Source: Polyangiaceae bacterium
Lineage (GTDB): Bacteria; Myxococcota_A; Polyangia; Polyangiales; Polyangiaceae
Assembly: GCA_015075635.1 (NCBI GenBank)
Contig: JABTUA010000002.1
Location: 744,001-808,000 of the forward strand
Direction of reading: 5' to 3'
Length of the DNA: 64,000 nt
Shown here: in pieces, positions 1-64,000 of the stretch
Position numbering within the stretch: the first letter of the stretch is position 1
Layout: each line of letters begins with the position of its first letter
Translations under genes and position numbers: made by a program
The notes under the pieces: generated by a model
Database searches by the model: none
Told to the model about the DNA's origin: nothing
What the model saw: only the letters and a program-made list of their open reading frames with translations

Positions 1-423
1 GACCTGCTCGTTGTGCAGGTCCCCGTTCTCGTCCAGGCGCAGCATGCCGCAGATGAAGAGCTGCTGGCCCTCGTAGCTCTCGGTCTTCGGTCGCTGCGGC
101 ACGTTGACGACGTCGGCCAACGCGAGCGGGTGCAGCGCGAACAGATCCGCGAGCTGACGCAGCACCTTCTCGTCGCCGAGCCCCTGTACGTCCACCCACG
201 TGACGGCGTGCGAACGCATCAACTCACGCAGCTCGGAGACGCGATCGAGGTCGCCTTCGTGCAGGTGATCCGCGTCGTAAGCCATGACGTGGATGCGCGG
301 CTTCGGAGCGTCCTTGCCGATGACCAGGGCGCCGGGCCGCGCGCCCACCGGCGGGTTCTTCTTGAGGAAGAGCGAGACGGTCGGCGCGATCCTGCGCAGC
401 GACTTCGGTGCTTCCTCTTCCAT
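1..423 (-). CDS. corA: CorA-type magnesium transporter, N-terminal part (cut by window edge)
   Basis: Reading the minus strand from the ATG at 423 gives 141 codons that run off the left edge without a stop. CorA proteins are pentameric Mg2+/Co2+ channels with a cytoplasmic N-terminal domain and two C-terminal pore helices. Visible here are family signatures of the cytoplasmic domain: TWVDVQG (residues 75-81), FALHPLALADV (95-105), QRPKTE (110-115) and the following FICGMLRLDE stretch. The pore helices and the GMN signature lie outside the window, so transport activity cannot be judged. It starts 22 bp after the stop of the MmgE/PrpD gene on the same strand and may be co-transcribed with it. 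Confidence 0.88.
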   Translation of the reverse strand, partial: MEEEAPKSLRRIAPTVSLFLKKNPPVGARPGALVIGKDAPKPRIHVMAYDADHLHEGDLDRVSELRELMRSHAVTWVDVQGLGDEKVLRQLADLFALHPLALADVVNVPQRPKTESYEGQQLFICGMLRLDENGDLHNEQV

Positions 424-445
424 CGCGGGCCGAGCTTAGCGGAGG

Positions 446-2056
446 TCACGCGCCGCACGAAAGGCGCACGGTGTCCGCCACCGGGTTGGCTTCGAAATCC
501 CGGAGCGCGTCTGAAAGCGCCAAGGCGCGCTCACGGGGCAAGCTAACCTCCCGCGCGAGCTTGGCGTACGCGGCTTCGACTCGCCCCGGCTCTCCCGGTG
601 CTCCGATGGGAATGTCCTGCCGCGCCTGGTAGCGCTCGCCGTCTTGGGTCTCGAGGCGGACCTGGGCCGGAAACACCATGCGGAAGCGCGTGAAGTCGCG
701 GGGCCCGGAGCGTCCACCGCCGCGGCGCCGCGCGGCGCCGAGCATGCGGCCGAGCGTGCTCCACTCGCCGAGCAGCGCGCTCGGCCGCACGCCCGTGCGC
801 TTCTTGCCGCCGAGCTGCTTCTGATAGCCGGCCAGCACGGCGGCGAGCTGGGTCGGCCGGAGCTGGCCCAGCGTGCCACCCCCGCCCAGAGCGCCGTCGA
901 AGGCCCGGACCACCGCCAGGCTCATGCCCCAGTCGTGACGGAGCTCGGTCTTGCCGACGATCTCGCGGATCGCCGCGTCGTTCGCGTCCAGGGCCTCCTG
1001 GCTCAGCGCAGCGCCGTCGTGGGCGCCGGCGGCGACGGCGATGCCCACGTTGAACGGGATGGAGAAGTTGACGTTCACAGGCGAGAGCGGCTCACCCGGA
1101 CGCACGTGCTCGCTCGACAGGTTGTCCATCTCGACGCTGAGCAGGTTCGCGTCGACGACGATGCGCTTCACATCTGCGGGCACGAGATCGCGTCCAGTCG
1201 CCTCGCGATACTCCGCGAGCACGGCGAACAGCGCGTCGAGCGTGGTGTCGATGTAAGCGCAGCCGGGGTAACGCTTGAAGGCCAGCGTGTCGCTGACCCA
1301 GGCTTCACCCAGCCCGGAGAGCATCTTCGGCAGCGGCGCCCAGGAGAAAGAGGCCCAGAAGCCCTTGCGCGGGTGCTCGAAGATCTCCCGCGCCCCGGTC
1401 ATGCCGGCGCGCGCGAAGGCGGCTGCCTGCATCCCCACCACGGTCGGGTGCGCCGCGGTCAGCACCTTGCTCCCGGGGCCCATGAAGCCGGGCCAGAGCG
1501 TGAAGGTGGGCTGGTAGAGCGCGATGGCGAGCGCGTTGGCCGTCTGGACGGGCGAGAGACGCCAGAGCTTGGCGGCGACCACGGCGCCCTCCACGGCGTG
1601 GATGAAGCTCCAGGCCTGGCCGTTCTGCGGGCCGAGCACGGCGCTGGCGCCGACCCGACCGCCGAGCTCGTTGGCCAGCACCATGGCGGTGAGCACGTCC
1701 TTCGGGGCGTGGCTCTCCGCCTCGCCGAGAGCGAGGCCGGCGAGCACCGCCGAGTGTCCGGTGTGCCCCATGTACAGGTAGTCGTCGTAGTCGAGCGCCA
1801 TGGAGTAGGCGCTGTTCACGAGCACGGCATCTTGGACCGACCAGCGCTCGCCGCTCGCGATCACGCTGGCTCGACCCGTGGCAGCCCAGCCCTTCACCGC
1901 AGTCCGTACCGCGCCCGCGTCGCGGCTGTGCTGGCCGGCGTGGATGGCGGCTATCACGCTGGCGATCTGCGCGCGGGTGAGCTCCCGAACGCGCTCCGGC
2001 ACGTCGCCGTGCTCGACGGCGCACACCCACTCCGCGAGCGTCTCGACGACCGTCAT
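446..2056 (-). CDS. MmgE/PrpD family protein
   Basis: A 536-residue protein of the MmgE/PrpD superfamily (2-methylcitrate dehydratase and relatives). The family features are the helical N-terminal half with AYSMALDYDDYLYMGHTGHSA (the aspartate-rich turn followed by H-x-G-H-S), GGRVGAS, and the AAHPTVVGMQAAAFARAG segment, then a C-terminal half with the NFSIPFNVG strand. Length is slightly above the usual 450-500 residues, with a Gly-rich insert near residue 395. The substrate cannot be fixed: no prpB or prpC lies nearby, so a role in the methylcitrate cycle is not supported by context. The C-terminal half is less canonical than the N-terminal half. The downstream neighbour is corA. Confidence 0.85.
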   Translation of the reverse strand: MTVVETLAEWVCAVEHGDVPERVRELTRAQIASVIAAIHAGQHSRDAGAVRTAVKGWAATGRASVIASGERWSVQDAVLVNSAYSMALDYDDYLYMGHTGHSAVLAGLALGEAESHAPKDVLTAMVLANELGGRVGASAVLGPQNGQAWSFIHAVEGAVVAAKLWRLSPVQTANALAIALYQPTFTLWPGFMGPGSKVLTAAHPTVVGMQAAAFARAGMTGAREIFEHPRKGFWASFSWAPLPKMLSGLGEAWVSDTLAFKRYPGCAYIDTTLDALFAVLAEYREATGRDLVPADVKRIVVDANLLSVEMDNLSSEHVRPGEPLSPVNVNFSIPFNVGIAVAAGAHDGAALSQEALDANDAAIREIVGKTELRHDWGMSLAVVRAFDGALGGGGTLGQLRPTQLAAVLAGYQKQLGGKKRTGVRPSALLGEWSTLGRMLGAARRRGGGRSGPRDFTRFRMVFPAQVRLETQDGERYQARQDIPIGAPGEPGRVEAAYAKLAREVSLPRERALALSDALRDFEANPVADTVRLSCGA

Positions 2057-2069
2057 CGCCGAGCGTCCG

Positions 2070-3287
2070 TCAGTTCTTGGCTCGACCCTTCGGCGAGTCC
2101 CAGCGCGGTTTCACGTGGACCTTCAGCACGTCGCGGAGCAGGCCGATGTGGGCGCAGTGGTCCATCTTGTCGTTGCCGTCGTAGCCGCGGACGTGGAAGC
2201 TCCCCTTGGAGAAGCGCGCGTTCAGGTCCAGGCCCATCGGGTCGGCGCCCCGAGGCTTGGTCTTCCGCGGCTTTCCGCCGACCTTCTCGATCAGGTACTT
2301 CGCGGTCTCGGTCGTCGAGGCGTAGCCCGGCGGGATGATCGACGAGTGGCTGACGAACATCAGCTTCTGGCGCGCCGAGGCCTCCTTCGCGAACTCGACG
2401 AACGGCAGGAGCTGCGCCCCGTTGAGGGAGTCTCCGGCGTAGCCGCTGTGCAGCCCGTCGAGCAGGATGACCGTGTCGACGACCTTCTTGCCGTAGGCCT
2501 GCCCGAGGATCTCGCCGACCGCGCCGTAGCCGGCGCTCCAACCCGAGAGGCCCACGTGCCTCACGTGGGCGTTCTTCTTGCCGGTCTTGTCGGCCATCGC
2601 CTTCTCGACGCTCTCCACCAGCTTCTTGAAGGAGTCCGGTGCCGAGAACGCCGAAGCGTAAGGTCCCGAGCCGATGCCCAGGTCGATGCCCACCAGCACG
2701 GCGCCGTCCATCACCTGCGTCCACTCCTTGCGCACCGGCTCGTGGCCGTGGAAGTGGAACATCACGTCGAAGGCGCCGTTCGCGGCGATGCCGCCCTTGC
2801 CGGGCGAGATCATCTGCCCCATCGAGGGCGCGCGGCTCCACTTGTCGTAGACGCCCCAGCCCTTGTCCGGCGTGTTGCAGGGGTTGATGCCGCGCTCTTG
2901 GGCCGTCTTCTGCGTCTGCGTCTCGGCGCTGGGCTTCTCGACGACCCAATTGGCAGGCTTGGTGTCCGCCTTCTCGTCGGGCTTTTTGTCGGCCTTGGTG
3001 TCTTCGGAAGGCTTGACCTTCACGAGGCCCGGCTTGGCCTTGGCGGCGACCTTCTCTTCGTCCGCCTTCTGCTTCTTCGCCTTCGCGATCGCGTCGCCCC
3101 GCTTGTCGGCCTTCTTCGCAGTCTTGTCGGTCTTCTGCGGCTTGGCCTTGCTCTTCTGCTTCCTCTGCTTGGCAGCCTTGGCCGGCGCGTCGGCGGGCGC
3201 CGCGAGCGCGGGCTGCGCCAGACCGAGCCCGAACGCCAGAGCCAGGAGCCCGGTCGCACGTCGCAGAATCTGGGGGGCACGCAGCAT
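2070..3287 (-). CDS. Secreted alpha/beta-hydrolase-like protein with Lys/Ala-rich linker
   Basis: Start chosen at the ATG at 3287 because it opens a clean signal peptide (MLRAP, then a hydrophobic stretch ending AQPALA) for a 405-residue protein; a longer reading from 3371 would place 28 charged residues before it. Residues about 30-125 are a Lys/Ala/Asp-rich low-complexity linker, probably cell-wall or surface exposed. The folded part has the hydrolase-like oxyanion region MFHFHGHEP, a GLSGWSAGYG nucleophile elbow with Ser, LLDGLHSGY and a late DHCAH that may hold the catalytic His. The substrate is unknown. It ends 13 bp upstream of the MmgE/PrpD gene start, on the same strand. Confidence 0.7.
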   Translation of the reverse strand: MLRAPQILRRATGLLALAFGLGLAQPALAAPADAPAKAAKQRKQKSKAKPQKTDKTAKKADKRGDAIAKAKKQKADEEKVAAKAKPGLVKVKPSEDTKADKKPDEKADTKPANWVVEKPSAETQTQKTAQERGINPCNTPDKGWGVYDKWSRAPSMGQMISPGKGGIAANGAFDVMFHFHGHEPVRKEWTQVMDGAVLVGIDLGIGSGPYASAFSAPDSFKKLVESVEKAMADKTGKKNAHVRHVGLSGWSAGYGAVGEILGQAYGKKVVDTVILLDGLHSGYAGDSLNGAQLLPFVEFAKEASARQKLMFVSHSSIIPPGYASTTETAKYLIEKVGGKPRKTKPRGADPMGLDLNARFSKGSFHVRGYDGNDKMDHCAHIGLLRDVLKVHVKPRWDSPKGRAKN

Positions 3288-3443
3288 GAGGGAGGGCCCC
3301 ACCGTGGCCCACGGGCGCGGTCTTTTCAACTTCGTGGCAACGATTTTCGTGCCGGATCCCGCGTCGCGCACGAAAGCCAGCGGATCTCGCGATTTTGGCC
3401 TGGCTTGACCAAACGCTCAGGGGTTGTCGAGACTCGGCTCGTG

Positions 3444-4295
3444 ATGCGCCGATTTTCGCAGTGGCTGGGCCCCGTACTCATCGGCTCTCTCTCGGCGTGC
3501 GCGCCGAGCCCGGCGGCACCGCCGCCCAGGGCCGAGAGCCCGAAGGCTCAGCCTACCGCCGCTGCTCCCGAAGCGGCCGAGCCCGAAAGCAGCTGTCCCA
3601 GGGGCATGCTGCTCGTACCGGGCGGCACGCTCTGGCTCGGCTCGCCCGCGGGCAGCGGCAGCGCCGACGAGCGCCCCGAGCAGAAGGTGTCCGTAGCCGA
3701 ATACTGTCTCGATGCCCGCGAGGTGAGCGTGGCGGACTATCGTGCGTGTGAGTCGAACAGAGCCTGTGAAGCGCTGCCCACCGAGGTGCGCCTGCTCTCT
3801 CCGCTCCCCGAGGCCGAGCACAAGGCGCAGAGCGCGCAGTGCAGCGCCAACCTCGCCGACAACGCCGACCTGCCCGCGAGCTGCGTGAGCTTCGAGGAGG
3901 CCACCCGCTACTGTGCGTGGAAGGGCCTGCGCCTGCCGAGCGAGCCGGAGTGGGAGTGGGCGGCGACCGGAGGCGACGACAAGCTCGCCTGGCCCTGGGG
4001 TCAGGCGCTGCCTTCGGACGAGAACGCTTGCTGGAATCGGCGCGTGCCGTGCAGGGTCGGCAGCAGGAAGGCCGGCGCCTTCGACATCCACGACCTCGCC
4101 GGCGGCGTCAGCGAGTGGACGAGCACGGCCTACGGCCCGTACGGCGGCGCCGCCCCGGACGCGAGCAAGAAGGTCGTGCGCGGCGGCAACTGGGAGAGCA
4201 CGAAGGAAGACGCGCTCCGTCCGGAGAAGCGCGCAGCTCATCCGGCGAGCTACCGGGACGTGACGTTGGGCTTCCGCTGCGCGAAGGATCGCTGA
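3444..4295 (+). CDS. Formylglycine-generating-enzyme-like (FGE-sulfatase domain) lipoprotein
   Basis: A 283-residue exported lipoprotein: MRRFSQ, hydrophobic core, lipobox LSAC, then a Pro/Ala-rich linker to about residue 50. The rest is an FGE-sulfatase domain: GMLLVPGGTLWLGS near the start, the LRLPSEPEWEWAA block, FDIHDLAGGVSEWT, VVRGGNW and the terminal GFRCAKD. These domains often serve as structural or carbohydrate/peptide-binding modules. The cysteine pair needed for true formylglycine formation is not evident, so enzymatic activity is doubtful. Start chosen at ATG 3444 for the signal peptide. The next gene begins 1 bp after its stop, suggesting a three-gene operon with the small L7/L12-like protein and the cupin. 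Confidence 0.82.
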   Translation: MRRFSQWLGPVLIGSLSACAPSPAAPPPRAESPKAQPTAAAPEAAEPESSCPRGMLLVPGGTLWLGSPAGSGSADERPEQKVSVAEYCLDAREVSVADYRACESNRACEALPTEVRLLSPLPEAEHKAQSAQCSANLADNADLPASCVSFEEATRYCAWKGLRLPSEPEWEWAATGGDDKLAWPWGQALPSDENACWNRRVPCRVGSRKAGAFDIHDLAGGVSEWTSTAYGPYGGAAPDASKKVVRGGNWESTKEDALRPEKRAAHPASYRDVTLGFRCAKDR

Positions 4296-4296
4296 G

Positions 4297-4554
4297 ATGA
4301 GCTGCGTGCGCCTGAGCATCGAACCCGATTTGTGCGGACCCGTGAGCGTCGGCACGGTGAAGGTGATCCGCGTGGTCGAGCGGACGCTCGAGTTGAGCCT
4401 GGGCGAGGCGCTCCGCTACGTGAACCGCTCGGTCTTCGACGGCGAGACGGTGTGCATTCCTGCGCCCTCGCCCGCCGCCGCCGCCGCTTGTGTGGCAGAG
4501 CTCGATGCGCTTCGTACCGGCGCCAGCGTGCGCGCGCACGCCGAGGCGGATTGA
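4297..4554 (+). CDS. Small protein resembling the ribosomal L7/L12 C-terminal domain
   Basis: An 85-residue protein. The middle, VKVIRVVERTLELSLGEAL, followed by a GxxV strand, an Ala-rich helix and a final TGASVRAH strand, follows the beta-alpha-alpha-beta-alpha-beta pattern of the L7/L12 C-terminal domain, in which V-I-K-x-V-R and L-K-E-A are conserved. Genuine ribosomal L12 also has an N-terminal dimerisation domain, absent here. This is therefore probably a stand-alone L12-CTD-like protein of unknown partner. It sits between the FGE-like lipoprotein (1 bp gap) and a cupin whose ATG overlaps its TGA, so all three are probably translated from one mRNA. Confidence 0.65.
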   Translation: MSCVRLSIEPDLCGPVSVGTVKVIRVVERTLELSLGEALRYVNRSVFDGETVCIPAPSPAAAAACVAELDALRTGASVRAHAEAD

Positions 4555-4907
4555 TGGACTTCGACCCCGCTAGGGTCGTCCGCCGCGAAGCCCTGTTCGG
4601 AGGCGTGGGCAGCGTGCTGGTCCAGGCGCTCGAAGAGAGCCCGCTGCCGGCGCCGTTCACCACGGTCCTGCTGTGCGAGCTCTCGCCGGGCGGTCGGGTC
4701 GGCGCCCATGTGCAGCAGACGGACTCCGAGATCGTCGTGGGCCTCGCGGGAGAGGCGGTGCTCTACGTGGACGGTCTGGCCCACGCGCTCCGCCCTGGCG
4801 GCGCTGCGGGTCTGCCTCTCGGGGGCAAGCTCGAGATCGACAACGCCAGCGCGGAAGCGCCGTTCCGCTACCTGATCGTCAAGGCCGCCTACTTGCCGTC
4901 GCGGTAG
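4554..4907 (+). CDS. Cupin-domain protein
   Basis: A 117-residue single-cupin protein. The cupin motif 1 region reads LSPGGRVGAHVQQTDSEIVVGLAGEAVL and motif 2 reads ALRPGGAAGLPLGGKLEIDN. The usual metal ligands are only partly kept (one His after the first Gly-rich turn, a Glu in the later position), so this may bind a small molecule without being a metal enzyme. The ATG overlaps the TGA of the previous gene (TGATG at 4552-4556), which fixes the start and implies translational coupling. Its 3' end overlaps the convergent lipoprotein gene by 19 bp. Confidence 0.75.
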   Translation: MDFDPARVVRREALFGGVGSVLVQALEESPLPAPFTTVLLCELSPGGRVGAHVQQTDSEIVVGLAGEAVLYVDGLAHALRPGGAAGLPLGGKLEIDNASAEAPFRYLIVKAAYLPSR

Positions 4908-5494
4908 TTCGAGACGGCGAGCGACGCACCGGTCTCGAACGGGGGGAGCAGATCCTCTTCGAGCTGCTTGAAGCTGTGGAGCGATGGGCACTTCTTGTCC
5001 GCCCGGGTGATCTTCTTCTCGGAGAGCACCTTGCCGGTCTTGGTGTCCCGCAGCCTGACGACATAGTCCCAGCCGTAGGTGGTGAGCGTGCCGCCCATCT
5101 TGGAGGGGTCGAGCGGCTTCATCTCGCAGGTGGTGAGCTTCTTCTTCTTCGTGACCTCGATGCAGGCGACCAAGCTCGCGTCCTCCAGCGAGACGGCGAG
5201 GCCATCTTTGTAGGCGACGACGCTCTCGTAGGGCACGTGCTCGAGCTTGCCCGCCGGGTCGCTCTTGACGAACAGCGCGGCTCGGGCCTTGTCGCGCGGC
5301 TGGGGCTCGATGTTCGGCACCCCCTGGCCCGCGCAGACCTTCTCGAGCTCGGAGACGCTCGGCCGGTAGGGCAGCTTGGGCGGCGGCGGGGCTGGAGTCG
5401 CCGCCGGGGCGGCAGTGGAGGCAGCGCTCTTCTCCGAGCCCTTGCAGGCCAGGAGCGCGCTGAAGATCAGGAGGAGCCAGAGCTTCGGATTCAT
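4889..5494 (-). CDS. Predicted lipoprotein of unknown function
   Basis: 201 residues. A short signal peptide (MNPKLWLLL) ends in the lipobox LLAC-K, followed by a Ser/Ala/Pro-rich linker to about residue 40. The globular part has two features resembling small extracytoplasmic domains: paired cysteines (VCAGQG, LVACIEV, TTCEM, KKCPS) that could form disulfides, and alternating beta-strand-like segments. I do not recognise the family. The ATG overlaps the stop of the agmatine deiminase gene (ATGA at 5491-5494), so it is the last gene of the aguB-aguA operon. That link to polyamine metabolism is only contextual. Confidence 0.7.
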   Translation of the reverse strand: MNPKLWLLLIFSALLACKGSEKSAASTAAPAATPAPPPPKLPYRPSVSELEKVCAGQGVPNIEPQPRDKARAALFVKSDPAGKLEHVPYESVVAYKDGLAVSLEDASLVACIEVTKKKKLTTCEMKPLDPSKMGGTLTTYGWDYVVRLRDTKTGKVLSEKKITRADKKCPSLHSFKQLEEDLLPPFETGASLAVSNYRDGK

Positions 5495-6561
5495 CCGGGT
5501 TCCTGCTGTGTGCTGCAGTGCAGAGTGCCGAGACCGAGCACCAGATCGCGGCAGAATACGCCGACCACCTCCCGCTTCGGGAAGAGCTCGCGCATCACGC
5601 CGAGCACCTGGCCGTCCCGGGGGTCGTTGAAGGTGGGGACGAGCAGGACGCCGTTGGCCAGGTAGAAATTCGCGTAGCTCGCCGGCAAGCGCTGACCGGC
5701 GAACACCACGGGCTCCGGCATGGGCAGCGGCACGACCTCGAGCTTCCTCCCCCGGGCGTCCGTGGCGCCGCGCAGGCGCTCGGCCGCCCGGGCCAAGATG
5801 CGCTGGTTCGGGTCGCGCCGGTTCTTCTCCTGGCAGAGCACGACGCGCCCTGGCGCAACGAAACGCGCGAAGTCGTCGATGTGCCCGCTGGTGTCGTCCC
5901 CCTCGATGCCCTCCGGCAGCCACAGCACCTTGTCGACGCCGAGCTCCTCGCGGAACACCCGCTCCGTGCCCTCGCGGCCGAGAGCCCGATTGCGCGCCCG
6001 CGGCCCGCTGAGCAGGCACTGCTCGGTAGCGAGCAGCGTGCCCTCGCCATCCACGTCGATGGCGCCGCCCTCCAGCACGACCCGTGCCGGCTTGCCGTGC
6101 CGGCGGTAGGCCGGTCGGGACACGAGCTCCGCGTAGCGCGTGGCGACGGCGTCGCCCGCCTCGTCGTCGCGCTTCCAGTCCGGGTAGCGCGCCCAGCCGT
6201 TGAACTGCCACTTCACGGCCGCGACGCGCCGCTGGCGGTCCACCACGAAGCTGGGAAGGAAGTCCCGGGTCCAGGAGCGATTGGTGGGCGCGACGAAGAA
6301 GTCCACGCGAGCGAGGTCCACGCCCTCCTGCGCGAGCTTCTTCTTGGCGTGGCTCCTCTGGGCGCGGCTCGAGACGAGCAGCCGCACGCGCTCGCGGCGG
6401 TGGAGCAGCCGAGCCATCTCCACGAACACCCACTCGACCATCAGCCCTTTGCCGGGCCAGTCCGTCTCGTTGTGGGGCCAGGCGAGCCAGGTCGCCGCGT
6501 GGGGCTCCCACTCGGCGGGCATGCGGAAGCGCGTCTGTCTTGCCGCAGCGCTAGCGGCCAT
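5491..6561 (-). CDS. aguA: Agmatine deiminase
   Basis: 356 residues, the usual length for the family. Agmatine deiminase converts agmatine to N-carbamoylputrescine plus ammonia through a covalent thiouronium on cysteine. Family marks are the N-terminal MPAEWEPHAATWLAWP, the RDFLPSFVV aspartate region, EGGAIDVDGEGTLL, GHIDDFARF and the C-terminal GLGTLHCSTQQEPG, in which Cys349 is the predicted nucleophile. ATG 6561 is chosen because it overlaps the TGA of the amidase gene (TGATG at 6563-6559). The two genes encode consecutive steps of putrescine synthesis from agmatine. No arginine decarboxylase is in view. Confidence 0.93.
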   Translation of the reverse strand: MAASAAARQTRFRMPAEWEPHAATWLAWPHNETDWPGKGLMVEWVFVEMARLLHRRERVRLLVSSRAQRSHAKKKLAQEGVDLARVDFFVAPTNRSWTRDFLPSFVVDRQRRVAAVKWQFNGWARYPDWKRDDEAGDAVATRYAELVSRPAYRRHGKPARVVLEGGAIDVDGEGTLLATEQCLLSGPRARNRALGREGTERVFREELGVDKVLWLPEGIEGDDTSGHIDDFARFVAPGRVVLCQEKNRRDPNQRILARAAERLRGATDARGRKLEVVPLPMPEPVVFAGQRLPASYANFYLANGVLLVPTFNDPRDGQVLGVMRELFPKREVVGVFCRDLVLGLGTLHCSTQQEPG

Positions 6562-7448
6562 CACTTGCCCCGATCCAGGTAGCGCTCGAGCAACCCCGCG
6601 TAGGCGTCGATGCGGCGATCGCGCAAGAACGGCCAGCCGCGACGCTGCTCTTCGATGCGTCCGAGGTCGAGCTCGACCACCAGCGTCTCCTCGCCGGTGC
6701 CCGCCTCCGCGAGCACCACACCAGCCGGATCGCACACGAACGAGTGGCCCCAGAACTCGAGCCCGCCGTCGTTCGGCCCCTCGTGGCCGACGCGGTTCAC
6801 CGCCACCACGAACACGCCGTTGGCGATGGCGTGGCTCTTCTGCATGGTCTGCCAGGCGGCGAGCTGCGCCGCGCCGTGCGACGCTTTCTCTTGCGGGTGC
6901 CAGCCGATGGCCGTCGGGTAGAACAGGATCTGGGCCCCGGCCAGCGCGGTGAGGCGCGCGCCCTCCGGGTACCACTGGTCCCAGCACACGAGCGGGCCGA
7001 CCTTGGCGAAGGGCGTGTCCACGCTCATGAAGCCGAGATCACCCGGCGTGAAGTAGAACTTCTCGTAGAACAGCGGGTCGTCGGGGATGTGCATCTTGCG
7101 GTACACGCCCAGCTCTTCGCCCCGCGTGCCGAGCACGACGGTGGTGTTGTGGTAGAGGCCCGGCGCGCGGCGCTCGAACATGCTGGTCAGGACCACCACG
7201 CCGAGCTCCTGGGCGACCTTCGCGACGGCCGAGACGGTGGGGCCGTCTTTGGCCTCGCCCAGGTCGAACAACGCCGCGTCTTCGACCTGGCAGAAGTAGG
7301 GCGAGGCGAACAGCTCCTGCAAGCAAACGATCTGGGCGCCGCGCCCCGCCGCGACCCGGACCTGAGCCAGCGCCTTGTCGATGTTGGCGCTCTTGTCGTC
7401 CAGCGTCGACATCTGCACGAGGCCGACCTTCACGCTCTGCTTGGCCAT
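6561..7448 (-). CDS. aguB: N-carbamoylputrescine amidase
   Basis: 295 residues, a nitrilase-superfamily amidase that hydrolyses N-carbamoylputrescine to putrescine, CO2 and ammonia. The catalytic triad is readable: Glu45 in CLQELF, Lys118 in GVYRKMHIPDD and Cys155 in PLVCWDQWYPE. HIPDDPLFYEKFYF and the WDQWYPE stretch match the AguB subgroup better than general nitrilases. It is first in a minus-strand operon with aguA and a lipoprotein, all joined by overlapping start and stop codons. There is a 47 bp gap to the unrelated Cys-rich lipoprotein upstream. Confidence 0.93.
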   Translation of the reverse strand: MAKQSVKVGLVQMSTLDDKSANIDKALAQVRVAAGRGAQIVCLQELFASPYFCQVEDAALFDLGEAKDGPTVSAVAKVAQELGVVVLTSMFERRAPGLYHNTTVVLGTRGEELGVYRKMHIPDDPLFYEKFYFTPGDLGFMSVDTPFAKVGPLVCWDQWYPEGARLTALAGAQILFYPTAIGWHPQEKASHGAAQLAAWQTMQKSHAIANGVFVVAVNRVGHEGPNDGGLEFWGHSFVCDPAGVVLAEAGTGEETLVVELDLGRIEEQRRGWPFLRDRRIDAYAGLLERYLDRGK

Positions 7449-7495
7449 CTTGGCCGGAAGCTAGCCGAAGCCGTGGGCCTGGGGAACCCGGCTCG

Positions 7496-8599
7496 TCAGC
7501 TGCAGCTGCCGGACGGCGCACAGGCGCCACCCACGCAGTGTTCGCTGTAGCAGACGTCGTCCACCGTGCACTGGGCGCCGAGGTGCTGGCGCGCGCGGCA
7601 GGTGCCGTTCTCGCAGCGGGCGCCGGCGGCGCACAGATCGTCGTCGAACAGCTTCCCGCACGCCTGCCCTGCCGCCGGGCGCGGCGTACAGGTGCCGTCG
7701 AACGAGTTCTGCAGCACCTTGCAGTACTGATCCGTGGGGCAGCCGTCGGGAATCGCGATCTTGCAGGCGGCGCCCGCGGCGAAGGGCGCGCCGCACGCGG
7801 TCACGATCTTGCCGGTGGTCGTGTCCACGCTCTGCACGATGCAGCGCAGGTCGGCGGTGCACGCTGGCTTGCCGTCGAAGAAGCAGGGGTCGCCCAGCTT
7901 GCCGGAGAACCCGTCCTCGAAGGTCTTGCATGCGCCCGGCTTCTTGCCGTCATCGTCGCTGCCAAGGCAGAAGAGCCCAGGCTGACACTCCGGCGCGGTG
8001 CCGCCGCCTTCGCAGGGCTGGCCCAACGCTGCCGGCACGATGCACTTGTCCGTGGCCTCCGAGCACTTGAGCCCCGCGGCGCAGTCCGAGTCCTGGTCGC
8101 AGCTGCCTCCCGCCAACTCCTTCGACGAGCACTTGCCGGGACAAGCCGCGGCGACCTTGCAGTAGGTGTCGCCACCCTTGCACTCCATGTCCGCCTGACA
8201 GTCGCCGCCGACCTCGACGGTGCCGTCGAGGGCGGCGGTACACTCGGTGGGCTCACCCTCCAGGCTGCAGCCCCGCTTCTCGATGGCGCTCAGGCAGGCT
8301 TTGACCTTCGTGCCGTCGTAGAGGACCTTGCCGTCGTCGATGGCCTGCTTGATGCGCGGCAGCTCGTCGCCGATGGCGGTCTCGTAGTTGGTCTGGCAGC
8401 TTTCGCCGGCCAGAAACACCTCGAGCAGACCGGCGAAGCAGGCCTCGTACGCCTTGCAGACGGCGCCGGCGTAGAGCCCCGGCACGTCCTCGATGGGCAC
8501 GCTGCTCTCGCTCAGGCCGCTGTCGCTGTCGCCGCCGCAGGCGCCGACCAGCAGGGAAGCACACAGACTCGCACCGAACCAACGCATCGCCGCTCGCAT
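7496..8599 (-). CDS. Cysteine-rich lipoprotein
   Basis: 367 residues from ATG 8599. A signal peptide (MRAAMRWFG, hydrophobic core, lipobox VGAC-G) is followed by a helical segment of about 100 residues and then about eight Cys-rich repeats of the type C-x-x-D-x-D-C-x-x-G-L-x-C. These resemble the disulfide-rich Dickkopf/EGF-like repeats common in myxobacterial surface proteins. The protein is presumably outer-membrane anchored and disulfide bonded, and may act in adhesion or binding, but the ligand is unknown. The start is set by a GGAGGA site 7 bp upstream. It is divergent from the acyltransferase gene. Confidence 0.78.
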   Translation of the reverse strand: MRAAMRWFGASLCASLLVGACGGDSDSGLSESSVPIEDVPGLYAGAVCKAYEACFAGLLEVFLAGESCQTNYETAIGDELPRIKQAIDDGKVLYDGTKVKACLSAIEKRGCSLEGEPTECTAALDGTVEVGGDCQADMECKGGDTYCKVAAACPGKCSSKELAGGSCDQDSDCAAGLKCSEATDKCIVPAALGQPCEGGGTAPECQPGLFCLGSDDDGKKPGACKTFEDGFSGKLGDPCFFDGKPACTADLRCIVQSVDTTTGKIVTACGAPFAAGAACKIAIPDGCPTDQYCKVLQNSFDGTCTPRPAAGQACGKLFDDDLCAAGARCENGTCRARQHLGAQCTVDDVCYSEHCVGGACAPSGSCS

Positions 8600-8606
8600 G
8601 GGGGGG

Positions 8607-8612
8607 TCCTCC
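8607..8612 (-). promoter_or_regulatory. Ribosome binding site deciding the lipoprotein start
   Basis: The minus strand reads GGAGGA, separated by seven bases (a run of C) from the ATG at 8599. An upstream in-frame ATG at 8617 would overlap this site and lacks its own Shine-Dalgarno sequence, so 8599 is preferred. Confidence 0.6.
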
Positions 8613-8754
8613 AGCAACTCGTGTGCCAGTCAGGATCGCACGCTTTCGCGTGCCAGACGAGGGGCCCGGGACGGGGGTTCACACCCGGCTCGTGACCCGC
8701 CGGCGACGCTCCCGACTTGCGGTCTCCCGCTCGATTTCCTACCACCGGAGCGCC

Positions 8755-9570
8755 GTGCGGGTCCTCGACGCCGACCTCTCCTCGCTCACCCGCTTCGAGC
8801 GCGTGGCCTTGAGGCTGGGCGCCGCCGTCAACGAGTCGCCGCGGGTGAAGCGCGCGGCCCGCCGCTTCAACGAGGCGTTCACCGGTCGCTGGATGACGCT
8901 GGTGTCGGACCGGCGCATGACCTTGCTCGGGCTCGAGCACATGCTGGCGCTCCGGCCCGACCGCGGGGTAGTGCTGGCGGCGAACCACCGCAGCTTCTTC
9001 GACATGTACATGGTGCTCACGCACCTGCACAAACACGTGGACTGGTGCGAGCGCGCCTACTTCCCGGTGCGCGCTCAGTTCTGGTACGACCACCCGCTGG
9101 GCGTCCTGACCAACGTGGTGGCCAGCGCCATGAGCATGTACCCGCCGGTCTACCGCGAGACCGAGAAGCGCGCCGTCACGCGAGTCGGTCTCGACTTCTT
9201 GGCAGAAGAGCTGAAGAAGCCCGGTACGGTCGTCGGCATCCACCCCGAAGGCACGCGCAACAAGGGCGACGACCCCTACGCTCTCCTTCCCCCCGAGCAG
9301 GGCTTCGGCCGCGTGGTGCTCGGCTCGGCGCCCATCGTGGTGCCGGTGTTCGTCAACGGGATGACGAACGACTTCATCGCGGAGTGCCGCTCCACCCTCG
9401 ACGGCACGGGCATCCCCATCATCATCGCCTTCGGTCCGCCGGTCGAATTCGGCGAGCTGCTCGCGGCCGATCCTGCGCGACTGCGGGCGCAGATCGCGGT
9501 CGGCCGGCGCGTGCTCGACGAGATCGCGAAGCTCGCCGAGCTCGAGCGCGCGGAGCGAGCGGCACGCTGA
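8755..9570 (+). CDS. 1-acyl-sn-glycerol-3-phosphate acyltransferase-like protein
   Basis: 271 residues from the GTG at 8755. The PlsC-type acyltransferase signature NHRSFFD (H-x4-D) and the second block HPEGTRNKGDD are both present, with a further VPVFVNGMTNDF strand. Such enzymes acylate lysophosphatidic acid or related lipids at the membrane. An in-frame GTG at 8623 would give a longer protein with a basic, unconserved-looking extension. The later GTG has CCGGAG 5 bp upstream and leaves about 155 bp for divergent promoters, so it is preferred. It stands alone, and the acyl acceptor is not determinable. Confidence 0.82.
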   Translation: MRVLDADLSSLTRFERVALRLGAAVNESPRVKRAARRFNEAFTGRWMTLVSDRRMTLLGLEHMLALRPDRGVVLAANHRSFFDMYMVLTHLHKHVDWCERAYFPVRAQFWYDHPLGVLTNVVASAMSMYPPVYRETEKRAVTRVGLDFLAEELKKPGTVVGIHPEGTRNKGDDPYALLPPEQGFGRVVLGSAPIVVPVFVNGMTNDFIAECRSTLDGTGIPIIIAFGPPVEFGELLAADPARLRAQIAVGRRVLDEIAKLAELERAERAAR

Positions 9571-9604
9571 CGCGCGTGCTCGAACCGCAGCGCCGGCCCG
9601 CCAT

Positions 9605-11140
9605 TCACTCGAGCTTCGGGTAGCGCAGCGGCTCGCGGAACTCCGGCAGCATGTTGTCGTCGGTCACGATGCCGGCCCGGCCGGTGCGGCCGAGCAGCGC
9701 CTCCCGGCCCTCCAGGTCACCGTAGGCGAGCAGGCTCTCGAGCAGCTCGCGGTCGTCGTCCCGCGCGACGTCGATGACGGGCCGCCCCTCGATGCGAAGT
9801 CCTTCGAGCGAGCGCCTCCAGCGCCGGCGATCGAAGTCGATGGGAGCGTCGCTCACCGCGATGAAGTTGTTGACGCGGAGCGCGTGGGGGAACCCGCTGG
9901 CGGCCGTCCGGAGCACGTCCTCCGACCACGTCGTGTTGAAGTAGAACACCCCGCCCGGGAGCAGGTGACCGCGCACGATCTCGTGGAACTCGCGCGAGAC
10001 CAGGTTCGTGATGTGGGCGCGCCAGTGCCATGTGGTGTTCATCACGATCAGGTCGAAGCGGCGGTCGGGGTTGCGCAACAGCCATCGCCGGCCGTCGTCG
10101 AAGGCCAGCGTCACCTTCGGATTCGCCAGCAGGCCCCTCACCTCGGCGTGCTCGGCGATGAGCTCGGCGTACCCCGGGTTGATCTCGACCACGGTCAAGC
10201 GTTCGACACCGGGCAGGTGCGCCACCACCTGCGCCCAGGAGCCCGACGACAGACCGATCATCAGCACCTCGCGCGGCGCGCCGTGCAAGGCGCCGATGGC
10301 CAGAGCGCGCACGATGCCGTTGCGGTCACGGTGAATGGAGGTGCTCACGACGCCGTCGTAAGCCCCGCCTCCGTAGACCGTGCCGTCGTCCGTCACCGTG
10401 ATGACCCCGCTCTTGGTCTCGATGACGCGCGCGAAGCGCTGGTTCGTGAGCTCGTGCTTGTAGAGCAGCCGCTCGTATAGACGGTCGTAGCCCCGCGGTA
10501 GCGACCAAGCCACGAGCGCGGTCAGGAGCGACAGCGACCCGAGGGCGACTCCCAGCTGTCGGCGCGGCACGCGACTGGCGACGAAGAGCAGCGCCGAGAG
10601 CCCGAAGCCCGCGTAGGCGAGCCCGCGCGCGATCTGCAGAATGGGCCACGCGTCCAGGAGCACGAAGCCCGTGAGCACGCTACCCAGCGCCGAGCCGACG
10701 ATGTTGGCGAGGTACACGTAGGACAGTCGCGCCCCGGCCCGCTCGTCGGGGTCGATGCCGAAGTGACTGGTGAGCGGCAGCACCGCGCCGAGCAGCGCGG
10801 CCCCCAGCGCGACCATGCCGAGCCCCGCGCGAAAGTCCGTGTGCTTCGCCGACCACGCGAAGACCGGGACCACCGCCGCGCTCGCGGCATTGGCCAGGCC
10901 GACGAAGGCGCCGAGCGGGAGCAACGCTCGGAGCTCGCCGCCATGCCGCGCGTCGCGGCAGAACAGCCGGCTCCCCCACGAGCCCAGCGCCAATCCACCC
11001 AGGTACGCCGCGAGGAGCAGGCCGAAGCTCGCGGCGATGCCGCGGGTCATGAAGGCGATCACCCGATACCAGAGGATCTCGTAGGACAGCGCGAGGAACC
11101 CGCTGGCTCCCGCGATCAGGACGGCGATTCGGAGCCTCAC
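9605..11140 (-). CDS. Spermidine-synthase-like protein, membrane half plus methyltransferase-like domain
   Basis: 511 residues from GTG 11140. Residues about 1-210 contain six or more hydrophobic helices. Residues about 225-470 are a Rossmann domain of the spermidine-synthase type: MIGLSSGSWAQ nucleotide loop, TVVEINPGY acidic residue after strand 2, and FDDGRRWL. The catalytic aspartate usually found in the DSTDP loop is replaced here by MNTTWHW, so it is probably not a true aminopropyltransferase. Its GTG overlaps the TGA of the preceding gene (GTGA at 11140-11137), which encodes the matching first membrane half. Together they equal one fused membrane/spermidine-synthase protein of other bacteria. 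Confidence 0.8.
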   Translation of the reverse strand: MRLRIAVLIAGASGFLALSYEILWYRVIAFMTRGIAASFGLLLAAYLGGLALGSWGSRLFCRDARHGGELRALLPLGAFVGLANAASAAVVPVFAWSAKHTDFRAGLGMVALGAALLGAVLPLTSHFGIDPDERAGARLSYVYLANIVGSALGSVLTGFVLLDAWPILQIARGLAYAGFGLSALLFVASRVPRRQLGVALGSLSLLTALVAWSLPRGYDRLYERLLYKHELTNQRFARVIETKSGVITVTDDGTVYGGGAYDGVVSTSIHRDRNGIVRALAIGALHGAPREVLMIGLSSGSWAQVVAHLPGVERLTVVEINPGYAELIAEHAEVRGLLANPKVTLAFDDGRRWLLRNPDRRFDLIVMNTTWHWRAHITNLVSREFHEIVRGHLLPGGVFYFNTTWSEDVLRTAASGFPHALRVNNFIAVSDAPIDFDRRRWRRSLEGLRIEGRPVIDVARDDDRELLESLLAYGDLEGREALLGRTGRAGIVTDDNMLPEFREPLRYPKLE

Positions 11141-11736
11141 GAGCCGGCCTCGACGGGGCGGCGGGAGCTGCGGAACAACGCGTAGCTGCCGACCGCGACG
11201 GCCACGTTGATCGCGACCGCGATGCGCACGGTGGCGGCCTGACCCAGCGGGGCGAAGAGCGCCAGCGGCGCCGCGGCCGCCGCGGCCGCCGAGCCCAGGG
11301 TGTTGGCGAAGTACAGCCCGCCGACCGCACGGCCCACGTTGCCGGTGGCGCGCACGTGGTGGGCGACCAGGAGCGGCAGCGTGCTGCCCATGAGCAGCGT
11401 GGGCAGGAGCACGAGCAGGAACGTGACCAGCGCCGTGGTGAGCGGTGACTGGTGCAGGGTCGCCCGCCCGACCTCGCGGAACAACGCCAGCGAGAAGAAG
11501 CCGAACGCGCCGATCCCGAGCTCCACCAGCGCGAACCACAAGAGCGCGGGCCGCCGGGGATCCTTCGACACCGCGCCGCCCGCCAAGCTACCCAGCCCGA
11601 GCCCGAGCATGAACGCGGTCACCACCACGGTGACCGACTCGACGTTGATCCCGTAGATGGCGTAGAGCGAGCGCTGCCACACGACCTGGTAGAGCAGCGC
11701 AGCGAAGCCCGAGAGCACGAAGACGGCGTGCAGCAC
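11137..11736 (-). CDS. Membrane protein, first half of a split spermidine-synthase-like transporter module
   Basis: 199 residues with about six hydrophobic helices and no soluble domain. The opening SGFAALLYQVVWQR and the later MLGLGLGSLAGG are the repeat signature of the membrane domain attached to fused spermidine-synthase-like proteins. The same signature recurs as SGFLALSYEILWYR and LGGLALGS at the start of the next gene. The module therefore seems to be two homologous six-helix halves encoded in separate genes, coupled by a GTGA overlap. The transported or sensed molecule is unknown. Confidence 0.75.
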   Translation of the reverse strand: MLHAVFVLSGFAALLYQVVWQRSLYAIYGINVESVTVVVTAFMLGLGLGSLAGGAVSKDPRRPALLWFALVELGIGAFGFFSLALFREVGRATLHQSPLTTALVTFLLVLLPTLLMGSTLPLLVAHHVRATGNVGRAVGGLYFANTLGSAAAAAAAPLALFAPLGQAATVRIAVAINVAVAVGSYALFRSSRRPVEAGS

Positions 11737-11750
11737 TCGCCGAGGCTACC

Positions 11751-12527
11751 TCAGCCGCAGAGGTTGTAGCCGGGAAGGATGGTGCTGCCCTTGCAGGTCG
11801 TGCCGGAGGGGCAAACGCCGGCGTTCTTGCCGCACACGACGCGATTGGTGTTGCCGCTGCAAGACGACTTGCAGCTGAGCTCCGAGTAGAACCAGTAGCC
11901 CTGACGATTCTGCACCAGGTTCCCGCAGCAGACCTGGCCACCGTAGCAGTCCTCGGGTCCGTCGCAGCGCACGCTGGTCCCCGGGCAGCTCTGCAAGAAC
12001 AGGTTGCACGTGCCCTTCAGGCTCCCGGTCGAGTAGCTCTGACAGCAATAGGTGAGCGAGCCGTCGCAGCTGCTGGTCCCACAGGCGACGAAGCTGCTGA
12101 TCCCTCCGCCGCCACCCGTGCCGCCGCTTGCGCCGCCCGTGCCGCCGACGGCCCCGCTGCCGCCGACGCCTCCACTGCCACCGACGGCTCCGCTGCCACC
12201 GACCGCTCCGCTGCCACCGACGGCTCCGCTGCCACCGACGGCTCCGCCGCCGCCGCTGCCTCCCACGTTGCCAGCGCCACCGCTGGCGTCGCCGGCGGTT
12301 CCGCCGGAGGCGGCGGTCCCGCCGATGCCGGCCTCGTTCCCGCTGCCGCCGCTCGCGGTGCCGGCTGCGCCCCCGAGCGCGACGCCGCCGCTTCCGCTCA
12401 GATTGCCCGTGCCGCCGCCGCCCGGGCTGCCGCCCTTCCCGTAGAGGCCTTCGTCGCTCTCGCCGCCGCAGCCGACGATCAGCACGCCGCAGACGAAAAG
12501 CGATGCAAACAGCGAACGGGAGAGCAT
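11751..12527 (-). CDS. Gly-rich repeat lipoprotein with Cys-rich C-terminus
   Basis: 258 residues. The signal peptide ends in the lipobox IVGC-G. Residues about 30-145 are a Gly/Ser/Ala linker, including a tandem array of the hexapeptide AVGGSG. The C-terminal 110 residues contain about 16 cysteines (for example CCQSYS, CDGPEDCYGG, CCGNL, CKSSC), suggesting a small disulfide-bonded domain. The shape, anchor plus flexible spacer plus compact domain, is typical of myxobacterial surface lipoproteins. CDGPEDC also occurs in the lipoprotein at 50715, so the two may belong to one family. Function unknown. Confidence 0.75.
   Translation of the reverse strand: MLSRSLFASLFVCGVLIVGCGGESDEGLYGKGGSPGGGGTGNLSGSGGVALGGAAGTASGGSGNEAGIGGTAASGGTAGDASGGAGNVGGSGGGGAVGGSGAVGGSGAVGGSGAVGGSGGVGGSGAVGGTGGASGGTGGGGGISSFVACGTSSCDGSLTYCCQSYSTGSLKGTCNLFLQSCPGTSVRCDGPEDCYGGQVCCGNLVQNRQGYWFYSELSCKSSCSGNTNRVVCGKNAGVCPSGTTCKGSTILPGYNLCG
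12143..12250. repeat. 18-bp tandem repeat array (encodes AVGGSG)
   Basis: About six head-to-tail copies of an 18-bp unit read on the plus strand as GCCACCGACGGCTCCGCT with a few substitutions. On the minus strand it encodes AVGGSG hexapeptides within the linker of the lipoprotein. Copy number is likely to vary between strains by slippage, and it is a weak point for short-read assembly. Confidence 0.75.
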
Positions 12528-12655
12528 GGCACTGTCCTTCCGAGCTCCCCGTTAGGCTAGCGCCGGCTGCCGCGCCGAGCCAGGGACATCTCGTGAAGAC
12601 CCGCGCGGCAGCAACATCGAGCTCGGATCGCGGGTACAGTACCGAGCGCCCCACC

Positions 12656-13471
12656 GTGCGACGAATTGCCGTCCTCCTCTCCTTGTCGCTCACCGCCTGT
12701 CCCCGTGCGCCGGACAAACCCGAGCCCGCGTCGGTCGCGGTGCCTGGGCCCGCGAGCGCGAGTGTCGCAGCCGAGCCGCCCGGGCCCGCCGAGCGCACGC
12801 GCGACGAGGCCGTGCTGCTCGGAACGATCCATCGCCTGGGCACCAAGCTCTGCAAGAGCATCGACCAGGCGGACTGGGAGGACGTACACCTGCGCGCGGG
12901 CCTGGTGCGCCTGGAAGGGAACGTGGGCGGGCTCGAGGCGTTGCGCGGCACGCCCGTCATCCTGTTCGGCTCCGTGCTCGAGCAGGGTGAGCCCAAGCTG
13001 CCGCGAGACCCCGGAACCTGCCTGCCGATCCAAAGGCGCTCGGACTGGATCGACGGTCCGGACGGCGTGATCCTCCGACGCGACGCGGGCCCGGGCCTCG
13101 CGTCGTTCCGCGTTCGGGCCAGCCGGCGCTTCGAGCAGCTCGCGGCTCGCCTCGACGGCGACGACCTGGCCATCGACTTCACGAACCCCCTCGACGTCGG
13201 CCTGGAGCAGGTGGCGCTGCTCGTGCACTACGAGGGCTGCTACGGCAAGGCGCTCACGCACACCGAGCGCCGCGAGCTCGGTGCGCTCGCGGCGGGCGCC
13301 AGGAAGTCCGCGCGCGCGACCGGCATGGCGAACGTGACGCAAGGCTCTCGCCCGAACCTGACGCATCGTGCGGTTTCGGTCCAGGTGACGGGACGAGCGC
13401 CGAGTGTCTACTTCGATCTCGACGTGCCGCTCGGCGGGCTCGGGGTCCAGCTCTCGTGTCCCAAGCGCTGA
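12656..13471 (+). CDS. Predicted lipoprotein of unknown function
   Basis: 271 residues from GTG 12656. A short signal peptide (VRRIAVLLSLSLTAC) has its lipobox cysteine at residue 15, followed by a Pro/Ala-rich linker to about 45. The mature domain contains two cysteine pairs and beta-rich segments (GLVRLEGNVGG, GTPVILFGSVL, SVYFDLDVPLGG) but no motif I recognise. Starts further upstream in frame would read into the neighbouring divergent promoter region. A three-base GTG start with no strong Shine-Dalgarno makes the exact start only likely. It is followed 39 bp later by the zinc-ribbon protein. Confidence 0.7.
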   Translation: MRRIAVLLSLSLTACPRAPDKPEPASVAVPGPASASVAAEPPGPAERTRDEAVLLGTIHRLGTKLCKSIDQADWEDVHLRAGLVRLEGNVGGLEALRGTPVILFGSVLEQGEPKLPRDPGTCLPIQRRSDWIDGPDGVILRRDAGPGLASFRVRASRRFEQLAARLDGDDLAIDFTNPLDVGLEQVALLVHYEGCYGKALTHTERRELGALAAGARKSARATGMANVTQGSRPNLTHRAVSVQVTGRAPSVYFDLDVPLGGLGVQLSCPKR

Positions 13472-13510
13472 ATGCTCGCTGCCGCCCCGCCCCTCCGCTA
13501 ACCTGAGCGC

Positions 13511-13795
13511 GTGCTGTGTCCCAACTGCCAGTCGCCCTTGCAGGAGGGACGCATCGAGCTGCGTTCGCCCCGGCTCTGGCCTGCCAGTCGCGTCGACGAT
13601 GCATCCCTGTGCTTCACGGACGCCGCGGGAAACGCGATCTACCCAGAGGTCGGACATCGAGGCTTCCGCTGTCGGGAGTGCGACACGGTCGTGGTCTTGG
13701 GTCGTCCGGACGCCGAGCTCACCTGCTTCGAGTGCGGCACGCTCATCGTGGGTGACGCCGAGCGGTGCCCCGACTGCGGATGGAGCTGGAAGTAG
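13511..13795 (+). CDS. Small double zinc-ribbon protein
   Basis: 94 residues starting at GTG 13511. Four CxxC knuckles are visible: CPNC near the N-terminus, CREC in the middle, and CFEC plus CPDC at the C-terminus, ending in GWSWK. The arrangement suggests two zinc-binding ribbons of the kind found in small bacterial proteins with PNC/GxxEEG openings. Metal binding is a safe prediction; nucleic-acid or protein partners are not. It ends 5 bp before the convergent outer-membrane protein gene. Confidence 0.7.
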   Translation: MLCPNCQSPLQEGRIELRSPRLWPASRVDDASLCFTDAAGNAIYPEVGHRGFRCRECDTVVVLGRPDAELTCFECGTLIVGDAERCPDCGWSWK

Positions 13796-13799
13796 TCGT

Positions 13800-14465
13800 T
13801 CAGTTGAGGGTGGCGGTGAACATCAACCCGAGGGCGTTGGCAGAGTGCTTCGCGTCGAACTCGGGGCCGAGCAGCGTGACGATGTTGTCTTCCGCCTCGA
13901 CGTGCTGAAGTCGCAGGAGCACGCCCATCCCCCACTGCTTGGCGATCCACCACTCGTGCCCGACTCCCAGCGCCAGGCCGTAGCCAGTCGCGCCGCCGGG
14001 CTCGTCCATCGACCTCAGCGCCACGCCGCTCGTGGCACCAAGGCCGAAGCCCAGCTCGAAGTGCAGCCCGGATGCGGGGTCTGGGTAGTAGTCCACCATG
14101 GGGCCGAAGGTCACCACCGCGTAGCCGTCGCTCGTCTGGGTCTCGACGTCGCCGAAATCGGACTTCACTCCGTAGGCGGCGTTCAGGAAGAAGCCACCGG
14201 CGAGGATCAGCCCAGGCGCCAGCGCGCCACCCACCGCGAGCTCGTTGGCCTGGCCGAACCCGGTCACGGTTCCCTCCTGCTCGAAGCCGAAGGCGCCGCT
14301 CTGGCTCATGCTGACGTCGTCACGAACGAGGCCGACGCCGACGCCGAGCCGCACGTAGACACCGTCGTGGAAATATTCGCCGGGCTGGCGCCCAGGCTGC
14401 GCCGCGCTCGGTTGGGCCAGGAATAGCAGCGCCGCCAGGAGCCCCACGCGAGGGTTCGAGAGCAT
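13800..14465 (-). CDS. Predicted outer-membrane beta-barrel protein
   Basis: 221 residues. A Sec signal peptide (MLSNPRVGLLAALLF ending PSAAQ) precedes a domain of alternating amphipathic strands with Gly and aromatic residues (VYVRLGVGVGLVRDD, YAVVTFGPMVDYYPD, FELGFGLGATSGV). It ends in the strand LGLMFTATLN. The pattern fits an 8-12-stranded outer-membrane barrel. The last residue is Asn, not the usual Phe, so BAM recognition may differ. A second barrel of similar size and style (GPMVDYY versus GAAAFGNYYLDP) is at 19337, and the two are likely paralogues. Confidence 0.72.
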   Translation of the reverse strand: MLSNPRVGLLAALLFLAQPSAAQPGRQPGEYFHDGVYVRLGVGVGLVRDDVSMSQSGAFGFEQEGTVTGFGQANELAVGGALAPGLILAGGFFLNAAYGVKSDFGDVETQTSDGYAVVTFGPMVDYYPDPASGLHFELGFGLGATSGVALRSMDEPGGATGYGLALGVGHEWWIAKQWGMGVLLRLQHVEAEDNIVTLLGPEFDAKHSANALGLMFTATLN

Positions 14466-14549
14466 TCGCCTACCCTAGCCGGCGTCGAACCGCTCACCAA
14501 GGGTGGCCGGTGTGGTAGACGATGACGAAAGAGGGATGGCGCGGCGGAG

Positions 14550-16109
14550 ATGAAGCTGTGGAACCGCGTCCTTGGCCCGAGCGCTCCGTCGTCGGCGGAC
14601 CCGCGCGCGTTTCAGCAGGAGCGCGTCGCCCTGTACGTGAAGCTCTTGCTGATCCTGCTCGGGAGCTTCTACCTGATCGACGCGATTGGGGCCGTCGGCC
14701 GAGCGGGGGCCCGCGGCATGCTCGAGCTGGGCATGCTGTTCCACTTGGCGCTGCTCCTGGGCCTGCTCTCGGCCTGGCGGTTCGTGCGCCGGGGCGAGCG
14801 CTCGATGACTGCCCTCGGGGTGATCGACGCCGCGAGCACCTTCGGGATCTGCCTGATGGGCGCCGGGCTGCTGGCCACGATTCCTGCCCAGCTGGTCGTC
14901 CCGGGGCCTGCGTTTGCAGTGGCGTTCGCGGTCGTCGCCCGCGCGGCGATCGTGCCGAGCAGCGGACCACGGACCTTCGCAGTCGGCGTCGTGGCCAGCC
15001 TGATCGTCACCTACGGCTACTGGCACCGGGGGGCCGAGGCGCAGCCCGAGCCCGGCTTCGTGTTCGCCTGGACCATCGCCTTCGCGCTCGCGTCGGCGGC
15101 GGTGTCGCGCGTGATCTACGGTCTGCAGCGACAGGTGCAGGAGGCGCGCCAGCTCGGGCAATATGTGCTCGAGGACAAGCTCGGCGAAGGTGGGATGGGC
15201 GCCGTGTACCGAGCGCACCACGCCATGCTGCGGCGGGACACCGCGGTGAAGCTATTGCTGCCGGAGCGCGCGGGAGCCGAGAGCCTGGTGCGCTTCGAGC
15301 GAGAGGTGCGCCAGACGGCTCGGCTGAGCCACCCGAACACGGTCACCATCTTCGACTACGGTCGCACGCCCGACGGCACCTTCTACTATGCGATGGAGCT
15401 CTTGGATGGCGCTGATCTGGGCGAGATCGTGGAGGTCGGCGGGCCCATGCCGGCGGAGCGGGTGGTCAACGTGCTCTCTTGCGTCGCCGGAGCGCTCGCA
15501 GAAGCGCACGACATCGGGCTCATCCACCGGGACATCAAGCCCGCCAACATCATCTTGTGCCAGCAAGGTGGAGCGCCCGACGTGCCCAAGATCGTCGATT
15601 TCGGCCTGGTCAAGCAGATCGACGCGGGTGGCGACGTGCTCCAGACGAAGGCGGACACCCTCCTCGGAACGCCGCTCTACATGTCCCCGGAGTCCATCCG
15701 AAACCCGGAGGCGGTGGACGGTCGGAGCGACATCTACGCGCTGGGCGCGGTCGGCTACTACATGCTGACGGGCCACCACGTGTTCGAGGGCACAGCCGTG
15801 GTGGACGTGTGCCTGAAACACCTCGACGCCGTGCCGACGCCGCCGTCGGAGCGTCTGGGGCAGCCCGTGCCTGCGGCGCTCGAGCAGCTCTTGCTCCAGT
15901 GCTTGGCCAAGGACCCCGCCGAGCGCCCGCAGACCGCGCTGGAGCTGCAAGAGCGCCTGCGCGACACCGGCCTGCCGCCCTGGGACGCGAAGCGGGCCCG
16001 GGAGTGGTGGAGCACTCACGGCGCCACCCTGCGGTCGCGTCGCGCTGCTGCGGAGCCGCTGAGCGGGAGCGATCGCACACTGGCCGTGGACTACGGGCAG
16101 CGGAGCTGA
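14550..16109 (+). CDS. Membrane Ser/Thr protein kinase with N-terminal multi-helix domain
   Basis: 519 residues. Residues 25-190 form five to six hydrophobic helices. A short amphipathic linker (GLQRQVQEARQLGQY) leads into a Hanks-type kinase: P-loop LGEGGMGAVY at 211-220, Lys234 in AVKLL, catalytic HRDIKPAN at 326-333, DFG at 350-352 and GTPLYMSPE. All key residues are present, so it should be active. Thr370 and Thr374 lie in the activation segment. Most bacterial kinases of this class carry one C-terminal membrane helix and an outside sensor. Here the sensor candidate is a polytopic N-terminal domain, suggesting detection within the membrane. Confidence 0.9.
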   Translation: MKLWNRVLGPSAPSSADPRAFQQERVALYVKLLLILLGSFYLIDAIGAVGRAGARGMLELGMLFHLALLLGLLSAWRFVRRGERSMTALGVIDAASTFGICLMGAGLLATIPAQLVVPGPAFAVAFAVVARAAIVPSSGPRTFAVGVVASLIVTYGYWHRGAEAQPEPGFVFAWTIAFALASAAVSRVIYGLQRQVQEARQLGQYVLEDKLGEGGMGAVYRAHHAMLRRDTAVKLLLPERAGAESLVRFEREVRQTARLSHPNTVTIFDYGRTPDGTFYYAMELLDGADLGEIVEVGGPMPAERVVNVLSCVAGALAEAHDIGLIHRDIKPANIILCQQGGAPDVPKIVDFGLVKQIDAGGDVLQTKADTLLGTPLYMSPESIRNPEAVDGRSDIYALGAVGYYMLTGHHVFEGTAVVDVCLKHLDAVPTPPSERLGQPVPAALEQLLLQCLAKDPAERPQTALELQERLRDTGLPPWDAKRAREWWSTHGATLRSRRAAAEPLSGSDRTLAVDYGQRS

Positions 16110-16756
16110 GCGCGCCTGCTGGGCGCCAGGAAGTACTGCACCAAGAGCCCCAGCGCACCCGCGAGCAAGATCCAGTCGATCGCGACACCGAGCCGCAGCG
16201 CGCCGAACAGCGCGTAGCAGGTGGCTGTCGAAGCCAGGAGCAGCCGCCACGCGCCGCCCACGAGCCCGCCGCCCACGAGGGCGAGACCGCATACCAGGGC
16301 GAGCGTCGGGCAGGGCACGGTGCCGGTCGGTGCGCGATACAGGTACACGAGCGGCGATCCGTCGAGGAAGTGTGGGTAGGCCCAGCCGAAGGCGACGAGT
16401 AGGACGCCCAGCATGGAAGACCAGTCCGGCCCCCGCGCCACCGGGGACGAGGCTCCGCCGAGAGCGAGGGCCGTCAGCGCCGTGGTGATGAGCGCAAAAA
16501 CCGCGCCGTTGAAGGGATTGCCGAACACCCATGCGAGGATGCTCACCGACGCGAGCGGCAGACCGAGCGACACGGCGGCGACGCGCACCGACGGGCGAAA
16601 TCCGAACGCGAAGGCGACGCCGACGAGCGCGATCACGACGTGCCACGCGACCGCGACGGCGCTGGCTTCGTTGGCGATTCGAGTGAGGTTGGCAACTATT
16701 TCGCGGGTTCCGGGCAGGATGCGACCTCTGCACGGAGATCGCAACGAGCATGCCAA
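16091..16756 (-). CDS. Integral membrane protein of unknown function
   Basis: 221 residues, mostly hydrophobic, with about six predicted helices, for example VAVAWHVVIALVGVAFAFG, VFALITTALTALALGG, SMLGVLLVAFGWAYP and DWILLAGALGLLVQYF. There is a WAYPHFLDGSPLVYLYRAPTG loop between helices. Similar small proteins occur scattered in bacteria without known function. The start at 16756 puts a basic segment before the first helix; a start nearer the first helix is possible. Its 3' end overlaps the convergent kinase gene by 19 bp. Confidence 0.65.
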   Translation of the reverse strand: MACSLRSPCRGRILPGTREIVANLTRIANEASAVAVAWHVVIALVGVAFAFGFRPSVRVAAVSLGLPLASVSILAWVFGNPFNGAVFALITTALTALALGGASSPVARGPDWSSMLGVLLVAFGWAYPHFLDGSPLVYLYRAPTGTVPCPTLALVCGLALVGGGLVGGAWRLLLASTATCYALFGALRLGVAIDWILLAGALGLLVQYFLAPSRRAQLRCP

Positions 16757-16808
16757 AGCGTCGCTCTTTCTGCTTTCGCCGCCGTGCGGGTCGCTCTAGA
16801 AGCCGACC

Positions 16809-17807
16809 ATGCTGCGCGCGCTCGGCCTGCTCTGGCTGGCGTTCTTCCAGACGCTCGCGGCGCGCCTGCGCGATGGCCCGCTCCGCCCCAGCTGGTCCTT
16901 CACGTTCCAGTGGATGGTGCGCTACCTGCGCGTCGACTGGGAGCGGACCGCCGACTGGGATTTTGCGCGGCTGCGCGAGGAGATGAACCGGCGACCGTAT
17001 CCGAAGAAGCTCGTCCGTCTCGTTGACCTCCGCGACGAGGTGCTGGGCGGAGTGCCGGCGGTGGTCTTCGCGCCGCGCACGCCGCCGCGGGCGGGCGCGA
17101 TCTTGTTCTTCCATGGGGGCTCGTACGTGTACGGCTCCGCTCGGACGACTCACGCGGAGCTCTTGGCAGGGCTGGCCAAAGACACCGGCGTGGAGGTCTT
17201 CGGGCTCGAGTATCGACTGGCACCCGAGCACCCGTACCCCGCGCAGCTCGAGGACGCCCTCGCGGCCTTCGACGCGCTGGTTGCGCGCGGCATCGCGCCC
17301 GAGAGGATAGTGCTCGCTGGGGACTCGGCTGGAGGCAACCTCGCCATCGTGGCGCAGATTGCGCTCAGGGACCGCGGCGGAGCCCGCGCCCGAGCGCTCG
17401 CGTTGCTCTCGCCGTGGGCCGACCTGAGCATGCCCGGGGACTCGTTCCGGACGAACGAGCGCTTCGATTTCGGGCGTCGGCAGGAGCTGGTTCGGCAGGC
17501 GGCCGCCTTCGCCGGCGACGTGCCGCTCGACGATCCGCGCCTCTCGCCGGTCCACGCGCGCCTCGACGGGCTCGGACCCGTGTTCGTCTCGGTCGGCGGC
17601 TGCGAGACCCCGAAGGACGACATCCTGGCGCTGGTGGACGCGCTCCGGCGCGCGGGCGTCGAGACTCGCGTCCACGAGGCGAGCGACATGCCGCACAACC
17701 CCGCCGTGTTCGCGGCCTACCACCCGAGCGGGCGCGAGGCGTTCGAGGCGCTGGTGGAGCTCGTCCGCGGGGAGCTGCCCGAGCTCAAGGAGGACAGGCC
17801 GACGTGA
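16809..17807 (+). CDS. HSL-family alpha/beta-hydrolase (esterase/lipase)
   Basis: 332 residues. Hormone-sensitive-lipase family marks are HGGSYVYG (102-109, oxyanion hole) and GDSAGGN (171-177, nucleophile Ser173). YRLAPEHPYPAQLEDA lies between them. The acid is probably in CETPKDD and the His in DMPHN. Such enzymes hydrolyse short to medium acyl esters. An N-terminal hydrophobic segment (LGLLWLAFFQTLAARL) may tether it to the membrane. The TGA-to-end overlap of 23 bp is with the convergent beta-helix lipoprotein. Confidence 0.88.
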   Translation: MLRALGLLWLAFFQTLAARLRDGPLRPSWSFTFQWMVRYLRVDWERTADWDFARLREEMNRRPYPKKLVRLVDLRDEVLGGVPAVVFAPRTPPRAGAILFFHGGSYVYGSARTTHAELLAGLAKDTGVEVFGLEYRLAPEHPYPAQLEDALAAFDALVARGIAPERIVLAGDSAGGNLAIVAQIALRDRGGARARALALLSPWADLSMPGDSFRTNERFDFGRRQELVRQAAAFAGDVPLDDPRLSPVHARLDGLGPVFVSVGGCETPKDDILALVDALRRAGVETRVHEASDMPHNPAVFAAYHPSGREAFEALVELVRGELPELKEDRPT

Positions 17808-19311
17808 GCAGGAGCACGTCGAAGCGCTTGCCCGGCTGCTCCGCCGCGGTGATCGCGCCGGGCAGCCCGATGGGCTGCGCCACCTTGGGCGCGACCATCG
17901 GCAAGCTCAGGGGCTTCCCGTCGAAGGTCCCGGACAGCGCGGGAGCGCCGAACACGTCCTGCACGCTGCGAAGCTCGTAGCTGGCGCCGATCGGCACGAC
18001 GCTGGTCACGTCCAGCTCGACGCTGTCGGCCTGATCCCAATTGTAGACGATGACGTGAGCGCGGCCCGGCTGGTGAGGATTCGGACGCACCACGACCTTG
18101 GCGCCGCTGGGAGCGTTGGTCAGATAGGTGTTGTTCGGGTGGCTCGCGGTCGTGACCCCGCTGACGTCGCCGATGAACGTGTTGCCGGTCATCGTGACGC
18201 TCTGCCAGGAAGGCTGAAAGATCGTCTGCCCGACGATGTAGTTGTCCTCGAGCTTCACATCCTCGTTGGGCGCGTCCCAGCCGAGGCGGAGGCTCCGCTC
18301 GCCCAGCCCCTGGGCCCAACCGTAGTTCTCTCGAAGCTCGAGCCGCGACACCGGGTGCGTGCCGTTGTGGCCCACTAGACAGCCGTCGTAGTACTTGCTC
18401 TCCGCGGCGCCCGCGCTCTCGGGGATGGCCGACGCGGCGCCGTTTCCGAACCAGACGTTACCGGCGAGCTCGTAGCCCTGGGCGAAGTAGGTGTCGCTGT
18501 CGGAGTAGGCGTGCACGCCGAAGCCGAACGCGTTGAACAGCACGTTGTCACGGACGTGCTTCGTGCCGTCTCGGTTCTGCAGATACAGGTGATGTCCGTG
18601 GGAACGATCGACGTCGTCCCAGCCGTTGTTGTAGAGGATGTTACCGGCCACCTCGAGCTCCAGGGCGAACTCGGGGTTCTGAGCACCGGCGCTGTTGCAG
18701 ATGATCCCGGTCCCCACGTCGTGCACGATCAGGTTCACCAGCTTCGCGTGCTGGGCCTCCACGTAGATACCGCTCGGCCGCGAGCTCTGGCGGTCGGTCT
18801 TGCTGTTGGTGATCTCCAGGTCCCGGATGACCACCCACTGTTTGTAGACCTGTAGGGTCGGCTCCGTGGAGCTCTGCCCGTCGAGCACCGCCCACTCGCC
18901 GGGCGCGCTCCGGAGCGTAATGGGCGCCCCGCTCTGGCCCGCGAGCTTGCTGACGAAGCCGCCGCTGTAGACGCCGCCATGGACCAGCACCGTGTCGCCG
19001 GGCAAGACCGCTGCGGGGCCGAGCAGCGCGGTGGGCAGATCCCATGGGTCGCCCGCGCTACCGTCGCCGCCGGTCGTGCCGCTGGTCGCGACGTGAAACA
19101 CCTTGCCGCCCGATGCGCCGCCGGCTCCGGCGCAGCTCGGGATGGGTGTGCCGCCGCCGCCGCCGCTGCCGCCGCCGGTCGCGCCGCTGCCGCCGCTGCC
19201 GCCGCTGGACTGGGTCCCCCCACCGCCGCTCGAGCTGCCGCCACTCGAGTCGCTCTCGCCACAGCCGAGCAGGCAGCAGGCGGCGAACGCCGGCCACAGT
19301 CGCGTGAACAT
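17785..19311 (-). CDS. Lipoprotein with parallel beta-helix domain
   Basis: 508 residues. A signal peptide ends in the lipobox LLGC-G, followed by a Gly/Ser spacer (residues 20-60) and then repeated short strands with Asn ladders (GNILYNNGWDD, RDNVLFNAFGFG, LAGNVWFGNG, LEDNYIVGQ, MTGNTFIGD). These are typical of right-handed beta-helix proteins such as pectate-lyase-like and alginate-epimerase-like folds. The opening HVATSGTTGGDGSAGDPWDLPTAL is a common start of this class, and a C-terminal beta-sandwich seems to follow. It may bind or cleave a polysaccharide, but no catalytic set is clear. The beta-helix lipoprotein at 60843 has the same plan. Confidence 0.8.
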   Translation of the reverse strand: MFTRLWPAFAACCLLGCGESDSSGGSSSGGGGTQSSGGSGGSGATGGGSGGGGGTPIPSCAGAGGASGGKVFHVATSGTTGGDGSAGDPWDLPTALLGPAAVLPGDTVLVHGGVYSGGFVSKLAGQSGAPITLRSAPGEWAVLDGQSSTEPTLQVYKQWVVIRDLEITNSKTDRQSSRPSGIYVEAQHAKLVNLIVHDVGTGIICNSAGAQNPEFALELEVAGNILYNNGWDDVDRSHGHHLYLQNRDGTKHVRDNVLFNAFGFGVHAYSDSDTYFAQGYELAGNVWFGNGAASAIPESAGAAESKYYDGCLVGHNGTHPVSRLELRENYGWAQGLGERSLRLGWDAPNEDVKLEDNYIVGQTIFQPSWQSVTMTGNTFIGDVSGVTTASHPNNTYLTNAPSGAKVVVRPNPHQPGRAHVIVYNWDQADSVELDVTSVVPIGASYELRSVQDVFGAPALSGTFDGKPLSLPMVAPKVAQPIGLPGAITAAEQPGKRFDVLLLTSACPP

Positions 19312-19336
19312 CCCGCGATGATACGCCGTTCTGCGC

Positions 19337-20035
19337 TCAGTGGTAGGTGATGGCCGCGCCGATGCTCGGGTAGAAGTAGCGGTAGGTCACGTCGGTCTTC
19401 GTGCTGAGCATCGAGTAGAGGATGCGCGCGAACGGACCCACGCTCCACTCGTCGGCGATCCAGAAGTCGTAACCGGCGCCGAAGCCGAAGAAGAACCCCG
19501 TCGGGTCGTTGCCGGAGCTGGCCCCCGAGGCCGACACGAAGTCCAGGCCGGCGAAGCCTGCCAGGCCTTGCAGGTGCAGGCCCTCGCGAGGATCCAGGTA
19601 GTAGTTCCCGAACGCCGCGGCACCGGCGAAGAGCAGCGACCCTTCGAGATCCCGACTGGTGACGCCGTCGTCTACCCCAGGCCGATTCGTGCGGCCCGTG
19701 ATCAAGGCGCCGCCGACCACTAGCCCGGGCATCAGCGTGCCCCCGAAGAGGAGATCCAGGCCGCCCTGGAGGCCGCTGTACTCGATCTCTCGGGAAGCGT
19801 CGGCGGTCAGCATCAGGAGCCCCACGTTGAGCCCGCCGCGAAAGAAGAACCCGTCGTGGATCCGCGCGCCGCTCGTGCGGGAGGGCGCGGCTTCCACCGG
19901 CGCAGCCGGTCCCTCGGGCTCCGGCGTCGTCTCCTCATCGTCGATCGGCAGCGTGTCGCCCACCTCTTGCGCCAGCGCAGAACCCGCCAGCGCGGTCAGC
20001 AAGGTGACGACGACGACGACAGCGCCACTTCGCAT
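19337..20035 (-). CDS. Predicted outer-membrane beta-barrel protein
   Basis: 232 residues. A signal peptide (ending LAGSALAQ) is followed by an acidic linker (DEETTPEPEGP) and amphipathic strands (FFFRGGLNVGLLML, LQGGLDLLFGGTLMPG, GFFFGFGAGYDFW). The final segment is FYPSIGAAITYH. This suggests an eight- to ten-stranded barrel in the outer membrane. It has the same layout as the protein at 13800, including G-x-E-W-or-A-D-x-W-x-x-G in the last third. Function is unknown; the 36 bp gap to the LuxR-type genes does not prove co-transcription. Confidence 0.7.
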   Translation of the reverse strand: MRSGAVVVVVTLLTALAGSALAQEVGDTLPIDDEETTPEPEGPAAPVEAAPSRTSGARIHDGFFFRGGLNVGLLMLTADASREIEYSGLQGGLDLLFGGTLMPGLVVGGALITGRTNRPGVDDGVTSRDLEGSLLFAGAAAFGNYYLDPREGLHLQGLAGFAGLDFVSASGASSGNDPTGFFFGFGAGYDFWIADEWSVGPFARILYSMLSTKTDVTYRYFYPSIGAAITYH

Positions 20036-20071
20036 AGCGTTTTCAGCTATCGCACGCCGAAACGCACCCCG

Positions 20072-20443
20072 TCAACGATCGGGTCCATACGCCGGGCCTC
20101 GAGCGAGCAGGCGAGCCAGCTCGCTCTGGGTTCGGAGCCCCAGCTTCTGCATCGCCTGCCGGATGCGCCGGGAGACCGCCGACACCGACAAGCCCACCTC
20201 CACCGCGATCACCTTGAGCGGCGAGCCGCGGGCGCGGGCGGCGAGCATCTGCCACTCCGCACGGGAGATGAGCTCCTGGCCGCGGCGTCGCTCGGCGATC
20301 AGGTAACGCCTGCCATCGTGATCGAATTGATCGACCACGCTCCAGTCGCCCCGCACGAAGGACAACCAGGGCTCGAGCTCTTCCTCTGCTCGCTCCGAGC
20401 ACAACGCGGCAAACGCCACTCGCCTCAACTCGTCTGGGCTCAT
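20072..20443 (-). CDS. LuxR-type HTH regulator, short
   Basis: 123 residues. The C-terminal helix-turn-helix reads SPLKVIAVEVGLSVSAVSRRIRQAMQKLGL, a GerE/LuxR-type DNA-binding domain of the kind used by sigma-70 region 4 relatives. The N-terminal 50 residues are not a receiver or autoinducer-binding domain and carry an ERRRGQELISRAEW junction. The ATG overlaps the TGA of the upstream HTH gene (ATGA at 20443-20440), so the two regulators are translated together and may heterodimerise. The target is unknown. Confidence 0.72.
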   Translation of the reverse strand: MSPDELRRVAFAALCSERAEEELEPWLSFVRGDWSVVDQFDHDGRRYLIAERRRGQELISRAEWQMLAARARGSPLKVIAVEVGLSVSAVSRRIRQAMQKLGLRTQSELARLLARGPAYGPDR

Positions 20444-20793
20444 CGGGCCTCTTCGGGGAGCTCGTCACCGAGCTCGACGGCGGCGCAGCGCAGCGCGAGT
20501 GTGCTGCGGGAGAAGACTCCGGCCTTCCTGAAGATCGAGGCGAGCTGATTCGCAACCGTCCGGGGCGAGCTGCCGCGCGCGCGGGCGACTTGGGCATTCG
20601 AGGCCCCCGCGAGCACGAGCCGGAGGACGTCGTGCTCGGCTGCCGTCAGCGTGGGCAGCGCGCTACCGCGATGCAGCGGGAAGCTCATGACCAGGACGTT
20701 GCGTTCGTCGAGCTCGAGCCGACAACCCCTGAGGCCGACCGGCGCCGGACAAGGCGGCACCCACTCCTCCGCGTGATCCCCGTGTCGCGCCAT
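20440..20793 (-). CDS. LuxR-type HTH regulator, partner of the downstream gene
   Basis: 117 residues from ATG 20793; an ATG eight codons upstream (20817) is equally possible. The helix-turn-helix is LTAAEHDVLRLVLAGASNAQVARARGSSPRTVANQLASIFRKAG, a clear LuxR/GerE domain with the T-V-x-N-Q-L recognition helix. The N-terminal part has a CxLELDERNVLVMSFPL beta segment of unknown type. It is first in the two-gene unit. GC-rich sequence from 20794 to 21004 upstream has no recognisable gene. Confidence 0.7.
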   Translation of the reverse strand: MARHGDHAEEWVPPCPAPVGLRGCRLELDERNVLVMSFPLHRGSALPTLTAAEHDVLRLVLAGASNAQVARARGSSPRTVANQLASIFRKAGVFSRSTLALRCAAVELGDELPEEAR

Positions 20794-21004
20794 GCCCGCG
20801 CACGATGCAATGGGCATGCCGGCGGTCGGTGGCACACCGAGCGGGCTCGAGGCGACTGCGTTTGCGACGCACAGGCGTGTTTGCCACCCCGCTGTGGTGG
20901 TTCGGAAACGGGCGAAAACTGACCAAGCGGCGACGCACCCGCCGCCCAGGTGTGCCACCCCGCGCACAGGCGCGCGGCGACGCGCACGAGCCCGCTGGGA
21001 CGGC

Positions 21005-22399
21005 TCACTTCTCCCGCGCGCAGACGCGCTGGCCCAGGTCGCCCCGGGGCGTCGGCCAGTAGGCGCAGCGCGGCGGCCTGCCTCCGCCGCTGGAGTAGGC
21101 GTGGACGCGCCCATCGATGGCGACCGTCAGCGCCCCCGCGGCGTTCGAGAGCAACCAGTAGCTCGGGGTCCTCCCGGCCAGCGGGAGCGGGATCTGCCAG
21201 GCGAGCTCTCCGTTCAGGCCGATGGCTGCGAGGTGCAGCGGGCTCCCCGGCTCGACCTTCGCCGTCGTCGTCACGAACAGGTGCCCGCGATCGTCCAGCA
21301 CCGGTCCTCCCACGATCTGCTCGTCCAGCGTCGCGCTCCACTCGCTGTTGCCTTCGGGCGAGAAGCGGCCCAGCAAGTTGAAGGTCATCGTGGAAACCCC
21401 CGGCTCCAGGTGCTGGCCACCGACGACGTAGAGGGTGCCCTCGGCGTCGATCACCGTGGGACCGTCCCAGGAGATGAACGTGGGTCCCCCGCCGACGAAC
21501 GAGTTGCGAGGCGTGCCGTCGAGGTCGAGGATCCACATGCCTCGTCCGGTGATGAAATCCGGGCCTGCCGCGAGGAATTGACCGATGCCGAAGCTCGGGA
21601 GCACCGTGTCGAACACGGCCTTCCCGCTCTTGGTGAACGCCCGGATCGGCTCGCCGTTGCCCGAGCCCGTGCCACCCGCGAGCACGACGTGCCCGGCCGC
21701 GTCGAGGGCGAGCTGCTGGGCGCCGAGCGGATAGCCGGCCCCGCCCAGGTAGTGCTCGACCTTCGCCACCGGGTGCATCTGACCCGTCACGCTCACGGAC
21801 ACGATGAACACGTCGAGATCGTTCGCGACCAAGCTGAACACGGTGCCCTGAGCGTCCGCGGCGGTGAAGCCCATGCCCACCACCTTGCCGGGCGGCACCC
21901 CGAGCCCGCCGCCCTGGGCGAAGCCCGCGAGGTCGGCGATGAACGCGGGCTCACCGGTGTCCAGGTGGAGGGCCACGATGTTCCCGATGCCGACGAGCAG
22001 CAACCGGCCGCCCGCCACCATCACTTGGGGCACGTAGCCCGAGGCGGCGATCGAGTGAGAGACGTCGGCTTGCCAGCGCAGCGCGCCACAGGCGTCGAGA
22101 GCGTAGACCGTCTTCACGTAGAGCGCGCTCTCTGCACCCAAGTAGTAGGTCGAGCCGGCTTCGTCGGCGGCCACGGGACCGAGCAACGAGAGCTCGCCGA
22201 CGGGCAGCGCTCTGCTCCAGACCTCTGCTCCGGCGGGCGCTGCAGCGATGCTCTCGGCGCAGGCCAGGGGGATGCTCGGCGCAGCGCAGGGGTCTGCCGA
22301 GCCGCCCGTACCCGAGTCGCTCGGGAGCGCGCTGCGCGAGCCGCAGGCGCTCACCAGGACCCACACCACGGCGGTTCCGAGCCGCGCGACGCACGTCAT
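21005..22399 (-). CDS. Beta-propeller-like lipoprotein
   Basis: 464 residues from ATG 22399, chosen because it opens a lipoprotein signal (MTCVARLG, hydrophobic, lipobox VSAC-G). The mature part consists of repeated four-strand blades with the pattern DxxGxxY/HVxG and W-x-A-x-L. Examples are GPVAADEAGSTYYLG, QLALDAAGHVVLAGG, PTVIDAEGTLYVVGG and GPVLDDRGHLFVTTT, which are the hallmarks of PQQ-like or NHL-like propellers. A Cys near the middle (DACGALRW) may pair with one near the C-terminus. It probably scaffolds surface interactions. No enzymatic residues are evident. Confidence 0.72.
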   Translation of the reverse strand: MTCVARLGTAVVWVLVSACGSRSALPSDSGTGGSADPCAAPSIPLACAESIAAAPAGAEVWSRALPVGELSLLGPVAADEAGSTYYLGAESALYVKTVYALDACGALRWQADVSHSIAASGYVPQVMVAGGRLLLVGIGNIVALHLDTGEPAFIADLAGFAQGGGLGVPPGKVVGMGFTAADAQGTVFSLVANDLDVFIVSVSVTGQMHPVAKVEHYLGGAGYPLGAQQLALDAAGHVVLAGGTGSGNGEPIRAFTKSGKAVFDTVLPSFGIGQFLAAGPDFITGRGMWILDLDGTPRNSFVGGGPTFISWDGPTVIDAEGTLYVVGGQHLEPGVSTMTFNLLGRFSPEGNSEWSATLDEQIVGGPVLDDRGHLFVTTTAKVEPGSPLHLAAIGLNGELAWQIPLPLAGRTPSYWLLSNAAGALTVAIDGRVHAYSSGGGRPPRCAYWPTPRGDLGQRVCAREK

Positions 22400-22568
22400 G
22401 GCGCTGACCCTAGCCCAGGTGCAGCGCCGGTGCCCCAGGGGCCATCGACCGTCCGCGGACGTTCGCGGGCGTTCGCGAGCAGCGGCGAGTTGCCGACGAG
22501 CTTCGCGGTCGGGTCGTATCGGCTCCGGCGCGGCGCTCGCGGAGGCGGACCCGGCGATACGATGGGCC

Positions 22569-23057
22569 TCAGTGTTCGTGATGCCCGTGGTCGGGCACTG
22601 CGATGGGGAACGAGGTCGGCACCTCTCCGGGTCGATTGAACGTGACCACGACCTTCGTGACCGGGACCTTCCCGAGCGGCCGTCCCTCCGCCACCCAGAA
22701 CGCGCCACGCGCGTCCGGGTCGAGGTCGAGCCGCTCCTGCTGAGCCCCGGGGCGTTCGAGCGTCATCGATACGGCGGCGAGCGTAGACGCCGGCAGGGGC
22801 TGTCGCGCCCCGTCGCTGAAGTGGACTTCGTGCCTGCCTGCCGAGTGGAGCACGGTCTCGAAGTGCAGATCGGCCGTCATGCTGATGATCCCGCCGTGGG
22901 CGGGGTCGTGGCTGCCGTGGACCACGGCAGGGGGCGTGTTCCCTCGCGGCTCTGGGCGCGACTCGGCGTCCTCCTTCGCGCACGCCGAGACCATCATCAA
23001 CAAGAGCGCGCTGGCGAGCCCGACTACAGCTCTCCTCGTTCGTACCTTGGTGCTCAT
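22569..23057 (-). CDS. Lipoprotein with HGG motif, metal-linked by resemblance
   Basis: 162 residues from ATG 23057. The lipobox is VSAC-A. The mature protein has VVHGSHDPAHGG near the start and ends PDHGHHEH, a histidine-rich tail suited to metal binding. Between them lies a beta-rich domain (LHFETVLHSAGRHEVHFSDG, VTKVVVTFN). Small lipoproteins with an H-G-G motif and a DHHFE-type strand often sit near metal-efflux pumps. No pump is present here, so the metal-handling role is inferred. The start gives a good signal sequence and the upstream region is otherwise noncoding. Confidence 0.65.
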   Translation of the reverse strand: MSTKVRTRRAVVGLASALLLMMVSACAKEDAESRPEPRGNTPPAVVHGSHDPAHGGIISMTADLHFETVLHSAGRHEVHFSDGARQPLPASTLAAVSMTLERPGAQQERLDLDPDARGAFWVAEGRPLGKVPVTKVVVTFNRPGEVPTSFPIAVPDHGHHEH

Positions 23058-23139
23058 TTGCTCGTTCCTCCTCCCCCGAGCAGACGCGCACCGACGGGAC
23101 ACATTACACGGGGTGGCAGCGCGATGGGCACGCCGTCGG

Positions 23140-24093
23140 TCAGGCTCCGATGCAAGCCGCGGCGATCTCACGGATGTGGGTGTCGTCGGTCCCGCAGCAC
23201 CCGCCCAAGACGCGGAGCTGCGGCAGCATGCCGACCAGTTCCTCGTACTCGGCGCCGAGCTCTCCGGGATCACCCGCGTCCAGGTCGGGCGACTCGTCCA
23301 ACTCTTCGTGGCTCCGGGTGGAGGCATTGGCACGGATCCCTTGGATCCGCGCCGTCCACCCCGCTCCTCCCTCGAGCGCGTGCGTGAAGTGAGTCGGGTG
23401 GGCGCAGTTGATCATGTAGTAGGCGACGCTCGCGTCCGTCGCTGCGTCCACAGCCTCCATCGCGCCCCGGAGCGTCTCGCCACTCGGCAGTGTGCCGTCC
23501 GTCTCGAGCGTGAACGAGACCACGTGCCGGACCTTTGCAGCACTTGCCGCGCGCGCGAAGCCGACGGCCTCGTTCACGTTCGTCATCGTGAAGGCGGAGA
23601 CGAGGTCGACGCCCGCGTCGCGGAGCACCTCGATCTGCTCCCGGTGGTAGCCTTCCGCCTGCTCGGGAGTCATCAGCTCGCCAGCCACGTAGCCGTCGCC
23701 TCGCGGCCCGACGCTGCCGCTGATCACGAGCGGCAGGTCGGCCGTCTCGTGAGCCGCGCGCAGCTCGCGCAGGAGCTCGACCCCAGCGGCGTTGAGCTCG
23801 CGCAGCTCGCGGCGCGAGATACCGAGCTTCTCCGCCCAGTCGGGGTTCGCCCGCCAGCTCGGCCCCTCGAGGACGAAGCCGGTGCCAGCCTGGCGCGCGA
23901 GCTCCAAGTAGCGTTCGTAGTAGGCGCGCAGGCGAGCCCGACCCTCCTCGACTCGGAGGAGGACGAACGCGGCGAAACAGGGCAGATCGAGCCCCTCGTG
24001 GAAGACGAGCGTCGTCTCGAGCCCGCCGTCGGTGAGGAAGCGGCGAGGCTGTTCGTGAGGCAGGATGGTGGTGCGGGTGATTGCTTGGTTCAT
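23140..24093 (-). CDS. Homocysteine S-methyltransferase family protein
   Basis: 317 residues from ATG 24093. The Zn-binding thiols are visible as GGCCGTDD near the C-terminus plus the MINCAHP cysteine, and the barrel opens with LTDGGLETTLVF. Strand GSVGPRGDGYV and MTNVNEAVGFARAA fit the Pfam S-methyltrans family, which moves a methyl group (from S-methylmethionine or similar) to homocysteine to make methionine. At 317 residues it is the stand-alone (MmuM-like) type rather than the large MetH. A longer reading would add 33 residues that overlap the upstream sequence. It lies 25 bp after the regulator stop. Confidence 0.85.
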   Translation of the reverse strand: MNQAITRTTILPHEQPRRFLTDGGLETTLVFHEGLDLPCFAAFVLLRVEEGRARLRAYYERYLELARQAGTGFVLEGPSWRANPDWAEKLGISRRELRELNAAGVELLRELRAAHETADLPLVISGSVGPRGDGYVAGELMTPEQAEGYHREQIEVLRDAGVDLVSAFTMTNVNEAVGFARAASAAKVRHVVSFTLETDGTLPSGETLRGAMEAVDAATDASVAYYMINCAHPTHFTHALEGGAGWTARIQGIRANASTRSHEELDESPDLDAGDPGELGAEYEELVGMLPQLRVLGGCCGTDDTHIREIAAACIGA

Positions 24094-24118
24094 GCCCGAA
24101 TGGGCGTGAGGGCCGGCC

Positions 24119-25924
24119 TCACATCGTGAGGCGCCACCGAACCTCGCGCTCGGGGTCGTAGGCGCAGAAGGTCCCGGTCCGCACGGAGACACCCAAATGC
24201 CGGCCGAGCTCGGGGTGCGCCTCGGCGATCTTCTTGAGTGCGCTACGTACTCTCCAGGTCACCGCCGTCCGGGCCTTTTCCACCGGGTCGCCCAGCTTCC
24301 GAGCTCGCCCCCCGAGCCCCAGGGCGGCCACGAGCTGGTCAGTGACCTGCTCGAGCTCAGCTCGGGCCTTTCCGAGGCGTCCTAGGTCGTGCTTGGCCTC
24401 GGAGTCGGCGATCTCGTCCTCGAGCTCCTGGATGCGGCGCTGGCACGCGGCGCGGGCGCGGCCATCCATCGCCGCGCCCCCATCGCCTTCGTGAACGCGC
24501 CCGGCGATCTCCATCACGTGGAAGCGCTGGCCGGGGGACGAGAGCAACAGGCCGAGGTCGCGGCAGCCCTTCATGTCCCTGATCTGCGCCGTCTTGCCGG
24601 CGAACGTGAGGCTCCAGGTGCCCGCGGCCGGATCGAGCGCAAACGCCGCCGCCTCGGTCGACCTGGCAGGAAGGTACGCGCCCTCTCGTGGTGCGGACGT
24701 GAGGCCGGCCTTGCGCAGGCCGTCGGCCAGGTAGGCCGCGTCCTCGGGGCGAGCGAAAGGGTTCACGTGCAACAGGTACGCGAGCGGCTCGTCCGGGTCG
24801 GGGACGCGCCCGAACGTGATCTTCTGCTGGAAGATGCCGAGGAACTGCGCGAAATGGCGCCGGGCCGCCGCCATCTCGTCCAGATGCGCGTACGCCGCAG
24901 CGATGTACGCCGACTGATCGACGATCAGGTTGGGCGGCGCTCTCTCGACCAGCGCCAGCGCGTCCTTCGGGCGCCGCGCGACGAAGTACGGGATGGCTCC
25001 GTAGACGCAGTAGACCTCGTCGTGAAGCGGGTTCAGGCGGAACGCCTTCTCGGTCATGGCGATCCCCGTCTCGGGCTCGCCGAGATACGCGTACCAGAAG
25101 CCGACCTGGGCGAGACAGTCGGCGTCGTTCGGGCACAGCGCGATGGCCCGCTCGAGGTGGCGGCGCGCTGGCGCGTACTGGCGCCGGTAGACCAGGACGC
25201 GCCCGAGAACGGAGTGGGCGAGGTGATCGGTGTCGTCGAGGTCCACCGCCTTCTTCGCGTACTCGAACGCGAGCCGCTCGCTCGTCTCCCATTCCGACCA
25301 GAGCTGGCAGCTCCACTCGTTGAAGTGGCTGAGCGAGAGGCCGAGGTAGCCCCGCGCATAGCTCGGGTCGAGCGTGAGCACGCGCTCGAACAGGTCGCGC
25401 GCTTCGGCGTCCGCAGTGATCGTTCCCTGCGCCAGACAGGCGCGACCGCGGAGCCAGCAGTCGTAGGCCTCGAGGGTGGTGACGGGGCGCGCTTTCGCGC
25501 GGACGAGACGCGAACGGTGGATGTGACCCTTCAGGTGATTGGCCACGCGAGCGGCGACGTCGTCCTGCACGGCGAAGAGCTCTCGCAACGGGACGTCGTA
25601 CCGCTGACTCCAGAGCTGCACTCCGGACGGGACCTCGATCAGGTCGGCTCGGACGCGCAGTGACGACGGGCTCGGGACGATCGCGCTGTCGAGCAGATGA
25701 GTGACGCCGAAACGCGCGGCGAGTCGCTCGGGGTGGAGCTCCTCCTTCGTCAGCGCGAGCGAAGTCCGCGCGGAGAGCACCTCGAACTCGGGGAACCTCG
25801 CGAGCTCGGCGATCACGTCTTCGAGAAAGCCGTTCGCCAGGCGCACCGCCTCGGGATCGCCGGGCTGTTCGCGGACCGGCGCCACCGCGATCGAAGCCGC
25901 ACGGGGTTCTGTCGGGCTCGGCAT
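24119..25924 (-). CDS. TolB-like/TPR regulatory protein with C-terminal helical domain
   Basis: 601 residues. Residues about 10-150 resemble the TolB-like N-terminal domain found behind adenylate cyclases (IAVAPVREQ, LANGFLEDVIAEL, FGVTHLLDSAIV, WSQRYDVPLRELFAVQDDVA). Residues 165-400 are tetratricopeptide repeats. The C-terminal 140 residues begin with TWSLTFAGKTAQIRDMKGCRDLGLLL and end ELGRHLGVSVRTGTFCAYDPE, a domain I know mainly at the end of large AAA-ATPase/cyclase regulators. No cyclase or ATPase domain is attached here. ATG 25924 follows a GCGGAG site closely. Probable cytoplasmic signalling scaffold. Confidence 0.78.
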   Translation of the reverse strand: MPSPTEPRAASIAVAPVREQPGDPEAVRLANGFLEDVIAELARFPEFEVLSARTSLALTKEELHPERLAARFGVTHLLDSAIVPSPSSLRVRADLIEVPSGVQLWSQRYDVPLRELFAVQDDVAARVANHLKGHIHRSRLVRAKARPVTTLEAYDCWLRGRACLAQGTITADAEARDLFERVLTLDPSYARGYLGLSLSHFNEWSCQLWSEWETSERLAFEYAKKAVDLDDTDHLAHSVLGRVLVYRRQYAPARRHLERAIALCPNDADCLAQVGFWYAYLGEPETGIAMTEKAFRLNPLHDEVYCVYGAIPYFVARRPKDALALVERAPPNLIVDQSAYIAAAYAHLDEMAAARRHFAQFLGIFQQKITFGRVPDPDEPLAYLLHVNPFARPEDAAYLADGLRKAGLTSAPREGAYLPARSTEAAAFALDPAAGTWSLTFAGKTAQIRDMKGCRDLGLLLSSPGQRFHVMEIAGRVHEGDGGAAMDGRARAACQRRIQELEDEIADSEAKHDLGRLGKARAELEQVTDQLVAALGLGGRARKLGDPVEKARTAVTWRVRSALKKIAEAHPELGRHLGVSVRTGTFCAYDPEREVRWRLTM

Positions 25925-26097
25925 CTCCGCGTCGAAGGTTACGCACCACCGACCGCGACACAACCGTGGACGCGGGCCGACGGCTCCCGCGCTCGCGAGG
26001 GGTCCGGAAACGCCTCGCCACAGGGCGAGAGGCAATCGGACGGGCCGCAGCGCGGGCGAGCGCTCGCGTCCCGTCCGCCTCCGGCGCGGCGCCGCCC

Positions 26098-26676
26098 TCA
26101 CTCCTTCGCTTGCGCGAGCTCGACCTCGATCTCGATGTCCACGTTCTCGCCGACGAGCACGCCGCCGGCCTCGAGGGCGACGTTCCAGGTCAGACCGTAG
26201 TCCTTCCGGTTGAGCTTCCCGCGCGCGGTCAGGCCGCGCTTGACGTTGCCCCAGGGGTCTTTCACCGCCGGGGGCAGCTCGTCCACCTCCAGCGTGATCG
26301 GCTTGGTGATCCCGCGAATCGTCAGGTCGCCGGTGAGTCGCAGGGAGTCCCCCTTGCCTCGGCGCACCTCCGTGGAGCGGAACGTGACGGTGGGGTAGCG
26401 CTCCACGTCGAAGAAGTCGGCGCTCCGCAGGTGCTCGTCGCGCTTCGCCTCGCGGGTGTCGATGCCCGTCACGTCGATGCTGGCCTCGACGCGCGAGCGC
26501 GTCACGTCTGCCTCGTCGATGACGGCCGAGCCGGTGACCGGGCCGAGCAGGCCGCGCACGTGGGCGACCATCAGGTGGCGGACCCGGAAGCCGGCGGCGG
26601 CATGGGTCGGGTCGATCTGCCAGCGGGTCTGGCGGCTCGGGGTGGTGCTGGGGCTCTGGGTTTCGAGGTGGTTCAT
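26098..26676 (-). CDS. YceI-like family protein
   Basis: 192 residues. It shows the YceI lipocalin-like fold marks: WQIDPTHAAAGFRVRHLMVAHVRGLLGPVTG, SIDVTGIDTREAKRDEHLRSADFFDVERYP and ITKPITLEVD. These proteins bind isoprenoid-type lipids in a barrel. There is no signal peptide here, so it is likely cytoplasmic. ATG 26676 has AGGGAG six to seven bases upstream. The gene is divergent from a LysR-type regulator with a shared 78-bp promoter region, the usual arrangement for a regulated target. Confidence 0.9.
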   Translation of the reverse strand: MNHLETQSPSTTPSRQTRWQIDPTHAAAGFRVRHLMVAHVRGLLGPVTGSAVIDEADVTRSRVEASIDVTGIDTREAKRDEHLRSADFFDVERYPTVTFRSTEVRRGKGDSLRLTGDLTIRGITKPITLEVDELPPAVKDPWGNVKRGLTARGKLNRKDYGLTWNVALEAGGVLVGENVDIEIEVELAQAKE

Positions 26677-26723
26677 GTCGTTTCTCCCTTTCGAGCCACA
26701 ACATGCGCCCATCCGTGCCATCT

Positions 26724-26753
26724 GCCCAATTGATAATGTATATTGTTGATCAT
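26724..26753. promoter_or_regulatory. AT-rich imperfect palindrome in a divergent promoter
   Basis: The stretch from about 26730 contains TGATAATGTATATTGTTGATCA, read in two pieces as TGATAATGTAT and ATTGTTGATCA. It is far richer in A+T than anything nearby. The outer arms TGAT and ATCA match with an AA/TT core, suggesting an operator of the LysR T-N11-A type combined with a -10-like TATATT. It lies between yceI and lysR, so autoregulation and control of the YceI gene are expected. Confidence 0.5.
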
Positions 26754-26754
26754 C

Positions 26755-27666
26755 ATGTCCTTGAATATGCGGGCGCTGAACTTGAACCTCCTGCCGGTGC
26801 TCTCCGCGCTGTTGGAGGAGCGCAACGTCACGCGCGCGGCGCGCCGCCTGGGCATGACGCAACCAGCCGTCAGCAACTCGCTCGCTCAGCTCCGCGGCTT
26901 GCTCGACGATCCGATCCTGGTCCGCTCGGGCTCACACATGGTGCCGACCGAGCGCGCGCTGACCTTGGCGGCGCCCCTCGCCGCCGCGCTCCAGAGCCTG
27001 GGCACCGCGCTCGAGCCCAGCGCCGAGCTCGACCCGAGCGCGCTCGAGCGCAGCTTCACGCTGGCGACGACGGACTACGTGACGTTCGTGCTCCTACCCA
27101 AGCTGCTCGCGAAGCTGTCGGAGGTAGCTCCCGGCGTCCGACTGCGCGTTCAAGCCTGGCCGCACCACCGGGTCCCGCCTTCGCTGGAGCGCAACGAGGC
27201 CGACCTGCACGTTGGCTTCTACGAGAGCGTGCCGCCGGGTCACCGGCACGAGCGGCTCTTCCAGGATTCGTTCGTCTGCGTCGTCCGGCACGCGCACCCG
27301 AAGGTGGGCAAGCGCCTGACGTTGGCGACCTACCTGAAGCTCGGCCATGTGCTGGTGACCCCCGAGCCGGAGGCCAAGGGCATCGTGGACGTGGAGCTCG
27401 AGCGCCGCGGTCTCGAGCGCCGCGTGGAGCTCCGGCTGCCCCACTTCTTGATGGTGCCCGCCGTCGTGGCGAGCACCGATCTGGTGGCCGCCCTCGACCG
27501 CCGCGTGGCGGAGCCGTTCTCGCGCATGTTTCGGTTGCGCCTGTTCCGACCACCCCTCGCGCTGCCGGCAGGTGGCGTGGGTCAGGTCTGGCACGCGCGT
27601 ACGGACGACTCTCCGGCCCACCGCTGGCTCCGCGAGCTGATCCGCGACGTGGCCTCGGGGTTGTGA
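26755..27666 (+). CDS. LysR-family transcriptional regulator
   Basis: 303 residues. The N-terminal winged helix (LNLNLLPVLSALLEERNVTRAARRLGMTQPAVSNSLAQLR) is a standard LysR domain, followed by an effector-binding domain beginning SFTLATTDYV. Starts at 26755 and 26767 are both ATG in frame; 26755 is used. Neither has a strong Shine-Dalgarno. The effector is unknown, though NodD/aromatic-type regulators of this subgroup are close in sequence style. Divergent from yceI. Confidence 0.9.
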   Translation: MSLNMRALNLNLLPVLSALLEERNVTRAARRLGMTQPAVSNSLAQLRGLLDDPILVRSGSHMVPTERALTLAAPLAAALQSLGTALEPSAELDPSALERSFTLATTDYVTFVLLPKLLAKLSEVAPGVRLRVQAWPHHRVPPSLERNEADLHVGFYESVPPGHRHERLFQDSFVCVVRHAHPKVGKRLTLATYLKLGHVLVTPEPEAKGIVDVELERRGLERRVELRLPHFLMVPAVVASTDLVAALDRRVAEPFSRMFRLRLFRPPLALPAGGVGQVWHARTDDSPAHRWLRELIRDVASGL

Positions 27667-27684
27667 TAGCCCGTCTGCGTCTGC

Positions 27685-28578
27685 ATGACGTGCCGCTCGT
27701 CGTTCGAGGTCGCCTTCGCCGTCGCGACTACGCTCGCGCTCTGCGCCTGTGACAAGACCAAGACCACGTCCCCCGCGCCCGCGTCCAGCCCAGATCTCTC
27801 GGTCGCTGCCAGCGCCCCTCGACCCCCGGGGAGCGCGAGCGCGGGCTCCACCCCGGAGCCGGACGGAGCGTCACCGAGCGCCCTCGACCCACCGAAGCTA
27901 CGCGACGCGGAGAGGGAAATCGCGACCATCGCGCCCTTCGACGAAGCGGGCCCCGCGGAGGCGAAGCAGCGCGTTGCTGCCGCCCTCGCGGTTTGCGGGG
28001 ACTTCCGCGAACCGGCTGTGTGGGGACGCGACGGCGACGGGTCGGGGGCGGCGCCGAGCGGCGAGCTCGTCTCCCTGTGCGCGCCCGCCACGGCGGCGAA
28101 GCTGCTCGTGCTGAGCGCGAGCCTCGAAGCCAACGACGACGCCGAGGGAGCGAAGAAGAGCGTCACGCTTGCGCTCGCGCTCGACCCCAACCTCCAGCTC
28201 CCACCTGCTGCGCCCGCGCCGCTCCGAACCGCGTTCGCGGAAGCCAAGAAGCGCAAGCCGGGGACCGTCCGGCTCGGCGCCATCACGACGACCGCCACGA
28301 CGGGGCAGAAGTCCCTCGAGGACTCCCTCGCACGCCTCGTTCCCCAGTTCCGCGCATGCTACACGCTCGGCCTGCTCGACAATCCGAACCTTCAGGGTCG
28401 CGTCAGCATCTTGGCTGTGCTCGGCGAGGCGGGGCGCGTGCAGAGCGCCACTGCGTCAGGTGACATCCCCGACGGTCGAGTCGTGAAGTGCGCGACCAAC
28501 GTGATCCGGCGCGCCGTCCTCGCGCCGCCGGACAGGGCGCCCGCCAGGATCGCAGTGCCGCTCCTGGCGAGCCCGTGA
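27685..28578 (+). CDS. Lipoprotein with AgmX/PglI-type C-terminal domain
   Basis: 297 residues. The lipobox LCAC is at about residues 19-22, followed by a Ser/Pro/Ala linker. The C-terminal 90 residues, including QFRACYTLGLLDNPNLQGRVSILAVLGEAGRV and VVKCATNVIRRAVLAPP, match the AgmX/PglI C-terminal domain. This domain resembles TonB and is widespread in myxobacteria, where it is linked to gliding-associated and envelope proteins. Two cysteines in that domain are likely disulfide partners. It starts 19 bp after lysR and may be a separate unit; its role in this strain is not known. Confidence 0.78.
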   Translation: MTCRSSFEVAFAVATTLALCACDKTKTTSPAPASSPDLSVAASAPRPPGSASAGSTPEPDGASPSALDPPKLRDAEREIATIAPFDEAGPAEAKQRVAAALAVCGDFREPAVWGRDGDGSGAAPSGELVSLCAPATAAKLLVLSASLEANDDAEGAKKSVTLALALDPNLQLPPAAPAPLRTAFAEAKKRKPGTVRLGAITTTATTGQKSLEDSLARLVPQFRACYTLGLLDNPNLQGRVSILAVLGEAGRVQSATASGDIPDGRVVKCATNVIRRAVLAPPDRAPARIAVPLLASP

Positions 28579-28665
28579 GTGGAGGGGCCGCGCATAGCGC
28601 TGGACTATGATTCAGCCTCAACTTTTCGATTGGACCAATACGGGACCCGGCCGCATCTGAAGCGC

Positions 28666-29787
28666 ATGTCCTGGTCGTTTCAGATCGCCCGCGCGTTCGG
28701 CATTCCCATCCGAGTCCACCTGACGTTCCTCTTGATCGTGGCCTGGGCCGCCTTCAGCTGGGGTGGTCGCCATGGGTTCCACGGCGCCCTGTTCGGAGTG
28801 ATCTCGACGCTAGCCCTGTTCGTCAGCGTGACGCTCCACGAGCTCGGCCACGGCGTGGCCGCCCAACGGCGCGGGCTCCGCGTGCTCGAGATCGTGCTCT
28901 TGCCCCTGGGTGGTGTCGCCGCCCTCGACGGCAAGCCGGCTCGCCCGCGCGACGAGCTGTGGATCGCGCTGGCAGGTCCGGCCGTGAACTTCGCCCTGGC
29001 GGTCGTCCTGGGCGGCGCAGCCGTCGGCCTGCATGCCATGGGCTTGCTCGACGTCGCCAAGATCCGCGGCCTCGTGCCCTCCTGGAGCACGCTGCTCGCT
29101 CTGCTCGTGCTCGGGAACCTGAGCCTGGGCCTCTTCAACCTGCTGCCCATCTTCCCGATGGACGGCGGCCGCGTGCTCCGAGCGCTGCTCGCAGGTCGTT
29201 TCGGCATGGCGCGTGGAACGCGCTGGGCCGCGGGGTTCGGTCAGATCGCGGCGCTGGGAATGGGCACGTTCGCCCTGGTCAACGGCGCGTTCCTGTTGGC
29301 GCTGATCGCGGTGATGGTCTTCTTCGCCGCGGGTCGCGAACGCCTCGACGCGACGGCGCGCAGCGCCCTCGCCGGGCTCCGCGCGGGCGACGTCGCGCGG
29401 GGCCCGAGCGTGCTCCTCCAGCCGGGAGAGCTCGTCGGAGCGGCGCTCCGGCGGACGCTCCGTACGTCGGACGACGTCTTCCCCGTGGTGCTGGGAGAGA
29501 CCCTCGTCGGCGTGGTCACTCGAGACGCTTTGGTCTTCGCCGGTCGGGCGGGGCGTCACGACGACCCGGTGGCCGCGCTCCAGACCCGAGCGTGGTCCGA
29601 GGTGGACGTGAACGCTCCGGTCGAGGTCGTGCTCGACGAGCTCGAGCGCGGGCAAAGCGCCCTGGCGGTGGTGCTCGATGAAGGCGTTCCAGTCGGCGTC
29701 ATCGCCCGAGAGCACCTGCTATCGTCGGTGCTGGCGACCAGCGCCGTCCTGGGCGGGAGCCGACCTCGCCTCACGGCCGAGCCGTGA
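28666..29787 (+). CDS. Site-2-protease family membrane metalloprotease with CBS-like tail
   Basis: 373 residues. Six hydrophobic helices, the zinc motif HELGH (His58, Glu59, His62) and NLLPIFPMDGG with Asp166 give the complete M50 active site. This class cleaves within membranes and often releases anti-sigma factors. Residues about 230-360 look like paired CBS domains (GELVGAALRRTLRTSDDVFPVVLGETLVGVVTRD, EVVLDELERGQSALAVVLDEGVPVGVIARE), which usually bind adenylates. ATG 28666 is chosen because it opens directly into MSWSFQIARAFGIPIRVHLTF. No partner anti-sigma gene is adjacent. Confidence 0.87.
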   Translation: MSWSFQIARAFGIPIRVHLTFLLIVAWAAFSWGGRHGFHGALFGVISTLALFVSVTLHELGHGVAAQRRGLRVLEIVLLPLGGVAALDGKPARPRDELWIALAGPAVNFALAVVLGGAAVGLHAMGLLDVAKIRGLVPSWSTLLALLVLGNLSLGLFNLLPIFPMDGGRVLRALLAGRFGMARGTRWAAGFGQIAALGMGTFALVNGAFLLALIAVMVFFAAGRERLDATARSALAGLRAGDVARGPSVLLQPGELVGAALRRTLRTSDDVFPVVLGETLVGVVTRDALVFAGRAGRHDDPVAALQTRAWSEVDVNAPVEVVLDELERGQSALAVVLDEGVPVGVIAREHLLSSVLATSAVLGGSRPRLTAEP

Positions 29788-29944
29788 GGTCGCCCTCGCG
29801 CCCAGCGTGCTCTTCCAGTAACCCCGTGCCTCTCCCCGCACGCAGTGTGCGGCTCGCTGCACACTCGACGGCGCTCGCGCCCTGAAGCTGCGCTCGGCGT
29901 TCCGGCACGGCCATTGCTCCTCCAGATCCGCGGAGGACGCGACC

Positions 29945-31478
29945 ATGGCTCTCGACCTGCGACCCAAGTCTGTTCTGCTCGCCGCCGCGCTCGTCGCCCT
30001 GGCCACCGGCTGCACCCTGATCGGGGCGGGCATCGGGGAGGGCTCCAGCCCGGGCGAGAACCCTCGGGAGCTCGACCGATCCGAGATCGACCAGATCCCG
30101 ACCGGCAAGAAGGTCACGGTCAGAATGCTCACCGGTGGGCACTACAGCGGCAACTTCGACCCGGCCTGGCGGAACCCGGACGGGACGCTGGACCCGAGCG
30201 CGATCGCGCTGGTGGATGGCGGGCGCCGTCGTCGCATCGCAGTGGGCGACATCCACTCCGTCACCATCGCAGGCAAGCCGGGTGGAGCCCTGGTGGGCGC
30301 GGGCATCGGCCTCGCCGCCGACGTCGCGCTGGTCGCCTTGGCCGTCAGCGCCTCCCGATCTTCGGGCGGCAGCGGCGGCAGCGGCGGCGAACAGAGCGCG
30401 GGCTCCTGCCCCCTCATCTACAGCGTCGACGGCACGTCGCGGCACCTTGACGCGGAGGTGCTCGTCGCCACCGTCTTCCCAGGTCTGGACCGCACGGACT
30501 TCGTGCGGCTCGAGCACGCAAAGGCCGAGAACGGCGAGATCCGCATCGAGGTGGAAGGTCAGCTCGGCGAGACACAGCGAGCTCTGGCCGACGCAGGCGG
30601 GTGAGCTTCGCACCATCGCCCATCCGACGCCGCCCACTCGCGCGCGCGACTGGCAGAACGCCGACATCCTCCAGAAGCTCCAGAGCGCCGATGGCAATGC
30701 CTGGGTGAGCACCCCGTTCGGCCGACGCGCCGACGTCCCCGAGGAGGTCCGGGACTACGTCGAGCTCGAGTTCTCGCTCCCGAGGGGCTCGGGCCCCGGC
30801 ACCCTGCTGCTCCACGCGCGTAACACGCTGTGGGCGGCGCACCTCGAGCGCGAGATGCTCGCCGTCGAGCCGGGAGCCGTCAACCCGCTGTACGCCGCGT
30901 TGCGCACGCTTCCCAAGCTCCAGGCCGCCGTTCGTACCGGTATGATCCGCGAGCTGGCGCTCCTGGTGAAGGTCGAGGAAAGCGGCAAGTGGCGCACGAT
31001 CGACCATGTGTGGCCGGTCGGACCCGCGACGACGCGTGCGGTCGCGGTCCCGGTGGACCTGTCGGGAGTGAGGGGCAAGCTGGTGAGGATCCGCCTCGAG
31101 TCGAGCGCGGGGCTGTGGAGCCTGGACCGCGCGGCGCTCGAGCTCGGCCCGCCACGCCGGGTGAACGCCGTCGAGCTTCGAGCCACGACCGCGCGCGACT
31201 CGAGCAAGCGGGACCGGCGGCAGGAGCTGGAGCGCGCCGACGCTCGCTACTTCGACATGCCGAATGCCGAGCGAGCAGCGCTCTCGTTTCGCGCTCCACC
31301 ACCCGCACCTGGTCTCGACCGCAGCGTGTTCGTGAAGGCCACGGGCTGGTACAGCGTGCACCCCGATGCGAGCCGCGCACCGCGCGTGGATCTGCTCGGG
31401 CTGATCGCCGAGCCCGGGGCCTTCGGGCGCTTCTCGGTCGCAGACGTCGCCGCACACGCGGCAGGGGGTGCAAGGTGA
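29945..31478 (+). pseudogene. Lipoprotein gene with internal +1 frameshift
   Basis: The first frame (29945-30604) is a 219-residue lipoprotein: signal ending ATGC, then KKVTVRMLTGG and SCPLIYSVDGTSRHLDAEVLV, halting after RALADAGG. The second frame continues without its own start from about 30600 as GELRTIAHPTPPTRARDW to 31478 (QNADILQKL, ALLVKVEESGKWRTIDHVWPVG, SVHPDASRAPRVDLLG). Removing one base from the GGG at 30599-30601 reads straight through as ALADAGGELRTIAHP. Family members are single long proteins, and the region just before the break also looks short. The GTGA overlap with the downstream synthase shows the 3' half belongs to the operon. It may be true decay or an assembly error. 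Confidence 0.65.
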
Positions 31479-32764
31479 GCCCCTCGTCCCCGTCACTCTC
31501 CGACTTCTTCGGCAGTCAGTCGGATGACCTGTTCGAGAAGTGCCGCCGGCTGAACGACTTCGTCGGTATGGCGAAGGCCGCGGGCATCTACGACTCTCAG
31601 TACCGCGTGACCCTGGACGGCCCGCTGGACCACCGGATCCGCGTCGAGAACCCGTTCACCGGTGTCACCCAGGAGATGATCTGCTTCGACTCCAACAGCT
31701 ACCTCGGGTTGCACCTGCACCCGCGGGTCGTCGCGGCCGTCGAGCGTGCGCTCCGCCGCGTGGGCTACGGAACACCCAGCGCACAGCTCCTCGGCGGGAC
31801 GAACCGGTACCTGCGCGAGCTCGAGGAGACCGTCGCCGACTTCCACGGGCGCAAGGCAGCCATCATCTTCCCCTCCGGCTACGCCGCGAACGTCGGCACG
31901 CTGACCGCGTTGCTGCGACCGGAAGACCTGTTCGTGTGCGACCGCTTCGCCCACGCCAGCATCCAGGACGGCTGCCGCTACTCCGGCGCGCGCTTCGGCG
32001 GAGCGTTCGCTCACGCCGACCTGGACGACGCCGAGCGCTTGCTGCTGCGCGACGCGCCTGCGGCCCGCGGCAAGCTCATCGTCACGGACAGCGTCTACAG
32101 CATGCACGGCGAGCTCGCGCCACTGCCGGCGCTGCGTGCGCTGGCCGATCGTCATGGTGCGCGACTCATGCTCGACGAGGCGCACTCGGTGGGCGTCCTG
32201 GGCGCGACGGGGCGCGGCATCGAGGAGCACTTCGACATGCCGGGCAGCATCGACGTGTTGATGGGCACCTTCAGCAAGGCACCCGGCTCTCTCGGCGGCT
32301 ACGTCTGCGGCGGCGAAGACCTGATCGAGTACCTGCGCTTCTTCGCGCGCGCGGGGATGTTCACGGCGTCGCTACCAGCGGCGACCTGCGCGGGCATCTG
32401 CGAGGCGCTGCGCGTCATGCAGGAGGAGCCCGAACATCGGCTGCGCCTCGTACAGAACGCGAAGCAGCTCTGGGATGGATTGCAGAGCGCGGGCCTCTCG
32501 GTGCCTGCCAGCCCGTCGCCCATCGTCCCCGTCGCGGTCGGTGAGGATCACGTGCTGTGGACCGTCGCGCGAGAGCTGTTCGATGCCGGGATCAAGGTCG
32601 GCAGCGTGAGTCATCCGGCCGTTCCCCGCGGCGAGAGCATCCTGCGCCTGACTGTGAACGCGCGCCACACCGACGCCGACATCGAGCGCACCGTGGAGGT
32701 CCTGCGGCACGTGGGCTCCCGCCACGGGCTGCTCTCCGAGCGAGAGAGAGACCAGGCCGCATGA
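31475..32764 (+). CDS. Alpha-oxoamine synthase family PLP enzyme (serine palmitoyltransferase/BioF-like)
   Basis: 429 residues from GTG 31475, which overlaps the TGA of the preceding frame (GTGA). It is a fold-type I PLP enzyme: FDSNSYLGLHLHP, GYGTPSAQLLGGTNRYLRELE, His160 (stacks on PLP), DEAHSVGVLG (Asp234, His237) and Lys268 in GTFSKAPGSLGG forming the Schiff base. This family condenses an amino acid with an acyl-CoA or acyl-ACP (Spt, KBL, BioF, HemA). The N-terminal extension of 60 residues and the FSKAPGS loop fit Spt/BioF rather than HemA. The amino acid and acyl donor cannot be read from sequence. The operon context (UbiA-like enzyme, lipid kinase) points to a lipid. Confidence 0.85.
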   Translation: MSPSSPSLSDFFGSQSDDLFEKCRRLNDFVGMAKAAGIYDSQYRVTLDGPLDHRIRVENPFTGVTQEMICFDSNSYLGLHLHPRVVAAVERALRRVGYGTPSAQLLGGTNRYLRELEETVADFHGRKAAIIFPSGYAANVGTLTALLRPEDLFVCDRFAHASIQDGCRYSGARFGGAFAHADLDDAERLLLRDAPAARGKLIVTDSVYSMHGELAPLPALRALADRHGARLMLDEAHSVGVLGATGRGIEEHFDMPGSIDVLMGTFSKAPGSLGGYVCGGEDLIEYLRFFARAGMFTASLPAATCAGICEALRVMQEEPEHRLRLVQNAKQLWDGLQSAGLSVPASPSPIVPVAVGEDHVLWTVARELFDAGIKVGSVSHPAVPRGESILRLTVNARHTDADIERTVEVLRHVGSRHGLLSERERDQAA

Positions 32765-33750
32765 CGCAGCCGTCGAGCGCGAACGCGCTGCCCCGCCCCG
32801 GATTCTGGCGCGCGTACTGGGTCACCCTGCGTCCGTACCTGTTCTTCGTGTCGGGCGCCGCAGGGCTCGCGGGGCTCGCGGTGCCCGAGCGGACCGCCCA
32901 CGCCACACTCGTGGCCGCCTTCGCCGCCTTCTTCTGCTCCTACGGTCTGGGCCAGGCGTTGACGGACGTGTTCCAGGTGGACACCGACTCGCTCTCGTCG
33001 CCCTATCGGCCGCTGGTGCGCGGCGAGGTGTCGCGCCCGCAGGTCTTCCTGGTGAGCCTGGGGGGGCTCACGCTCTGTGCCGCCACGTTCTGGTTCATCA
33101 ACGCCGAGACGGCGCTCTTGTCCGTGGCCGGGGTACTCGGGCTCGCGACCTACACGCCGCTGAAGCGCCGCTGGTGGGGCGGCCCGGCGTGGAACTCGTG
33201 GATCGTGGCGCTCTTGCCGCTGCTCGGCTTCCTGTGTGGAGCGCAGACGCTCCGCAGCATGCCCGCGGATCCCTTCCTGCCGTGGCTCGTGGGCAGCGTG
33301 TTCTGCTCGTACGCCGTCTTCGTCTTGCTCGGCTACCTCAAGGACGTGAGCGCAGACCGCGCGACCGGCTACGAGACGTTGCCGGTGCGCTTCGGGCGCA
33401 GGGCTACCGTCGCGGTCAGCGCCGTGTTCGCCGCCGCTGCGCTGGCCTTCACGAGCCTGCTCTCGCTGCGCGTCTTCGAGCAGCGTCCACCCACGCCCCT
33501 GGCCACGCTGCTTGGCGCCGGCCTCGTCTGCCTGGCGCTGGTCTGGCTCGTGCTCGCCCATCTGCGCATGGCGTGCACGGATCGGGACGACCAGGCCCAC
33601 CCCGCCATTGCCTGCTCGGTCCGCGCGTTCGTCGCGCTGCACGCCGGCGAGGCGGCATGGCTGCGCCCGGAGCTCGCGCTCTTGGGCGTCTTCCTCGTCG
33701 TTGGTCTCGAGCTCGCGCTGGCGGCTCGACCTTGCGAGAGCCAGATATGA
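32761..33750 (+). CDS. UbiA-family membrane prenyltransferase-like protein
   Basis: 329 residues with about nine membrane helices. The first polyprenyl-diphosphate motif is DVFQVDTDSLSSPYRP (Asp69, Asp74, Asp76), similar to the NDxxD type. The second is DVSADRATGYETLP (Asp195, Asp199). Both Asp-rich motifs are intact, so Mg2+-dependent prenyl (or related) transfer is plausible. The acceptor is unknown; the neighbouring oxoamine synthase and DAG-kinase-like gene suggest a lipid or long-chain amino alcohol. ATG at 32761 overlaps the TGA of the synthase (ATGA), fixing the start. Confidence 0.85.
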   Translation: MTQPSSANALPRPGFWRAYWVTLRPYLFFVSGAAGLAGLAVPERTAHATLVAAFAAFFCSYGLGQALTDVFQVDTDSLSSPYRPLVRGEVSRPQVFLVSLGGLTLCAATFWFINAETALLSVAGVLGLATYTPLKRRWWGGPAWNSWIVALLPLLGFLCGAQTLRSMPADPFLPWLVGSVFCSYAVFVLLGYLKDVSADRATGYETLPVRFGRRATVAVSAVFAAAALAFTSLLSLRVFEQRPPTPLATLLGAGLVCLALVWLVLAHLRMACTDRDDQAHPAIACSVRAFVALHAGEAAWLRPELALLGVFLVVGLELALAARPCESQI

Positions 33751-34685
33751 CGGAGAGAGCGCGTGCCCTGGTGATCCTCAACCCCGCGGCTGCGCAGGGT
33801 GCGGCGCGGGTGAAGTACGCGCGGGTCCGGGCTGCGGTGGAGGCGCACTTTCACCTGCGAACCGAGGAGCTCGATGCCCACGGCGCCTGGCAGCACGCCG
33901 TCCGGGAGGAGCTCGGGGAGGGCACCCGGACGTTCCTGGCCGCAGGCGGAGACGGCACCGTCTCCGCGGTCACGGGCGCGCTCGTCTCGGCTCACGGGAA
34001 CGTCCCGCTCGCTCAGATCGCGCTCGGCGCCGTGGGCCTCGGCTCGAGCAACGATTTCCACAAGCCGGCGCGCGCCTCGGTCGCGGGCATCCCGCTCCGC
34101 ATCGACCGGAGGGGCGCGACGCCGCGCGACATCGTCCGCGTTCGCTATCAGACGGAGCGCGAGCGACGGCACGAGCGCTTCTTCGTCATCAGCGCCTCGT
34201 TCGGGGTCACGGCGGAGGCCAATGCGTTCTTCAACCGTGGCGACGCGCTCCTCCGCGCGCTCAAGCGTCGCTGGACCGGCGCGGCAATCGCATACGCAGC
34301 GCTGCGCACGCTCTGCCTGCACTCGGCCGCCCGGGGCCGAGTCCGCGTCGGCGGGCGCGACTTCGCCGTCTCGCTCGCCAACCTCAGCATCATGAAGACC
34401 CCACACCTGTCCGGCAGCTTGCGCTACGACACCCCGGTCGGCGGCGCGAGCGGGCTCGTGGCCGTGAACCTGTGCGAGACCCGGAGTCGCGCCAGGCTGG
34501 CTCAGACCCTTGCGAACCTCGGCCGAGGTCGCTTCGTGGGACAACCCGGTACACGGCACTGGATGGCGGAAGCGCTGGAGGTGGAGCTCGACGACGAGCG
34601 CCTGCTCGAGCTCGACGGGGAGACGGTACGCGCGCGGCGCGCTTGGTTCGACCTGCTGGACGAGAGGATCATGACATGCAGCTGA
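33747..34685 (+). CDS. Diacylglycerol/sphingosine-kinase-like lipid kinase
   Basis: 312 residues. The DAGK catalytic domain is marked by VILNPAAAQGAA, the GGDGT loop at 67-71 (AAGGDGTVSAV), LGSSNDFHK and a late ELDGE segment where the second ATP-site acid lies. This superfamily (YegS, DgkB, sphingosine kinases) phosphorylates diacylglycerol or long-chain bases. The LDGE motif suits DgkB/SphK. ATG 33747 overlaps the UbiA stop (ATGA). With the oxoamine synthase upstream, phosphorylation of a long-chain-base-like product is an attractive but untested idea. Confidence 0.86.
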   Translation: MTERARALVILNPAAAQGAARVKYARVRAAVEAHFHLRTEELDAHGAWQHAVREELGEGTRTFLAAGGDGTVSAVTGALVSAHGNVPLAQIALGAVGLGSSNDFHKPARASVAGIPLRIDRRGATPRDIVRVRYQTERERRHERFFVISASFGVTAEANAFFNRGDALLRALKRRWTGAAIAYAALRTLCLHSAARGRVRVGGRDFAVSLANLSIMKTPHLSGSLRYDTPVGGASGLVAVNLCETRSRARLAQTLANLGRGRFVGQPGTRHWMAEALEVELDDERLLELDGETVRARRAWFDLLDERIMTCS

Positions 34686-35692
34686 TGCACGCAATCGCGG
34701 AGAACCGCCTGCTCTCGCGCTGGGCGGCGGCGCTCCCGCGCTCGCCTGGCCAAGTCGGCTCGGTTCACCAGACGGACGCCGAGCTCGTGCCGCTCGGGGA
34801 CGGTCGCCTCCTGGCCCTGACCGTCGATACCGTGCTCGAGGAGATCGAGCTCGGGCTCTACCGAGACCCGCGCACGGCGGGACGAGTCGCGGCCGCAGCA
34901 GCCTTGTCCGACCTGGCCGCCGTGGGTGCGGAGCCGCTCGGCCTCCTGCTCTCGGTGAGCCTCCCCAGCCGGGACACAGAGGCCGTGCAGCAGGCGGTCG
35001 CCGAGGGAGTCGCTCAGACCTGTCGCGCGGCCGGGACCTTCGTGCTGGGCGGCGACACCAACGAGGGTCGAACGCTGTCGGTGACGTGTGTCGCCGCGGG
35101 GATCGTCCCGATGCAGGGACACCTCTCCCGCGTGGGCATGGCTCCGGGAGACACCGTCTTCGCTTCCGGTCCGCTCGGCTCGGGGACGACCGTCGCGGCC
35201 TTCGCGCTGCTCGGGCTCGCAGAGCGAGAGCGGGTCGAATCGGACTGGCAACCGCAGCAGCGAATCGGGGAGGGCAAGGCGCTGCGCGGCATCGCATCGG
35301 CGTGCATGGACACGAGCGACGGCCTCGTCGCGACCGTGGACCAGCTCGTTCGTCTGAACCAGGTGGCGCTCCGGATCGACGTGCCGCTCGATTCCCTCCT
35401 CGACGCCCGGTCGGCGGCCCTGCAGCGCGCGCTCCAGCTGTCGGCTCTACCCTTCCTCGCAGCCCCGCACGGCGAGTTCGAGCTGGTGTTCAGCGTGCCG
35501 GAGTCGCGGCTGGGCGCGCTCGAGTCGGCGGCCAAGGCGATGAGCTGGCGGCCGCTGCGCCTCGGGCGGGTCGAGGTGGGAGCTGGGCTCTTCGTCGGGT
35601 CGGCGCCGCTCGACGGGGCTCGACTGCGCAACCTGGCCGGCGCGGCGCCAGGCGATCTCGGCGCCTACATCAGCGCGCTGTCCGCGCTCTGA
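34676..35692 (+). CDS. ThiL-like kinase of the AIR-synthase superfamily
   Basis: 338 residues. Its features match thiamine-monophosphate kinase and related AIRS proteins: TVDTVLEEIELG metal/ATP region, ALSDLAAVGAEPLGLLLSVSLP, GGDTNEGRTLSVTC, CMDTSDGLVATVDQL and HGEFELVFSVPE. In authentic ThiL the motifs are GEDYEL and DMLVEGVHF; both are weakened here (GEFELVF, TVLEEIELG). It may therefore act on a different phosphorylated or phosphorylatable substrate. It overlaps the lipid kinase by 10 bp and ends the operon. Confidence 0.8.
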   Translation: MQLMHAIAENRLLSRWAAALPRSPGQVGSVHQTDAELVPLGDGRLLALTVDTVLEEIELGLYRDPRTAGRVAAAAALSDLAAVGAEPLGLLLSVSLPSRDTEAVQQAVAEGVAQTCRAAGTFVLGGDTNEGRTLSVTCVAAGIVPMQGHLSRVGMAPGDTVFASGPLGSGTTVAAFALLGLAERERVESDWQPQQRIGEGKALRGIASACMDTSDGLVATVDQLVRLNQVALRIDVPLDSLLDARSAALQRALQLSALPFLAAPHGEFELVFSVPESRLGALESAAKAMSWRPLRLGRVEVGAGLFVGSAPLDGARLRNLAGAAPGDLGAYISALSAL

Positions 35693-35770
35693 GCCGCTCG
35701 GCCATCGCAGACTCCTGCTCCCGGCCACTGCGAGCAAGGCGCCGCTCGTACCCACGGCGCTGCCGCTCCG

Positions 35771-37600
35771 CTATTGCGCCGAGAGCAGCTCGTCCTTCGA
35801 CGCGAACAGCGACTCGATCTCGGCGGCGTACTTCTGGGCGATGACGTTACGCTTGATCTTCATGGTCGGCGTCAGCTCGCCGCCGTCGACCGAGAATGCG
35901 ACCGGGAGCACGCGGATGCGCTTGATGGTCTGATACCTCGCGACCTTGCTGTTGCAGTGCTCCTCGATGGCGGCGAACAGGTGCTTCTCCACCTTGGGGT
36001 CCTTCGCCATGTTCTCCAGCGAATCCTTCTGGGTGCCGGCGTCCGCGGCCAACCCGTCGAGGTTCTCGGGGTCGAGCACGAGCAGGGCCGCCAGGAACGG
36101 CATGCGGTCGCCGACGACCACGGCCTGCGCAATCCCGCGGATCTGGTTGATGTAGCCTTCCATCTCGGCCGGCGCGACGTTCTTGCCTCCGGCGGTGATG
36201 AGCAGGTCCTTCTTCCGGCCCGTGATCTTCAGGTAGCCGTCCGCGTCGAAGGCCCCGAGATCGCCGGTGTGGACCCAGCCCTCCGCGTCGATGAGCTCCT
36301 CCGTCTCCGCGGGCATGCGCAGGTAGCCCCGGGTCATGGTGCGACCGCGCGCGAGGATTTCCCCGTCGTCGGCGACCTTCACCTCGCAGCCCTCGAGCGG
36401 CGTACCCACCGTCCCGAAGCGGGCCTCGCCGAAGCGACAGCCGGTGAGGATCCCCGTCGTCTCGCTCATCCCGTAGTACTCGTGGATGGCGATGCCGAGC
36501 GACGCGAAGAACTTCAGCGTCCCCACCGAGATCGGGGCTGCGGCGGTGCCGGCCATGACCAGGCGGTCGAGCCCCAAGGCGGAGCGCACCTTGCCGAGCA
36601 CCAGCTTGTGGGCGAGCGCGCGCCCGAGCCCGGAGACGGGGGCTTTCTCGGCGAGCTCGCGGGTCATCGCCTCGAGCTCCGTGTCCCGAGCCCAGCGGGC
36701 GAGCGCGCCCTTGATGCCGGTCGCGGCCGAGAGCTTCGCCTCGAGCGCTGCCTGGAACTTCTCCCACACGCGCGGCACGGCCACGAACACGGTCGGGCGG
36801 GCCTCGAGCAGGTGGTCCTTCACCTGAGAGATGTCGGGACAGAAGTAGACCTCTCCCCCCGCCCCCATCGACATCAGGTTCGTCATGATCTGCTCGGCGA
36901 TGTGGCAGAGCGGCAGGTAGCTCACGACGATGTAGGGCTTGCGCTCGGGGCCGCGGAAGATGGGGACGTGGTTGAAGAGCATCTCCTGCATCCCGAGGAG
37001 ATTGCCGTGATCGAGCATCACACCCTTCGCGACGCCGGTCGTCCCCGACGTGTAGATCAACAGGCAGGTGTCGTCGTGCCCGAGCGATGCGAGGCGCCCG
37101 TCGAGCTCGGTGTCCGGCTCGGCACGCCCCTTGTCACGGAGCGCGGTCAGGCTCATGGCCCCGTCGTCCTCGCCGTCGAGCATGGCGACCAGGTGCTCCA
37201 CCTGTACCTGGCTTGGGTCGAGCGCGATGGCCGCGCGGTACTGGCTGACGAGCGCCTTGGTGTCCGCGATTGCGATCTTCGAGCGCGAGTTGCGGAGGAT
37301 GTGCGCGAATTGCTCGACCGTGTTGGTCGGGTACCCCGGCGCTGGGATCCCCTTGGCGGCCATGATGCCGAACTGGCAGAGGACCCACTCCATCCGGTTC
37401 GCTCCGACGACCGCGACGCAGTCGCCCGGTTGGTGCCCGAGCGCGATGAGGCCCTTGGCTACCTCGCGTACCTGGGCGAAGTACTCGGCCCAGGTGAGCG
37501 TCTTCCAGACACCATCGACCTTGCCGTGGATGGCAGCAGCGTCGGGCGTCTCACTAGCGTGCGCTGCGAGTTGGTGAACCAGGCTCTGGGTGCTCTTCAT
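35771..37600 (-). CDS. Long-chain acyl-CoA/AMP synthetase (FadD15-like)
   Basis: 609 residues. The adenylate-forming motifs are IYTSGTTGVAKG (P-loop), YGMSETTG, GEILARG, TGDLGAFDADGY and the C-terminal ITGRKKDLLITAGGKNVAP. The subtype with GGKNVAP and a long C-terminus is the FadD15/long-chain type that activates fatty acids as acyl-AMP then acyl-CoA. ATG 37600 has a GAGAAG site; a 9-codon longer reading is possible. It converges on the oxoamine-synthase operon with only 78 bp between, so it could supply its acyl-CoA, though opposite orientation prevents co-transcription. Confidence 0.9.
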   Translation of the reverse strand: MKSTQSLVHQLAAHASETPDAAAIHGKVDGVWKTLTWAEYFAQVREVAKGLIALGHQPGDCVAVVGANRMEWVLCQFGIMAAKGIPAPGYPTNTVEQFAHILRNSRSKIAIADTKALVSQYRAAIALDPSQVQVEHLVAMLDGEDDGAMSLTALRDKGRAEPDTELDGRLASLGHDDTCLLIYTSGTTGVAKGVMLDHGNLLGMQEMLFNHVPIFRGPERKPYIVVSYLPLCHIAEQIMTNLMSMGAGGEVYFCPDISQVKDHLLEARPTVFVAVPRVWEKFQAALEAKLSAATGIKGALARWARDTELEAMTRELAEKAPVSGLGRALAHKLVLGKVRSALGLDRLVMAGTAAAPISVGTLKFFASLGIAIHEYYGMSETTGILTGCRFGEARFGTVGTPLEGCEVKVADDGEILARGRTMTRGYLRMPAETEELIDAEGWVHTGDLGAFDADGYLKITGRKKDLLITAGGKNVAPAEMEGYINQIRGIAQAVVVGDRMPFLAALLVLDPENLDGLAADAGTQKDSLENMAKDPKVEKHLFAAIEEHCNSKVARYQTIKRIRVLPVAFSVDGGELTPTMKIKRNVIAQKYAAEIESLFASKDELLSAQ

Positions 37601-37682
37601 GGCTTCTTCTCGGAGGTGGCCGGCCATCGTAGGACGCGCCCACGGTCGCGTCGATGGGCTGGCTTCCGGCCAAGGCCCTGGC

Positions 37683-39608
<1,926 letters not shown>

Positions 39609-39613
39609 CGTCG

Positions 39614-39668
39614 CTCGTGAGATTCCGCCAATCCACTCGTGAGATATCACAAGTCGCGAAATCTCACG
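39614..39668. promoter_or_regulatory. Repeat array, candidate enhancer sites for the sigma-54 activator
   Basis: The plus strand carries CTCGTGAGATT at 39614 and CTCGTGAGATA at 39636, and its inverted counterpart GCGAAATCTCACG at 39656-39668. The first and third match over 12 of 13 positions as CGTGAGATTCCGC against CGTGAGATTTCGC. The middle copy, GTGAGATATCAC, is nearly palindromic. Such spaced copies upstream of a sigma-54-controlled gene are typical binding sites for the enhancer protein. Confidence 0.55.
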
Positions 39669-39736
39669 CCTCGAGCCGGTGCCGGTCCTCGCGCGAACAC
39701 GTCGGAAATCCCAGCGGAATCAGCCCGAGGGCGGCC

Positions 39737-39753
39737 GCGGCACGGCTCCTGCT
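39737..39753 (+). promoter_or_regulatory. Possible sigma-54 promoter
   Basis: The sequence contains GG at 39739-39740 and GC at 39751-39752, exactly ten bases apart, in the context CGGCACGGCTCCTGCTG. This resembles the TGGCACG-N4-TTGCT consensus. It lies about 70 bp from the repeat array and next to a sigma-54 activator. Against it, +1 would fall near 39764, only five bases before the ATG, leaving no room for the ribosome site GGAGGG. Confidence 0.3.
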
Positions 39754-39768
39754 GAGGCGGAGGGAATC

Positions 39769-40560
39769 ATGGCTACTTCCTGTCCCAGCGAGCTCGACGT
39801 CGACGCGCTGCGCGAGCGCATCCGCGACGTCTACACCCGAGTCGCCGAAGATCCCAGCGGCGACTTCCATTTCCACCGGGGCGCACGCTACGCGGTCGAC
39901 GTCCTCGGCTACGACGCCGACGAGCTGTCGGCGCTGCCTCGTCGGACGACCGACCGCTTCGCGGGAGTCGGTAATCCGCTCGCCTGGGCCGCGCTCGAGC
40001 CCGGGATGACCGTGCTCGATCACGCGTGCGGCGCTGGAATGGACGTGCTCATCGCTGCCAGGCGGGTTGGACCCGAGGGGCACGTGATCGGCGTCGACAT
40101 GACGCCGCTCATGCGCCAAGCGGCCCTGCTCTCGGCGCGCGAAGCCGGGCTCGCCGACCGCGTGGACATCCGTGCCGGCATGTTCGAGGACCTCCCGGTC
40201 GCGAGCGCGAGCGTGGACGTCGTCCTGTCGAACGGTGTGCTGAACCTCGCCCCCGACAAGCGGCGCGTGCTCTCCGAGGTACGCCGAGTGCTCAGGCCCG
40301 GCGGTTTGCTCTGCCTGTCCGACGTGGTCGTACAGCGCGAGCTCAGCTTGCGCGCCCGCAGCGAGGCAGAGCTCTGGGCGGCCTGCGTCGGCGGCGCGCT
40401 GGTGGAGAGCGAGCTCTCGTCGCTGGCCGCCGAGATGGGCTTCGTCCACGGGGAAGTGCGCGCGCGCTTCGCCAGCTTCGCGGGCAGCAGCGCGGAGGCG
40501 CGCGTGTCCGGCGATCTCCGGCTCGGCGCCGTCACGTTCACCGCGCGTCGCGCGCTTTGA
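39769..40560 (+). CDS. SAM-dependent methyltransferase of the ArsM-like type
   Basis: 263 residues. The SAM-binding loop HACGAGMDVLIAARRVGPEGHVIGVDMTP, the LSNGVLNLAPDKRRVLSEVRRVLRPGG block and the WAACVGGALVESE cysteine match arsenite methyltransferase-type proteins. In ArsM three conserved cysteines bind As(III). Only the loop Cys and the GGAL Cys are seen here in expected places, so arsenic methylation is a guess. GGAGGG lies upstream of the ATG. It is probably the first gene of a unit with the diiron and MAPEG proteins, facing the sigma-54 activator. Confidence 0.82.
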   Translation: MATSCPSELDVDALRERIRDVYTRVAEDPSGDFHFHRGARYAVDVLGYDADELSALPRRTTDRFAGVGNPLAWAALEPGMTVLDHACGAGMDVLIAARRVGPEGHVIGVDMTPLMRQAALLSAREAGLADRVDIRAGMFEDLPVASASVDVVLSNGVLNLAPDKRRVLSEVRRVLRPGGLLCLSDVVVQRELSLRARSEAELWAACVGGALVESELSSLAAEMGFVHGEVRARFASFAGSSAEARVSGDLRLGAVTFTARRAL

Positions 40561-40608
40561 TCTCGAAACGAAACGAAAACCAACAACCCAGTCCGAGGAG
40601 ACGCCAAC

Positions 40609-41547
40609 ATGACCGAACACACCAACATGAACCCCACTCCGACCCACGCTCGCTATGCCCGCGCGGTGGCTGCTTCCAAGCGCGCCCGCTGGGACATCGA
40701 GGACGTCTTCCGCGGAAGGAGCCTGGGCGCCGACCAGAAATTCCTGCCCGACGGCCTGTCCAAGGCGGACCGGGTCGCCTTCCTCACGGCCAGCGAACGC
40801 CGCTGGATGAGCCGAGTGCAGGGGCGCACGTACGCCAACGTCTTCGGCCTGGTCGAGCGCTTCATCAACGCCAAGATCCTGGAGCTCAGCGCGCGGCATC
40901 ACTTCGGCGATCAGACCGCGCTCGAGGCGCTGGTTCGCTTCAGCGAGGAGGAGCTCAAGCACCAGGAGCTGTTCCGCCGCGTGGACGTCATGTGCGCCGC
41001 CGTCATGCCCGAAGGCTACCGCCTGGTGGCCGATCCCAACGAGGTCGCCCACGTGGTCTTGGGCAAGTCCACGTGGTCGGTGCTGGCGCTGACCTGTCTC
41101 ATCGAGCTCTTCACCCAGACCCACTACACCGAGAGCATCGCGCCCGACCCGGAGCTGAACCCGCTCTTCAAGGACATCTTCCGCTACCACTGGATGGAGG
41201 AGAGCCAACACGCCGTCGTCGACGAGCTCGAGTGGCGCGCAGCCGACGCGCGCACCAGCCCCGAGCGGCGCGAGCAGGCCGTCAGCGACCTGATCGACTT
41301 GGTGGGTGCGGTGGACGGCATCTTGCAGGCTCAAGCGGCGGCAGACGCGGCTTACTTCGTCGCCCACCTCGATCGGAAGCTCGGCGAAGCCCAGACGGCC
41401 GAGGTCGAGCAGGTCTTCCTCGGCGCGTACCGCTACCAGTACATCCTGTCGGGCGTGGAGCGCACGCGGTTCCCGGCCATCCTGAGCGAGCTCATCTCGG
41501 ACGCAGACATGAGCCGCGTCGTCGCGGCGCTCGCACCGCTCGCCTGA
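40609..41547 (+). CDS. Ferritin-like diiron protein of unknown substrate
   Basis: 312 residues, nearly all helical. Two E-E-x-x-H motifs are visible, EELKH at 114-118 and EESQH at 197-201, with Glu83 and Glu166 in positions expected for the bridging or terminal iron ligands. This is the four-helix carboxylate-bridged diiron pattern used by AurF-like N-oxygenases, ribonucleotide reductases and related oxidases. GAGGAG precedes the ATG by eight bases. It follows the methyltransferase (49 bp), suggesting oxidation and methylation in the same pathway. Confidence 0.8.
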   Translation: MTEHTNMNPTPTHARYARAVAASKRARWDIEDVFRGRSLGADQKFLPDGLSKADRVAFLTASERRWMSRVQGRTYANVFGLVERFINAKILELSARHHFGDQTALEALVRFSEEELKHQELFRRVDVMCAAVMPEGYRLVADPNEVAHVVLGKSTWSVLALTCLIELFTQTHYTESIAPDPELNPLFKDIFRYHWMEESQHAVVDELEWRAADARTSPERREQAVSDLIDLVGAVDGILQAQAAADAAYFVAHLDRKLGEAQTAEVEQVFLGAYRYQYILSGVERTRFPAILSELISDADMSRVVAALAPLA

Positions 41548-41617
41548 GCAGCTCGACGGGACGGGCCGTGTGCGCGGCCCGTTCCGTCGAGACACCACTT
41601 CCCGAGCCTGGCCAGCC

Positions 41618-42034
41618 ATGACCCCCGCCACTTCCGCTCTGCTCGGCTTCGCCGCCTGGACGCTCGCCACCCTGGTGTTCACCATCGGCGCGCACCGCTG
41701 GAGCCGGATCCTCGCGGGAACGGCCCGGATCCACGCGTTTCCCCCCGACGCCTCCGACGGACCCGACTGGTATCGCCGCGCGACGCGCGCGCACATGAAC
41801 TGCGTGGAGAACCTCCCCGTCTTCGCAGCCATCGTGGCGGCGATCGCGACGACGGGCGCGACCGGCCGGGTCTTCGACGTTCTCCCGCCCGTCGTCCTCG
41901 GCGCGCGGGTGTGCCAAACGGTCACTCACGTGGGGTTCCCCGTGACCGCCGGCTCCGTCTCGGTGCGCTTCAGCTTCTTCTGCATCCAGCTCGTCGCGAT
42001 GCTCGGCCTGATGGCGGCGTTGGTCTGGCCGTGA
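41618..42034 (+). CDS. MAPEG-family membrane protein
   Basis: 138 residues from ATG 41618. Four hydrophobic helices and the RAHMNCVENLPVFA motif, which matches the R-x-x-N-x-x-E signature of MAPEG proteins (glutathione-dependent membrane enzymes such as microsomal glutathione S-transferase). It probably acts in detoxification or lipid-peroxide handling. The 70 bp gap to the diiron gene permits co-transcription. Upstream in-frame readings add a basic, non-membrane leader and are less likely. Confidence 0.8.
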   Translation: MTPATSALLGFAAWTLATLVFTIGAHRWSRILAGTARIHAFPPDASDGPDWYRRATRAHMNCVENLPVFAAIVAAIATTGATGRVFDVLPPVVLGARVCQTVTHVGFPVTAGSVSVRFSFFCIQLVAMLGLMAALVWP

Positions 42035-42196
42035 GGGGTTCGCGACGCAGGACCGCGCGACCCGTGGGCGAGCGAGCGATTCAGAAGTGTCGGCGGTCGC
42101 TTCGGCTTGACTGCGGAGTCGGTCCGGTCCAACGCCGACACCGGACGCTCGCGGGCGTGGGTGCTCGCCGAGGGAACCGGAAGGCAAGGTGAACTG

Positions 42197-43474
42197 ATGG
42201 CGTTTCTCGATGCCGCTGCGCTGCTCTTGGTGCTGGCCGCGGCCTTTGGCTTCGTGAACCATCACGTGCTCAAGCTGCCGTTCGCGATCGGCTTGATGGT
42301 GAGCGGCTTGCTCGCGTCGGGCGGAGTGCTCGTGCTGGATGCGCTGGTTCCCGCGTGGGGTGCCGCCGAGATGGTCCGGCGGGTGGTGATCGGGATCGAC
42401 TTCTCCGAGACCGTTCTCAGCGGCATGCTGAGCCTGCTGCTCTTCGCCGGTGCGTTGCACACCGACCTCAGCCAGCTGAAAGAGCGCATCGCGACGATCA
42501 GCGCGCTGGCCTCGGTGGGCGTCGTCATCAGCACGGCGGTCGCCGGCGGCATCGCGTTCCTGGGGTTCCGCGCGTTCGGGGTGGAAATCGGCTGGATCTG
42601 GTGCCTGGCGTTCGGCGCGCTGATCTCGCCGACCGATCCGATCGCCGTGCTCGGGATCATGAAGGCTGCCAAGGCGCCGAAGCAGCTTGAGGTCAAGGTC
42701 ATCGGCGAGAGCCTGTTCAACGACGGCACGGGCGTCGTGCTGTTCACGATTTTGGTCGGCGCAGGAGTCGCGACGATGTCTGCCGCCCCCGGGGCCGCAG
42801 AAGAGGCGCTCGGCACCGGCAAGATCGTCTCGCTGCTGGTCAAGGAGATCGTGGGTGGTGTCGCGCTCGGGCTAGCGCTGGGCTGGGTCTGCTATCGCGG
42901 ATTTCGAACGCTCGACGAGCCCAATCTCGAGATTCTCATGTCGGTGGCGACGGTGTTCGCGATCGGAGTCGTGGCGAGCAGGGCGCACGTGTCCGCGCCC
43001 CTGGCGGCGGTGGCCGCGGGCCTGTTGATCGGCAACCGAGGTCGCTTGCACGCCATGAGCGAGCGGACCGCCCAGAGCTTGGACGTGGTCTGGATGTTCA
43101 TCGACGAGATGCTGAACGCGGTCCTGTTCCTGCTGATCGGCTTCGAGGTGTTCGCGATCGACTACTCTCGCAAGAGCTACTGGATGGTCCTCTCGTGCCT
43201 GATCCCGGGCGTGTTGCTCGCTCGATTCGTCGGTGTGGCGCTGCCGATCGCCATTCTGCGACTCCGGCGCGAGATCGACCCCGGCACCGTGCGTGTCCTC
43301 ACCTGGGGGGGCTTGAAGGGCGGCATCTCGGTGGCGCTCGCGATGAAGCTTCCCGAGTTCGAGGGCCGTAACGCCGTCCTCACCGTCACCTACGGCATCG
43401 TCATCTTCTCGATCATCGTGCAAGGGCTCACGGTGGGCCGCCTGATCCGCCGAGTGTATCCGCAGCCGAGCTAG
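42197..43474 (+). CDS. Na+/H+ antiporter (NhaP/CPA1-like)
   Basis: 425 residues with about 12 membrane helices. The cation-site region GALISPTDPIAVLGI and GESLFNDGTGVVLFTIL is characteristic of CPA1 antiporters (Nha/NHE type), with Asp in SPTDP and the ND of FNDGTG, and the later RGGLKGGIS-like TWGGLKGGISVALAM segment. It would exchange cytoplasmic Na+ for H+. ATG 42197 is chosen over an upstream GTG-type extension because it starts directly with the first helix. About 160 bp of unremarkable sequence separates it from the MAPEG gene. Confidence 0.9.
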   Translation: MAFLDAAALLLVLAAAFGFVNHHVLKLPFAIGLMVSGLLASGGVLVLDALVPAWGAAEMVRRVVIGIDFSETVLSGMLSLLLFAGALHTDLSQLKERIATISALASVGVVISTAVAGGIAFLGFRAFGVEIGWIWCLAFGALISPTDPIAVLGIMKAAKAPKQLEVKVIGESLFNDGTGVVLFTILVGAGVATMSAAPGAAEEALGTGKIVSLLVKEIVGGVALGLALGWVCYRGFRTLDEPNLEILMSVATVFAIGVVASRAHVSAPLAAVAAGLLIGNRGRLHAMSERTAQSLDVVWMFIDEMLNAVLFLLIGFEVFAIDYSRKSYWMVLSCLIPGVLLARFVGVALPIAILRLRREIDPGTVRVLTWGGLKGGISVALAMKLPEFEGRNAVLTVTYGIVIFSIIVQGLTVGRLIRRVYPQPS

Positions 43475-43539
43475 TCGGCGCGGGCGCGGGAGGACGTCGA
43501 AAGCGCGGCGCTCGAGGCCTGCACCGCGACTCGGACCCC

Positions 43540-46500
43540 TCAGCTCGCCGCGAGCTGCTTTCGCCGTGAGCCGACGTAGACCTCGCCGGTCGTGCCGTGG
43601 ATGCTCACCACGTCCCCCTTCTTGATGCGGTGGAGCACGTTGCCCTGAGCATCGCGGATCAGGGCCTCGTGCCGGTCCCCGAAGACGCTCAGGTTCTGAC
43701 CGCTGACCACGCCCGAGTAGTCACGATCGAGCCCGTTGCACGCGACGGCCGCGTGCGAGGTCGAGCCGCCGCGAGCGGTGAGCAGCCCACCCGCGGAGAT
43801 GATCAGCGGGATGTCGTCTGGCGTCGGGTTCTCGATGATCAGCAACAACCCGTCCACGTCGTCGCGCTGACTGAGATCGACCTTGGACAACTCGGCGAGA
43901 TCGGCGTCGTCGAACACCGCCAGCCCGCGGAAGCCGCCGCCGCGCACTCCGAGGCCGCGCGTGGCGGGCTCGCCGGGCTCCAGAAAGCGGTCCGTCGCCT
44001 GGTCGATGCGCGCCTCCGCACGTCGCGTCTGCAACACGCTCAGCACGCCCCGCTCCACCGTGAACTCGATCTCCTGGTCGGTGCCCATGAAGCGCCGGAT
44101 CTTCGCTACCGCGTGCTTGAGCCGCGTCTCGAGCATGGGCATCAAGGTCTCCAGCTCGCCGATCGGGCGGAACGAGTCGGCGAAGGTGACGCCGCTCACC
44201 AGATCGTCCCCGGCGGCCGAGAACTTGACCTCGCCGTCGAACGCCCGCACGCCGGCGCTCGTCGGGAACGTCCGGGTGATGACACCGGTCAGAGAGGCGC
44301 GCGTCTCGTCCATTCCCGGCTCGATGCTGTCGTTGACGCTGTTCCCGAACGCCATCTCTTGCACGATGACGGCCGTGCTCCAGCTGTGGCAAAGGCCCTT
44401 GATCTCGCGGAAGCGGCTCGCCGTGTCCGCGTCCCAGCAGGCGTAGACGGCGTTCACCGCGCAAACCAGCTGTGAGAACGGGTCGGCCAGCGCCGCGTCG
44501 AGCTCTCTGCCGTAGCCGGCTTCGCGCAGCCGGCGCTTGGACTCGTCGGCGACCTCCTTCATCGCCTCCCAGGGCAGCTCGTGCTTGTAGCGCACGCCGT
44601 GGCGCTGCTTGGCCTTCTCGACCAGATCGTGTTGCTCGAGGTCCACGCCCCAGACCGCGCCGGAATACGATGCCAGGAAGCGCCGGTACGAGTCGTAGGC
44701 TCGCCAGGGACCGTCCGCGGCGAGCTTCTCGGCGATGGCGTCGTTCATGCCGACGAACACCACGGTGGAGAGGATGCCGGGCATGCTGAAGACCGAGCCA
44801 CCGCGCACCGCGAGCACCATCGGGCTCTCTTCCACCACGCCGAAGCGCTTCTCGACGCCGTCGCGCCGACTGACGTCACGCTCGAGAATGGCCAAGTGCT
44901 CGGCGAGCTCGCGGCGCAACCGCGCCGGATCGCGCCGCTGGAGGCCTGCTCGGCCGTAGCTCGTGGGCAAGACGAAGCCGTCGCGGGTCGGGACGTTCAG
45001 GTAGCTGATGTAGCAGAGCCCGCTCCCCTTGCCGCCGTAACGCTCCCGCAGGCTGCGTGTCCCGCTCTCGTCTCGCACCCATTCGGCGATCGCTGCACGG
45101 TGCGAGATGTGGAGCACCGGGTCGGTGACTCGTGCGAGGTCCAGCTCGGGCCGCGGCTTGCGCAGCGGCTCCCCCCGGGCGAGCCGCGCGCGCACGAACG
45201 TCGCGGCGAAGTCCGAGAAGCTCACCATGCAGTTGAGGTCGTGCATGTAGCGCTGGATGTTGGCGAGGATCTGCCGCAGGTCGCCGGGCTGCAGCCCGAG
45301 GCGCTCCTGCATCTTCTCGTACGGCATGGTCACCCGCTGGCGCACCCGGTGGTAGACGCGCTCGATGTTCTCGAGCACGTTCAAGAGCTCCTCGTCGCTG
45401 CGCATCGGATCGGCGAGCATCACGCCGAAGTCGTTCAGCTCACGCGAGAACAACCCGTCGAAGCGCAGGTTCGTCGCGCACATCCGGATGATCTCGACGC
45501 ACTGAGCGAGGTCGACCCCGTGCTCGTGATAACTCGTGGCCACGTGCCGGAGCGCGAGGTAGCCCATCTCTTCGAGCAGTCCCTCGAGCTGACAGAGGTA
45601 GTAGCGCTGCTCGTCGAAGGCCGCGTCTTGAATCAGCTTCACGATCAGCGCGCGTGCCGTGCGCGTCTTGTCGAACGCCTCGAAGAAGCGCTCGGCCTCG
45701 TGCGCCTCCAGCGTCTGCGCAAGGGCGTTGAACAGCTCGTCCTGGTGGGCGGCGCGGATCTCGCGCACGAAGGCCTCCACGCCTTCGCGCAGCGCGCGCT
45801 CGGTGGACTCGCGGTCGAAGCCGGCCTCGTCGGGCTTCTGCTGCGCGGCCTCGGCGATGCGCGTTCTCAGCTCTCCGCCAAGGCCTTCGGGCCACCAGAA
45901 GCTCTGGGTCTTGCCCTCCAGAATGCGCAGGTGATGGTAGTAGACCCAGCGGTTCTTCTCGATCAGACCCTTCTCGACGATGGTCTCGAGCTCCTGTTCG
46001 ATCGAGCTCCCGAACTCGCAGCGGGTGAGCACCTCGGCATAAGATTCCTGCCACTCCTCGATCCGCTTGACGATCTGCGAGGTGCCGAGCAAGCGCTGCA
46101 GGTCGTCGACCACGCGTTCCAAGATCTCGAGCGGCTCGCCCTTGCCGCGGGCGTCGTGGTCGGCCTTGCTCGGCTCCCCGAAGCCGAGGTTCGCCAGGCC
46201 CGCGCTGTCGCCGGTCTGGAGAAACTCACGGTAGGCGAGCGCGATCTGCAGCGTGCGCTTCCCGAGCGCGTGGTGGCACGTCCGCCTGAGCTCGTTCACC
46301 ACCGCGCTACCGGGCACCCGGATCTCGGCCAGCTCGATGGTGTCGTTCCACAGCCGGTCGATCACGTTCGGCTTTCCCACCAGGCTCGACAGATTGCGCA
46401 CGACGAGGCGAGACAGGAGCAACAGCCGGCGGCGCAGGGGGCCGTTCAGGAAGCGGGTCAGCTGCGCCGTGAGGGCTCGGATCTCGGGCTGCAGGTTCTT

Positions 46501-49500
46501 GGCCCCCAGCAGGTCCTTGACGGACAGGTGGCTGAGCCGCGCCGCGAGCGCCCTGAGCCAGAACACCGCATGATTTCGGTTGGTCGTGGCGTTGACCTTC
46601 TCGAGCAGAGCCGCGACGTCCCGGATGCGGACGATGGGAAGCAGCGGTGTCTCTTCGGGGCGGACCAAGTAGAGCAGGGACTCGAGGTCGATCGGCTCGC
46701 CGCTCGCGCCGGCGACGCGCAGCACCAGGGCGTCCGTGAAGATCGTGCCGGGGGCGAAGCGCCTCTCGACGAGCACCGAGCTCTGCTCGGCCGCGGCGCG
46801 ATGCAAGCTCAGCTCGTTGTCGATCAGGTATGGGATCAGCAGCTGCTCGCCGCTCCTGAACACCCGGTTGTTCACGATGCCGAAAGGACGCTCCGGTCGG
46901 GCGAGGCGTGACTTGGCCGCGAGGTAGCCGCGGAGCGCGGCCTGAAGGTCGGGCTTTTCACCGAGCAGCGTCGAGGCCAACGCGCGGTCGAGCTCCGCCA
47001 GGACGGCGGCGTCCGGGCTCGGCGCTCCGGCGCTGGCCGGCGGCTCCGATTCTGCTGACTCCGGCTCCACCTGCTCGGTCGGCGCGAGCGCGCGCGCCGG
47101 CGAGTACGCGTCCCGCAGCGCGCGGAAGTAGTCCTTTGCGAAAGCGACGTCGGGGCCGTCGCCTTCGCCCCGCGCGAGCTCGCCGAGCGCGTGCTCTGCG
47201 AGCGCTGCCGGCGGCTCGGTCACGTGCTCGCGGATCCAGCGCACCACGCCGGCGGCTCCGACCATGCGATCACCGGCGGGTTGCTCCTTCCCGAGACGTT
47301 CGAAGAATCGACGCGTGAAGCCGAAGTCCCCCTCGGCGAGCTTGCGCGTGGCGTCGAACGCGAGCGACTCGTAGCGAGCGGTCGCGTCGCCGGGGATGCG
47401 CTCGAGTGACGCTTCCCGTCGAGCGTAGGCGGCGACGTAGCGGTAGACGCCCTTTGGCCCGAACGCCTCGAGCTGGTCGGCGTCATAGAGGAGCTGCGCC
47501 TCGAGCCCCGCCTGCTTGCGCCGCTCGACTCCCGCCGAGCTTCGATCTTCGTGCAGCACGATGGCATCGGCCACGCGCTCGACCTCTCTCTCGCCGAACC
47601 CCCGGAGCTCGGGCAGCAGCGCCCGCGCGCGCTCCGCTCCTTCGGCTCCGTGAGGGGCCTTCTCCGCGGCGACATCGTGCAGGCCAATCGCAGCCGCCAG
47701 CACGCGCCAGTCCACCTCTTGCTCCACACCGAGCGCGGCGACCAGGCGCTCTGCTCGGCCGAGGAGGTCCTTGGCGTGTACGAGGCCGTGATGAGCGTCG
47801 TTGCGGTAGCCCGCTCCGAGACGCTCGGCGATCGAGTCGAGCACCTCCGCCGCGACGGCCGGCGACGCGCTCGTCGCGGCCAGCTCCGGCGCCCGCTGGG
47901 CCGGGACCGGGAGCAGCTCCGGCACGAGCTCCGGCTCCGGCTCCGGCTTCGGTCGGGCTCTGCGCGGAGGACGTGGCGGCTGGGCGCTCGGCGCCACCAG
48001 CTGGGGCTCGGCGCCCGGCGCGAGATAGATGCCGGTGAGCTCGCGCAGCACGTCGTGCAGCGGCTTGCCTTCGCGCTCGAGCAGACCCGTCACCTCGCGC
48101 AGCGCTGCGACGTAATCTTCGAAGCGGCTGCCGGCGATCTCCACACCGTGGAGCGCGGCGAGCCGGTCCACGATGGACATCATCTCCTCCCGCAACAGCT
48201 CGTAGAGCTCCTTGCCCTGCACGCGAGCGATGGCGCGCCCCAGCGCCAGCGACACGCTCAACATGGCGTTCATGCCGATGTTCTGCTTGCGCTGCATCAC
48301 GCGAATACGGTCTACCAGCGCGGCATCTTCGGCGATTTTGCCGCGACGGGTGGCGGTTCGGAGCTCGAGGCCGAGCAGCGCGCGGTCGAGGTCGAGCAGG
48401 CCGAGCTCCGCCACGTTCTTGCCCTCGAACCACGGCGCCAAGATCCGGGTCACGTTGTCCACGGCTCCGAGACAACCCTTGCCTCCGTAGCGCTGCGCGC
48501 GAAGGTAGAGCTCGGTGAGATCGTCGTCGCCCTCGGCGCGGATGCGGGCCTCGTCCAGGCCCTTCTTGAACGCGTGGACGCCGAGCTCCACGTCCTTGAA
48601 CAGCGAGGGGAAGCGGTCGACCACCTCCTTGTGCTCGGCATACTCGACGGCGGAGTCGACCAGGTGGATGGCCTCGCCGGTCCCGGCCGACGTCCCGAGC
48701 GGCGTCGCGCCCCTGAAACGCAGCGAGACGCTGCCCGCGGGCAGCCAGATCTCTGCCGTGCTGCCCACCGTGGGAATGCCCGCGTTCGTCGGCTCCTCGT
48801 AGCCCCGGATCTTCCGCACCAGCGCCTGATCGCCCTCGGCGAGCCCCTGGCTGTCGAGCGACTCGTCGAGCTTCAGCAGCAGCTCGGACACGGCCTGGTA
48901 CTTCACCAGCCGCTCGGTGTTGGCGCCGCCGCCGGCCTTGAGCCCGAGCGAGTTGGCCGCGAGCGCGATGTGCGCCTCCATGTCGTCGTTGGGGCTCTTC
49001 GAACGGTGCGACACCACCAGCTCGAGGCCCTTGCCCAGCGCCACCAGCATCGCCAGCAAGGTCTCGTAGAGGGACCCAATCTGGTTGGCCTTGATCAGGG
49101 CGCAGTTGATCAGTCCCTGATCGGCGGCCTGCTCGATGGTCTTGTCGTTGGTGGTGACCAGGTCGTCGCCGATGATGAACACGCTCTTGCCGAGCTTCTC
49201 TTCGAGCAGGCGCCAGCCCTCGTGGTCGTTCTCGGAGAAGCCGTCTTCGATGGACAGAAGCGGGATCTCGTACTTCTCGATCGCCTGGGTGTACACCTCG
49301 AGCACGCCGTCGCGATCGAGCACCGTCTTGGCCTTGTCGCGCCAGAACAGGTACATGCCCACCGCGTCCGGGACGTTGTGCTCGTCCCGATACGCCAGCT
49401 CGAGCTCGCTCAGCGCCGGATCGAGCGCGATGGCCACGTCCACACCCGGACGGCAACCGCAGTCGGCGATGGCGCGCTTCATCATCGACCAGAGGCGCAC

Positions 49501-50535
49501 CTCGGGCAGCGGATAGTCCCCCTTCTCGATGTAGGGAGCGAGCCCGCCCTCCAGGCCGATGCCCATCACGCGGCAGCCCTCTTCCTTCTCGATGATCTCC
49601 TTGAGCCGGTTCTGCAGCCGGACCGTCAGCTCCTGCGCCTCCTGATAGCTCGTGGCCGAGAGGATCAGGAACATCGCCTCCTGCATGCTCACGTTCGACT
49701 CGGGGTACTCCTTCTCGGTGTGGCGGCCGCCCATCCCGCAGTTGCGGAACTGCCAGGGAGCGGAGACGGCGCCGAGGCGCGGGTGAGTTCCCGTCTGCAT
49801 CCGGGTCCCGAGCATGCGGCGCTTGAGCTCCGGCGCCTGCGCCAGCCAGCCCGACAGCTCACCGACGGCCCTGGCCTTCTCCTCGGCCTGCCGCTCGCGG
49901 TCACGGAATGCTTTGTACTTGCCAGGGTCGGCCAGCTTGAAGTCGAGGAACGAGACCACACCAATGCCCAGGAGCAGGCGGCCCAGGTAGATGGGCACGG
50001 TGTGATCGCCGGTCAGGCCGACCGCGAGCAGCGCGATGGCCGGCGGCAGCGTGAACAGCGCTGCATTCCGACTCGCTCGCGGACCCGCCGCAGAGACGGC
50101 CAGGTTGTAGGGAGCGTCCGGGTAGTAGTTCAGTCCCTCGCGCTTGATGCCCGGAGCCTTGCCGTAGGGAATCAGCAGCCCGAGCTTCACGTACCAGAAG
50201 AGCCGCGCGGCGAGCGGAGCTCGCAGCCGCTCCTGGACCTGCTCGAGCACGCTCTCGCTCAGCGCGTTGAGGCGCGCAGCCGTAGAGAAATGGCCGAGCT
50301 CGTGCCAGGCGATGCAGAAGTGGAACGTCACGTACGTGAACAGCGCCGAGACCAGCGTCTCTGGGCTCACGAAGATGAAGCCGAGGACCTGCCCCTTCAG
50401 GAGTGACTCGGCCGGGAGGGCCAGCACCGAAGAGATGAACGCGACGTGAAACGCCACGAGGATGTGGTTGGCGATGACCCAACCTTCCTGGAGAGCAGCG
50501 CCACCGCTCGGTCGCTGCCCGTGTGCTCGTTGCAT
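43540..50535 (-). CDS. Giant multidomain protein: M50-like membrane domain, circularly permuted enolase, HD domain and PPDK-like ATP-grasp/phosphohistidine module
   Basis: 2331 residues, start supported by GGAGG 5 bp upstream (50541-50545). Order: membrane helices with HELGH (His78, Glu79, His82; about 1-215); enolase barrel (262-556) placed BEFORE the enolase N-terminal domain (572-783); Pro/Glu-rich linker (840-890); HD domain (905-1035, HD at 953-954, His995, Asp1018); long helical part (1180-1820); and a PPDK-like ATP-grasp (1828-2180) with phosphohistidine swivel (His2261 in GGSTSH). Enolase residues are kept: H272, E286, E329, D372, E430, D457, K482, H510-R511-S512, K533; the lid PLGTSAGTGEA (612-622) resembles the canonical Ser loop. 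The PEP/pyruvate barrel of PPDK is missing. A link between enolase-made PEP and the swivel is a guess. Confidence 0.93.
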   Translation of the reverse strand: MQRAHGQRPSGGAALQEGWVIANHILVAFHVAFISSVLALPAESLLKGQVLGFIFVSPETLVSALFTYVTFHFCIAWHELGHFSTAARLNALSESVLEQVQERLRAPLAARLFWYVKLGLLIPYGKAPGIKREGLNYYPDAPYNLAVSAAGPRASRNAALFTLPPAIALLAVGLTGDHTVPIYLGRLLLGIGVVSFLDFKLADPGKYKAFRDRERQAEEKARAVGELSGWLAQAPELKRRMLGTRMQTGTHPRLGAVSAPWQFRNCGMGGRHTEKEYPESNVSMQEAMFLILSATSYQEAQELTVRLQNRLKEIIEKEEGCRVMGIGLEGGLAPYIEKGDYPLPEVRLWSMMKRAIADCGCRPGVDVAIALDPALSELELAYRDEHNVPDAVGMYLFWRDKAKTVLDRDGVLEVYTQAIEKYEIPLLSIEDGFSENDHEGWRLLEEKLGKSVFIIGDDLVTTNDKTIEQAADQGLINCALIKANQIGSLYETLLAMLVALGKGLELVVSHRSKSPNDDMEAHIALAANSLGLKAGGGANTERLVKYQAVSELLLKLDESLDSQGLAEGDQALVRKIRGYEEPTNAGIPTVGSTAEIWLPAGSVSLRFRGATPLGTSAGTGEAIHLVDSAVEYAEHKEVVDRFPSLFKDVELGVHAFKKGLDEARIRAEGDDDLTELYLRAQRYGGKGCLGAVDNVTRILAPWFEGKNVAELGLLDLDRALLGLELRTATRRGKIAEDAALVDRIRVMQRKQNIGMNAMLSVSLALGRAIARVQGKELYELLREEMMSIVDRLAALHGVEIAGSRFEDYVAALREVTGLLEREGKPLHDVLRELTGIYLAPGAEPQLVAPSAQPPRPPRRARPKPEPEPELVPELLPVPAQRAPELAATSASPAVAAEVLDSIAERLGAGYRNDAHHGLVHAKDLLGRAERLVAALGVEQEVDWRVLAAAIGLHDVAAEKAPHGAEGAERARALLPELRGFGEREVERVADAIVLHEDRSSAGVERRKQAGLEAQLLYDADQLEAFGPKGVYRYVAAYARREASLERIPGDATARYESLAFDATRKLAEGDFGFTRRFFERLGKEQPAGDRMVGAAGVVRWIREHVTEPPAALAEHALGELARGEGDGPDVAFAKDYFRALRDAYSPARALAPTEQVEPESAESEPPASAGAPSPDAAVLAELDRALASTLLGEKPDLQAALRGYLAAKSRLARPERPFGIVNNRVFRSGEQLLIPYLIDNELSLHRAAAEQSSVLVERRFAPGTIFTDALVLRVAGASGEPIDLESLLYLVRPEETPLLPIVRIRDVAALLEKVNATTNRNHAVFWLRALAARLSHLSVKDLLGAKNLQPEIRALTAQLTRFLNGPLRRRLLLLSRLVVRNLSSLVGKPNVIDRLWNDTIELAEIRVPGSAVVNELRRTCHHALGKRTLQIALAYREFLQTGDSAGLANLGFGEPSKADHDARGKGEPLEILERVVDDLQRLLGTSQIVKRIEEWQESYAEVLTRCEFGSSIEQELETIVEKGLIEKNRWVYYHHLRILEGKTQSFWWPEGLGGELRTRIAEAAQQKPDEAGFDRESTERALREGVEAFVREIRAAHQDELFNALAQTLEAHEAERFFEAFDKTRTARALIVKLIQDAAFDEQRYYLCQLEGLLEEMGYLALRHVATSYHEHGVDLAQCVEIIRMCATNLRFDGLFSRELNDFGVMLADPMRSDEELLNVLENIERVYHRVRQRVTMPYEKMQERLGLQPGDLRQILANIQRYMHDLNCMVSFSDFAATFVRARLARGEPLRKPRPELDLARVTDPVLHISHRAAIAEWVRDESGTRSLRERYGGKGSGLCYISYLNVPTRDGFVLPTSYGRAGLQRRDPARLRRELAEHLAILERDVSRRDGVEKRFGVVEESPMVLAVRGGSVFSMPGILSTVVFVGMNDAIAEKLAADGPWRAYDSYRRFLASYSGAVWGVDLEQHDLVEKAKQRHGVRYKHELPWEAMKEVADESKRRLREAGYGRELDAALADPFSQLVCAVNAVYACWDADTASRFREIKGLCHSWSTAVIVQEMAFGNSVNDSIEPGMDETRASLTGVITRTFPTSAGVRAFDGEVKFSAAGDDLVSGVTFADSFRPIGELETLMPMLETRLKHAVAKIRRFMGTDQEIEFTVERGVLSVLQTRRAEARIDQATDRFLEPGEPATRGLGVRGGGFRGLAVFDDADLAELSKVDLSQRDDVDGLLLIIENPTPDDIPLIISAGGLLTARGGSTSHAAVACNGLDRDYSGVVSGQNLSVFGDRHEALIRDAQGNVLHRIKKGDVVSIHGTTGEVYVGSRRKQLAAS

Positions 50536-50540
50536 GGCAT

Positions 50541-50545
50541 CCTCC
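50541..50545 (-). promoter_or_regulatory. Ribosome binding site of the giant gene
   Basis: GGAGG on the minus strand lies five bases before the ATG at 50535, a strong placement that supports this start for the 2331-residue protein. Confidence 0.6.
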
Positions 50546-50714
50546 TTCGGGTCGGGGATGTGCCGATCCGGAGCGTACCGAAAGCAGTCGGCAGCACGTT
50601 GATCGATCGCAACAACGACGAAGCGCGTCCGTCCTCGAGTGCGCGCGACTTGCGCCCAGCGAGCTCGCTCACCCCCGGAGACGCACTGAATGCGCGTCTC
50701 GAGCTGGTCTTCAC

Positions 50715-51149
50715 TCAGATCTTGGCGCAGCTGTCACCGGGGACCCCGCCAGCGGTCACGGGAACGCACTGCTCCCCGCTCGCGCAGTCGTCCTTGGTGT
50801 GACAGCGACGTGCGACCCCGGTTTCGCAGGCATCCGTGCTCGCGCAGGCAAACCCAGTCGTCAGGGTGCCGCAGCACGGATTGCCGGCGCAGTCTTCCGG
50901 GCCGTCGCAGGCGAACCCCGGGTCGCTGCCGCAGCTCTGCGCGCAGCTGGCGGCACCGCTGAGCGGGACGCAGCAGCTCTGTCCCGCGGCGCAGACGGCA
51001 CCGCCCGCGCACTCCGCTCCGGCTTGTCCGGACGAGCCGCTGCTGCCGCCGCTGCCGGAGCCCCCGTCATCGTCGCCGTCGCCGCAGCCACCCGCGCCGC
51101 AAGCGAGACCCAGCGCACCCACCCACCACCATCGAGCGAGATTCGACAT
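50715..51149 (-). CDS. Cys-rich lipoprotein with Gly/Ser spacer
   Basis: 144 residues from ATG 51149. The lipobox is within GLACGAGGC (either Cys may be lipidated). A Gly/Ser spacer (residues 25-42) precedes a region with about 16 cysteines, including AGQSCCVPL, CDGPEDCAGNPCCG and CHTKDDCASGEQC. The module CDGPEDC is shared with the lipoprotein at 11751. Probably a disulfide-bonded surface domain of unknown ligand. It is 179 bp upstream of the giant gene on the same strand and could be a separate unit. Confidence 0.72.
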   Translation of the reverse strand: MSNLARWWWVGALGLACGAGGCGDGDDDGGSGSGGSSGSSGQAGAECAGGAVCAAGQSCCVPLSGAASCAQSCGSDPGFACDGPEDCAGNPCCGTLTTGFACASTDACETGVARRCHTKDDCASGEQCVPVTAGGVPGDSCAKI

Positions 51150-51565
51150 GGTCGCGCGACCAGCAAGGTGCGCGCCAAGTGGGAAAGGTCGCACGGCGAG
51201 CGACGACTCCGCTCCGACCCTGACGGCGCTGTCAGCGCTGTGCCCCGACGACCACACCGGCGAGGCGGAGCCCACCCCGGTGCAGGGGGAGCCACGCTGC
51301 GCGTGATCGGGTCAATGCCCATGGCCTGGTCGGTGCGCTTTCCGCTATGTTGCTCCGATGAGCCTCTCCGTCGCGCTGTTGCAGGTGATCGAGAAGCGTG
51401 GCGGCGCGTCGGAAGCCGACAAGAAGCTCGTGCGGATGCTCGCCGGACTCGGCAGCGCAGAGTGAGCCCCCTCGGACTTGCAGCAAGGCGGTGAGTATCG
51501 GTTGCAGCGCGGGGCGGGCCGCTGGCGGTTCCATCCGATCCGCGCCCCTCACCCGTTGAAGGGGC
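51150..51565. other. 416-bp interval with one uncertain short ORF
   Basis: Between the Cys-rich lipoprotein start and the hydrolase start no gene of normal size can be supported. Divergent promoters are expected at the ends. The only candidate is the 35-codon ORF at 51358-51465. The longest other readings are antisense shadows of the lipoprotein gene. Confidence 0.5.
51358..51465 (+). CDS. Possible 35-residue small protein
   Basis: ATG to TGA gives 35 residues: MSLSVALLQVIEKRGG followed by ASEADKKLVRMLAGLGSAE. It looks like one amphipathic helix. There is no strong ribosome site and no homology I recognise. It is reported because it begins and ends cleanly inside a long intergenic gap; it may equally be noncoding. 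Confidence 0.25.
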   Translation: MSLSVALLQVIEKRGGASEADKKLVRMLAGLGSAE

Positions 51566-52429
51566 ATGGGAAGCTCGGTCATCCGCAGCGACGCCGAGCG
51601 CGGCCCCTCACAGGCGCTGGCTCTCAGGCTCGCCGCCCCGTCCCTGGCCTACGACAGTTACGGCGCGTCTGGCCCGACGGTCGTATTGCTCCACGGCATT
51701 CCTGGCTCACGCAGGACGTTCGCGGAGGTCGGTGGACGGTTGGGGGAGACCTGTCGAGTCGTCGTGCCCGATCTCCTCGGCTTCGGCGGCTCGCCCGACG
51801 CGCCCGCGCACTACCACGCAGCCGAGCACGCGGACGTCGTAGTGCAGTTCCTCGAGCAGCTCGGCATCGAGAAGCTTCACCTCGTGGGCTTCGACTTCGG
51901 AGGTCCCACGGCCATCCGCGTCGCAAGCCGACTGGGCAGCCGCATCCAATCGCTCACGGTCGCCGCGACCAACATGTTCCCCGACACGCCCATCCCGCCG
52001 CCTCTTCGAATCGCGAGGGTCCCTGTCTTGGGCTCGCTGTTCTTCCGACTCGCGTTCGGCACACTCGGGCTGATGGCGATGTGGCTCGTCGCTGTGGCCG
52101 ACCGAGCAGCGTTTCCCTTCAGGCGGTATCGGCTCGCTCTCGAGGGTCGCGGCGTTCGCTCGACGCGCCGAATCTTCCTCGGCAGCATGCGAGACCTTCC
52201 TGGGCTCTACGCCGAGGTCGAGCGCATCGGCAGGACGCTCGAGATTCCGTCGCTCGTCCTCTGGGGCGACCGAGACCCATTCTTCCCAACGGCCGTCGGC
52301 GAGCGCACTGCGGAGGCTCTCGGCGCCGAGCTTCGCGTACTGACGGGGTGCGGGCACTTCGTCCCCGAGGAGCGCCCTGCGGAGACCGCGGACGCCATCG
52401 CGGCTCTGGTCGCGCGGAGCGGCGCGTGA
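51566..52429 (+). CDS. Alpha/beta-hydrolase with Asp nucleophile
   Basis: 287 residues. The oxyanion region VVLLHGIPGS, the nucleophile elbow GFDFGG with Asp110, and the catalytic His in GCGHFVPEE place it with epoxide hydrolases/haloalkane dehalogenases rather than serine esterases. The probable acid is in WGDRDPFF. Substrate is unknown. The downstream haloalkane-dehalogenase-like gene starts on its stop codon (GTGA at 52426-52429), so the two are coupled and may act on one compound. Confidence 0.83.
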   Translation: MGSSVIRSDAERGPSQALALRLAAPSLAYDSYGASGPTVVLLHGIPGSRRTFAEVGGRLGETCRVVVPDLLGFGGSPDAPAHYHAAEHADVVVQFLEQLGIEKLHLVGFDFGGPTAIRVASRLGSRIQSLTVAATNMFPDTPIPPPLRIARVPVLGSLFFRLAFGTLGLMAMWLVAVADRAAFPFRRYRLALEGRGVRSTRRIFLGSMRDLPGLYAEVERIGRTLEIPSLVLWGDRDPFFPTAVGERTAEALGAELRVLTGCGHFVPEERPAETADAIAALVARSGA

Positions 52430-53322
52430 GCGTCGAGCGCTGCGTCCGGCCCGGTTGGCTCACCCGGGATCTGTTTCCGTGCGAGAGCAAGTTCGTGAGC
52501 ATGGCCGGCCATACGATCCACTACGTCGACGAGGGCAGTGGGCCGACGCTCCTGATGCTTCACGGCAACCCCACGTGGTCGTTCGTCTACCGCCACCTCA
52601 TCGGGCTCTTGCGCGACCGCTTTCGATGCGTCGCGCTGGACTACCCCGGCTTCGGTCTGTCGGTCGCCGCCAAGGGCTACGACTACCTGCCCGAGAGTCA
52701 CTTGGGGGTCGTCGAGCGATTCGTCGAACGCATCGGGCTGGACGAGCTCACCCCCGTGGTGCAGGACTGGGGAGGACCGATCGGCCTCGGCCTCGCCGGC
52801 CGGCACGCTGAGCGCGCTCGCGCCCTCGTCGTCCTCAACACGTGGGCGTGGCCTGTCGCGGACGACCCACACTTCGTGCGATTCTCCCAGCTGATGGGCG
52901 GCCCGATCGGCGGCCTCGCGATCCGATACTTCAACGCCTTCGTGAACGTCATGATCCCTCTCGGCACACCGCGCCGGAAGCTCACCGCCGAGGTGATGCA
53001 GGCCTATCGCCGACCCATGAGCACAGCCGCCCGTCGGGAAGCCACCCACATCTTTCCCAAGGCGATCGTCGGCAGCACGCCCCTGCTCGCCACCGTGGAA
53101 GCCGGGCTGAAACGGCTCGCCGACAAGCCGGTCCTCCTCTGCTGGGGGGACGAGGACATCGCCTTCCGGGACAAGGAGCGGGCACGGTTCGAGAAGGCCT
53201 TCTCGCGGTCCCGTACCGTTGCGCTCCGCGGGGCCGGCCACTATGTCCAAGAGGAGTCGCCCGCCGAAATCGCCGCCGCGATCCGGACGTGGTGGCCGGA
53301 GGACGTGGAGGGCCAGGCGTGA
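52426..53322 (+). CDS. Haloalkane-dehalogenase-like hydrolase
   Basis: 298 residues from GTG 52426. The signatures are LHGNPTWSFVYRHLI (Asn48 as part of the halide-stabilising set), VVQDWGG with nucleophile Asp114 and Trp115, the acid in WGDEDIAF (about 242-244) and His272 in GAGHYVQEE. This matches DhaA/LinB-type enzymes that cut carbon-halogen bonds; close relatives may act on other substrates. It sits between another Asp-nucleophile hydrolase and an ECF sigma factor, all joined by GTGA overlaps. Confidence 0.87.
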   Translation: MSVERCVRPGWLTRDLFPCESKFVSMAGHTIHYVDEGSGPTLLMLHGNPTWSFVYRHLIGLLRDRFRCVALDYPGFGLSVAAKGYDYLPESHLGVVERFVERIGLDELTPVVQDWGGPIGLGLAGRHAERARALVVLNTWAWPVADDPHFVRFSQLMGGPIGGLAIRYFNAFVNVMIPLGTPRRKLTAEVMQAYRRPMSTAARREATHIFPKAIVGSTPLLATVEAGLKRLADKPVLLCWGDEDIAFRDKERARFEKAFSRSRTVALRGAGHYVQEESPAEIAAAIRTWWPEDVEGQA

Positions 53323-54065
53323 GCGCCGGCGAGCAGGTCGCCGCGGCGTTCCAGTCGAACCGCAAAGCGCTGACGGGGTATCTGACGCGGCTCGTCGTTC
53401 GAGAGGAAATCGCGGAGGAGCTGGTCCAACAGGCCGCGGTCCGCGCCCTCGAACAGGAGAGCTTGCCAGAGGATGCCGCGGAGCTGCGCGCGTGGTTCTT
53501 CCGAGTCGCCACGAACCTCGCGCTCGATCACCTTCGGAAACACAGCACCTGGCGAGAGGGGGTTCTCGGCGAGACCCGCGGTCGCGCCGAAGCGGACGCT
53601 GGATTCGTCGCGTCGTCGCGGCTCATGGCCGGCTCCCCGGAGCTGAAGACGATCGCGAAGGACCACCTCGCCGTGTGCTTCGCCTGCACGCTTCGGAACC
53701 TGCGCAGCGAGGAGTCGGCCGCGCTACTCCTGAAAGAAGTCTACGACTTCACGGTCGACGAGGTCGCGCGCGTCATGGGCGCGAGCTTCGGGCAAGCGAA
53801 GGCTTGGATCCAGTCGGCCAGGGCGCAGCTGAAGGCGAAGTACGACGTGAGCTGCGCTCTCGTCGCTCAGCAGGGCGTCTGCTTCCAGTGCGTCGAGCTC
53901 GACCGATTCTTCCGAGCCGACGAGGGCGATCCGCTCGCGGGAAGCCAACGCGACGTGGATGCCCGCCTGAGCATCGTCCGCGAGCGACGGGACGCGCCGC
54001 TCGGGCCATGGCATCGGCAGATGATGCGCCTCGTCGAGGAAGTGCTCGACGAGGGCACGGAATGA
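53319..54065 (+). CDS. ECF sigma factor with Cys-containing C-terminal extension
   Basis: 248 residues from GTG 53319. Region 2 (EEIAEELVQQAAVRALEQ, AWFFRVATNLALDHLRKH) and region 4 (SEESAALLLKEVYDFTVDEVARVMGASFGQAKAWIQSARAQLK) are clear. Unlike typical 180-residue ECF factors it carries about 60 extra residues, with cysteines in CFACTLRNL, DVSCALVAQQGVCFQCVELDRFF, which could bind metal or sense redox state. It is co-translated with the hydrolases (GTGA at 53319-53322) and no anti-sigma gene follows, so regulation may be built in through the C-terminal extension. Confidence 0.88.
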   Translation: MSAGEQVAAAFQSNRKALTGYLTRLVVREEIAEELVQQAAVRALEQESLPEDAAELRAWFFRVATNLALDHLRKHSTWREGVLGETRGRAEADAGFVASSRLMAGSPELKTIAKDHLAVCFACTLRNLRSEESAALLLKEVYDFTVDEVARVMGASFGQAKAWIQSARAQLKAKYDVSCALVAQQGVCFQCVELDRFFRADEGDPLAGSQRDVDARLSIVRERRDAPLGPWHRQMMRLVEEVLDEGTE

Positions 54066-54094
54066 CCGAGCTTCCTCCGGAGCGCCCCACCCCG

Positions 54095-54121
54095 CCCTCG
54101 GTCACCCCGCGCTCTCGCCCG
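54095..54121. repeat. Left flank carrying two short repeats shared with the right flank
   Basis: CCCTCGGTCACCCC at 54095-54108 and CCCGCGCTCTCGCCCG at 54106-54121 also occur, in reverse order, at 54766-54779 and 54695-54710. Both are perfect copies. They bracket the PIN gene and the remnant antitoxin. Confidence 0.55.
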
Positions 54122-54156
54122 GGCTCTCGCCCGCGCCAGCAACGCCGGCCCGCGTG

Positions 54157-54588
54157 CTAGCGCGCCCGGCCCGAGCTGCGAAACGGGTTCTCGACCCGAA
54201 CGTCTCCGTAGACCTGTCCGTCGTTCAGATCCTCGGTATAGAGAACGCTGGCTCCGAGCGCGTGCGCAGCGGCCACGATGGCCCCATCCCAGTACGAGAT
54301 TCGGAAACGGGCTTCGTACCCCGCCGCTTCCACGACCAGCGCGAGGTCGATTGGCACGATGGGAGCTAGGGAGATGATGTCGATGAACTCGAGCGCCTCT
54401 TGATCCGTCAATCTCGTCCTGATCTTCTGCGTGGCGTTGACGAAGAGCTCCTGGAGCACCTGCGCCGAAACGCCGAAGTCTTCGCGCCCGAGGATCTCGC
54501 GCGCGCGGCGCGCTTTCGCGCCCTCGGCGAGATCCGACGAGACCGCGTAGAGCAGCACGTTGGTATCGACGAAGACCTCAGCGTTCAT
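54157..54588 (-). CDS. vapC: PIN-domain toxin (VapC-like)
   Basis: 143 residues. The PIN nuclease acids are visible: VDTNVLLYAV with the first Asp, Glu in ELFVNA, and Asp in ISYWDGAIVAAAHALGASVLYTEDL. Such proteins cut tRNA or rRNA when free of antitoxin. The ATG overlaps the end of the remnant antitoxin frame (54578) by 11 bp. The gene may therefore be uncontrolled or inactive, or be controlled by a partner elsewhere. Confidence 0.87.
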   Translation of the reverse strand: MNAEVFVDTNVLLYAVSSDLAEGAKARRAREILGREDFGVSAQVLQELFVNATQKIRTRLTDQEALEFIDIISLAPIVPIDLALVVEAAGYEARFRISYWDGAIVAAAHALGASVLYTEDLNDGQVYGDVRVENPFRSSGRAR

Positions 54589-54667
54589 GTGCCTCCGCGA
54601 GGCCTTCGAGGAACTCGCGGACCAGGGCGTTCACCGTGGTCTCGCGCTCTGCCGCGATGCGGCGCAC
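54578..54667 (-). pseudogene. Truncated antitoxin gene (ribbon-helix-helix or similar)
   Basis: Reading minus from GTG 54667 gives only 29 residues, VRRIAAERETTVNALVREFLEGLA, then EAHER. The frame is preceded by TLRE. This matches the second half of a ribbon-helix-helix antitoxin (helix, turn, helix). The N-terminal strand and start are missing: upstream, the frame runs through a GC-rich repeat to a stop at 54743-54745 with no start codon. The stop overlaps the toxin ATG by 11 bp, the normal order for such modules. Probably inactive. Confidence 0.6.
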
Positions 54668-54694
54668 CTCGCGCAGGGTCTGCCCGCGCCCGCG

Positions 54695-54797
54695 CCCGCG
54701 CTCTCGCCCGCGTTCCCTCCCGTTTCCCTGCGCGCTTGCGCGCTACTCTCGCCGCCCCTCGCCGCCCCTCGGTCACCCCTCGCCGCCCCTCGCCGCC
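54695..54797. repeat. GC-rich low-complexity region with short tandem repeats
   Basis: It holds CCCGCGCTCTCGCCCG at 54695-54710 and CCCTCGGTCACCCC at 54766-54779, both shared with the left flank, and several copies of the ten-base unit CGCCGCCCCT around 54749-54797. It replaces the expected 5' half of the antitoxin gene. Confidence 0.6.
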
Positions 54798-54824
54798 CTG
54801 CGCGCTGGGTTCAGTGGTGCGCCC

Positions 54825-55442
54825 CTATCCTCTCCTGCCCGCCAGCGCCGCCGCGACGTACCGCCCGTCGTGCGACAAGCTCACGTCGAGGCCGGTGGGC
54901 ACGCCTCGGTCGCACAGCCTCGGCGGCTCGAAGCCGTCGTAGCTGGCGGGCGACGGCCGGCGCTCGACGCTGAGCTCGGCGCCCGACACGCCGAGCACCT
55001 CGGCGGCCATGCGGCACAGGAGCTCGCGGCCGGCGGCGCTCGCCCGCGCGTGCTCGCCCAGCTCGCTGACCTCGAAGCGGGGATCCGCCGGGCCGACGCT
55101 GGCGAGCGCGTGCACCCATCCTTCAGCGTGCCCGACTCGGAGCGCGATCTCGCGGTCGTCGTAGCGCGACGAGCCGAGATCCCCCGCGACCTCGATGCGC
55201 TTGTGCGAGAGCCCGGGCTCCTCGCCGAGCTTCACCAAGAGCTTGTAAGCGGCCTCCTTCGCGGCGAAGAAGCACCAGAACAGGCGCTCTGGATCCTGCG
55301 CCGCTTCGAGCACGCGCCGCTCGGCCAGCGTGCAGACCCGCTCCACGTACCCCGGCCGCGCGAAGGACTCGCGGTTGTCCGGGTCGCCCAGGTCCACCAC
55401 GTCGTTGCCGACCAGCGCGAGCTCGCCGAGTATTGGCGTCAT
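54825..55442 (-). CDS. 4'-phosphopantetheinyl transferase
   Basis: 205 residues. The superfamily motif pair is present: GNDVVDL (Asp14, Asp17) and FFAAKEAAYK (59-67, Lys62-Glu63 binding Mg2+/CoA). It moves phosphopantetheine from CoA to the serine of an acyl carrier protein. Its ATG overlaps the TGA of the acyl carrier protein gene (ATGA at 55442-55439), so it likely primes that ACP (Ser43). It is the last gene of the fatty-acid operon. At 205 residues it is between AcpS and Sfp lengths. Confidence 0.87.
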   Translation of the reverse strand: MTPILGELALVGNDVVDLGDPDNRESFARPGYVERVCTLAERRVLEAAQDPERLFWCFFAAKEAAYKLLVKLGEEPGLSHKRIEVAGDLGSSRYDDREIALRVGHAEGWVHALASVGPADPRFEVSELGEHARASAAGRELLCRMAAEVLGVSGAELSVERRPSPASYDGFEPPRLCDRGVPTGLDVSLSHDGRYVAAALAGRRG

Positions 55443-55693
55443 GCCTTCGCCGCGAGGATGAGCTTCACCGCGTCGCCGATGGTCTTCACCTTGTCGGCGT
55501 CCTCGTCCTTCACCTCGATCTCGAAGGCGTCCTCGATCTCGAGCACCACGTCCACCAGGCGCGCGGAGTTGACCTTCAGGTCCTTCAAGATGGAGGTCTC
55601 CATGCCGGCGCCGGCCAGCGCCTCGGGCGCCTTGGCGAACGGCTTGATGATGGACACGACCTTCTCGAACACTTGTTGCTCAGACATGCTCAT
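55439..55693 (-). CDS. Acyl carrier protein
   Basis: 84 residues from ATG 55693, chosen because AGGAG lies six bases upstream (a second ATG is six bases later). The helix-II region is ILKDLKVNSARLVDVVLEIEDAFEIEV, with Ser43 taking the place of the Ser in the usual D-S-L motif, here N-S-A. The change next to the modified serine sets it apart from housekeeping ACPs and may be why a dedicated transferase is encoded next to it. It carries the growing chain for the enzymes of this operon. Confidence 0.88.
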   Translation of the reverse strand: MSMSEQQVFEKVVSIIKPFAKAPEALAGAGMETSILKDLKVNSARLVDVVLEIEDAFEIEVKDEDADKVKTIGDAVKLILAAKA

Positions 55694-55701
55694 GGTTTCT
55701 C

Positions 55702-56979
55702 CTATTCCGACCATTTCCTGAAGATGACGCAGCCGTTCACGTCGCCGAAGCCGAAGCTGGCCTTGGCGACGGTGCGGAGCTCGGGCAAATCTCGGGTCTC
55801 TCGCAGCACCCGCGCGGCGTATTTCGCCAGCTCGGGGTGCAGATCCTCGCAGTTGATGGAGCCGTGGGCGAAGCCGCGCCCGAGCTGGAGCACGCTGGCC
55901 ACGCACTCGATGCCGCCCGCGGCGCCCAGCGCGTGGCCGATGAGCGACTTCGTGGACTGGATGAGCGGTAGCGTCTCCGGCGTGAGCTCGAGGGCCGCGC
56001 GCCAGTTCTCGACCTCGTGCGGATCGGCGAAGGTCGCGGTCAGGTGGCCGTTGATCAGATCGATCTCGCTCGGCCGGATGCCGGCCATGGCCACGGCGCC
56101 GCGGATGCAGCGCTGCACGCTCACCGGGTTCGGCGCCGTCATGCTGCCGCCCAGGCGGTGACCGCCGCAGTTGACGTGACCGCCGAGCAGCTCGGCGTAG
56201 ATCCGCGCGCCGCGCGCGCGGGCGCTTTCCAGGCTCTCCAGCATCAAGACGCCGGCGCCGGAGCCGGGGATGAAGCCGGCGGCGCTGGCGGACATGGGGC
56301 GTGAGGCCTCGGCCGGAGCGTCGTTCTTGGTGCGGTTCAGCACCTTCATCGCGTCGAAGCCGGCCCAGATGTACTTGGAGTGGCCCTCGGAGCCGCCGGC
56401 CAGCATGCGCTCGGCGCGGCCCTCGCGGACGCGCAGGAAGGCGTCCACCACGGCCTCGGTGCCGGTGTTGCACGCGCTGGAGTTGGTGGTGACCTGGTTA
56501 CCCAAGCCGAGCAAGCCCGCCACGCGCGCGCTGTTCCCGCTCGACATGATCTGCTCGACCATGGTGCTGCCCAGGCGCGCCACCTTGCCGGCGTCGGTCT
56601 TGGGCGCGAGCTTCTCCGCGATGGTGTCGATGCCGCCGATGCCGGTGCCGAGCACGGCGCCGGTGTTCCAGTCGGGCTCGGCGTCGGCGGCGACGCGGGG
56701 CAGGCCGGAGTCGGTCCAGGCGTCGATGGCCGCGATGGCCGCGTACACCATGTTCGGGTTCATGGCGTAGAGCTCCTCGTCGGAGAGGTAGCGCCCCTGG
56801 ATCTCCTCCACGCCCTGCGGGATGCCGCCGACCTGGCAGCCGAATTTGAGCTCGGCGAGCTCCGGCACGAAGCGGATGCCGCTCTGCCCCGCGCGGAGCG
56901 CATGCTCGAAGGCGTCGAGCCCGTGGCCGTTCGGCGCGAGCACGCCCAGGCCCGTCACCACCACGCGCCGCTCAGCCAC
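55702..56979 (-). CDS. Beta-ketoacyl-ACP synthase II (FabF-like)
   Basis: 425 residues. Catalytic set: Cys170 in NSSACNTGTEA, His312 in INGHLTATF, Lys344 and His349 in TKSLIGHALGAAGG. The usual N-G-H-G-T-S-T is altered to N-G-H-L-T-A-T, so the active site is changed. It elongates acyl-ACP by malonyl condensation. The ATG overlaps FabZ by 8 bp, and the ACP gene starts 8 bp after its stop. Confidence 0.9.
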   Translation of the reverse strand: MAERRVVVTGLGVLAPNGHGLDAFEHALRAGQSGIRFVPELAELKFGCQVGGIPQGVEEIQGRYLSDEELYAMNPNMVYAAIAAIDAWTDSGLPRVAADAEPDWNTGAVLGTGIGGIDTIAEKLAPKTDAGKVARLGSTMVEQIMSSGNSARVAGLLGLGNQVTTNSSACNTGTEAVVDAFLRVREGRAERMLAGGSEGHSKYIWAGFDAMKVLNRTKNDAPAEASRPMSASAAGFIPGSGAGVLMLESLESARARGARIYAELLGGHVNCGGHRLGGSMTAPNPVSVQRCIRGAVAMAGIRPSEIDLINGHLTATFADPHEVENWRAALELTPETLPLIQSTKSLIGHALGAAGGIECVASVLQLGRGFAHGSINCEDLHPELAKYAARVLRETRDLPELRTVAKASFGFGDVNGCVIFRKWSE

Positions 56980-57427
56980 GCCCGACCCCCATTCCAGCCA
57001 CGGTGCCCTTGGCGACCGAGTCGCCGTTCGCGAGGGAGAGCACCACGTTCGACTTGAGCTTCCTGCGTCTCCAGAACACCTTCTCCGCCTCCACGCGCAC
57101 CGTGTCGCCGGGCCGGACGATGCGCTCGAACTCCACCTGGCAGTCGGTGAAGAGCGTGACCGTCTTCGCCACCTCTTCCTTCGGCACCTCGAGCCCGAGC
57201 AGGTAGATGCCGAGCGCGACCAGGCCGGTCTGACACATGGTCTCGATCAGGATCACGCCGGGCGTCACCGGGTCGCCGGGGAAATGCCCGGGGTAGAACG
57301 TCTCGTCCGCGCGGAAGGTGTATTCGCCCACCGCGCGCGTGTCGCTGAGCTCGATCAGACGATCGATGAAGCGGAACGGCCGCTGCTGCGGGATGAGCGC
57401 CAGCACCTCTTCCGAAGACAGCGTCAT
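56972..57427 (-). CDS. 3-hydroxyacyl-ACP dehydratase (FabZ-like)
   Basis: 151 residues. The hot-dog active-site helix is FYPGHFPGDPVTPGVILIETMCQTGLVALG, with His48 and Glu62. FabZ removes water from 3-hydroxyacyl-ACP of all lengths without isomerising. It overlaps the FabA-like gene (ATGA at 57427-57424) and the FabF-like gene (8 bp). Coexistence with a FabA-like gene in the same operon is unusual and is treated in the findings. Confidence 0.9.
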   Translation of the reverse strand: MTLSSEEVLALIPQQRPFRFIDRLIELSDTRAVGEYTFRADETFYPGHFPGDPVTPGVILIETMCQTGLVALGIYLLGLEVPKEEVAKTVTLFTDCQVEFERIVRPGDTVRVEAEKVFWRRRKLKSNVVLSLANGDSVAKGTVAGMGVGRG

Positions 57428-58023
57428 GCCTCGCTCCGATCCATGATGCCGCCGACGCTGTTGGCGGATTTCAGCGGGTAGTCCGGGTAGGCGATGCCCA
57501 GGAACATGCCGACCTTGGCGTCCTTCACCGTGTAGATGAGCTCGCCGTCCACCAGCACCTTGGCGCTGCCGATGGCGACCGCGGAGCCCGACTCCTTCAG
57601 CTGCGAGAAGCGGCGGATGTCCACCTCGTAGCGGACGACCTTGTTGTAGGGGCGGATCTGCCCGGCGAACTCCACTTCTTTGCAGCCCAGGGCGCGGCCC
57701 GAGCCGGGCGCACCCGCCGCGGAGATGTATAGGCCCACGAGCTGCCAGACCGCGTCCACGCCGAGGCAGCCGGGCTGCACCGGGTCGCCGCGGAAGTGGC
57801 AGTGGAAGAACCAGTCGTCCAGGTGGATGTCCTGCTCGCCGACGATGCGGCCGCGGGGACCGGTGCGGGTGATCTCGAGCACGCGGTCCACCATCAGCAT
57901 GGGCGGCGCCGGCAGGCGGATGAACTCCGCCGGCGGATCCTTCACCAGGTTGCCCTGGGAGATGGCGAGCAGCTCTTCCTTGCTGAAGCTCGTGCGCTGG
58001 AGGAACTCGGCGTAGGAAATCAT
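57424..58023 (-). CDS. 3-hydroxydecanoyl-ACP dehydratase/isomerase (FabA-like)
   Basis: 199 residues. WFFHCHFRGDPVQPGCLGVDAVWQLVGLY matches the FabA active-site helix, with His76 and Asp90. FabA-type enzymes both dehydrate and isomerise to the cis-3 form, seeding unsaturated acids; FabA-like partners also occur in clusters for aryl polyenes and other lipids. N-terminal SYAEFLQRTSFSKEELLA is an extra helix pair. ATG 58023 overlaps the KS III gene stop (ATGA). Confidence 0.9.
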   Translation of the reverse strand: MISYAEFLQRTSFSKEELLAISQGNLVKDPPAEFIRLPAPPMLMVDRVLEITRTGPRGRIVGEQDIHLDDWFFHCHFRGDPVQPGCLGVDAVWQLVGLYISAAGAPGSGRALGCKEVEFAGQIRPYNKVVRYEVDIRRFSQLKESGSAVAIGSAKVLVDGELIYTVKDAKVGMFLGIAYPDYPLKSANSVGGIMDRSEA

Positions 58024-59024
58024 CGGCTCTCCTCGATGTCGATGCGCAGGCTCGACCAGGTGAGCCCCGAGCCCACCACGGCGACGAGCACGCTGTGGCC
58101 CGGCTTGAGCTCTGCCCAGTGCTGCGACAGCACGCAGGGTGCGCCCGAAGCGCCGGTGTTGCCGAACTGGATCACGTTGTGCCACTGCTCGTCCCAGCCG
58201 AGCCCCGCGCGGCGCGCCACCGACTCGAGCACCAGCAGGTTCGCCTGGTGGCCGACGAAGTGGATGCGGCCGCCGGTCTCGTGGGTGCGCGCGCGGGCGC
58301 CGGGCAACATCGCCTCGAGGCAGGCCTGCGTGGTCTTGATGGCGAAGCGCTGCACCGCGCCGCCGTCCTGCGTGAAGTGACCGAAGCGCGGGATCACCAC
58401 CGAGCCGGCGCCGGCCGGCGACGAGGCGAGCGTCGTCTCCACCACGGCCGCGCGGGCGGGCACCTCGGAGGAGACGATGGCCGCGCTGGTGCCGTCGCCC
58501 CACAAGACGGCGGAGGTGCGATCCGCGTAGCTCACGGCGCGGGTGGTGTTCTCCGGGTTCACCACCAGGACGTAGGGGGGCAGCCCGCTCATGGACGCGA
58601 GCAGGTGAAGCTGCGCGCCGAAGCTCGAGCAGGCGCTGTTCAGATCGAAGGCCGGCACCTCGATGCCGAGGGCCTGGGCGATGCGGCAGGCCTCCGCCGG
58701 GATCTGCATCTCCGGACAGCAACCGCCCGCCACCACCATGCCGATGTCGCTGGGCCGGAGGCCCGCATGCTCCAGGGCCGCGAGCGCGGCGCGACGACCG
58801 GTCTCGACGTTGCTGTAGAGCGCGGCCTCTTGCCCCGCGCGAAGGTCGGCGTTCTTCGTCTCGCGGATGTAGTCCAGGGGCAGCACCGTGCGGCGTTCGC
58901 GGATGCCGACGCGCTCCAGGATCCACTCGTCGGTGGTGCCGATGTCCAGCTCCTCCAGGAAGCGGTTGTCGATCACGTTCTCCGGATGGAAGTGACCGAG
59001 GGCGTGGAGGTAGAGCTTCGGCAC
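58020..59024 (-). CDS. Beta-ketoacyl-ACP synthase III (FabH-like)
   Basis: 334 residues. Catalytic triad Cys132 in FDLNSACSSFG, His259 in FVGHQANLLVLE and Asn289 in QFGNTGASGAP. KS III starts chains by condensing acyl-CoA with malonyl-ACP. The pocket cannot tell the primer. It shares its stop overlap with the FabA-like gene and starts 5 bp after the reductase gene's stop codon. It is in the same unit as the malonyl transferase and ACP. Confidence 0.9.
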   Translation of the reverse strand: MPKLYLHALGHFHPENVIDNRFLEELDIGTTDEWILERVGIRERRTVLPLDYIRETKNADLRAGQEAALYSNVETGRRAALAALEHAGLRPSDIGMVVAGGCCPEMQIPAEACRIAQALGIEVPAFDLNSACSSFGAQLHLLASMSGLPPYVLVVNPENTTRAVSYADRTSAVLWGDGTSAAIVSSEVPARAAVVETTLASSPAGAGSVVIPRFGHFTQDGGAVQRFAIKTTQACLEAMLPGARARTHETGGRIHFVGHQANLLVLESVARRAGLGWDEQWHNVIQFGNTGASGAPCVLSQHWAELKPGHSVLVAVVGSGLTWSSLRIDIEESR

Positions 59025-59028
59025 GACC

Positions 59029-59844
59029 TCACCCCGCGATGTGCTCGCCGCCGTCCACGCGGATCAGCGCGCCGTTCACCCAGCGCGCCTCGTCCGTGCA
59101 GAGGAGCGCGATGAAGTCCGCCACGTCCGCCGGCGTGGTCAACCGGCCGAGGGGGTTCCTCGCGAGCGCGGCGGCCTTCATCTGCTCGCTGCCCGGGATG
59201 AGGCGCAGGGCCGGCGTGTCGGTGACCCCCGCCTGCACCACGTTCGAGCGCACGCCGAAGGGGCCGAGCTCGAGGGCCAGCGAGCGCGACACCGACTCGA
59301 GCGCGCACTTCGCGGCGCTCACGGCGGCGTAGCCGCGCCAGGCGACCTCGTTGCCCTCGCTGGTCATGCCGATGACGCGCGCGTCGTCGGCGAAGAGCTT
59401 CCGGGAGAAGACGTCCTGGGCCCAGCTCGCGAGGCTCGTGCCCATGCTGTACACGGTGCGCGCGAAGTCTTCGTCCTCGAGCCGCGCGTCGGCGTCGTAG
59501 GTCCCCGCGCCCTCCTGCCCGGGGGGCAGCGGGCCGAGGAGCTTGAGGTTGCCGTAGGCGATGGAGTGCATCAACAGGCGGACCTTTGCGCCCTTCGCCG
59601 CCAGCTCGTCCAGCACCTTGGCGCGGCCTTCGGCCGAGAGCGCGTCCAGGTTCAGGGCGAGGAAGCCCACGCCAGCATCGCGGATCTTCGCGAATTCGGG
59701 CTCGATGTTCGCCATGGCGCCGCGCCGATCGCGGTGCACCACGCACACGTTCATGCCGTGGCGCGCGACCTTCTGGGCGGTGGCCAGGCCGAAGCCGCTG
59801 GACCCACCGAGGATCAGCGCCCAGTGCGCAGGATCGAACTTCAC
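59029..59844 (-). CDS. SDR-type enoyl-ACP reductase (FabI/FabL-like)
   Basis: 271 residues from GTG 59844, which overlaps the FabD TGA (GTGA). The nucleotide loop is GGSSGFG (13-19). The active site is Tyr172-x6-Lys179 (GYAAVSAAK), the spacing of FabI/FabL enoyl reductases; the 3-ketoacyl reductase FabG uses Tyr-x3-Lys. MHSIAYG also matches the FabI/L pattern and the tail VDGGEHIAG is typical. It would reduce trans-2-enoyl-ACP with NAD(P)H. The chromosomal ketoreductase is not in this operon. Confidence 0.85.
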   Translation of the reverse strand: MKFDPAHWALILGGSSGFGLATAQKVARHGMNVCVVHRDRRGAMANIEPEFAKIRDAGVGFLALNLDALSAEGRAKVLDELAAKGAKVRLLMHSIAYGNLKLLGPLPPGQEGAGTYDADARLEDEDFARTVYSMGTSLASWAQDVFSRKLFADDARVIGMTSEGNEVAWRGYAAVSAAKCALESVSRSLALELGPFGVRSNVVQAGVTDTPALRLIPGSEQMKAAALARNPLGRLTTPADVADFIALLCTDEARWVNGALIRVDGGEHIAG

Positions 59845-60764
59845 GCGCCGAGCTCCTTCTGCGCGCCCTTCAGATTCATGACCGAGGCGATCGACACGCC
59901 GAGCGTGGAGAAGAAGCGCTTCAGCGGGCGGTTCGGGCCGAGCTCGACGATGCGCTCCGATCCCGACAGGGCCCGCATGTTCGCTACCCAGTCCACGGTG
60001 CCGGAGATCTGGCCGGTCAGCGCGTCGAGCAGGTCGCCGAGCTGACCCGTGTGGAAGCCGCCGCGGAGGTTCGAGGTAACTGCCGTCGCTCGCGAAGCGT
60101 CGAAGCGCGGCGCGGCGGCTTCCAGCTCGCGCCGGAACTCCGCCTCGATGCCGCGCATGAGCCGCGAGTGGAAGGGCGCGCTGACGTTGAGCCGGATGAC
60201 CTCGGCCTCGGGCAGCTTCTCCGCGATGCGCGTCTCGGCCGCTTCGACTCCGGGGGCTGGACCGGAGATGACGACCTGATCCAGGGAGTTCAGGTTCGCG
60301 ACGTCCACGCCGAGGTCGGCGATCAGCTCCTTCAGCCCGGCGTCGGCCACGCCGGTTGCGACCACCGCGCTCATGGCGCCTTCGCCCACCGGCACCGCCT
60401 GCTGCATCAGCGCGCCGCGCTTTCGCACCAGACGCACTGCGTCCGCCAGCGGGATCACGCCTGCTGCGCAGAGCGCGGTGTACTCGCCCAGGCTGTGACC
60501 GCCGAAGCGGGTCGGGGTGAAACCAAAGGCCTCCCGACACGCCCGCAGCATCGCGATCTCGGCGGTGACGATGGCGGGCTGGGTGTACTCGGTCAGATCG
60601 AGGCGCGGATCCTCCTCGAAGCAGAGCGCCGCCAGGTCGAGGGAGAGCGCCTCGCTCGCCTCCGCGAACACCGCTCGAGCCACCGCGTGCTCGGCGTGGA
60701 AGTCCCTCGCCATGCCCGTGCGCTGCGACCCCTGACCGGGGAAAACAACGGCAACTTCACCCAT
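59841..60764 (-). CDS. fabD: Malonyl-CoA:ACP transacylase (FabD)
   Basis: 307 residues. FPGQGSQ opens the protein; nucleophile Ser91 in GGHSLGEYT and His199 in APFHSRLM complete the catalytic pair. It loads malonyl groups onto ACP. First gene of the minus-strand fatty-acid operon, divergent from the beta-helix lipoprotein with only 78 bp between the two starts. That shared region should hold promoters for both. Confidence 0.93.
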   Translation of the reverse strand: MGEVAVVFPGQGSQRTGMARDFHAEHAVARAVFAEASEALSLDLAALCFEEDPRLDLTEYTQPAIVTAEIAMLRACREAFGFTPTRFGGHSLGEYTALCAAGVIPLADAVRLVRKRGALMQQAVPVGEGAMSAVVATGVADAGLKELIADLGVDVANLNSLDQVVISGPAPGVEAAETRIAEKLPEAEVIRLNVSAPFHSRLMRGIEAEFRRELEAAAPRFDASRATAVTSNLRGGFHTGQLGDLLDALTGQISGTVDWVANMRALSGSERIVELGPNRPLKRFFSTLGVSIASVMNLKGAQKELGA

Positions 60765-60842
60765 CGGCCCCGCGCCGTACCACGGCTCCAGGGCACCTTA
60801 CGTCATAGTTTCGCAAGGATCGTCAACGCGCTGCGTCGCGCT

Positions 60843-62189
60843 ATGATGGTCGTCGTGCGGACCGGCGTGCTGCTTCTCCCTCTGGTGCTGCTCGGCTGCG
60901 GCGAGAGCGCGGACGGCGGCGGCTCGGGGACCGGCGGTGCGAGCAGCGGCGGAGCGAGCTCCGGCGGGGGCGGAGCCAGCGGGGGCGCGTTCCCGGGCGG
61001 GGGCGGCGCTCCCACGGGCGGGGGGAGCGCGGGCGTGAGCTCGGGCGGAAGCGCGGGCGGCGGCTCGGGCGGCGGCGGGACCGGCGGCGGCGGCACGAGC
61101 GGAGGCGGTGGGGGCGGCGGCAGCGGAGGCGATCCCAACTTCACGCCGGATGGCTGCTTCAAATGGAGCGAGCAGAGCTCGTTGCAGTCGGCCGTGGACG
61201 CCCACGCTTGCGTCGAGGTCCAAGCCGGCACGTACACGCTCACCAAAGGCGTGGTGATGCCGGCGGGGCACACGCTGCGGGGCGTCTCCGCCGCGCAGGC
61301 CATCTTGAAGGCGAGTCAGACGAGCTGGAGCTTCCACTGCTGCGACTCGATGCTCTCCGAAGGCGCAGGCGCCGAGGGCAACCCGTTCAAGGTCCAGAAG
61401 CTCACGCTCGATGGCGCCGGGGTCGCGACCTACAACGTCTGTTGTCGCGGCTACCTGGTGGAGGGCTCGGTGCTCCGGCGCTCGCGCTGCTCGGCGATTG
61501 GCGCCGCCGGCAAAGGCGTGACCGCTAAGAACAACCAGATGCTCGAGAGCGCGCAGCCCACCAGCGTGCCCGGCAAAGGCACCGTCAGCTGCGCGACCGG
61601 CGGCTTCGGCGGAGTGGCCGAAGGCGCGGCCATCTACTCCGAGGCCAAGGCCGAGGACTTCGGCACCGTGATCGACGGCAACACGATCAAGCAGAGCTTC
61701 GGCCCCGCGCTGGACGTCAACGGAGCCTGGGGCGGCGTTTTCAAGAACAACATCGTCTCGGAGAACACGGCCTGGGCGGCGGTGAGCCTGTATGGCGCCA
61801 GCAACTGGCTGATCGAGAACAACCAGATCAGCCACCCCGCGAACGAGCCGCCGCAGCCTTATCACCCGTACTGCGCGACCGGACCCGCCGGCGGGCACTC
61901 GGCAGGCATCTTCTTGTGCCAGGACACGGACGCGAACAACCTGGTCGTCAACGGCAACAAGATCGTCGGCAACAAGAGCTCCAGCTATTACGGCATCCTG
62001 AGCGTGGGCGCCGACGAGCTGAAGCCGTACTTCGCGCCGCGCAACAACACCTTCCAGAACAACGACGTGTTCGGCTCGAGCTACGGCTGCGCCGACGACT
62101 TCAAGCCGGGCCAGTGGATGACCGACGCGAACGTCTGGAGCGGGAACAACTGCGCGGGGACGGCGAACACGGGGCCCGGGTACTTCTAG
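60843..62189 (+). CDS. Beta-helix lipoprotein with Gly/Ser spacer
   Basis: 448 residues from ATG 60843. The lipobox is LLGC-G. A long Gly/Ser/Ala spacer occupies residues about 23-98 (DNA 60912-61135, low complexity). The rest is a parallel beta-helix with the repeating pattern of short strands and Asn: LTLDGAGVATYNV, LVEGSVLRRSRCS, VIDGNTIKQSF, FKNNIVSEN, LIENNQIS and VVNGNKIVGN. The shape and length mirror the lipoprotein at 17785. It may bind or process polysaccharide; no catalytic residues are clear. Confidence 0.8.
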   Translation: MMVVVRTGVLLLPLVLLGCGESADGGGSGTGGASSGGASSGGGGASGGAFPGGGGAPTGGGSAGVSSGGSAGGGSGGGGTGGGGTSGGGGGGGSGGDPNFTPDGCFKWSEQSSLQSAVDAHACVEVQAGTYTLTKGVVMPAGHTLRGVSAAQAILKASQTSWSFHCCDSMLSEGAGAEGNPFKVQKLTLDGAGVATYNVCCRGYLVEGSVLRRSRCSAIGAAGKGVTAKNNQMLESAQPTSVPGKGTVSCATGGFGGVAEGAAIYSEAKAEDFGTVIDGNTIKQSFGPALDVNGAWGGVFKNNIVSENTAWAAVSLYGASNWLIENNQISHPANEPPQPYHPYCATGPAGGHSAGIFLCQDTDANNLVVNGNKIVGNKSSSYYGILSVGADELKPYFAPRNNTFQNNDVFGSSYGCADDFKPGQWMTDANVWSGNNCAGTANTGPGYF

Positions 62190-62196
62190 AAGAGAA

Positions 62197-62229
62197 GACG
62201 AGGCGCCGGCTCCAAGCCGACGCCTCGTC
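62197..62229. terminator. Perfect hairpin between convergent genes
   Basis: The arms GACGAGGCG (62197-62205) and CGCCTCGTC (62221-62229) are perfectly complementary over nine bases; an inner stem CGGCT/AGCCG encloses a three-base loop. It sits 8 bp after the stop of the beta-helix lipoprotein and 20 bp from the end of the opposite gene, so it can act on both strands. No T-run follows, so it may be a bidirectional hairpin helped by Rho. Confidence 0.6.
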
Positions 62230-62248
62230 CATCGAGCTCAGCGCTCGC

Positions 62249-62521
62249 TCACGGGCAGTTGTTCGAGCCCTCCACGCAGATGGGTTGGGTGCCGCCGCCC
62301 AGCCCCGGGCAGCAGCTGTTGTTGTTGCCGCCCAGCTGGTCGTTGCAGACGTTGGTGCAGGGGCAGGTGGTGCAGGGTGACGCCGGCGCGAAGTCCCGGC
62401 ATTGGCCCTTCACGCAGAGCTGGGCGTCGTCGCCGCCGCCGCTGCTGTTCAGGCCCGACTCGTCGTTGCCGCCGCAGGCTCCCGCGACCAGCCCGATCGA
62501 AGCGAAGATCCCCGCAAGCAT
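62249..62521 (-). CDS. Small Cys-rich lipoprotein
   Basis: 90 residues from ATG 62521. The signal is MLAGIFASIGLVAGAC-G. A short Gly-rich spacer and eight or more cysteines follow (CVKGQCRDF, PCTTCPCTNVC, SCCPGLGGG, CVEGSNNC), giving a small disulfide domain. Upstream readings extend into basic sequence and are less likely. Function unknown. Confidence 0.68.
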   Translation of the reverse strand: MLAGIFASIGLVAGACGGNDESGLNSSGGGDDAQLCVKGQCRDFAPASPCTTCPCTNVCNDQLGGNNNSCCPGLGGGTQPICVEGSNNCP

Positions 62522-62628
62522 CCAATCACGTGTGTTCTCCGTCCGCCGCCTCAGACGAGTCAGTAACCCTGGCGGCGAAACCGCAGGCAGCGGGTGGTGA
62601 CTACGGACGGCGCAGGTATGCTCCGCCG

Positions 62629-63354
62629 ATGCGTCCGGAGCCTTCGTTCGCTCGCTCGGTCGTCGCTTGGGGCAACGCTTGCCTTCGGAACGAGCTCGCA
62701 CTCGAGCTCTTCGACGCTTGGTGGGAGAAGTCGGGCTTCGTGCGAGCGCTGTCGTTTCGCGACGGCGCGGACCCTGCGCAAAGCCCGGCTACCTGGCTCG
62801 CGTCCCAGCGGGCTCACGGCGCGATGCGCCTGCTCCTCGACGCTTCGGACTACCCCGGAAGCGAGCGAGTCATCGTGTGTGGCGAGCGTCCGCTCGCGGC
62901 GTGGCGCCAGCAGTGGACTCGCATCGCCGGCGCGACGGCGCCACCGTGGTTCGACGCGACCTTCTCGCGCGAAGCGGCGCCCACGGTCCTGCCGCCACCG
63001 AGCCGCTCTCCGGAAGAGGTGCTGGCCGAGCTGTGCGCCGCGCTCGAGGGCCTGGTCGGGCTCGGCGCGCGCGCCAACCTGGAGCAGTGGGCGTCCTATT
63101 TCGAAGACGTGCTCGCCGTCGCCCGCGGCGAGAGGAGCCAGGGGACCACTCCACTGCCGCCGACGGCGCCCGCGGTGGCGCACCAGCTGGCGCTGGCCGC
63201 CAACCTGTCGGACGTCTTCGGCGGCATGGGCTCCTGGAACGACTTCGTGCCGCTGGCCGATCCGGCCTTGGAGGAGGAGCGCAGTCGCTACTCTTCGGCG
63301 CTCTACCGAGCCATGCGCGCCGCGCTCGAGGCGACGGCCCACGCCGAAAACTAG
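62629..63354 (+). CDS. Protein of unknown function
   Basis: 241 residues. ATG 62629 is used because it follows the upstream divergent gene with a plausible gap. The sequence is helical with an aromatic patch (FDAWWEKSGF) and a conserved-looking RANLEQWASYFEDVLAV block followed by SDVFGGMGSWNDFVPL. No motif or membrane segment is recognised. The downstream glycosyltransferase begins 40 bp later. It is not a lipoprotein or an obvious enzyme. Confidence 0.6.
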   Translation: MRPEPSFARSVVAWGNACLRNELALELFDAWWEKSGFVRALSFRDGADPAQSPATWLASQRAHGAMRLLLDASDYPGSERVIVCGERPLAAWRQQWTRIAGATAPPWFDATFSREAAPTVLPPPSRSPEEVLAELCAALEGLVGLGARANLEQWASYFEDVLAVARGERSQGTTPLPPTAPAVAHQLALAANLSDVFGGMGSWNDFVPLADPALEEERSRYSSALYRAMRAALEATAHAEN

Positions 63355-63394
63355 CTACAGGCTCCCTGGTGGGACGGAGTAGCATGCAGGCGCC

Positions 63395-64000
63395 TTGGCC
63401 TCGAAAGCGTCCATCGCCCTCTCCTTCGTGATCCCGTTCCTGAACGAGGAGAAGACCCTGCGCGAGCTCTACGTGCGCATCCGGGAGGCCGTGCAGCCCG
63501 TGCTCGCGGAAGGCGAAGAGTTCGAGGTGGTGTTCGTGGACGACGGCAGCACGGATGACTCGGTCGCCGAGGTGCTGAAGCTGGTGGACGAGCACGACAG
63601 CGTGCGGCTGATCGAGCTCCAGGGGAATTTCGGCAAGAGCGCCGCCTTGGCCGCGGGCTTCGGGCAAGCGCGCGGCCGCGTGGTGTTCACGCTGGACGCC
63701 GACCTGCAGGACGACCCCAAGGAGATCCCGCGCTTCCTCGAGAAGCTCGAGGAGGGCTTCGACGTGGTCAGCGGCTACAAGCAGAAGCGCAACGACCCGA
63801 TCACGAAGGTGCTCCCCTCTCGGGTCTTCAATTGGATGGTGCGGCGCTCGACGGGGATTCGGCTGCGCGACGTCAACTGCGGCTTCAAGGCCTACAAGAA
63901 GGTCGTGCTCGAGAACGTGCGCCTGTACGGCGAGCTGCACCGCTTCGTGCCGGTGCTGGCCCACTGGAAGCGCTTCCGCGTGGGCGAGATCGTGGTCGAG
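63395..64000 (+). CDS. Family 2 glycosyltransferase, N-terminal part (cut by window edge)
   Basis: 202 codons from the in-frame TTG at 63395, running off the right edge. It is a GT-A fold transferase of the dolichyl/polyprenyl-phosphate mannose or ArnC type: IALSFVIPFLNEEKTL, FVDDGSTDDS, then QGNFGKSAALAAGFGQARG and LDADLQDDPKEIPRFLEKLEEGFDVVSGYK. The DxD is LDADLQDD. The membrane helices expected at the C-terminus lie outside. TTG is the only in-frame start after a stop at 63380-63382. Confidence 0.87.
   Translation, partial: MASKASIALSFVIPFLNEEKTLRELYVRIREAVQPVLAEGEEFEVVFVDDGSTDDSVAEVLKLVDEHDSVRLIELQGNFGKSAALAAGFGQARGRVVFTLDADLQDDPKEIPRFLEKLEEGFDVVSGYKQKRNDPITKVLPSRVFNWMVRRSTGIRLRDVNCGFKAYKKVVLENVRLYGELHRFVPVLAHWKRFRVGEIVVE

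Follow-up and report, generated by a model that had tools for sequence, protein, structure and literature searches.

A reversed-order enolase fused to a predicted barrel-less, PPDK-type dikinase in a 2331-residue membrane-linked protein of a Polyangiaceae bacterium

Where does a PPDK-type phosphate carrier deliver its phosphate when the PEP/pyruvate barrel is missing from its chain? The question is raised by a gene on the minus strand of the window, by which we mean the whole 64,000-nucleotide stretch of Polyangiaceae DNA that was analysed (contig JABTUA010000002.1, positions 744,001 to 808,000). Its 2331-aa product is an undescribed enzyme consisting of a membrane domain, an enolase with its two domains in reversed order, and a barrel-less ATP-driven phosphate carrier. 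A ribosome-binding AGGAGG (50541-50546) is found 5 nt upstream of the ATG and, judged by the sequences of close relatives in four phyla, the gene is real. A PADLOC search for membership of the protein in a defence system returned no match. The gene and its phosphate-carrying domains are the following:

43540..50535, minus strand: the whole gene, 2331 aa, as one open reading frame; relatives of 2037-2217 aa have a common layout
44008..45066, minus strand: PPDK-type ATP-grasp nucleotide-binding domain, residues 1824-2176 (TIGR01828, PDB match, invariant residues)
43564..43875, minus strand: phosphohistidine swivel domain, residues 2221-2324 (PF00391, 8.3e-8 at 2231-2317; PPDK fold match)
43753..43755, minus strand: codon of His2261, the predicted phosphorylated histidine (aligned with PPDK His455)

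The original prediction, made from the letters of the sequence, assigned a PPDK-type nucleotide domain and a phosphohistidine domain to residues 1828-2325. This assignment is borne out by Pfam, by NCBIfam, by the match to the solved structure 1kbl and by the motifs, which lie where they had been placed. The residues in question correspond exactly to nucleotides 45054-43561, and the motifs begin at residues 1834 (GGKGSGL), 1909 (AVRGGSVFSMPG), 2155 (EIEFTVERG) and 2254 (ARGGSTSHAAV). The matches to PPDK-type domains in both collections are well above chance: the NCBIfam PPDK family TIGR01828 with an E value of 3.2e-68 (best stretch 1824-2174), Pfam PPDK_N with 2e-10, and PEP-utilizers (PF00391) with 8.3e-8. 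The whole-protein score against TIGR01828 is 230 bits, which is far under the family cut-off of 843. Among solved structures the best relative is the PPDK of Clostridium symbiosum (1kbl; E 2e-48), and the two matching stretches comprise its ATP-binding and swivel domains only.

Residues 1170-2331 were modeled with AF2 from an alignment of 16 sequences (mean pLDDT 72). In this model the ATP-binding plus swivel part matches 1kbl with a VIA Z of 25.8 over 337 residues (rmsd 6.3). The confidence of the AF2 modeling is moderate, with mean pLDDT values of 72 and 66 for two models, and falls below 50 where the ATP-binding domain ends and in the linker before the swivel. No variation was seen at K1836, R1911, E2157, Q2169, R2171 and H2261 among fused, split and stand-alone proteins whose sequence covers the position, and every relative that covers position 2261 possesses His there. 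That this histidine belongs to a swivel domain, as had been proposed, is confirmed by its location inside the PF00391 match and its alignment with His455 of PPDK.

The second element of the original prediction, that the PEP-binding barrel is absent and the protein ends soon after the swivel, also stands. PF02896 (PEP-utilizers_C) has no match anywhere in the 2331-aa chain at E up to 1; seven residues separate the end of the swivel domain from the end of the protein, and the chain stops at residue 2331, the point at which the barrel would begin in PPDK. A complete barrel hidden further upstream, between residues 1180 and 1820, was ruled out by Pfam, by a PDB profile search and by the AF2 model, in which no (β/α)8 barrel is seen in residues 1170-1820. 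A separate PEP-barrel gene was likewise ruled out for the genome: PF02896 occurs in it twice, once in a complete PPDK and once in a 615-aa frame resembling PTS enzyme I, with a swivel motif of its own. Since the family is confined to these two complete proteins, a PEP/pyruvate barrel supplied in trans is unlikely.

The same data bear on the proposal that the protein is part of a split PPDK or PEP synthase, its barrel coming from another gene in trans or being replaced, for pyruvate, by the enolase barrel. The PPDK type of the ATP-binding and swivel domains would agree with this, and enolase does bind PEP, but every PF02896 copy of the genome lies inside one of the two complete proteins, a PPDK is already present, and the dikinase part exists in other genomes without the permuted enolase. 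We therefore regard a split enzyme of this kind as highly improbable.

In front of the nucleotide-binding domain lies a region of a different character:

45106..46968, minus strand: new helical domain, the proposed acceptor domain, residues 1190-1810 (AF2 model; invariants over 29 sequences)

The AF2 model of residues 1170-1820 reveals a small β-subdomain followed by helices, mostly at pLDDT 70-90. Across 29 sequences, stand-alone forms included, the helical domain carries a dense set of invariant Arg, Lys, His, Asp and Glu residues, and its invariant positions include W1396, E1404, N1414, E1415, R1417, R1418, H1421 and H1422, among others. It is this conservation that suggests its role, namely that it probably binds the phosphate acceptor. 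In the window protein the domain belongs to no Pfam family above cut-off; weak matches such as MbeD_MobD fall under it. Fold comparison gave only generic helical bundles, all with VIA Z <10, and no convincing solved structure.

The remainder of the chain precedes the helical domain and is made up as follows:

49786..50484, minus strand: membrane domain, residues 18-250, with HExGH (78-82), AAGP and LDFxxADxGKY (hydrophobic segments; 12 aligned relatives)
48811..49773, minus strand: enolase TIM-barrel domain, residues 255-575, ahead of the N-terminal domain (PF00113, 1.1e-47; VIA Z 18.1 to 3tqp)
48136..48810, minus strand: enolase N-terminal (lid) domain, residues 576-800, behind the barrel (PF03952, 1.2e-10 at 586-781)
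47356..47820, minus strand: inserted HD-type domain, residues 906-1060, with H916/H920, H953-D954 and D1018 (Pfam HD 0.063, weak; NCBIfam PRK10119 1.6e-5)

An enolase in the same chain had been predicted, and is present as matches to both PF00113 and PF03952 with the catalytic residues intact. Its domain order is reversed. Pfam places the barrel at 265-570 and the N-domain after it at 586-781, and alignment of the family profile with enolase 5boe is crossed, profile positions 658-770 corresponding to residues 44-136 and positions 266-545 to residues 159-419. The barrel-first, N-domain-second order (48136-49773, minus strand) was found in every relative that covers the enolase, and in the split protein P0003 the two domains are similarly reversed. 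After rotated alignment all twelve classical active-site positions, namely S39, H159, E168, E211, D246, E295, D320, K345, H373, R374, S375 and K396 of yeast enolase, are identical to those of housekeeping enolases; the Mg ligands and the catalytic Lys and Glu are present and are invariant in the relatives. The genome encodes an ordinary enolase elsewhere, in a 437-aa frame. The literature searched, coverage of which was incomplete, yielded no description of a circularly permuted enolase in nature and none of an enolase-dikinase fusion. The loss of the barrel might be taken as the mark of a decayed, inactive PPDK-enolase fusion. This is extremely improbable, as every catalytic residue of the enolase and of the dikinase is invariant across phyla and full-length relatives, sporadic in occurrence, have frames of 2037-2217 aa that are open in many genomes.

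Hydrophobic segments abound in the first 250 residues. The H, E, G and H of the membrane domain and a later Asp are invariant in 12 aligned relatives, and on these features the domain would appear to resemble the core of an M50-type (site-2) protease; Pfam M50 did not match the protein at E<=1. The HD insert, its motif intact, is situated between the two halves of the protein in the window and in one Myxococcales relative (L023) only, and is absent from the remaining relatives. These two domains can also be read as signalling parts of a regulatory phosphocarrier or sensor, in which ATP-charged His2261 would pass its phosphate to another protein, in a relay like that of the PTS, and the helical domain would be a docking surface. 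The length of the helical domain, its want of any enzyme match and the absence of pathway neighbours are in keeping with such a protein, whereas full conservation of the enolase active site argues for a metabolic function, and no conserved partner gene was found. As a whole we hold this interpretation to be doubtful.

How the parts of the chain depend on each other is revealed by the relatives, for which purpose it is divided into module A, the HExGH membrane domain with the permuted enolase, and module B, about residues 1190-2331, which comprises the helical domain together with the ATP-binding and swivel domains. At locus L104 the modules are adjacent genes on the same strand, 23 bp apart, the first encoding 953 aa (membrane domain and permuted enolase) and the second 1179 aa (helical, ATP-binding and swivel domains). 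Among 348 genomes of one gammaproteobacterial order, 15 have A, scored by its membrane domain, and all 15 also have B, scored by its helical domain; conversely, no A was detected in 4 of the 19 genomes with B, three of these being stand-alone forms and one a match at a contig end. Five genomes (L101, L102, L103, L105 and L054) contain B alone with all key catalytic residues kept, and the only enolase in them is the ordinary one. Adjoining the stand-alone dikinase gene of L054 is a gene (383-7534, minus strand) for a lipoprotein-like, repetitive protein of 2384 aa whose Asp-rich repeats are of calcium-binding type.

Joint action of the two modules is indicated by their fusion, by the split gene pair and by a dependence of A on B that is not reciprocated. 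Because five relatives keep an intact B with an ordinary enolase only, B does not require the fused enolase as phosphate acceptor, a role which we set aside, and that enolase is probably not the sole acceptor site. A tree built from the ATP-binding and swivel sequences separates B as one clade from the PPDKs (support 100/100), on a long branch, and within it stand-alone proteins fall among the fused ones at several places. The pattern would fit an ancient fusion whose first half was lost repeatedly; gene transfer may lie behind part of the spread.

Scanning the genomes of bacteria and archaea yielded 24 loci, labelled as Myxococcota (Deltaproteobacteria), Acidobacteria, Gammaproteobacteria and Planctomycetota MAGs. 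The helical domain is rare and unevenly distributed: it was detected in 5/282 genomes of the window's phylum, 6/297 of the phylum of the Acidobacteria locus, 2/343 of that of the Planctomycetota locus, and 19/348 of the gammaproteobacterial order, and is absent in two genomes of the window's own genus. Since most relatives come from MAGs, a module missing in some genomes could be missing assembly. In two of the MAG contigs (L046, 3737-7208; L040, 5468-6118) the gene lies in two frames, probably as a result of assembly or sequencing frameshifts. On plasmids no relative spanned 80% of the query, and the top places went to PPDK-type matches; no relative was found on viral contigs. Gene neighbours belong to no families conserved beyond near relatives, and no pathway is thus indicated. 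Within the window, positions 54828-59844 (minus strand) are occupied by a fatty-acid/polyketide-like cluster, named by eye only, with ketosynthases, an acyl carrier protein, and dehydratase-like and phosphopantetheinyl-transferase-like genes.

As to the fate of the phosphate, the original prediction named two outcomes: a link to 2-phosphoglycerate and PEP through the enolase, or transfer to some other acceptor as in known dikinases. Transfer to a non-pyruvate acceptor is supported by the domain pair without a barrel; the direct link to 2-phosphoglycerate/PEP is weakened by the existence of stand-alone B. One form of that link is a machine leading from glycerate to PEP, in which the swivel would phosphorylate glycerate, or a similar acid, to 2-phosphoglycerate and the fused enolase would convert this to PEP, so that B feeds A. 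Consecutive enzymes are often fused, the enolase active site is intact, and in the order sampled A is never found without B. Set against this, B is found several times without a fused enolase, in which case it would have to feed the ordinary one; we consider the scheme unlikely. Put forward tentatively is the possibility of a new class of bifunctional enzyme anchored in the membrane, in which a dikinase with a novel acceptor fold makes or uses an enolase metabolite passed to or from the permuted enolase of the same chain, which would create a self-contained ATP-to-PEP point outside normal glycolysis.

The reading that we prefer, with a probability of roughly 0.55, is that of a membrane-anchored two-module enzyme: a PPDK-derived, barrel-less dikinase (B) with an accessory enolase module (A). 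To judge from the intact residues, ATP in the PPDK-type domain would phosphorylate His2261, as in PPDK and rifampin phosphotransferase (RPH), and the swivel domain would then carry the phosphate to an acceptor other than pyruvate in a PEP barrel. This acceptor would most likely be a small anionic molecule or a protein bound by the N-terminal helical domain, which may have taken over the role of the lost barrel. Module A would tether the complex at the membrane and interconvert 2-phosphoglycerate and PEP beside B, the enolase half presumably being an accessory that is dispensable for B.

Barrel-less dikinases are already known; it is the lineage represented in the window, its proposed acceptor domain, and the fusion to a permuted enolase that are new. 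The findings suggest that the PPDK lineage, besides the PEP-synthase-like lineage of the phenolic dikinases, has apparently shed its pyruvate barrel and gained an acceptor domain. The enolase may be the first natural circularly permuted one to be recognised, none having been found in the literature searched, and it is fixed in fusion with a dikinase in several phyla. The existence of natural stand-alone, split and fused versions makes the question of the acceptor testable with small soluble proteins.

By comparison with PPDK (TIGR01828; 1kbl), the ATP-binding domain is followed by the swivel in the same order, and the equivalents of K22, R92, E323, Q335, R337, T453 and H455 are kept, whereas the C-terminal PEP/pyruvate barrel is missing, an extra helical domain stands in front, the position of Asp321 is occupied by Glu, and the sequences form a separate, long-branch clade. 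Compared with enolase, the two domains and every classical active-site residue are retained, but in reversed order and in a 2331-aa membrane-linked chain, beside a housekeeping enolase. Glucan, water dikinases and phosphoglucan, water dikinases are also barrel-less, serve a non-pyruvate acceptor and possess carbohydrate-binding modules, but in these enzymes the swivel precedes the ATP-binding domain. The window protein has the opposite order, and no carbohydrate-binding module was matched by Pfam in its chain.

The precedent for a dikinase without the barrel is RPH, which transfers phosphate from ATP via phosphohistidine to a non-pyruvate acceptor (PMC4844700), and the two-component phenolic dikinases HpeHI, CreHI and PpsAB are likewise barrel-less and work by the same route (PMC12167813; also PMC7500099). 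The ATP-binding motif of these phenolic kinases bears a closer likeness to that of PEP synthase, and their acceptor and swivel domains go together (PMC12167813). The window protein shares with RPH and the phenolic dikinases an ATP-grasp and a swivel domain without a PEP barrel. Whereas their acceptor domain accompanies the swivel, the candidate described here is N-terminal and shows no recognisable sequence similarity to theirs. Its ATP-binding domain, unlike that of the phenolic dikinases, is of the PPDK type and adjacent to the swivel, with no space between the two for an acceptor domain of the RIF-binding type. RPH is not among the sequence (PDB) or fold matches listed, an absence that does not amount to exclusion. 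The window protein looks like a separate route to the barrel-less kind of dikinase.

Follow-up and report, generated by a model that had tools for sequence, protein, structure and literature searches.

The window analyzed here, a 64,000-nucleotide stretch of a Polyangiaceae contig, carries on its minus strand one uninterrupted open reading frame (43540–50535) encoding a 2331-residue protein, the features of which are collected in Table 1. Along this protein, Pfam finds Enolase_C, Enolase_N, a weak HD match, PPDK_N, and, at the C terminus, PEP-utilizers, and the domain assignment by NCBIfam agrees with this order. A sequence-only reading of the window had singled out positions 48187–49752 as an enolase in which the two domains have traded places; these positions correctly correspond to residues 262–783 of the frame, and the conserved unit extends beyond them, as it also includes an M50-like membrane segment and a pyruvate, phosphate dikinase (PPDK)-type dikinase that lacks the usual C-terminal barrel. 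The neighbors of the fusion gene in the window encode a Na/H exchanger, a sigma-54 regulator, an AMP-binding enzyme, and a hydrolase. Operon context was considered as a guide to function and set aside, as these neighbors are uninformative and no neighbor gene at all is conserved across the family.

Table 1. Features of the fusion gene and its 2331-residue product (window positions; aa, residues of the protein)
Feature	Position	Strand	Evidence or content
Whole gene, 2331 aa	43540..50535	(-)	M50-like segment / permuted enolase / HD insertion / helical domain / ATP-grasp / phosphohistidine domain
Membrane segment, M50-peptidase-like, aa 15-250	49786..50493	(-)	Predicted mostly helical; weak PF02163 matches in 25/39 relatives
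HELGH metal motif, aa 78-82	50290..50304	(-)	H78, E79, H82 in 36/36 relatives covering the region
D198 of LDF, candidate third metal ligand	49942..49944	(-)	Invariant in 39/39
Enolase catalytic TIM barrel, aa 262-570, ahead of the N-domain	48826..49752	(-)	PF00113 1e-47; PDB enolases down to 4.8e-43; Foldseek enolases
E329 = E209 of E. coli	49549..49551	(-)	Alignment with E. coli enolase
K482 = catalytic base K342 of E. coli	49090..49092	(-)	Alignment with E. coli enolase
H510-R511-S512, active-site His and phosphate-binding Arg/Ser	49000..49008	(-)	Identical in all 33 permuted and all 58 ordinary enolases
Enolase N-terminal domain, aa 572-783, following the barrel	48187..48822	(-)	PF03952 1e-10
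S616 of lid loop PLGTSAG = Mg-binding S42 of E. coli	48688..48690	(-)	100% conserved
Helical C-terminal extension of permuted enolase, family-specific, aa 784-845	48001..48186	(-)	Alignment conservation; predicted helical
HD-type domain insertion, about aa 905-1130	47146..47823	(-)	NF007515 1.6e-5
Helical domain, mostly helical, conserved, aa 1195-1800	45136..46953	(-)	Conserved in alignment; without Pfam or PDB match
PPDK-type ATP-grasp domain, aa 1812-2180	43996..45102	(-)	TIGR01828 3.2e-68; PDB PPDK; nucleotide-site residues invariant
Phosphohistidine swivel domain, aa 2195-2331, GGSTSHAA	43543..43953	(-)	PF00391 8e-8; Foldseek PPDK
H2261 = phospho-His H455 of PPDK	43753..43755	(-)	Invariant in 30/30

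The order of the two enolase domains follows directly from the Pfam coordinates, with Enolase_C at residues 265–570 (E = 1e-47) and Enolase_N behind it at 586–781 (E = 1e-10), as the sequence-only reading would have it, and it recurs in the relatives. Both domains are matched in all 39 relatives scanned, in which the PF03952 match reaches 1e-17. The new termini lie in the interdomain linker, near E. coli residues 138–146, and a short linker joins the old ones; the relocated N-domain also carries a family-specific insertion of ∼50 residues (632–680). For a comparison of active sites, the permuted proteins were re-ordered and set against 57 ordinary enolases from the same genomes and the E. coli enolase (NC_000913). 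This alignment pairs H272 with H159 of the E. coli enzyme, Q285/E286 with Q167/E168, E329 with E209, D372 with D246, E430 with E290, D457 with D317, K482 with K342, H510-R511-S512 with H370-R371-S372, K533 with K393, and, in the lid of the relocated N-domain, S616 with S42. At each of these 13 positions, which we take to serve catalysis, metal binding, or phosphate binding as in enolases generally, the residue is identical in all 33 permuted proteins. The catalytic residues picked out by the sequence-only reading thus map onto E. coli enolase as it had claimed, and its placement of the lid in the relocated domain holds as well; the agreement goes far beyond chance.

Elsewhere, residues that all ordinary enolases have in common are replaced without exception in the permuted proteins: D14-S15-R16 becomes TNA, S39 becomes Leu, A41 becomes Thr, D208 becomes Leu, G373-E374-T375 (immediately after the HRS motif) becomes KSP, and R399 becomes Asn. 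The position of E. coli E188 is occupied by Arg in 85% of the permuted proteins; a literature search on loss of the ordinary dimer interface (E188 to Arg) returned nothing usable. This pattern of substitutions suggests that the reaction has been preserved while second-shell contacts have changed, and perhaps the subunit interface with them. Because several universal residues are changed in all permuted proteins, the substrate or the assembly may differ from those of ordinary enolase. The permuted proteins score 209–216 bits against the enolase model TIGR01060, the cut-off of which is 300, although permutation by itself depresses this score.

An AlphaFold2 model of residues 1–845, computed from 39 sequences, has a mean pLDDT of 81.7 and a pTM of 0.79. 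The pLDDT is mostly above 80 in the barrel and the N-domain and low at the end of the barrel and in the linker (roughly residues 510–570), falling below 50 at residues 536–547 and 559–561. In a Foldseek search, the best PDB matches of this model are enolases; the matching follows sequence order and hence covers the barrel, not the permuted whole. We infer that a single enolase-like subunit is formed by the barrel together with the relocated N-domain. A model of the second half of the protein (residues 1190–2331) has a pLDDT of 82.4, and its best Foldseek match is PPDK.

The membrane segment in front of the barrel contains, besides the HELGH motif, an AGP..N motif upstream of D198. Weak PF02163 (peptidase M50) matches were obtained for 25 of 39 relatives in one scan and for 13 of 15 in another; the window protein itself gave no PF02163 match, an hhalign comparison with M50 aligned only 14 columns, around HEXXH, and no PDB match was found for the segment.

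At the other end of the protein, the equivalents of PPDK residues K22, R92, R135, E323, Q335, R337, and H455 are found in all 30 proteins compared, and that of D321 is Glu; we take the PPDK numbering and the roles of these residues to be established. The C-terminal PEP/pyruvate-binding barrel of PPDK is absent by Pfam, NCBIfam, and the profiles of the relatives, the protein ending after the His domain. The helical domain in front of the ATP-grasp domain found no match in Pfam, in the PDB, or by Foldseek. In two cases, both from related loci, the next gene downstream of the fusion codes for polyphosphate kinase 2 (L059:9019–10623, identified by Pfam, and L071:6881–8428, identified by homology); recycling of AMP after a dikinase reaction would fit such a neighbor, although the observation comes from these two loci. 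Dikinases that have a different acceptor domain in place of the pyruvate barrel phosphorylate a hydroxyl group of another molecule, e.g., rifampin phosphotransferase (PMC4844700) and HpeHI, a dikinase of the phenylphosphate-synthase type (PMC12167813).

One scan of a genome collection retrieved 44 loci in other genomes that encode the same permuted enolase. Most are 64–83% identical to the window protein over 522 residues, and the copies from Margulisiibacteriota, Saganbacteria, and Omnitrophota are 55–58% identical. Their hosts, some forty additional bacterial genomes representing nine or more phyla, are metagenome-assembled members of the Myxococcota, Acidobacteriota, Planctomycetota, Krumholzibacteriota, Gemmatimonadota, Thermodesulfobacteriota, Pseudomonadota (mostly Lysobacterales/Xanthomonadales), and Aminicenantes, in addition to the three groups just named; one locus (L049) lies on a metagenome-assembled record labeled as a chromosome (CP070750). 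Within the phylum of the window the protein is rare, its helical domain being present in 8 of 379 genomes. In a tree made with a quick method from bacterial sequences only, 33 permuted enolases group together in a single, fully supported clade, separated by a long branch from 58 ordinary enolases, a topology that would fit a single permutation event. Between closely related pairs, dN/dS is about 0.03–0.25 in every module and lowest in the barrel (the value of 0.245 is based on a dS of 0.03); purifying selection acts on all of them.

The genome of the window also holds a separate ordinary enolase and a separate PPDK-like gene. An ordinary enolase, or at least a fragment of one, is present in 39 of 41 relatives; none was found in the genomes G147 and G154, both of which are unfinished metagenome bins. 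Because nearly every host also carries the ordinary enzyme, the permuted enolase is an extra one, and the idea that it replaces ordinary enolase was rejected.

By profiles built from the alignment, nearly all complete members of the family share the same series of modules (i.e., M50-like segment, barrel, N-domain, helical region of ∼600 residues, ATP-grasp domain, and phosphohistidine domain), usually within 2,030–2,220 residues. The HD insertion of the window protein, the metal-site motifs of which look intact, separates the enolase from the helical domain; among the relatives examined it was found by sequence in L035 and L039 only and is missing in most, which rules it out as a core part. 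At L037:9041–15471, the protein is split after the N-domain into two adjacent genes on the same strand, a natural pair that should be useful for expression work. At L072 and L073, the first half is encoded by a gene of its own, beside a diverged, divergently oriented PPDK-like gene, and in both of these dikinases, read by eye, a His occurs at matching spacing before a conserved Gly-Ile-Pro, at the phospho-His position. The Omnitrophota copy (L074) has the first half embedded in a 3214-residue protein with other metabolic domains, in which no dikinase could be recognized; conversely, the second half is found at L122 and L123 without an enolase half nearby. Three different gene arrangements thus preserve the association of the permuted enolase with a dikinase, though with exceptions.

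Two of these loci have further peculiarities. The giant L074 protein (751–10392, plus strand) includes a Glu/Leu dehydrogenase that likewise has its domains reversed (ELFV_dehydrog at 618–774 before ELFV_dehydrog_N at 909–1008) as well as a UDPGP domain, and the motif SLASN(A/E)GL repeats between its modules in a linker-like fashion; the next gene (10370–15106, plus strand) is also giant and encodes 1579 residues with phosphoglucomutase domains. At L123, a pyruvate dehydrogenase E1 gene lies two open reading frames beyond the gene for the helical-domain/dikinase protein (3785–7390, minus strand), on the same strand, and the same genome holds a full fusion too.

On balance, this naturally occurring, circularly permuted enolase with a complete active site is probably the catalytic center of a membrane-tethered enolase-dikinase, i.e., a true 2-phosphoglycerate (2-PG)/phosphoenolpyruvate (PEP) enolase coupled to ATP-to-histidine phosphotransfer. 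Judging by its residues, the permuted enolase would interconvert 2-PG and PEP. The C-terminal half would load phosphate from ATP onto His2261 and pass it on to an acceptor, presumably not pyruvate, given the absence of the PEP/pyruvate barrel, and the two halves would most likely be coupled by sharing or channeling a substrate at the membrane. As an example, glycerate or another small hydroxy acid might be phosphorylated to 2-PG and then dehydrated to PEP by the enolase, although this is a guess that we would expect to be wrong. Similarly speculative, and rather unlikely, is the more general scheme in which a phosphohistidine kinase and a permuted enolase on one polypeptide at the membrane convert ATP, Pi, and a hydroxy acid (e.g., glycerate) to PEP, or use PEP, and possibly also control an intramembrane protease; if true, it would connect lower glycolysis with membrane signaling in a new way, with a patchy distribution over bacterial phyla.

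Several other readings have to be weighed against a true enolase coupled to a dikinase. The replacement, throughout the family, of residues that enolases otherwise share without exception, the TIGR01060 scores below the cut-off, the separate ordinary enolase of nearly all hosts, and the long branch between permuted and ordinary enolases would all agree with an enolase-fold enzyme that acts on a related phosphorylated hydroxy acid instead of 2-PG; with all residues known to bind the carboxylate of 2-PG, the metals, the phosphate, and the leaving group kept in 33 of 33 proteins, we regard such a new substrate as unlikely, though not implausible. The membrane segment could also be the business end of the protein: some M50 proteases are gated by CBS domains, and by analogy the M50-like segment might cut a regulator while the enolase and dikinase halves sense 2-PG/PEP and ATP/AMP/Pi. 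In favor of this view, selection on the segment is purifying, every relative with sequence in this region has it fused to the permuted enolase, its HExGH motif and D198 are retained in all relatives covering them, and the hosts already have an ordinary enolase. The M50 assignment is nevertheless weak, as seen above from the missing PF02163 match, the short hhalign alignment, and the lack of a PDB match, and the invariance of every catalytic enolase residue favors a protein that turns over its substrate over one that only senses it, so that we consider a metabolite-gated protease unlikely.

Domain order alone does not tell on which barrel the N-domain packs, and the confidence of the model is low in the linker (residues 536–547 and 559–561); a swap in which each N-domain closes over the barrel of a neighboring chain would accommodate both points. 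The single-chain pTM suggests a defined arrangement within one chain, and we regard such a swap as quite improbable. As to an assembly artifact, the domain order is real because it is conserved in relatives from at least nine phyla; the 44 loci with the same order, the intact frame, and the purifying selection between close relatives refute both an artifact and a decaying pseudogene, the probability of which is now negligible.

Enolase is among the most conserved of enzymes, and we know of no natural enolase permutant. Full-text literature searches, the scope of which left out most subscription journals, turned up no natural permuted enolase, enolase domain fusion, or enolase-PPDK fusion, and the enzyme family is real and apparently undescribed. 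That a permutant is conserved in at least nine phyla suggests that the enolase fold tolerates termini re-routed through the interdomain linker, and the family offers a natural series for studying the origin of permuted proteins. That the permuted enolase is repeatedly found together with a barrel-less dikinase and a protease-like membrane segment points to a reaction or sensor around PEP that has so far gone unrecognized.

Each part of the fusion has known counterparts from which it also departs. With the site-2 type M50 metallopeptidases, the membrane segment shares HExGH, AGP..N, and a later LD motif, whereas its profile similarity to them is marginal. The dikinase half resembles PPDK (TIGR01828) in its PPDK-ordered ATP-grasp and phosphohistidine domains, its nucleotide-site residues, and its phospho-His, but lacks the PEP/pyruvate barrel, has Glu in place of D321, and is preceded by a 600-residue helical domain and an enolase. 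An ATP-grasp domain and a swiveling phospho-His module that serve an acceptor other than pyruvate are also found in rifampin phosphotransferase (PMC4844700) and HpeHI (PMC12167813); unlike these, the fusion is much closer in sequence to PPDK and has an enolase as its partner. That partner has both domains of enolase (PF03952 and PF00113, TIGR01060), all tested active-site residues, and a matching barrel fold; it differs from enolase in that DSR, D208, the GET after HRS, and R399 are replaced in every member, in its 50-residue N-domain insertion, helical C-terminal extension, and fused modules, and in having the barrel before the N-domain, which comes first in all 58 ordinary enolases collected.

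Follow-up and report, generated by a model that had tools for sequence, protein, structure and literature searches.

Sequence analysis of a bacterial protein predicted to combine an M50-like membrane domain, a circularly permuted enolase and half of a pyruvate phosphate dikinase

Inspection of a 64,000-nucleotide stretch of DNA from a Polyangiaceae bacterium, hereafter called the window, revealed a gene whose product, judged by its sequence, combines an M50-like membrane domain, a circularly permuted enolase and a dikinase half in one polypeptide. We regard this anatomy, both the domains and their order, as nearly certain. Our best explanation of its function, which we put forward tentatively, is a membrane zinc-metalloprotease-like machine that would be coupled to 2-phosphoglycerate (2PG)/PEP and phospho-histidine chemistry, most likely gated by metabolites.

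Results

The fusion gene occupies positions 43540..50535 on the minus strand and encodes 2331 amino acids, as judged from the open reading frame and its translation. Its ATG at 50535 is preceded by a Shine-Dalgarno-like AAGGAGG that was read in the sequence (50541..50547, minus strand). The domain order is M50-like domain, permuted enolase, HD domain, helical middle domain, ATP-grasp domain and His swivel; Pfam matches to the window protein ran in the order Enolase_C and then Enolase_N, with PPDK_N and PEP-utilizers at the C-terminal end. The same architecture minus the HD domain was found in many contigs. We considered the possibility that an annotation or assembly artefact had joined unrelated genes, an explanation favored by the fact that the relatives named in our genome scan are MAG records. 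However, the reading frame is open with no stops, and the identical join occurs in independent contigs and phyla as well as in the host's five-contig assembly, leaving an artefact extremely improbable. A convergent Na+/H+ antiporter gene lies downstream of the fusion gene (42107-43474, plus strand), and a gene for a small Cys-rich, secreted-looking protein lies upstream on the same strand (50715-51275, minus strand); no link between the fusion and either gene was shown.

A search of other genomes for HExxH domains fused to enolase, as suggested in the initial annotation, identified recurrent fusions. The scan covered 84,980 species genomes and yielded 24 loci, all of them MAG records, most of which showed the same domain order across residues 15-2324, to the extent that their contigs reached. 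The carriers belong to Myxococcales/Deltaproteobacteria, to Lysobacterales and other Gammaproteobacteria, and to Acidobacteria, and the family spans at least three phyla (Myxococcota, Gammaproteobacteria and Acidobacteriota). A census with an M50-like profile gave matches in 8/377 genomes of the host phylum and 4/317 of the host class, in 13/200 genomes of the order to which a gammaproteobacterial carrier belongs, and in 10/217 genomes of the phylum of an Acidobacteria carrier; among 216 genomes of Planctomycetota there was one partial match of 41 residues. From these counts we conclude that carriers are sparse yet widespread. Within its own order the host is the sole carrier (1/183 genomes), and a Planctomycetota contig (L029) contained the dikinase half only. 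Where the contig was long enough, the loci examined contained the M50-like domain followed by the enolase barrel and then the cap, and the M50-like domain was never seen in these loci without the permuted enolase (frameshifts occur in L037/L067 and L047/L049).

Residues 1-215 of the protein correspond to positions 50535-49891. The M50-like membrane domain was assigned to residues 15-215 (49891..50493, minus strand) on the basis of sub-threshold PF02163 matches in relatives, hydropathy and conservation. The initial annotation had described a site-2 protease-like domain joined to an enolase, with HELGH at residues 78-82 and Asp198 as a possible third ligand. Both were located where it had placed them in the minus-strand frame, and three observations bear out the joining of the two domains, namely conservation, the trend of the Pfam matches and the recurrence of the fusion in other genomes. 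Within the zinc-site motif (50290..50304, minus strand), H78 and H82 are invariant in 28/28 covering copies and E79 is present in 27/28, such that HExxH is retained in all but one of the covering relatives. Asp198 (49942..49944, minus strand) lies in the segment FLDFKLADPGKYKAF (residues 196-210), which also contains Asp203, and both residues are kept in 31/31 copies. Because it is invariant, Asp198 is consistent with a role as the third ligand, although the motif reads LDF rather than LDG; among the copies the invariant Asp sits in LDF, FDF or LDV, and the Gly of LDG is absent.

Hydropathy analysis of the window protein predicted hydrophobic segments in this domain at approximately residues 20-38, 50-68, 154-172 and 179-197, and the HExxH motif, kept in 27/28 copies, falls within a hydrophobic segment. 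These predicted helices are the one line of evidence for the membrane anchoring that had been proposed, and from them the fusion protein would be located at the membrane. Peptidase_M50 (PF02163) was the sole Pfam family that matched more than one of 16 members (12/16 at E<=1, best E 1.2e-4), with a best score of 21.9 bits that was below the gathering cut-off of 27.2 bits, as were the scores in every other case. The window's own copy gave no Pfam match when searched alone, and searching PDB with a profile made from the M50 alignment returned chance thioredoxin matches only, with no sequence match to a solved S2P. The finding of this domain again in independent contigs argues that it is not a chance resemblance. 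Neither of the two outcomes that the initial annotation named as refuting it, a lack of predicted membrane helices and loss of the HExxH residues from homologues, was observed.

The domain resembles M50/site-2 proteases in the position of HExxH within a hydrophobic helix, in an AAGP motif region and in a conserved Asp located on a subsequent hydrophobic helix, but differs from PF02163 in having LDF for LDG and a Pfam score under the cut-off. On this likeness, zinc binding and proteolysis by the domain are predicted. Neither a cleavage site nor a substrate gene for the domain was found, and no gene for a conserved substrate, an anti-sigma factor or a site-1 protease could be recognised near the M50-enolase genes. 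One use of such proteolysis would be self-release, in which the domain cuts its own polypeptide or a partner's linker and thereby frees the enolase-dikinase portion into the cytosol. Self-release had been proposed in the initial annotation, and both the conservation of HExxH and the placement of the cargo immediately behind the final membrane helix favor it. However, hydropathy revealed no further membrane-type hydrophobic segment between the M50-like domain and the enolase, and S2P enzymes cut transmembrane segments, mostly those of other proteins. We consider self-release improbable.

Description of the protein as an enolase fusion was accurate as to the presence of an enolase but incomplete, as the enolase is circularly permuted and is accompanied by a dikinase half; proteins of the window's subclade also have an HD domain. 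The enolase C-terminal TIM barrel is placed first (residues 250-560; 48856..49788, minus strand) and the N-terminal capping domain second (residues 572-795; 48151..48822, minus strand). Pfam matched Enolase_C (PF00113) to residues 265-570 (E 1.1e-47, 163 bits, cut-off 21.5) and Enolase_N (PF03952) to residues 586-781 (E 1.2e-10, 42 bits, cut-off 35). Because this order departs from the canonical N-then-C arrangement, we conclude that the enolase is circularly permuted at the domain boundary; a short linker bridges the old C- and N-termini. As a consequence of the permuted order, the barrel would hang directly from the membrane domain. Residues 258-553 of an AlphaFold2 model, in the barrel, matched solved enolases with a VIA Z of about 20, and when its parts were restored to canonical order the window enolase aligned end-to-end with the host's ordinary enolase.

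We examined the enolase active site using the yeast position numbering and catalytic roles, which we take from established enolase enzymology. The equivalents of S39, H159, Q167, E168, E211, D246, D320, K345, H373, R374, S375 and K396 are kept in 30/31 copies, and the E295 equivalent is present in all 30 copies that align there. All catalytic residues are present in the window protein, including the Ser39-equivalent loop GTSAGTGEA in the capping domain. The family has in common with canonical enolase (phosphopyruvate hydratase, TIGR01060) a TIM barrel and cap in which the residues for metal binding, acid/base catalysis and phosphate binding are identical, and turnover of 2PG and PEP is predicted. 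It differs in that the barrel precedes the cap, in its membrane fusion, in forming a separate clade, and in its TIGR01060 score (182-209 bits for the window protein), which is under the 300-bit NCBIfam cut-off.

In an enolase tree, 22 permuted enolases formed one clade with respect to 7 canonical sequences (support 100/100), with a long branch between the two groups and only these seven sequences representing the canonical one. L014 was the sister of the window protein, and the split forms L050/L069 were the deepest permuted branch under midpoint rooting. The tree would fit one permutation event and a later fusion with the dikinase half, the root and the order of events being provisional. Few enzymes are as conserved as enolase. 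We found no report in the open-access literature of a natural circular permutation of enolase, or of an enolase fused to a membrane metalloprotease-like domain.

The host genome also encodes, elsewhere, a canonical enolase, a full pyruvate phosphate dikinase (PPDK) and pyruvate kinase, from which we conclude that the fusion is a specialised paralogue. Canonical enolase scored over the cut-off in 17 of the 19 carrier or related genomes searched. Replacement of the housekeeping enolase by the fusion was ruled out, since the canonical enzyme coexists with it. Conservation of the zinc site and the enolase site go together (27/28 and 30/31), with one exception. This protein, L085 (G886:C59, 2-2959), is a degenerate tandem M50-permuted enolase in which HExxH has become HMMGH and nearly all enolase catalytic residues are lost, with a second M50-like start further on in the same frame. 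The joint loss of the HExxH Glu and the enolase residues suggests a pseudoenzyme copy; the co-loss was observed in this single protein. An AlphaFold2 model of residues 1-860 (pLDDT 63, pTM 0.61, 20 sequences) was too poor for membrane-domain or zinc geometry, and the Foldseek and VIA match lists for these 860 residues were filled by the enolase barrel and in effect did not probe the membrane domain.

An HD phosphohydrolase-like domain (residues 911-1035; 47431..47805, minus strand) lies between the enolase and the middle domain in the window protein and its sister L014 only, and is absent from other homologues. It was recognised by PF01966 when searched alone (E 5e-4, under the cut-off) and by NCBIfam PRK10119 (E 1.6e-5). 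By eye, its residues H915, HD953-954, H996 and D1018 appear complete. The middle domain (residues 1180-1815; 45091..46998, minus strand) is helical in the model and was assigned to no known family, as it gave no convincing Pfam match and no convincing PDB sequence match. MbeD_MobD matched this domain in 5/16 members (best E 4e-4) and was rejected as coiled-coil similarity. A model of residues 1150-2331 (pLDDT 72) gave convincing structural matches for the PPDK part only; Foldseek with this second half returned PPDK matches and nothing convincing for the middle domain.

The C-terminal portion consists of a PPDK-type ATP-grasp domain (residues 1824-2174; 44014..45066, minus strand; PDB PPDK match, E 1.6e-48) and a phospho-histidine swivel (PEP-utilizers, PF00391; residues 2229-2327; 43555..43851, minus strand) with catalytic His2261. 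A PDB search placed residues 1817-2175 and 2229-2327 on the corresponding two domains of PPDK. In the ATP-grasp domain K1836, R1911, E2157, Q2169 and R2171 are kept in 17/17 copies, and the swivel His is kept in 16/16 covering copies. Phospho-histidine chemistry is predicted from the likeness to PPDK (TIGR01828). The TIGR01828 score of the window protein was 230 bits against an equivalog cut-off of 843 bits. A Pfam scan detected the PEP/pyruvate barrel family in none of 16 members. Among the best matches listed from a plasmid collection, there were ordinary PPDK-type proteins only.

ATP-grasp/swivel pairs are known to serve other, non-pyruvate acceptors in rifampin phosphotransferase (PMC4844700) and in the two-component dikinase HpeHI (PMC12167813). 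As in these systems, an ATP-grasp domain and a His swivel are combined in the window family, within one protein chain or across two, with an acceptor module that is not for pyruvate, but no aromatic- or rifampin-binding domain was recognised in it and the partner is an enolase. Another parallel is VadK (Rv1127c), a PPDK that lacks the pyruvate/PEP domain, functions as a regulatory histidine kinase and interacts with metabolic enzymes (PMC13400623). Unlike PPDK and VadK, the window dikinase half includes a helical middle domain, and it is either joined to an M50-enolase unit by fusion or adjoins one.

Across the genomes, three arrangements of the dikinase half relative to the M50-enolase unit were found: fused, encoded by the gene that follows on the same strand, or encoded by a convergent neighbor. 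In one genome (L087) it is the next gene, approximately 20 nt downstream. In five split-gene genomes (L050, L069, L081, L082 and L083) the dikinase gene is a convergent, tail-to-tail neighbor, and the partner is of a different dikinase type of approximately 890-906 aa. No dikinase was seen beside the M50-enolase in L084 or L086. Instead, a canonical-order enolase gene in L086 (6050-7492) is convergent with the M50-permuted enolase in the place of the dikinase gene, and the L084 contig ends within apparently the same ordinary enolase gene. From the three arrangements and these two loci we conclude that the core is the M50-enolase unit, with the dikinase half as its usual partner. No conserved gene neighborhood was found for the fused genes. 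Several other genes were observed at these loci. An open reading frame beyond the unfused pair in L087 (328-2640) resembles malic enzyme by eye, which hints at pyruvate/PEP metabolism, and a FIST N/C sensor-domain gene lies directly upstream of the split M50-enolase on the same strand in L050 (2004-3128; G386). Standalone middle-plus-dikinase proteins lacking enolase are encoded in L039 (7774-11715) and L040 (9185-12790), and one genome (G465) contains such a standalone copy together with a full fusion.

The dikinase arrangements bear on the possibility that the protein is primarily a phospho-histidine kinase of the VadK type. In this case the dikinase half would autophosphorylate and regulate the attached or the canonical enolase at the membrane, by contact or by phosphorylation, and the M50-like site would be secondary. 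The missing PEP/pyruvate domain, as in VadK (PMC13400623), and the standalone proteins L039 and L040 are in keeping with this explanation. However, L084 and L086 contain M50-enolase with no dikinase seen adjoining, and elsewhere dikinases of two clearly distinct types partner the M50-enolase, which makes the kinase appear accessory. We consider a VadK-type role unlikely.

A possible explanation, nearly as likely as the metabolite-gated machine, is a membrane-anchored metabolic enzyme. Here the M50-like domain would be mainly an anchor or scaffold, while the permuted enolase and dikinase half carried out a local two-step conversion. For example, the phospho-His might phosphorylate pyruvate or glycerate, the enolase would interconvert the product to PEP or 2PG, and the enolase barrel may replace the PEP/pyruvate barrel. 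The complete sets of residues kept in the enolase (30/31) and the dikinase (17/17), the absence of the PEP-barrel family from all 16 members, the repeated linkage of the two halves and the malic-enzyme-like, pyruvate-forming reading frame beyond the L087 gene pair are all as expected for such an enzyme. In contrast, an anchor would not need HExxH and Asp198, yet these residues are conserved as well as the enolase site, and enolase, PPDK and pyruvate kinase are already encoded elsewhere in the host genome. To our knowledge, enolase does not act as an acceptor of phosphate from a swivel His, which also counts against this explanation.

Discussion

Our preferred reading is the metabolite-gated machine. 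In this model the obligate core would consist of the membrane zinc site and the permuted enolase, whose barrel would bind and interconvert 2-phosphoglycerate and PEP. Opening and closing of the cap would be transmitted to the membrane helices and gate the zinc site, much as is supposed for the CBS domain that group III site-2 proteases carry (PMC10202637). Unlike those proteases, the window family has neither a PDZ nor a CBS domain, and its soluble part is made of metabolic enzymes. ATP, or a phospho-donor acting in the reverse direction, would charge the dikinase half with phosphate, and this half would supply phosphoryl groups to the M50-enolase complex or read the energy state for it. The output may be regulated intramembrane proteolysis, or another action of the zinc site, on a putative membrane partner, set by the glycolytic/gluconeogenic state. 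That the enolase gates the zinc site is something that we purely infer.

We favor metabolite gating because the M50-like domain always occurred with the permuted enolase in the loci examined, and because the zinc and enolase sites are kept jointly and were lost jointly in L085. Linkage of the dikinase half in three arrangements with its residues intact (17/17), the specialised role with a separate permuted clade (100/100), and the precedents of the CBS-containing group III proteases (PMC10202637) and VadK (PMC13400623) also favor it. Conversely, the full conservation of catalytic residues in both the enolase and the dikinase half suggests that the protein performs real turnover beyond sensing. 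The gating model is also weakened by M50 matches under the Pfam cut-off with LDF for LDG, by the lack of a recognised substrate, anti-sigma or site-1 protease gene nearby, and by a mediocre structural model (pLDDT 63, pTM 0.61) that gives no ligand geometry. Finally, L084 and L086 have no adjoining dikinase, and the co-loss concerns one protein.

The components of this protein are known, whereas a search of the open-access literature yielded no description of the permutation, the fusion or the recurring partnership. The dikinase half is a second case, beside VadK, of a reused PPDK half without the PEP domain. It is conceivable, though doubtful, that the family represents an undescribed class of metabolism-gated intramembrane metalloproteases in which a permuted enolase serves as sensor or gate and a dikinase without the PEP barrel supplies or reads phosphate. 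Joint conservation of the active sites, together with the fused, operonic and convergent arrangements, points to a genuine functional unit through which central carbon metabolism is connected with the membrane. If the gating model is correct, the 2PG/PEP and ATP state of the cell would be linked directly to membrane proteolysis in several phyla.
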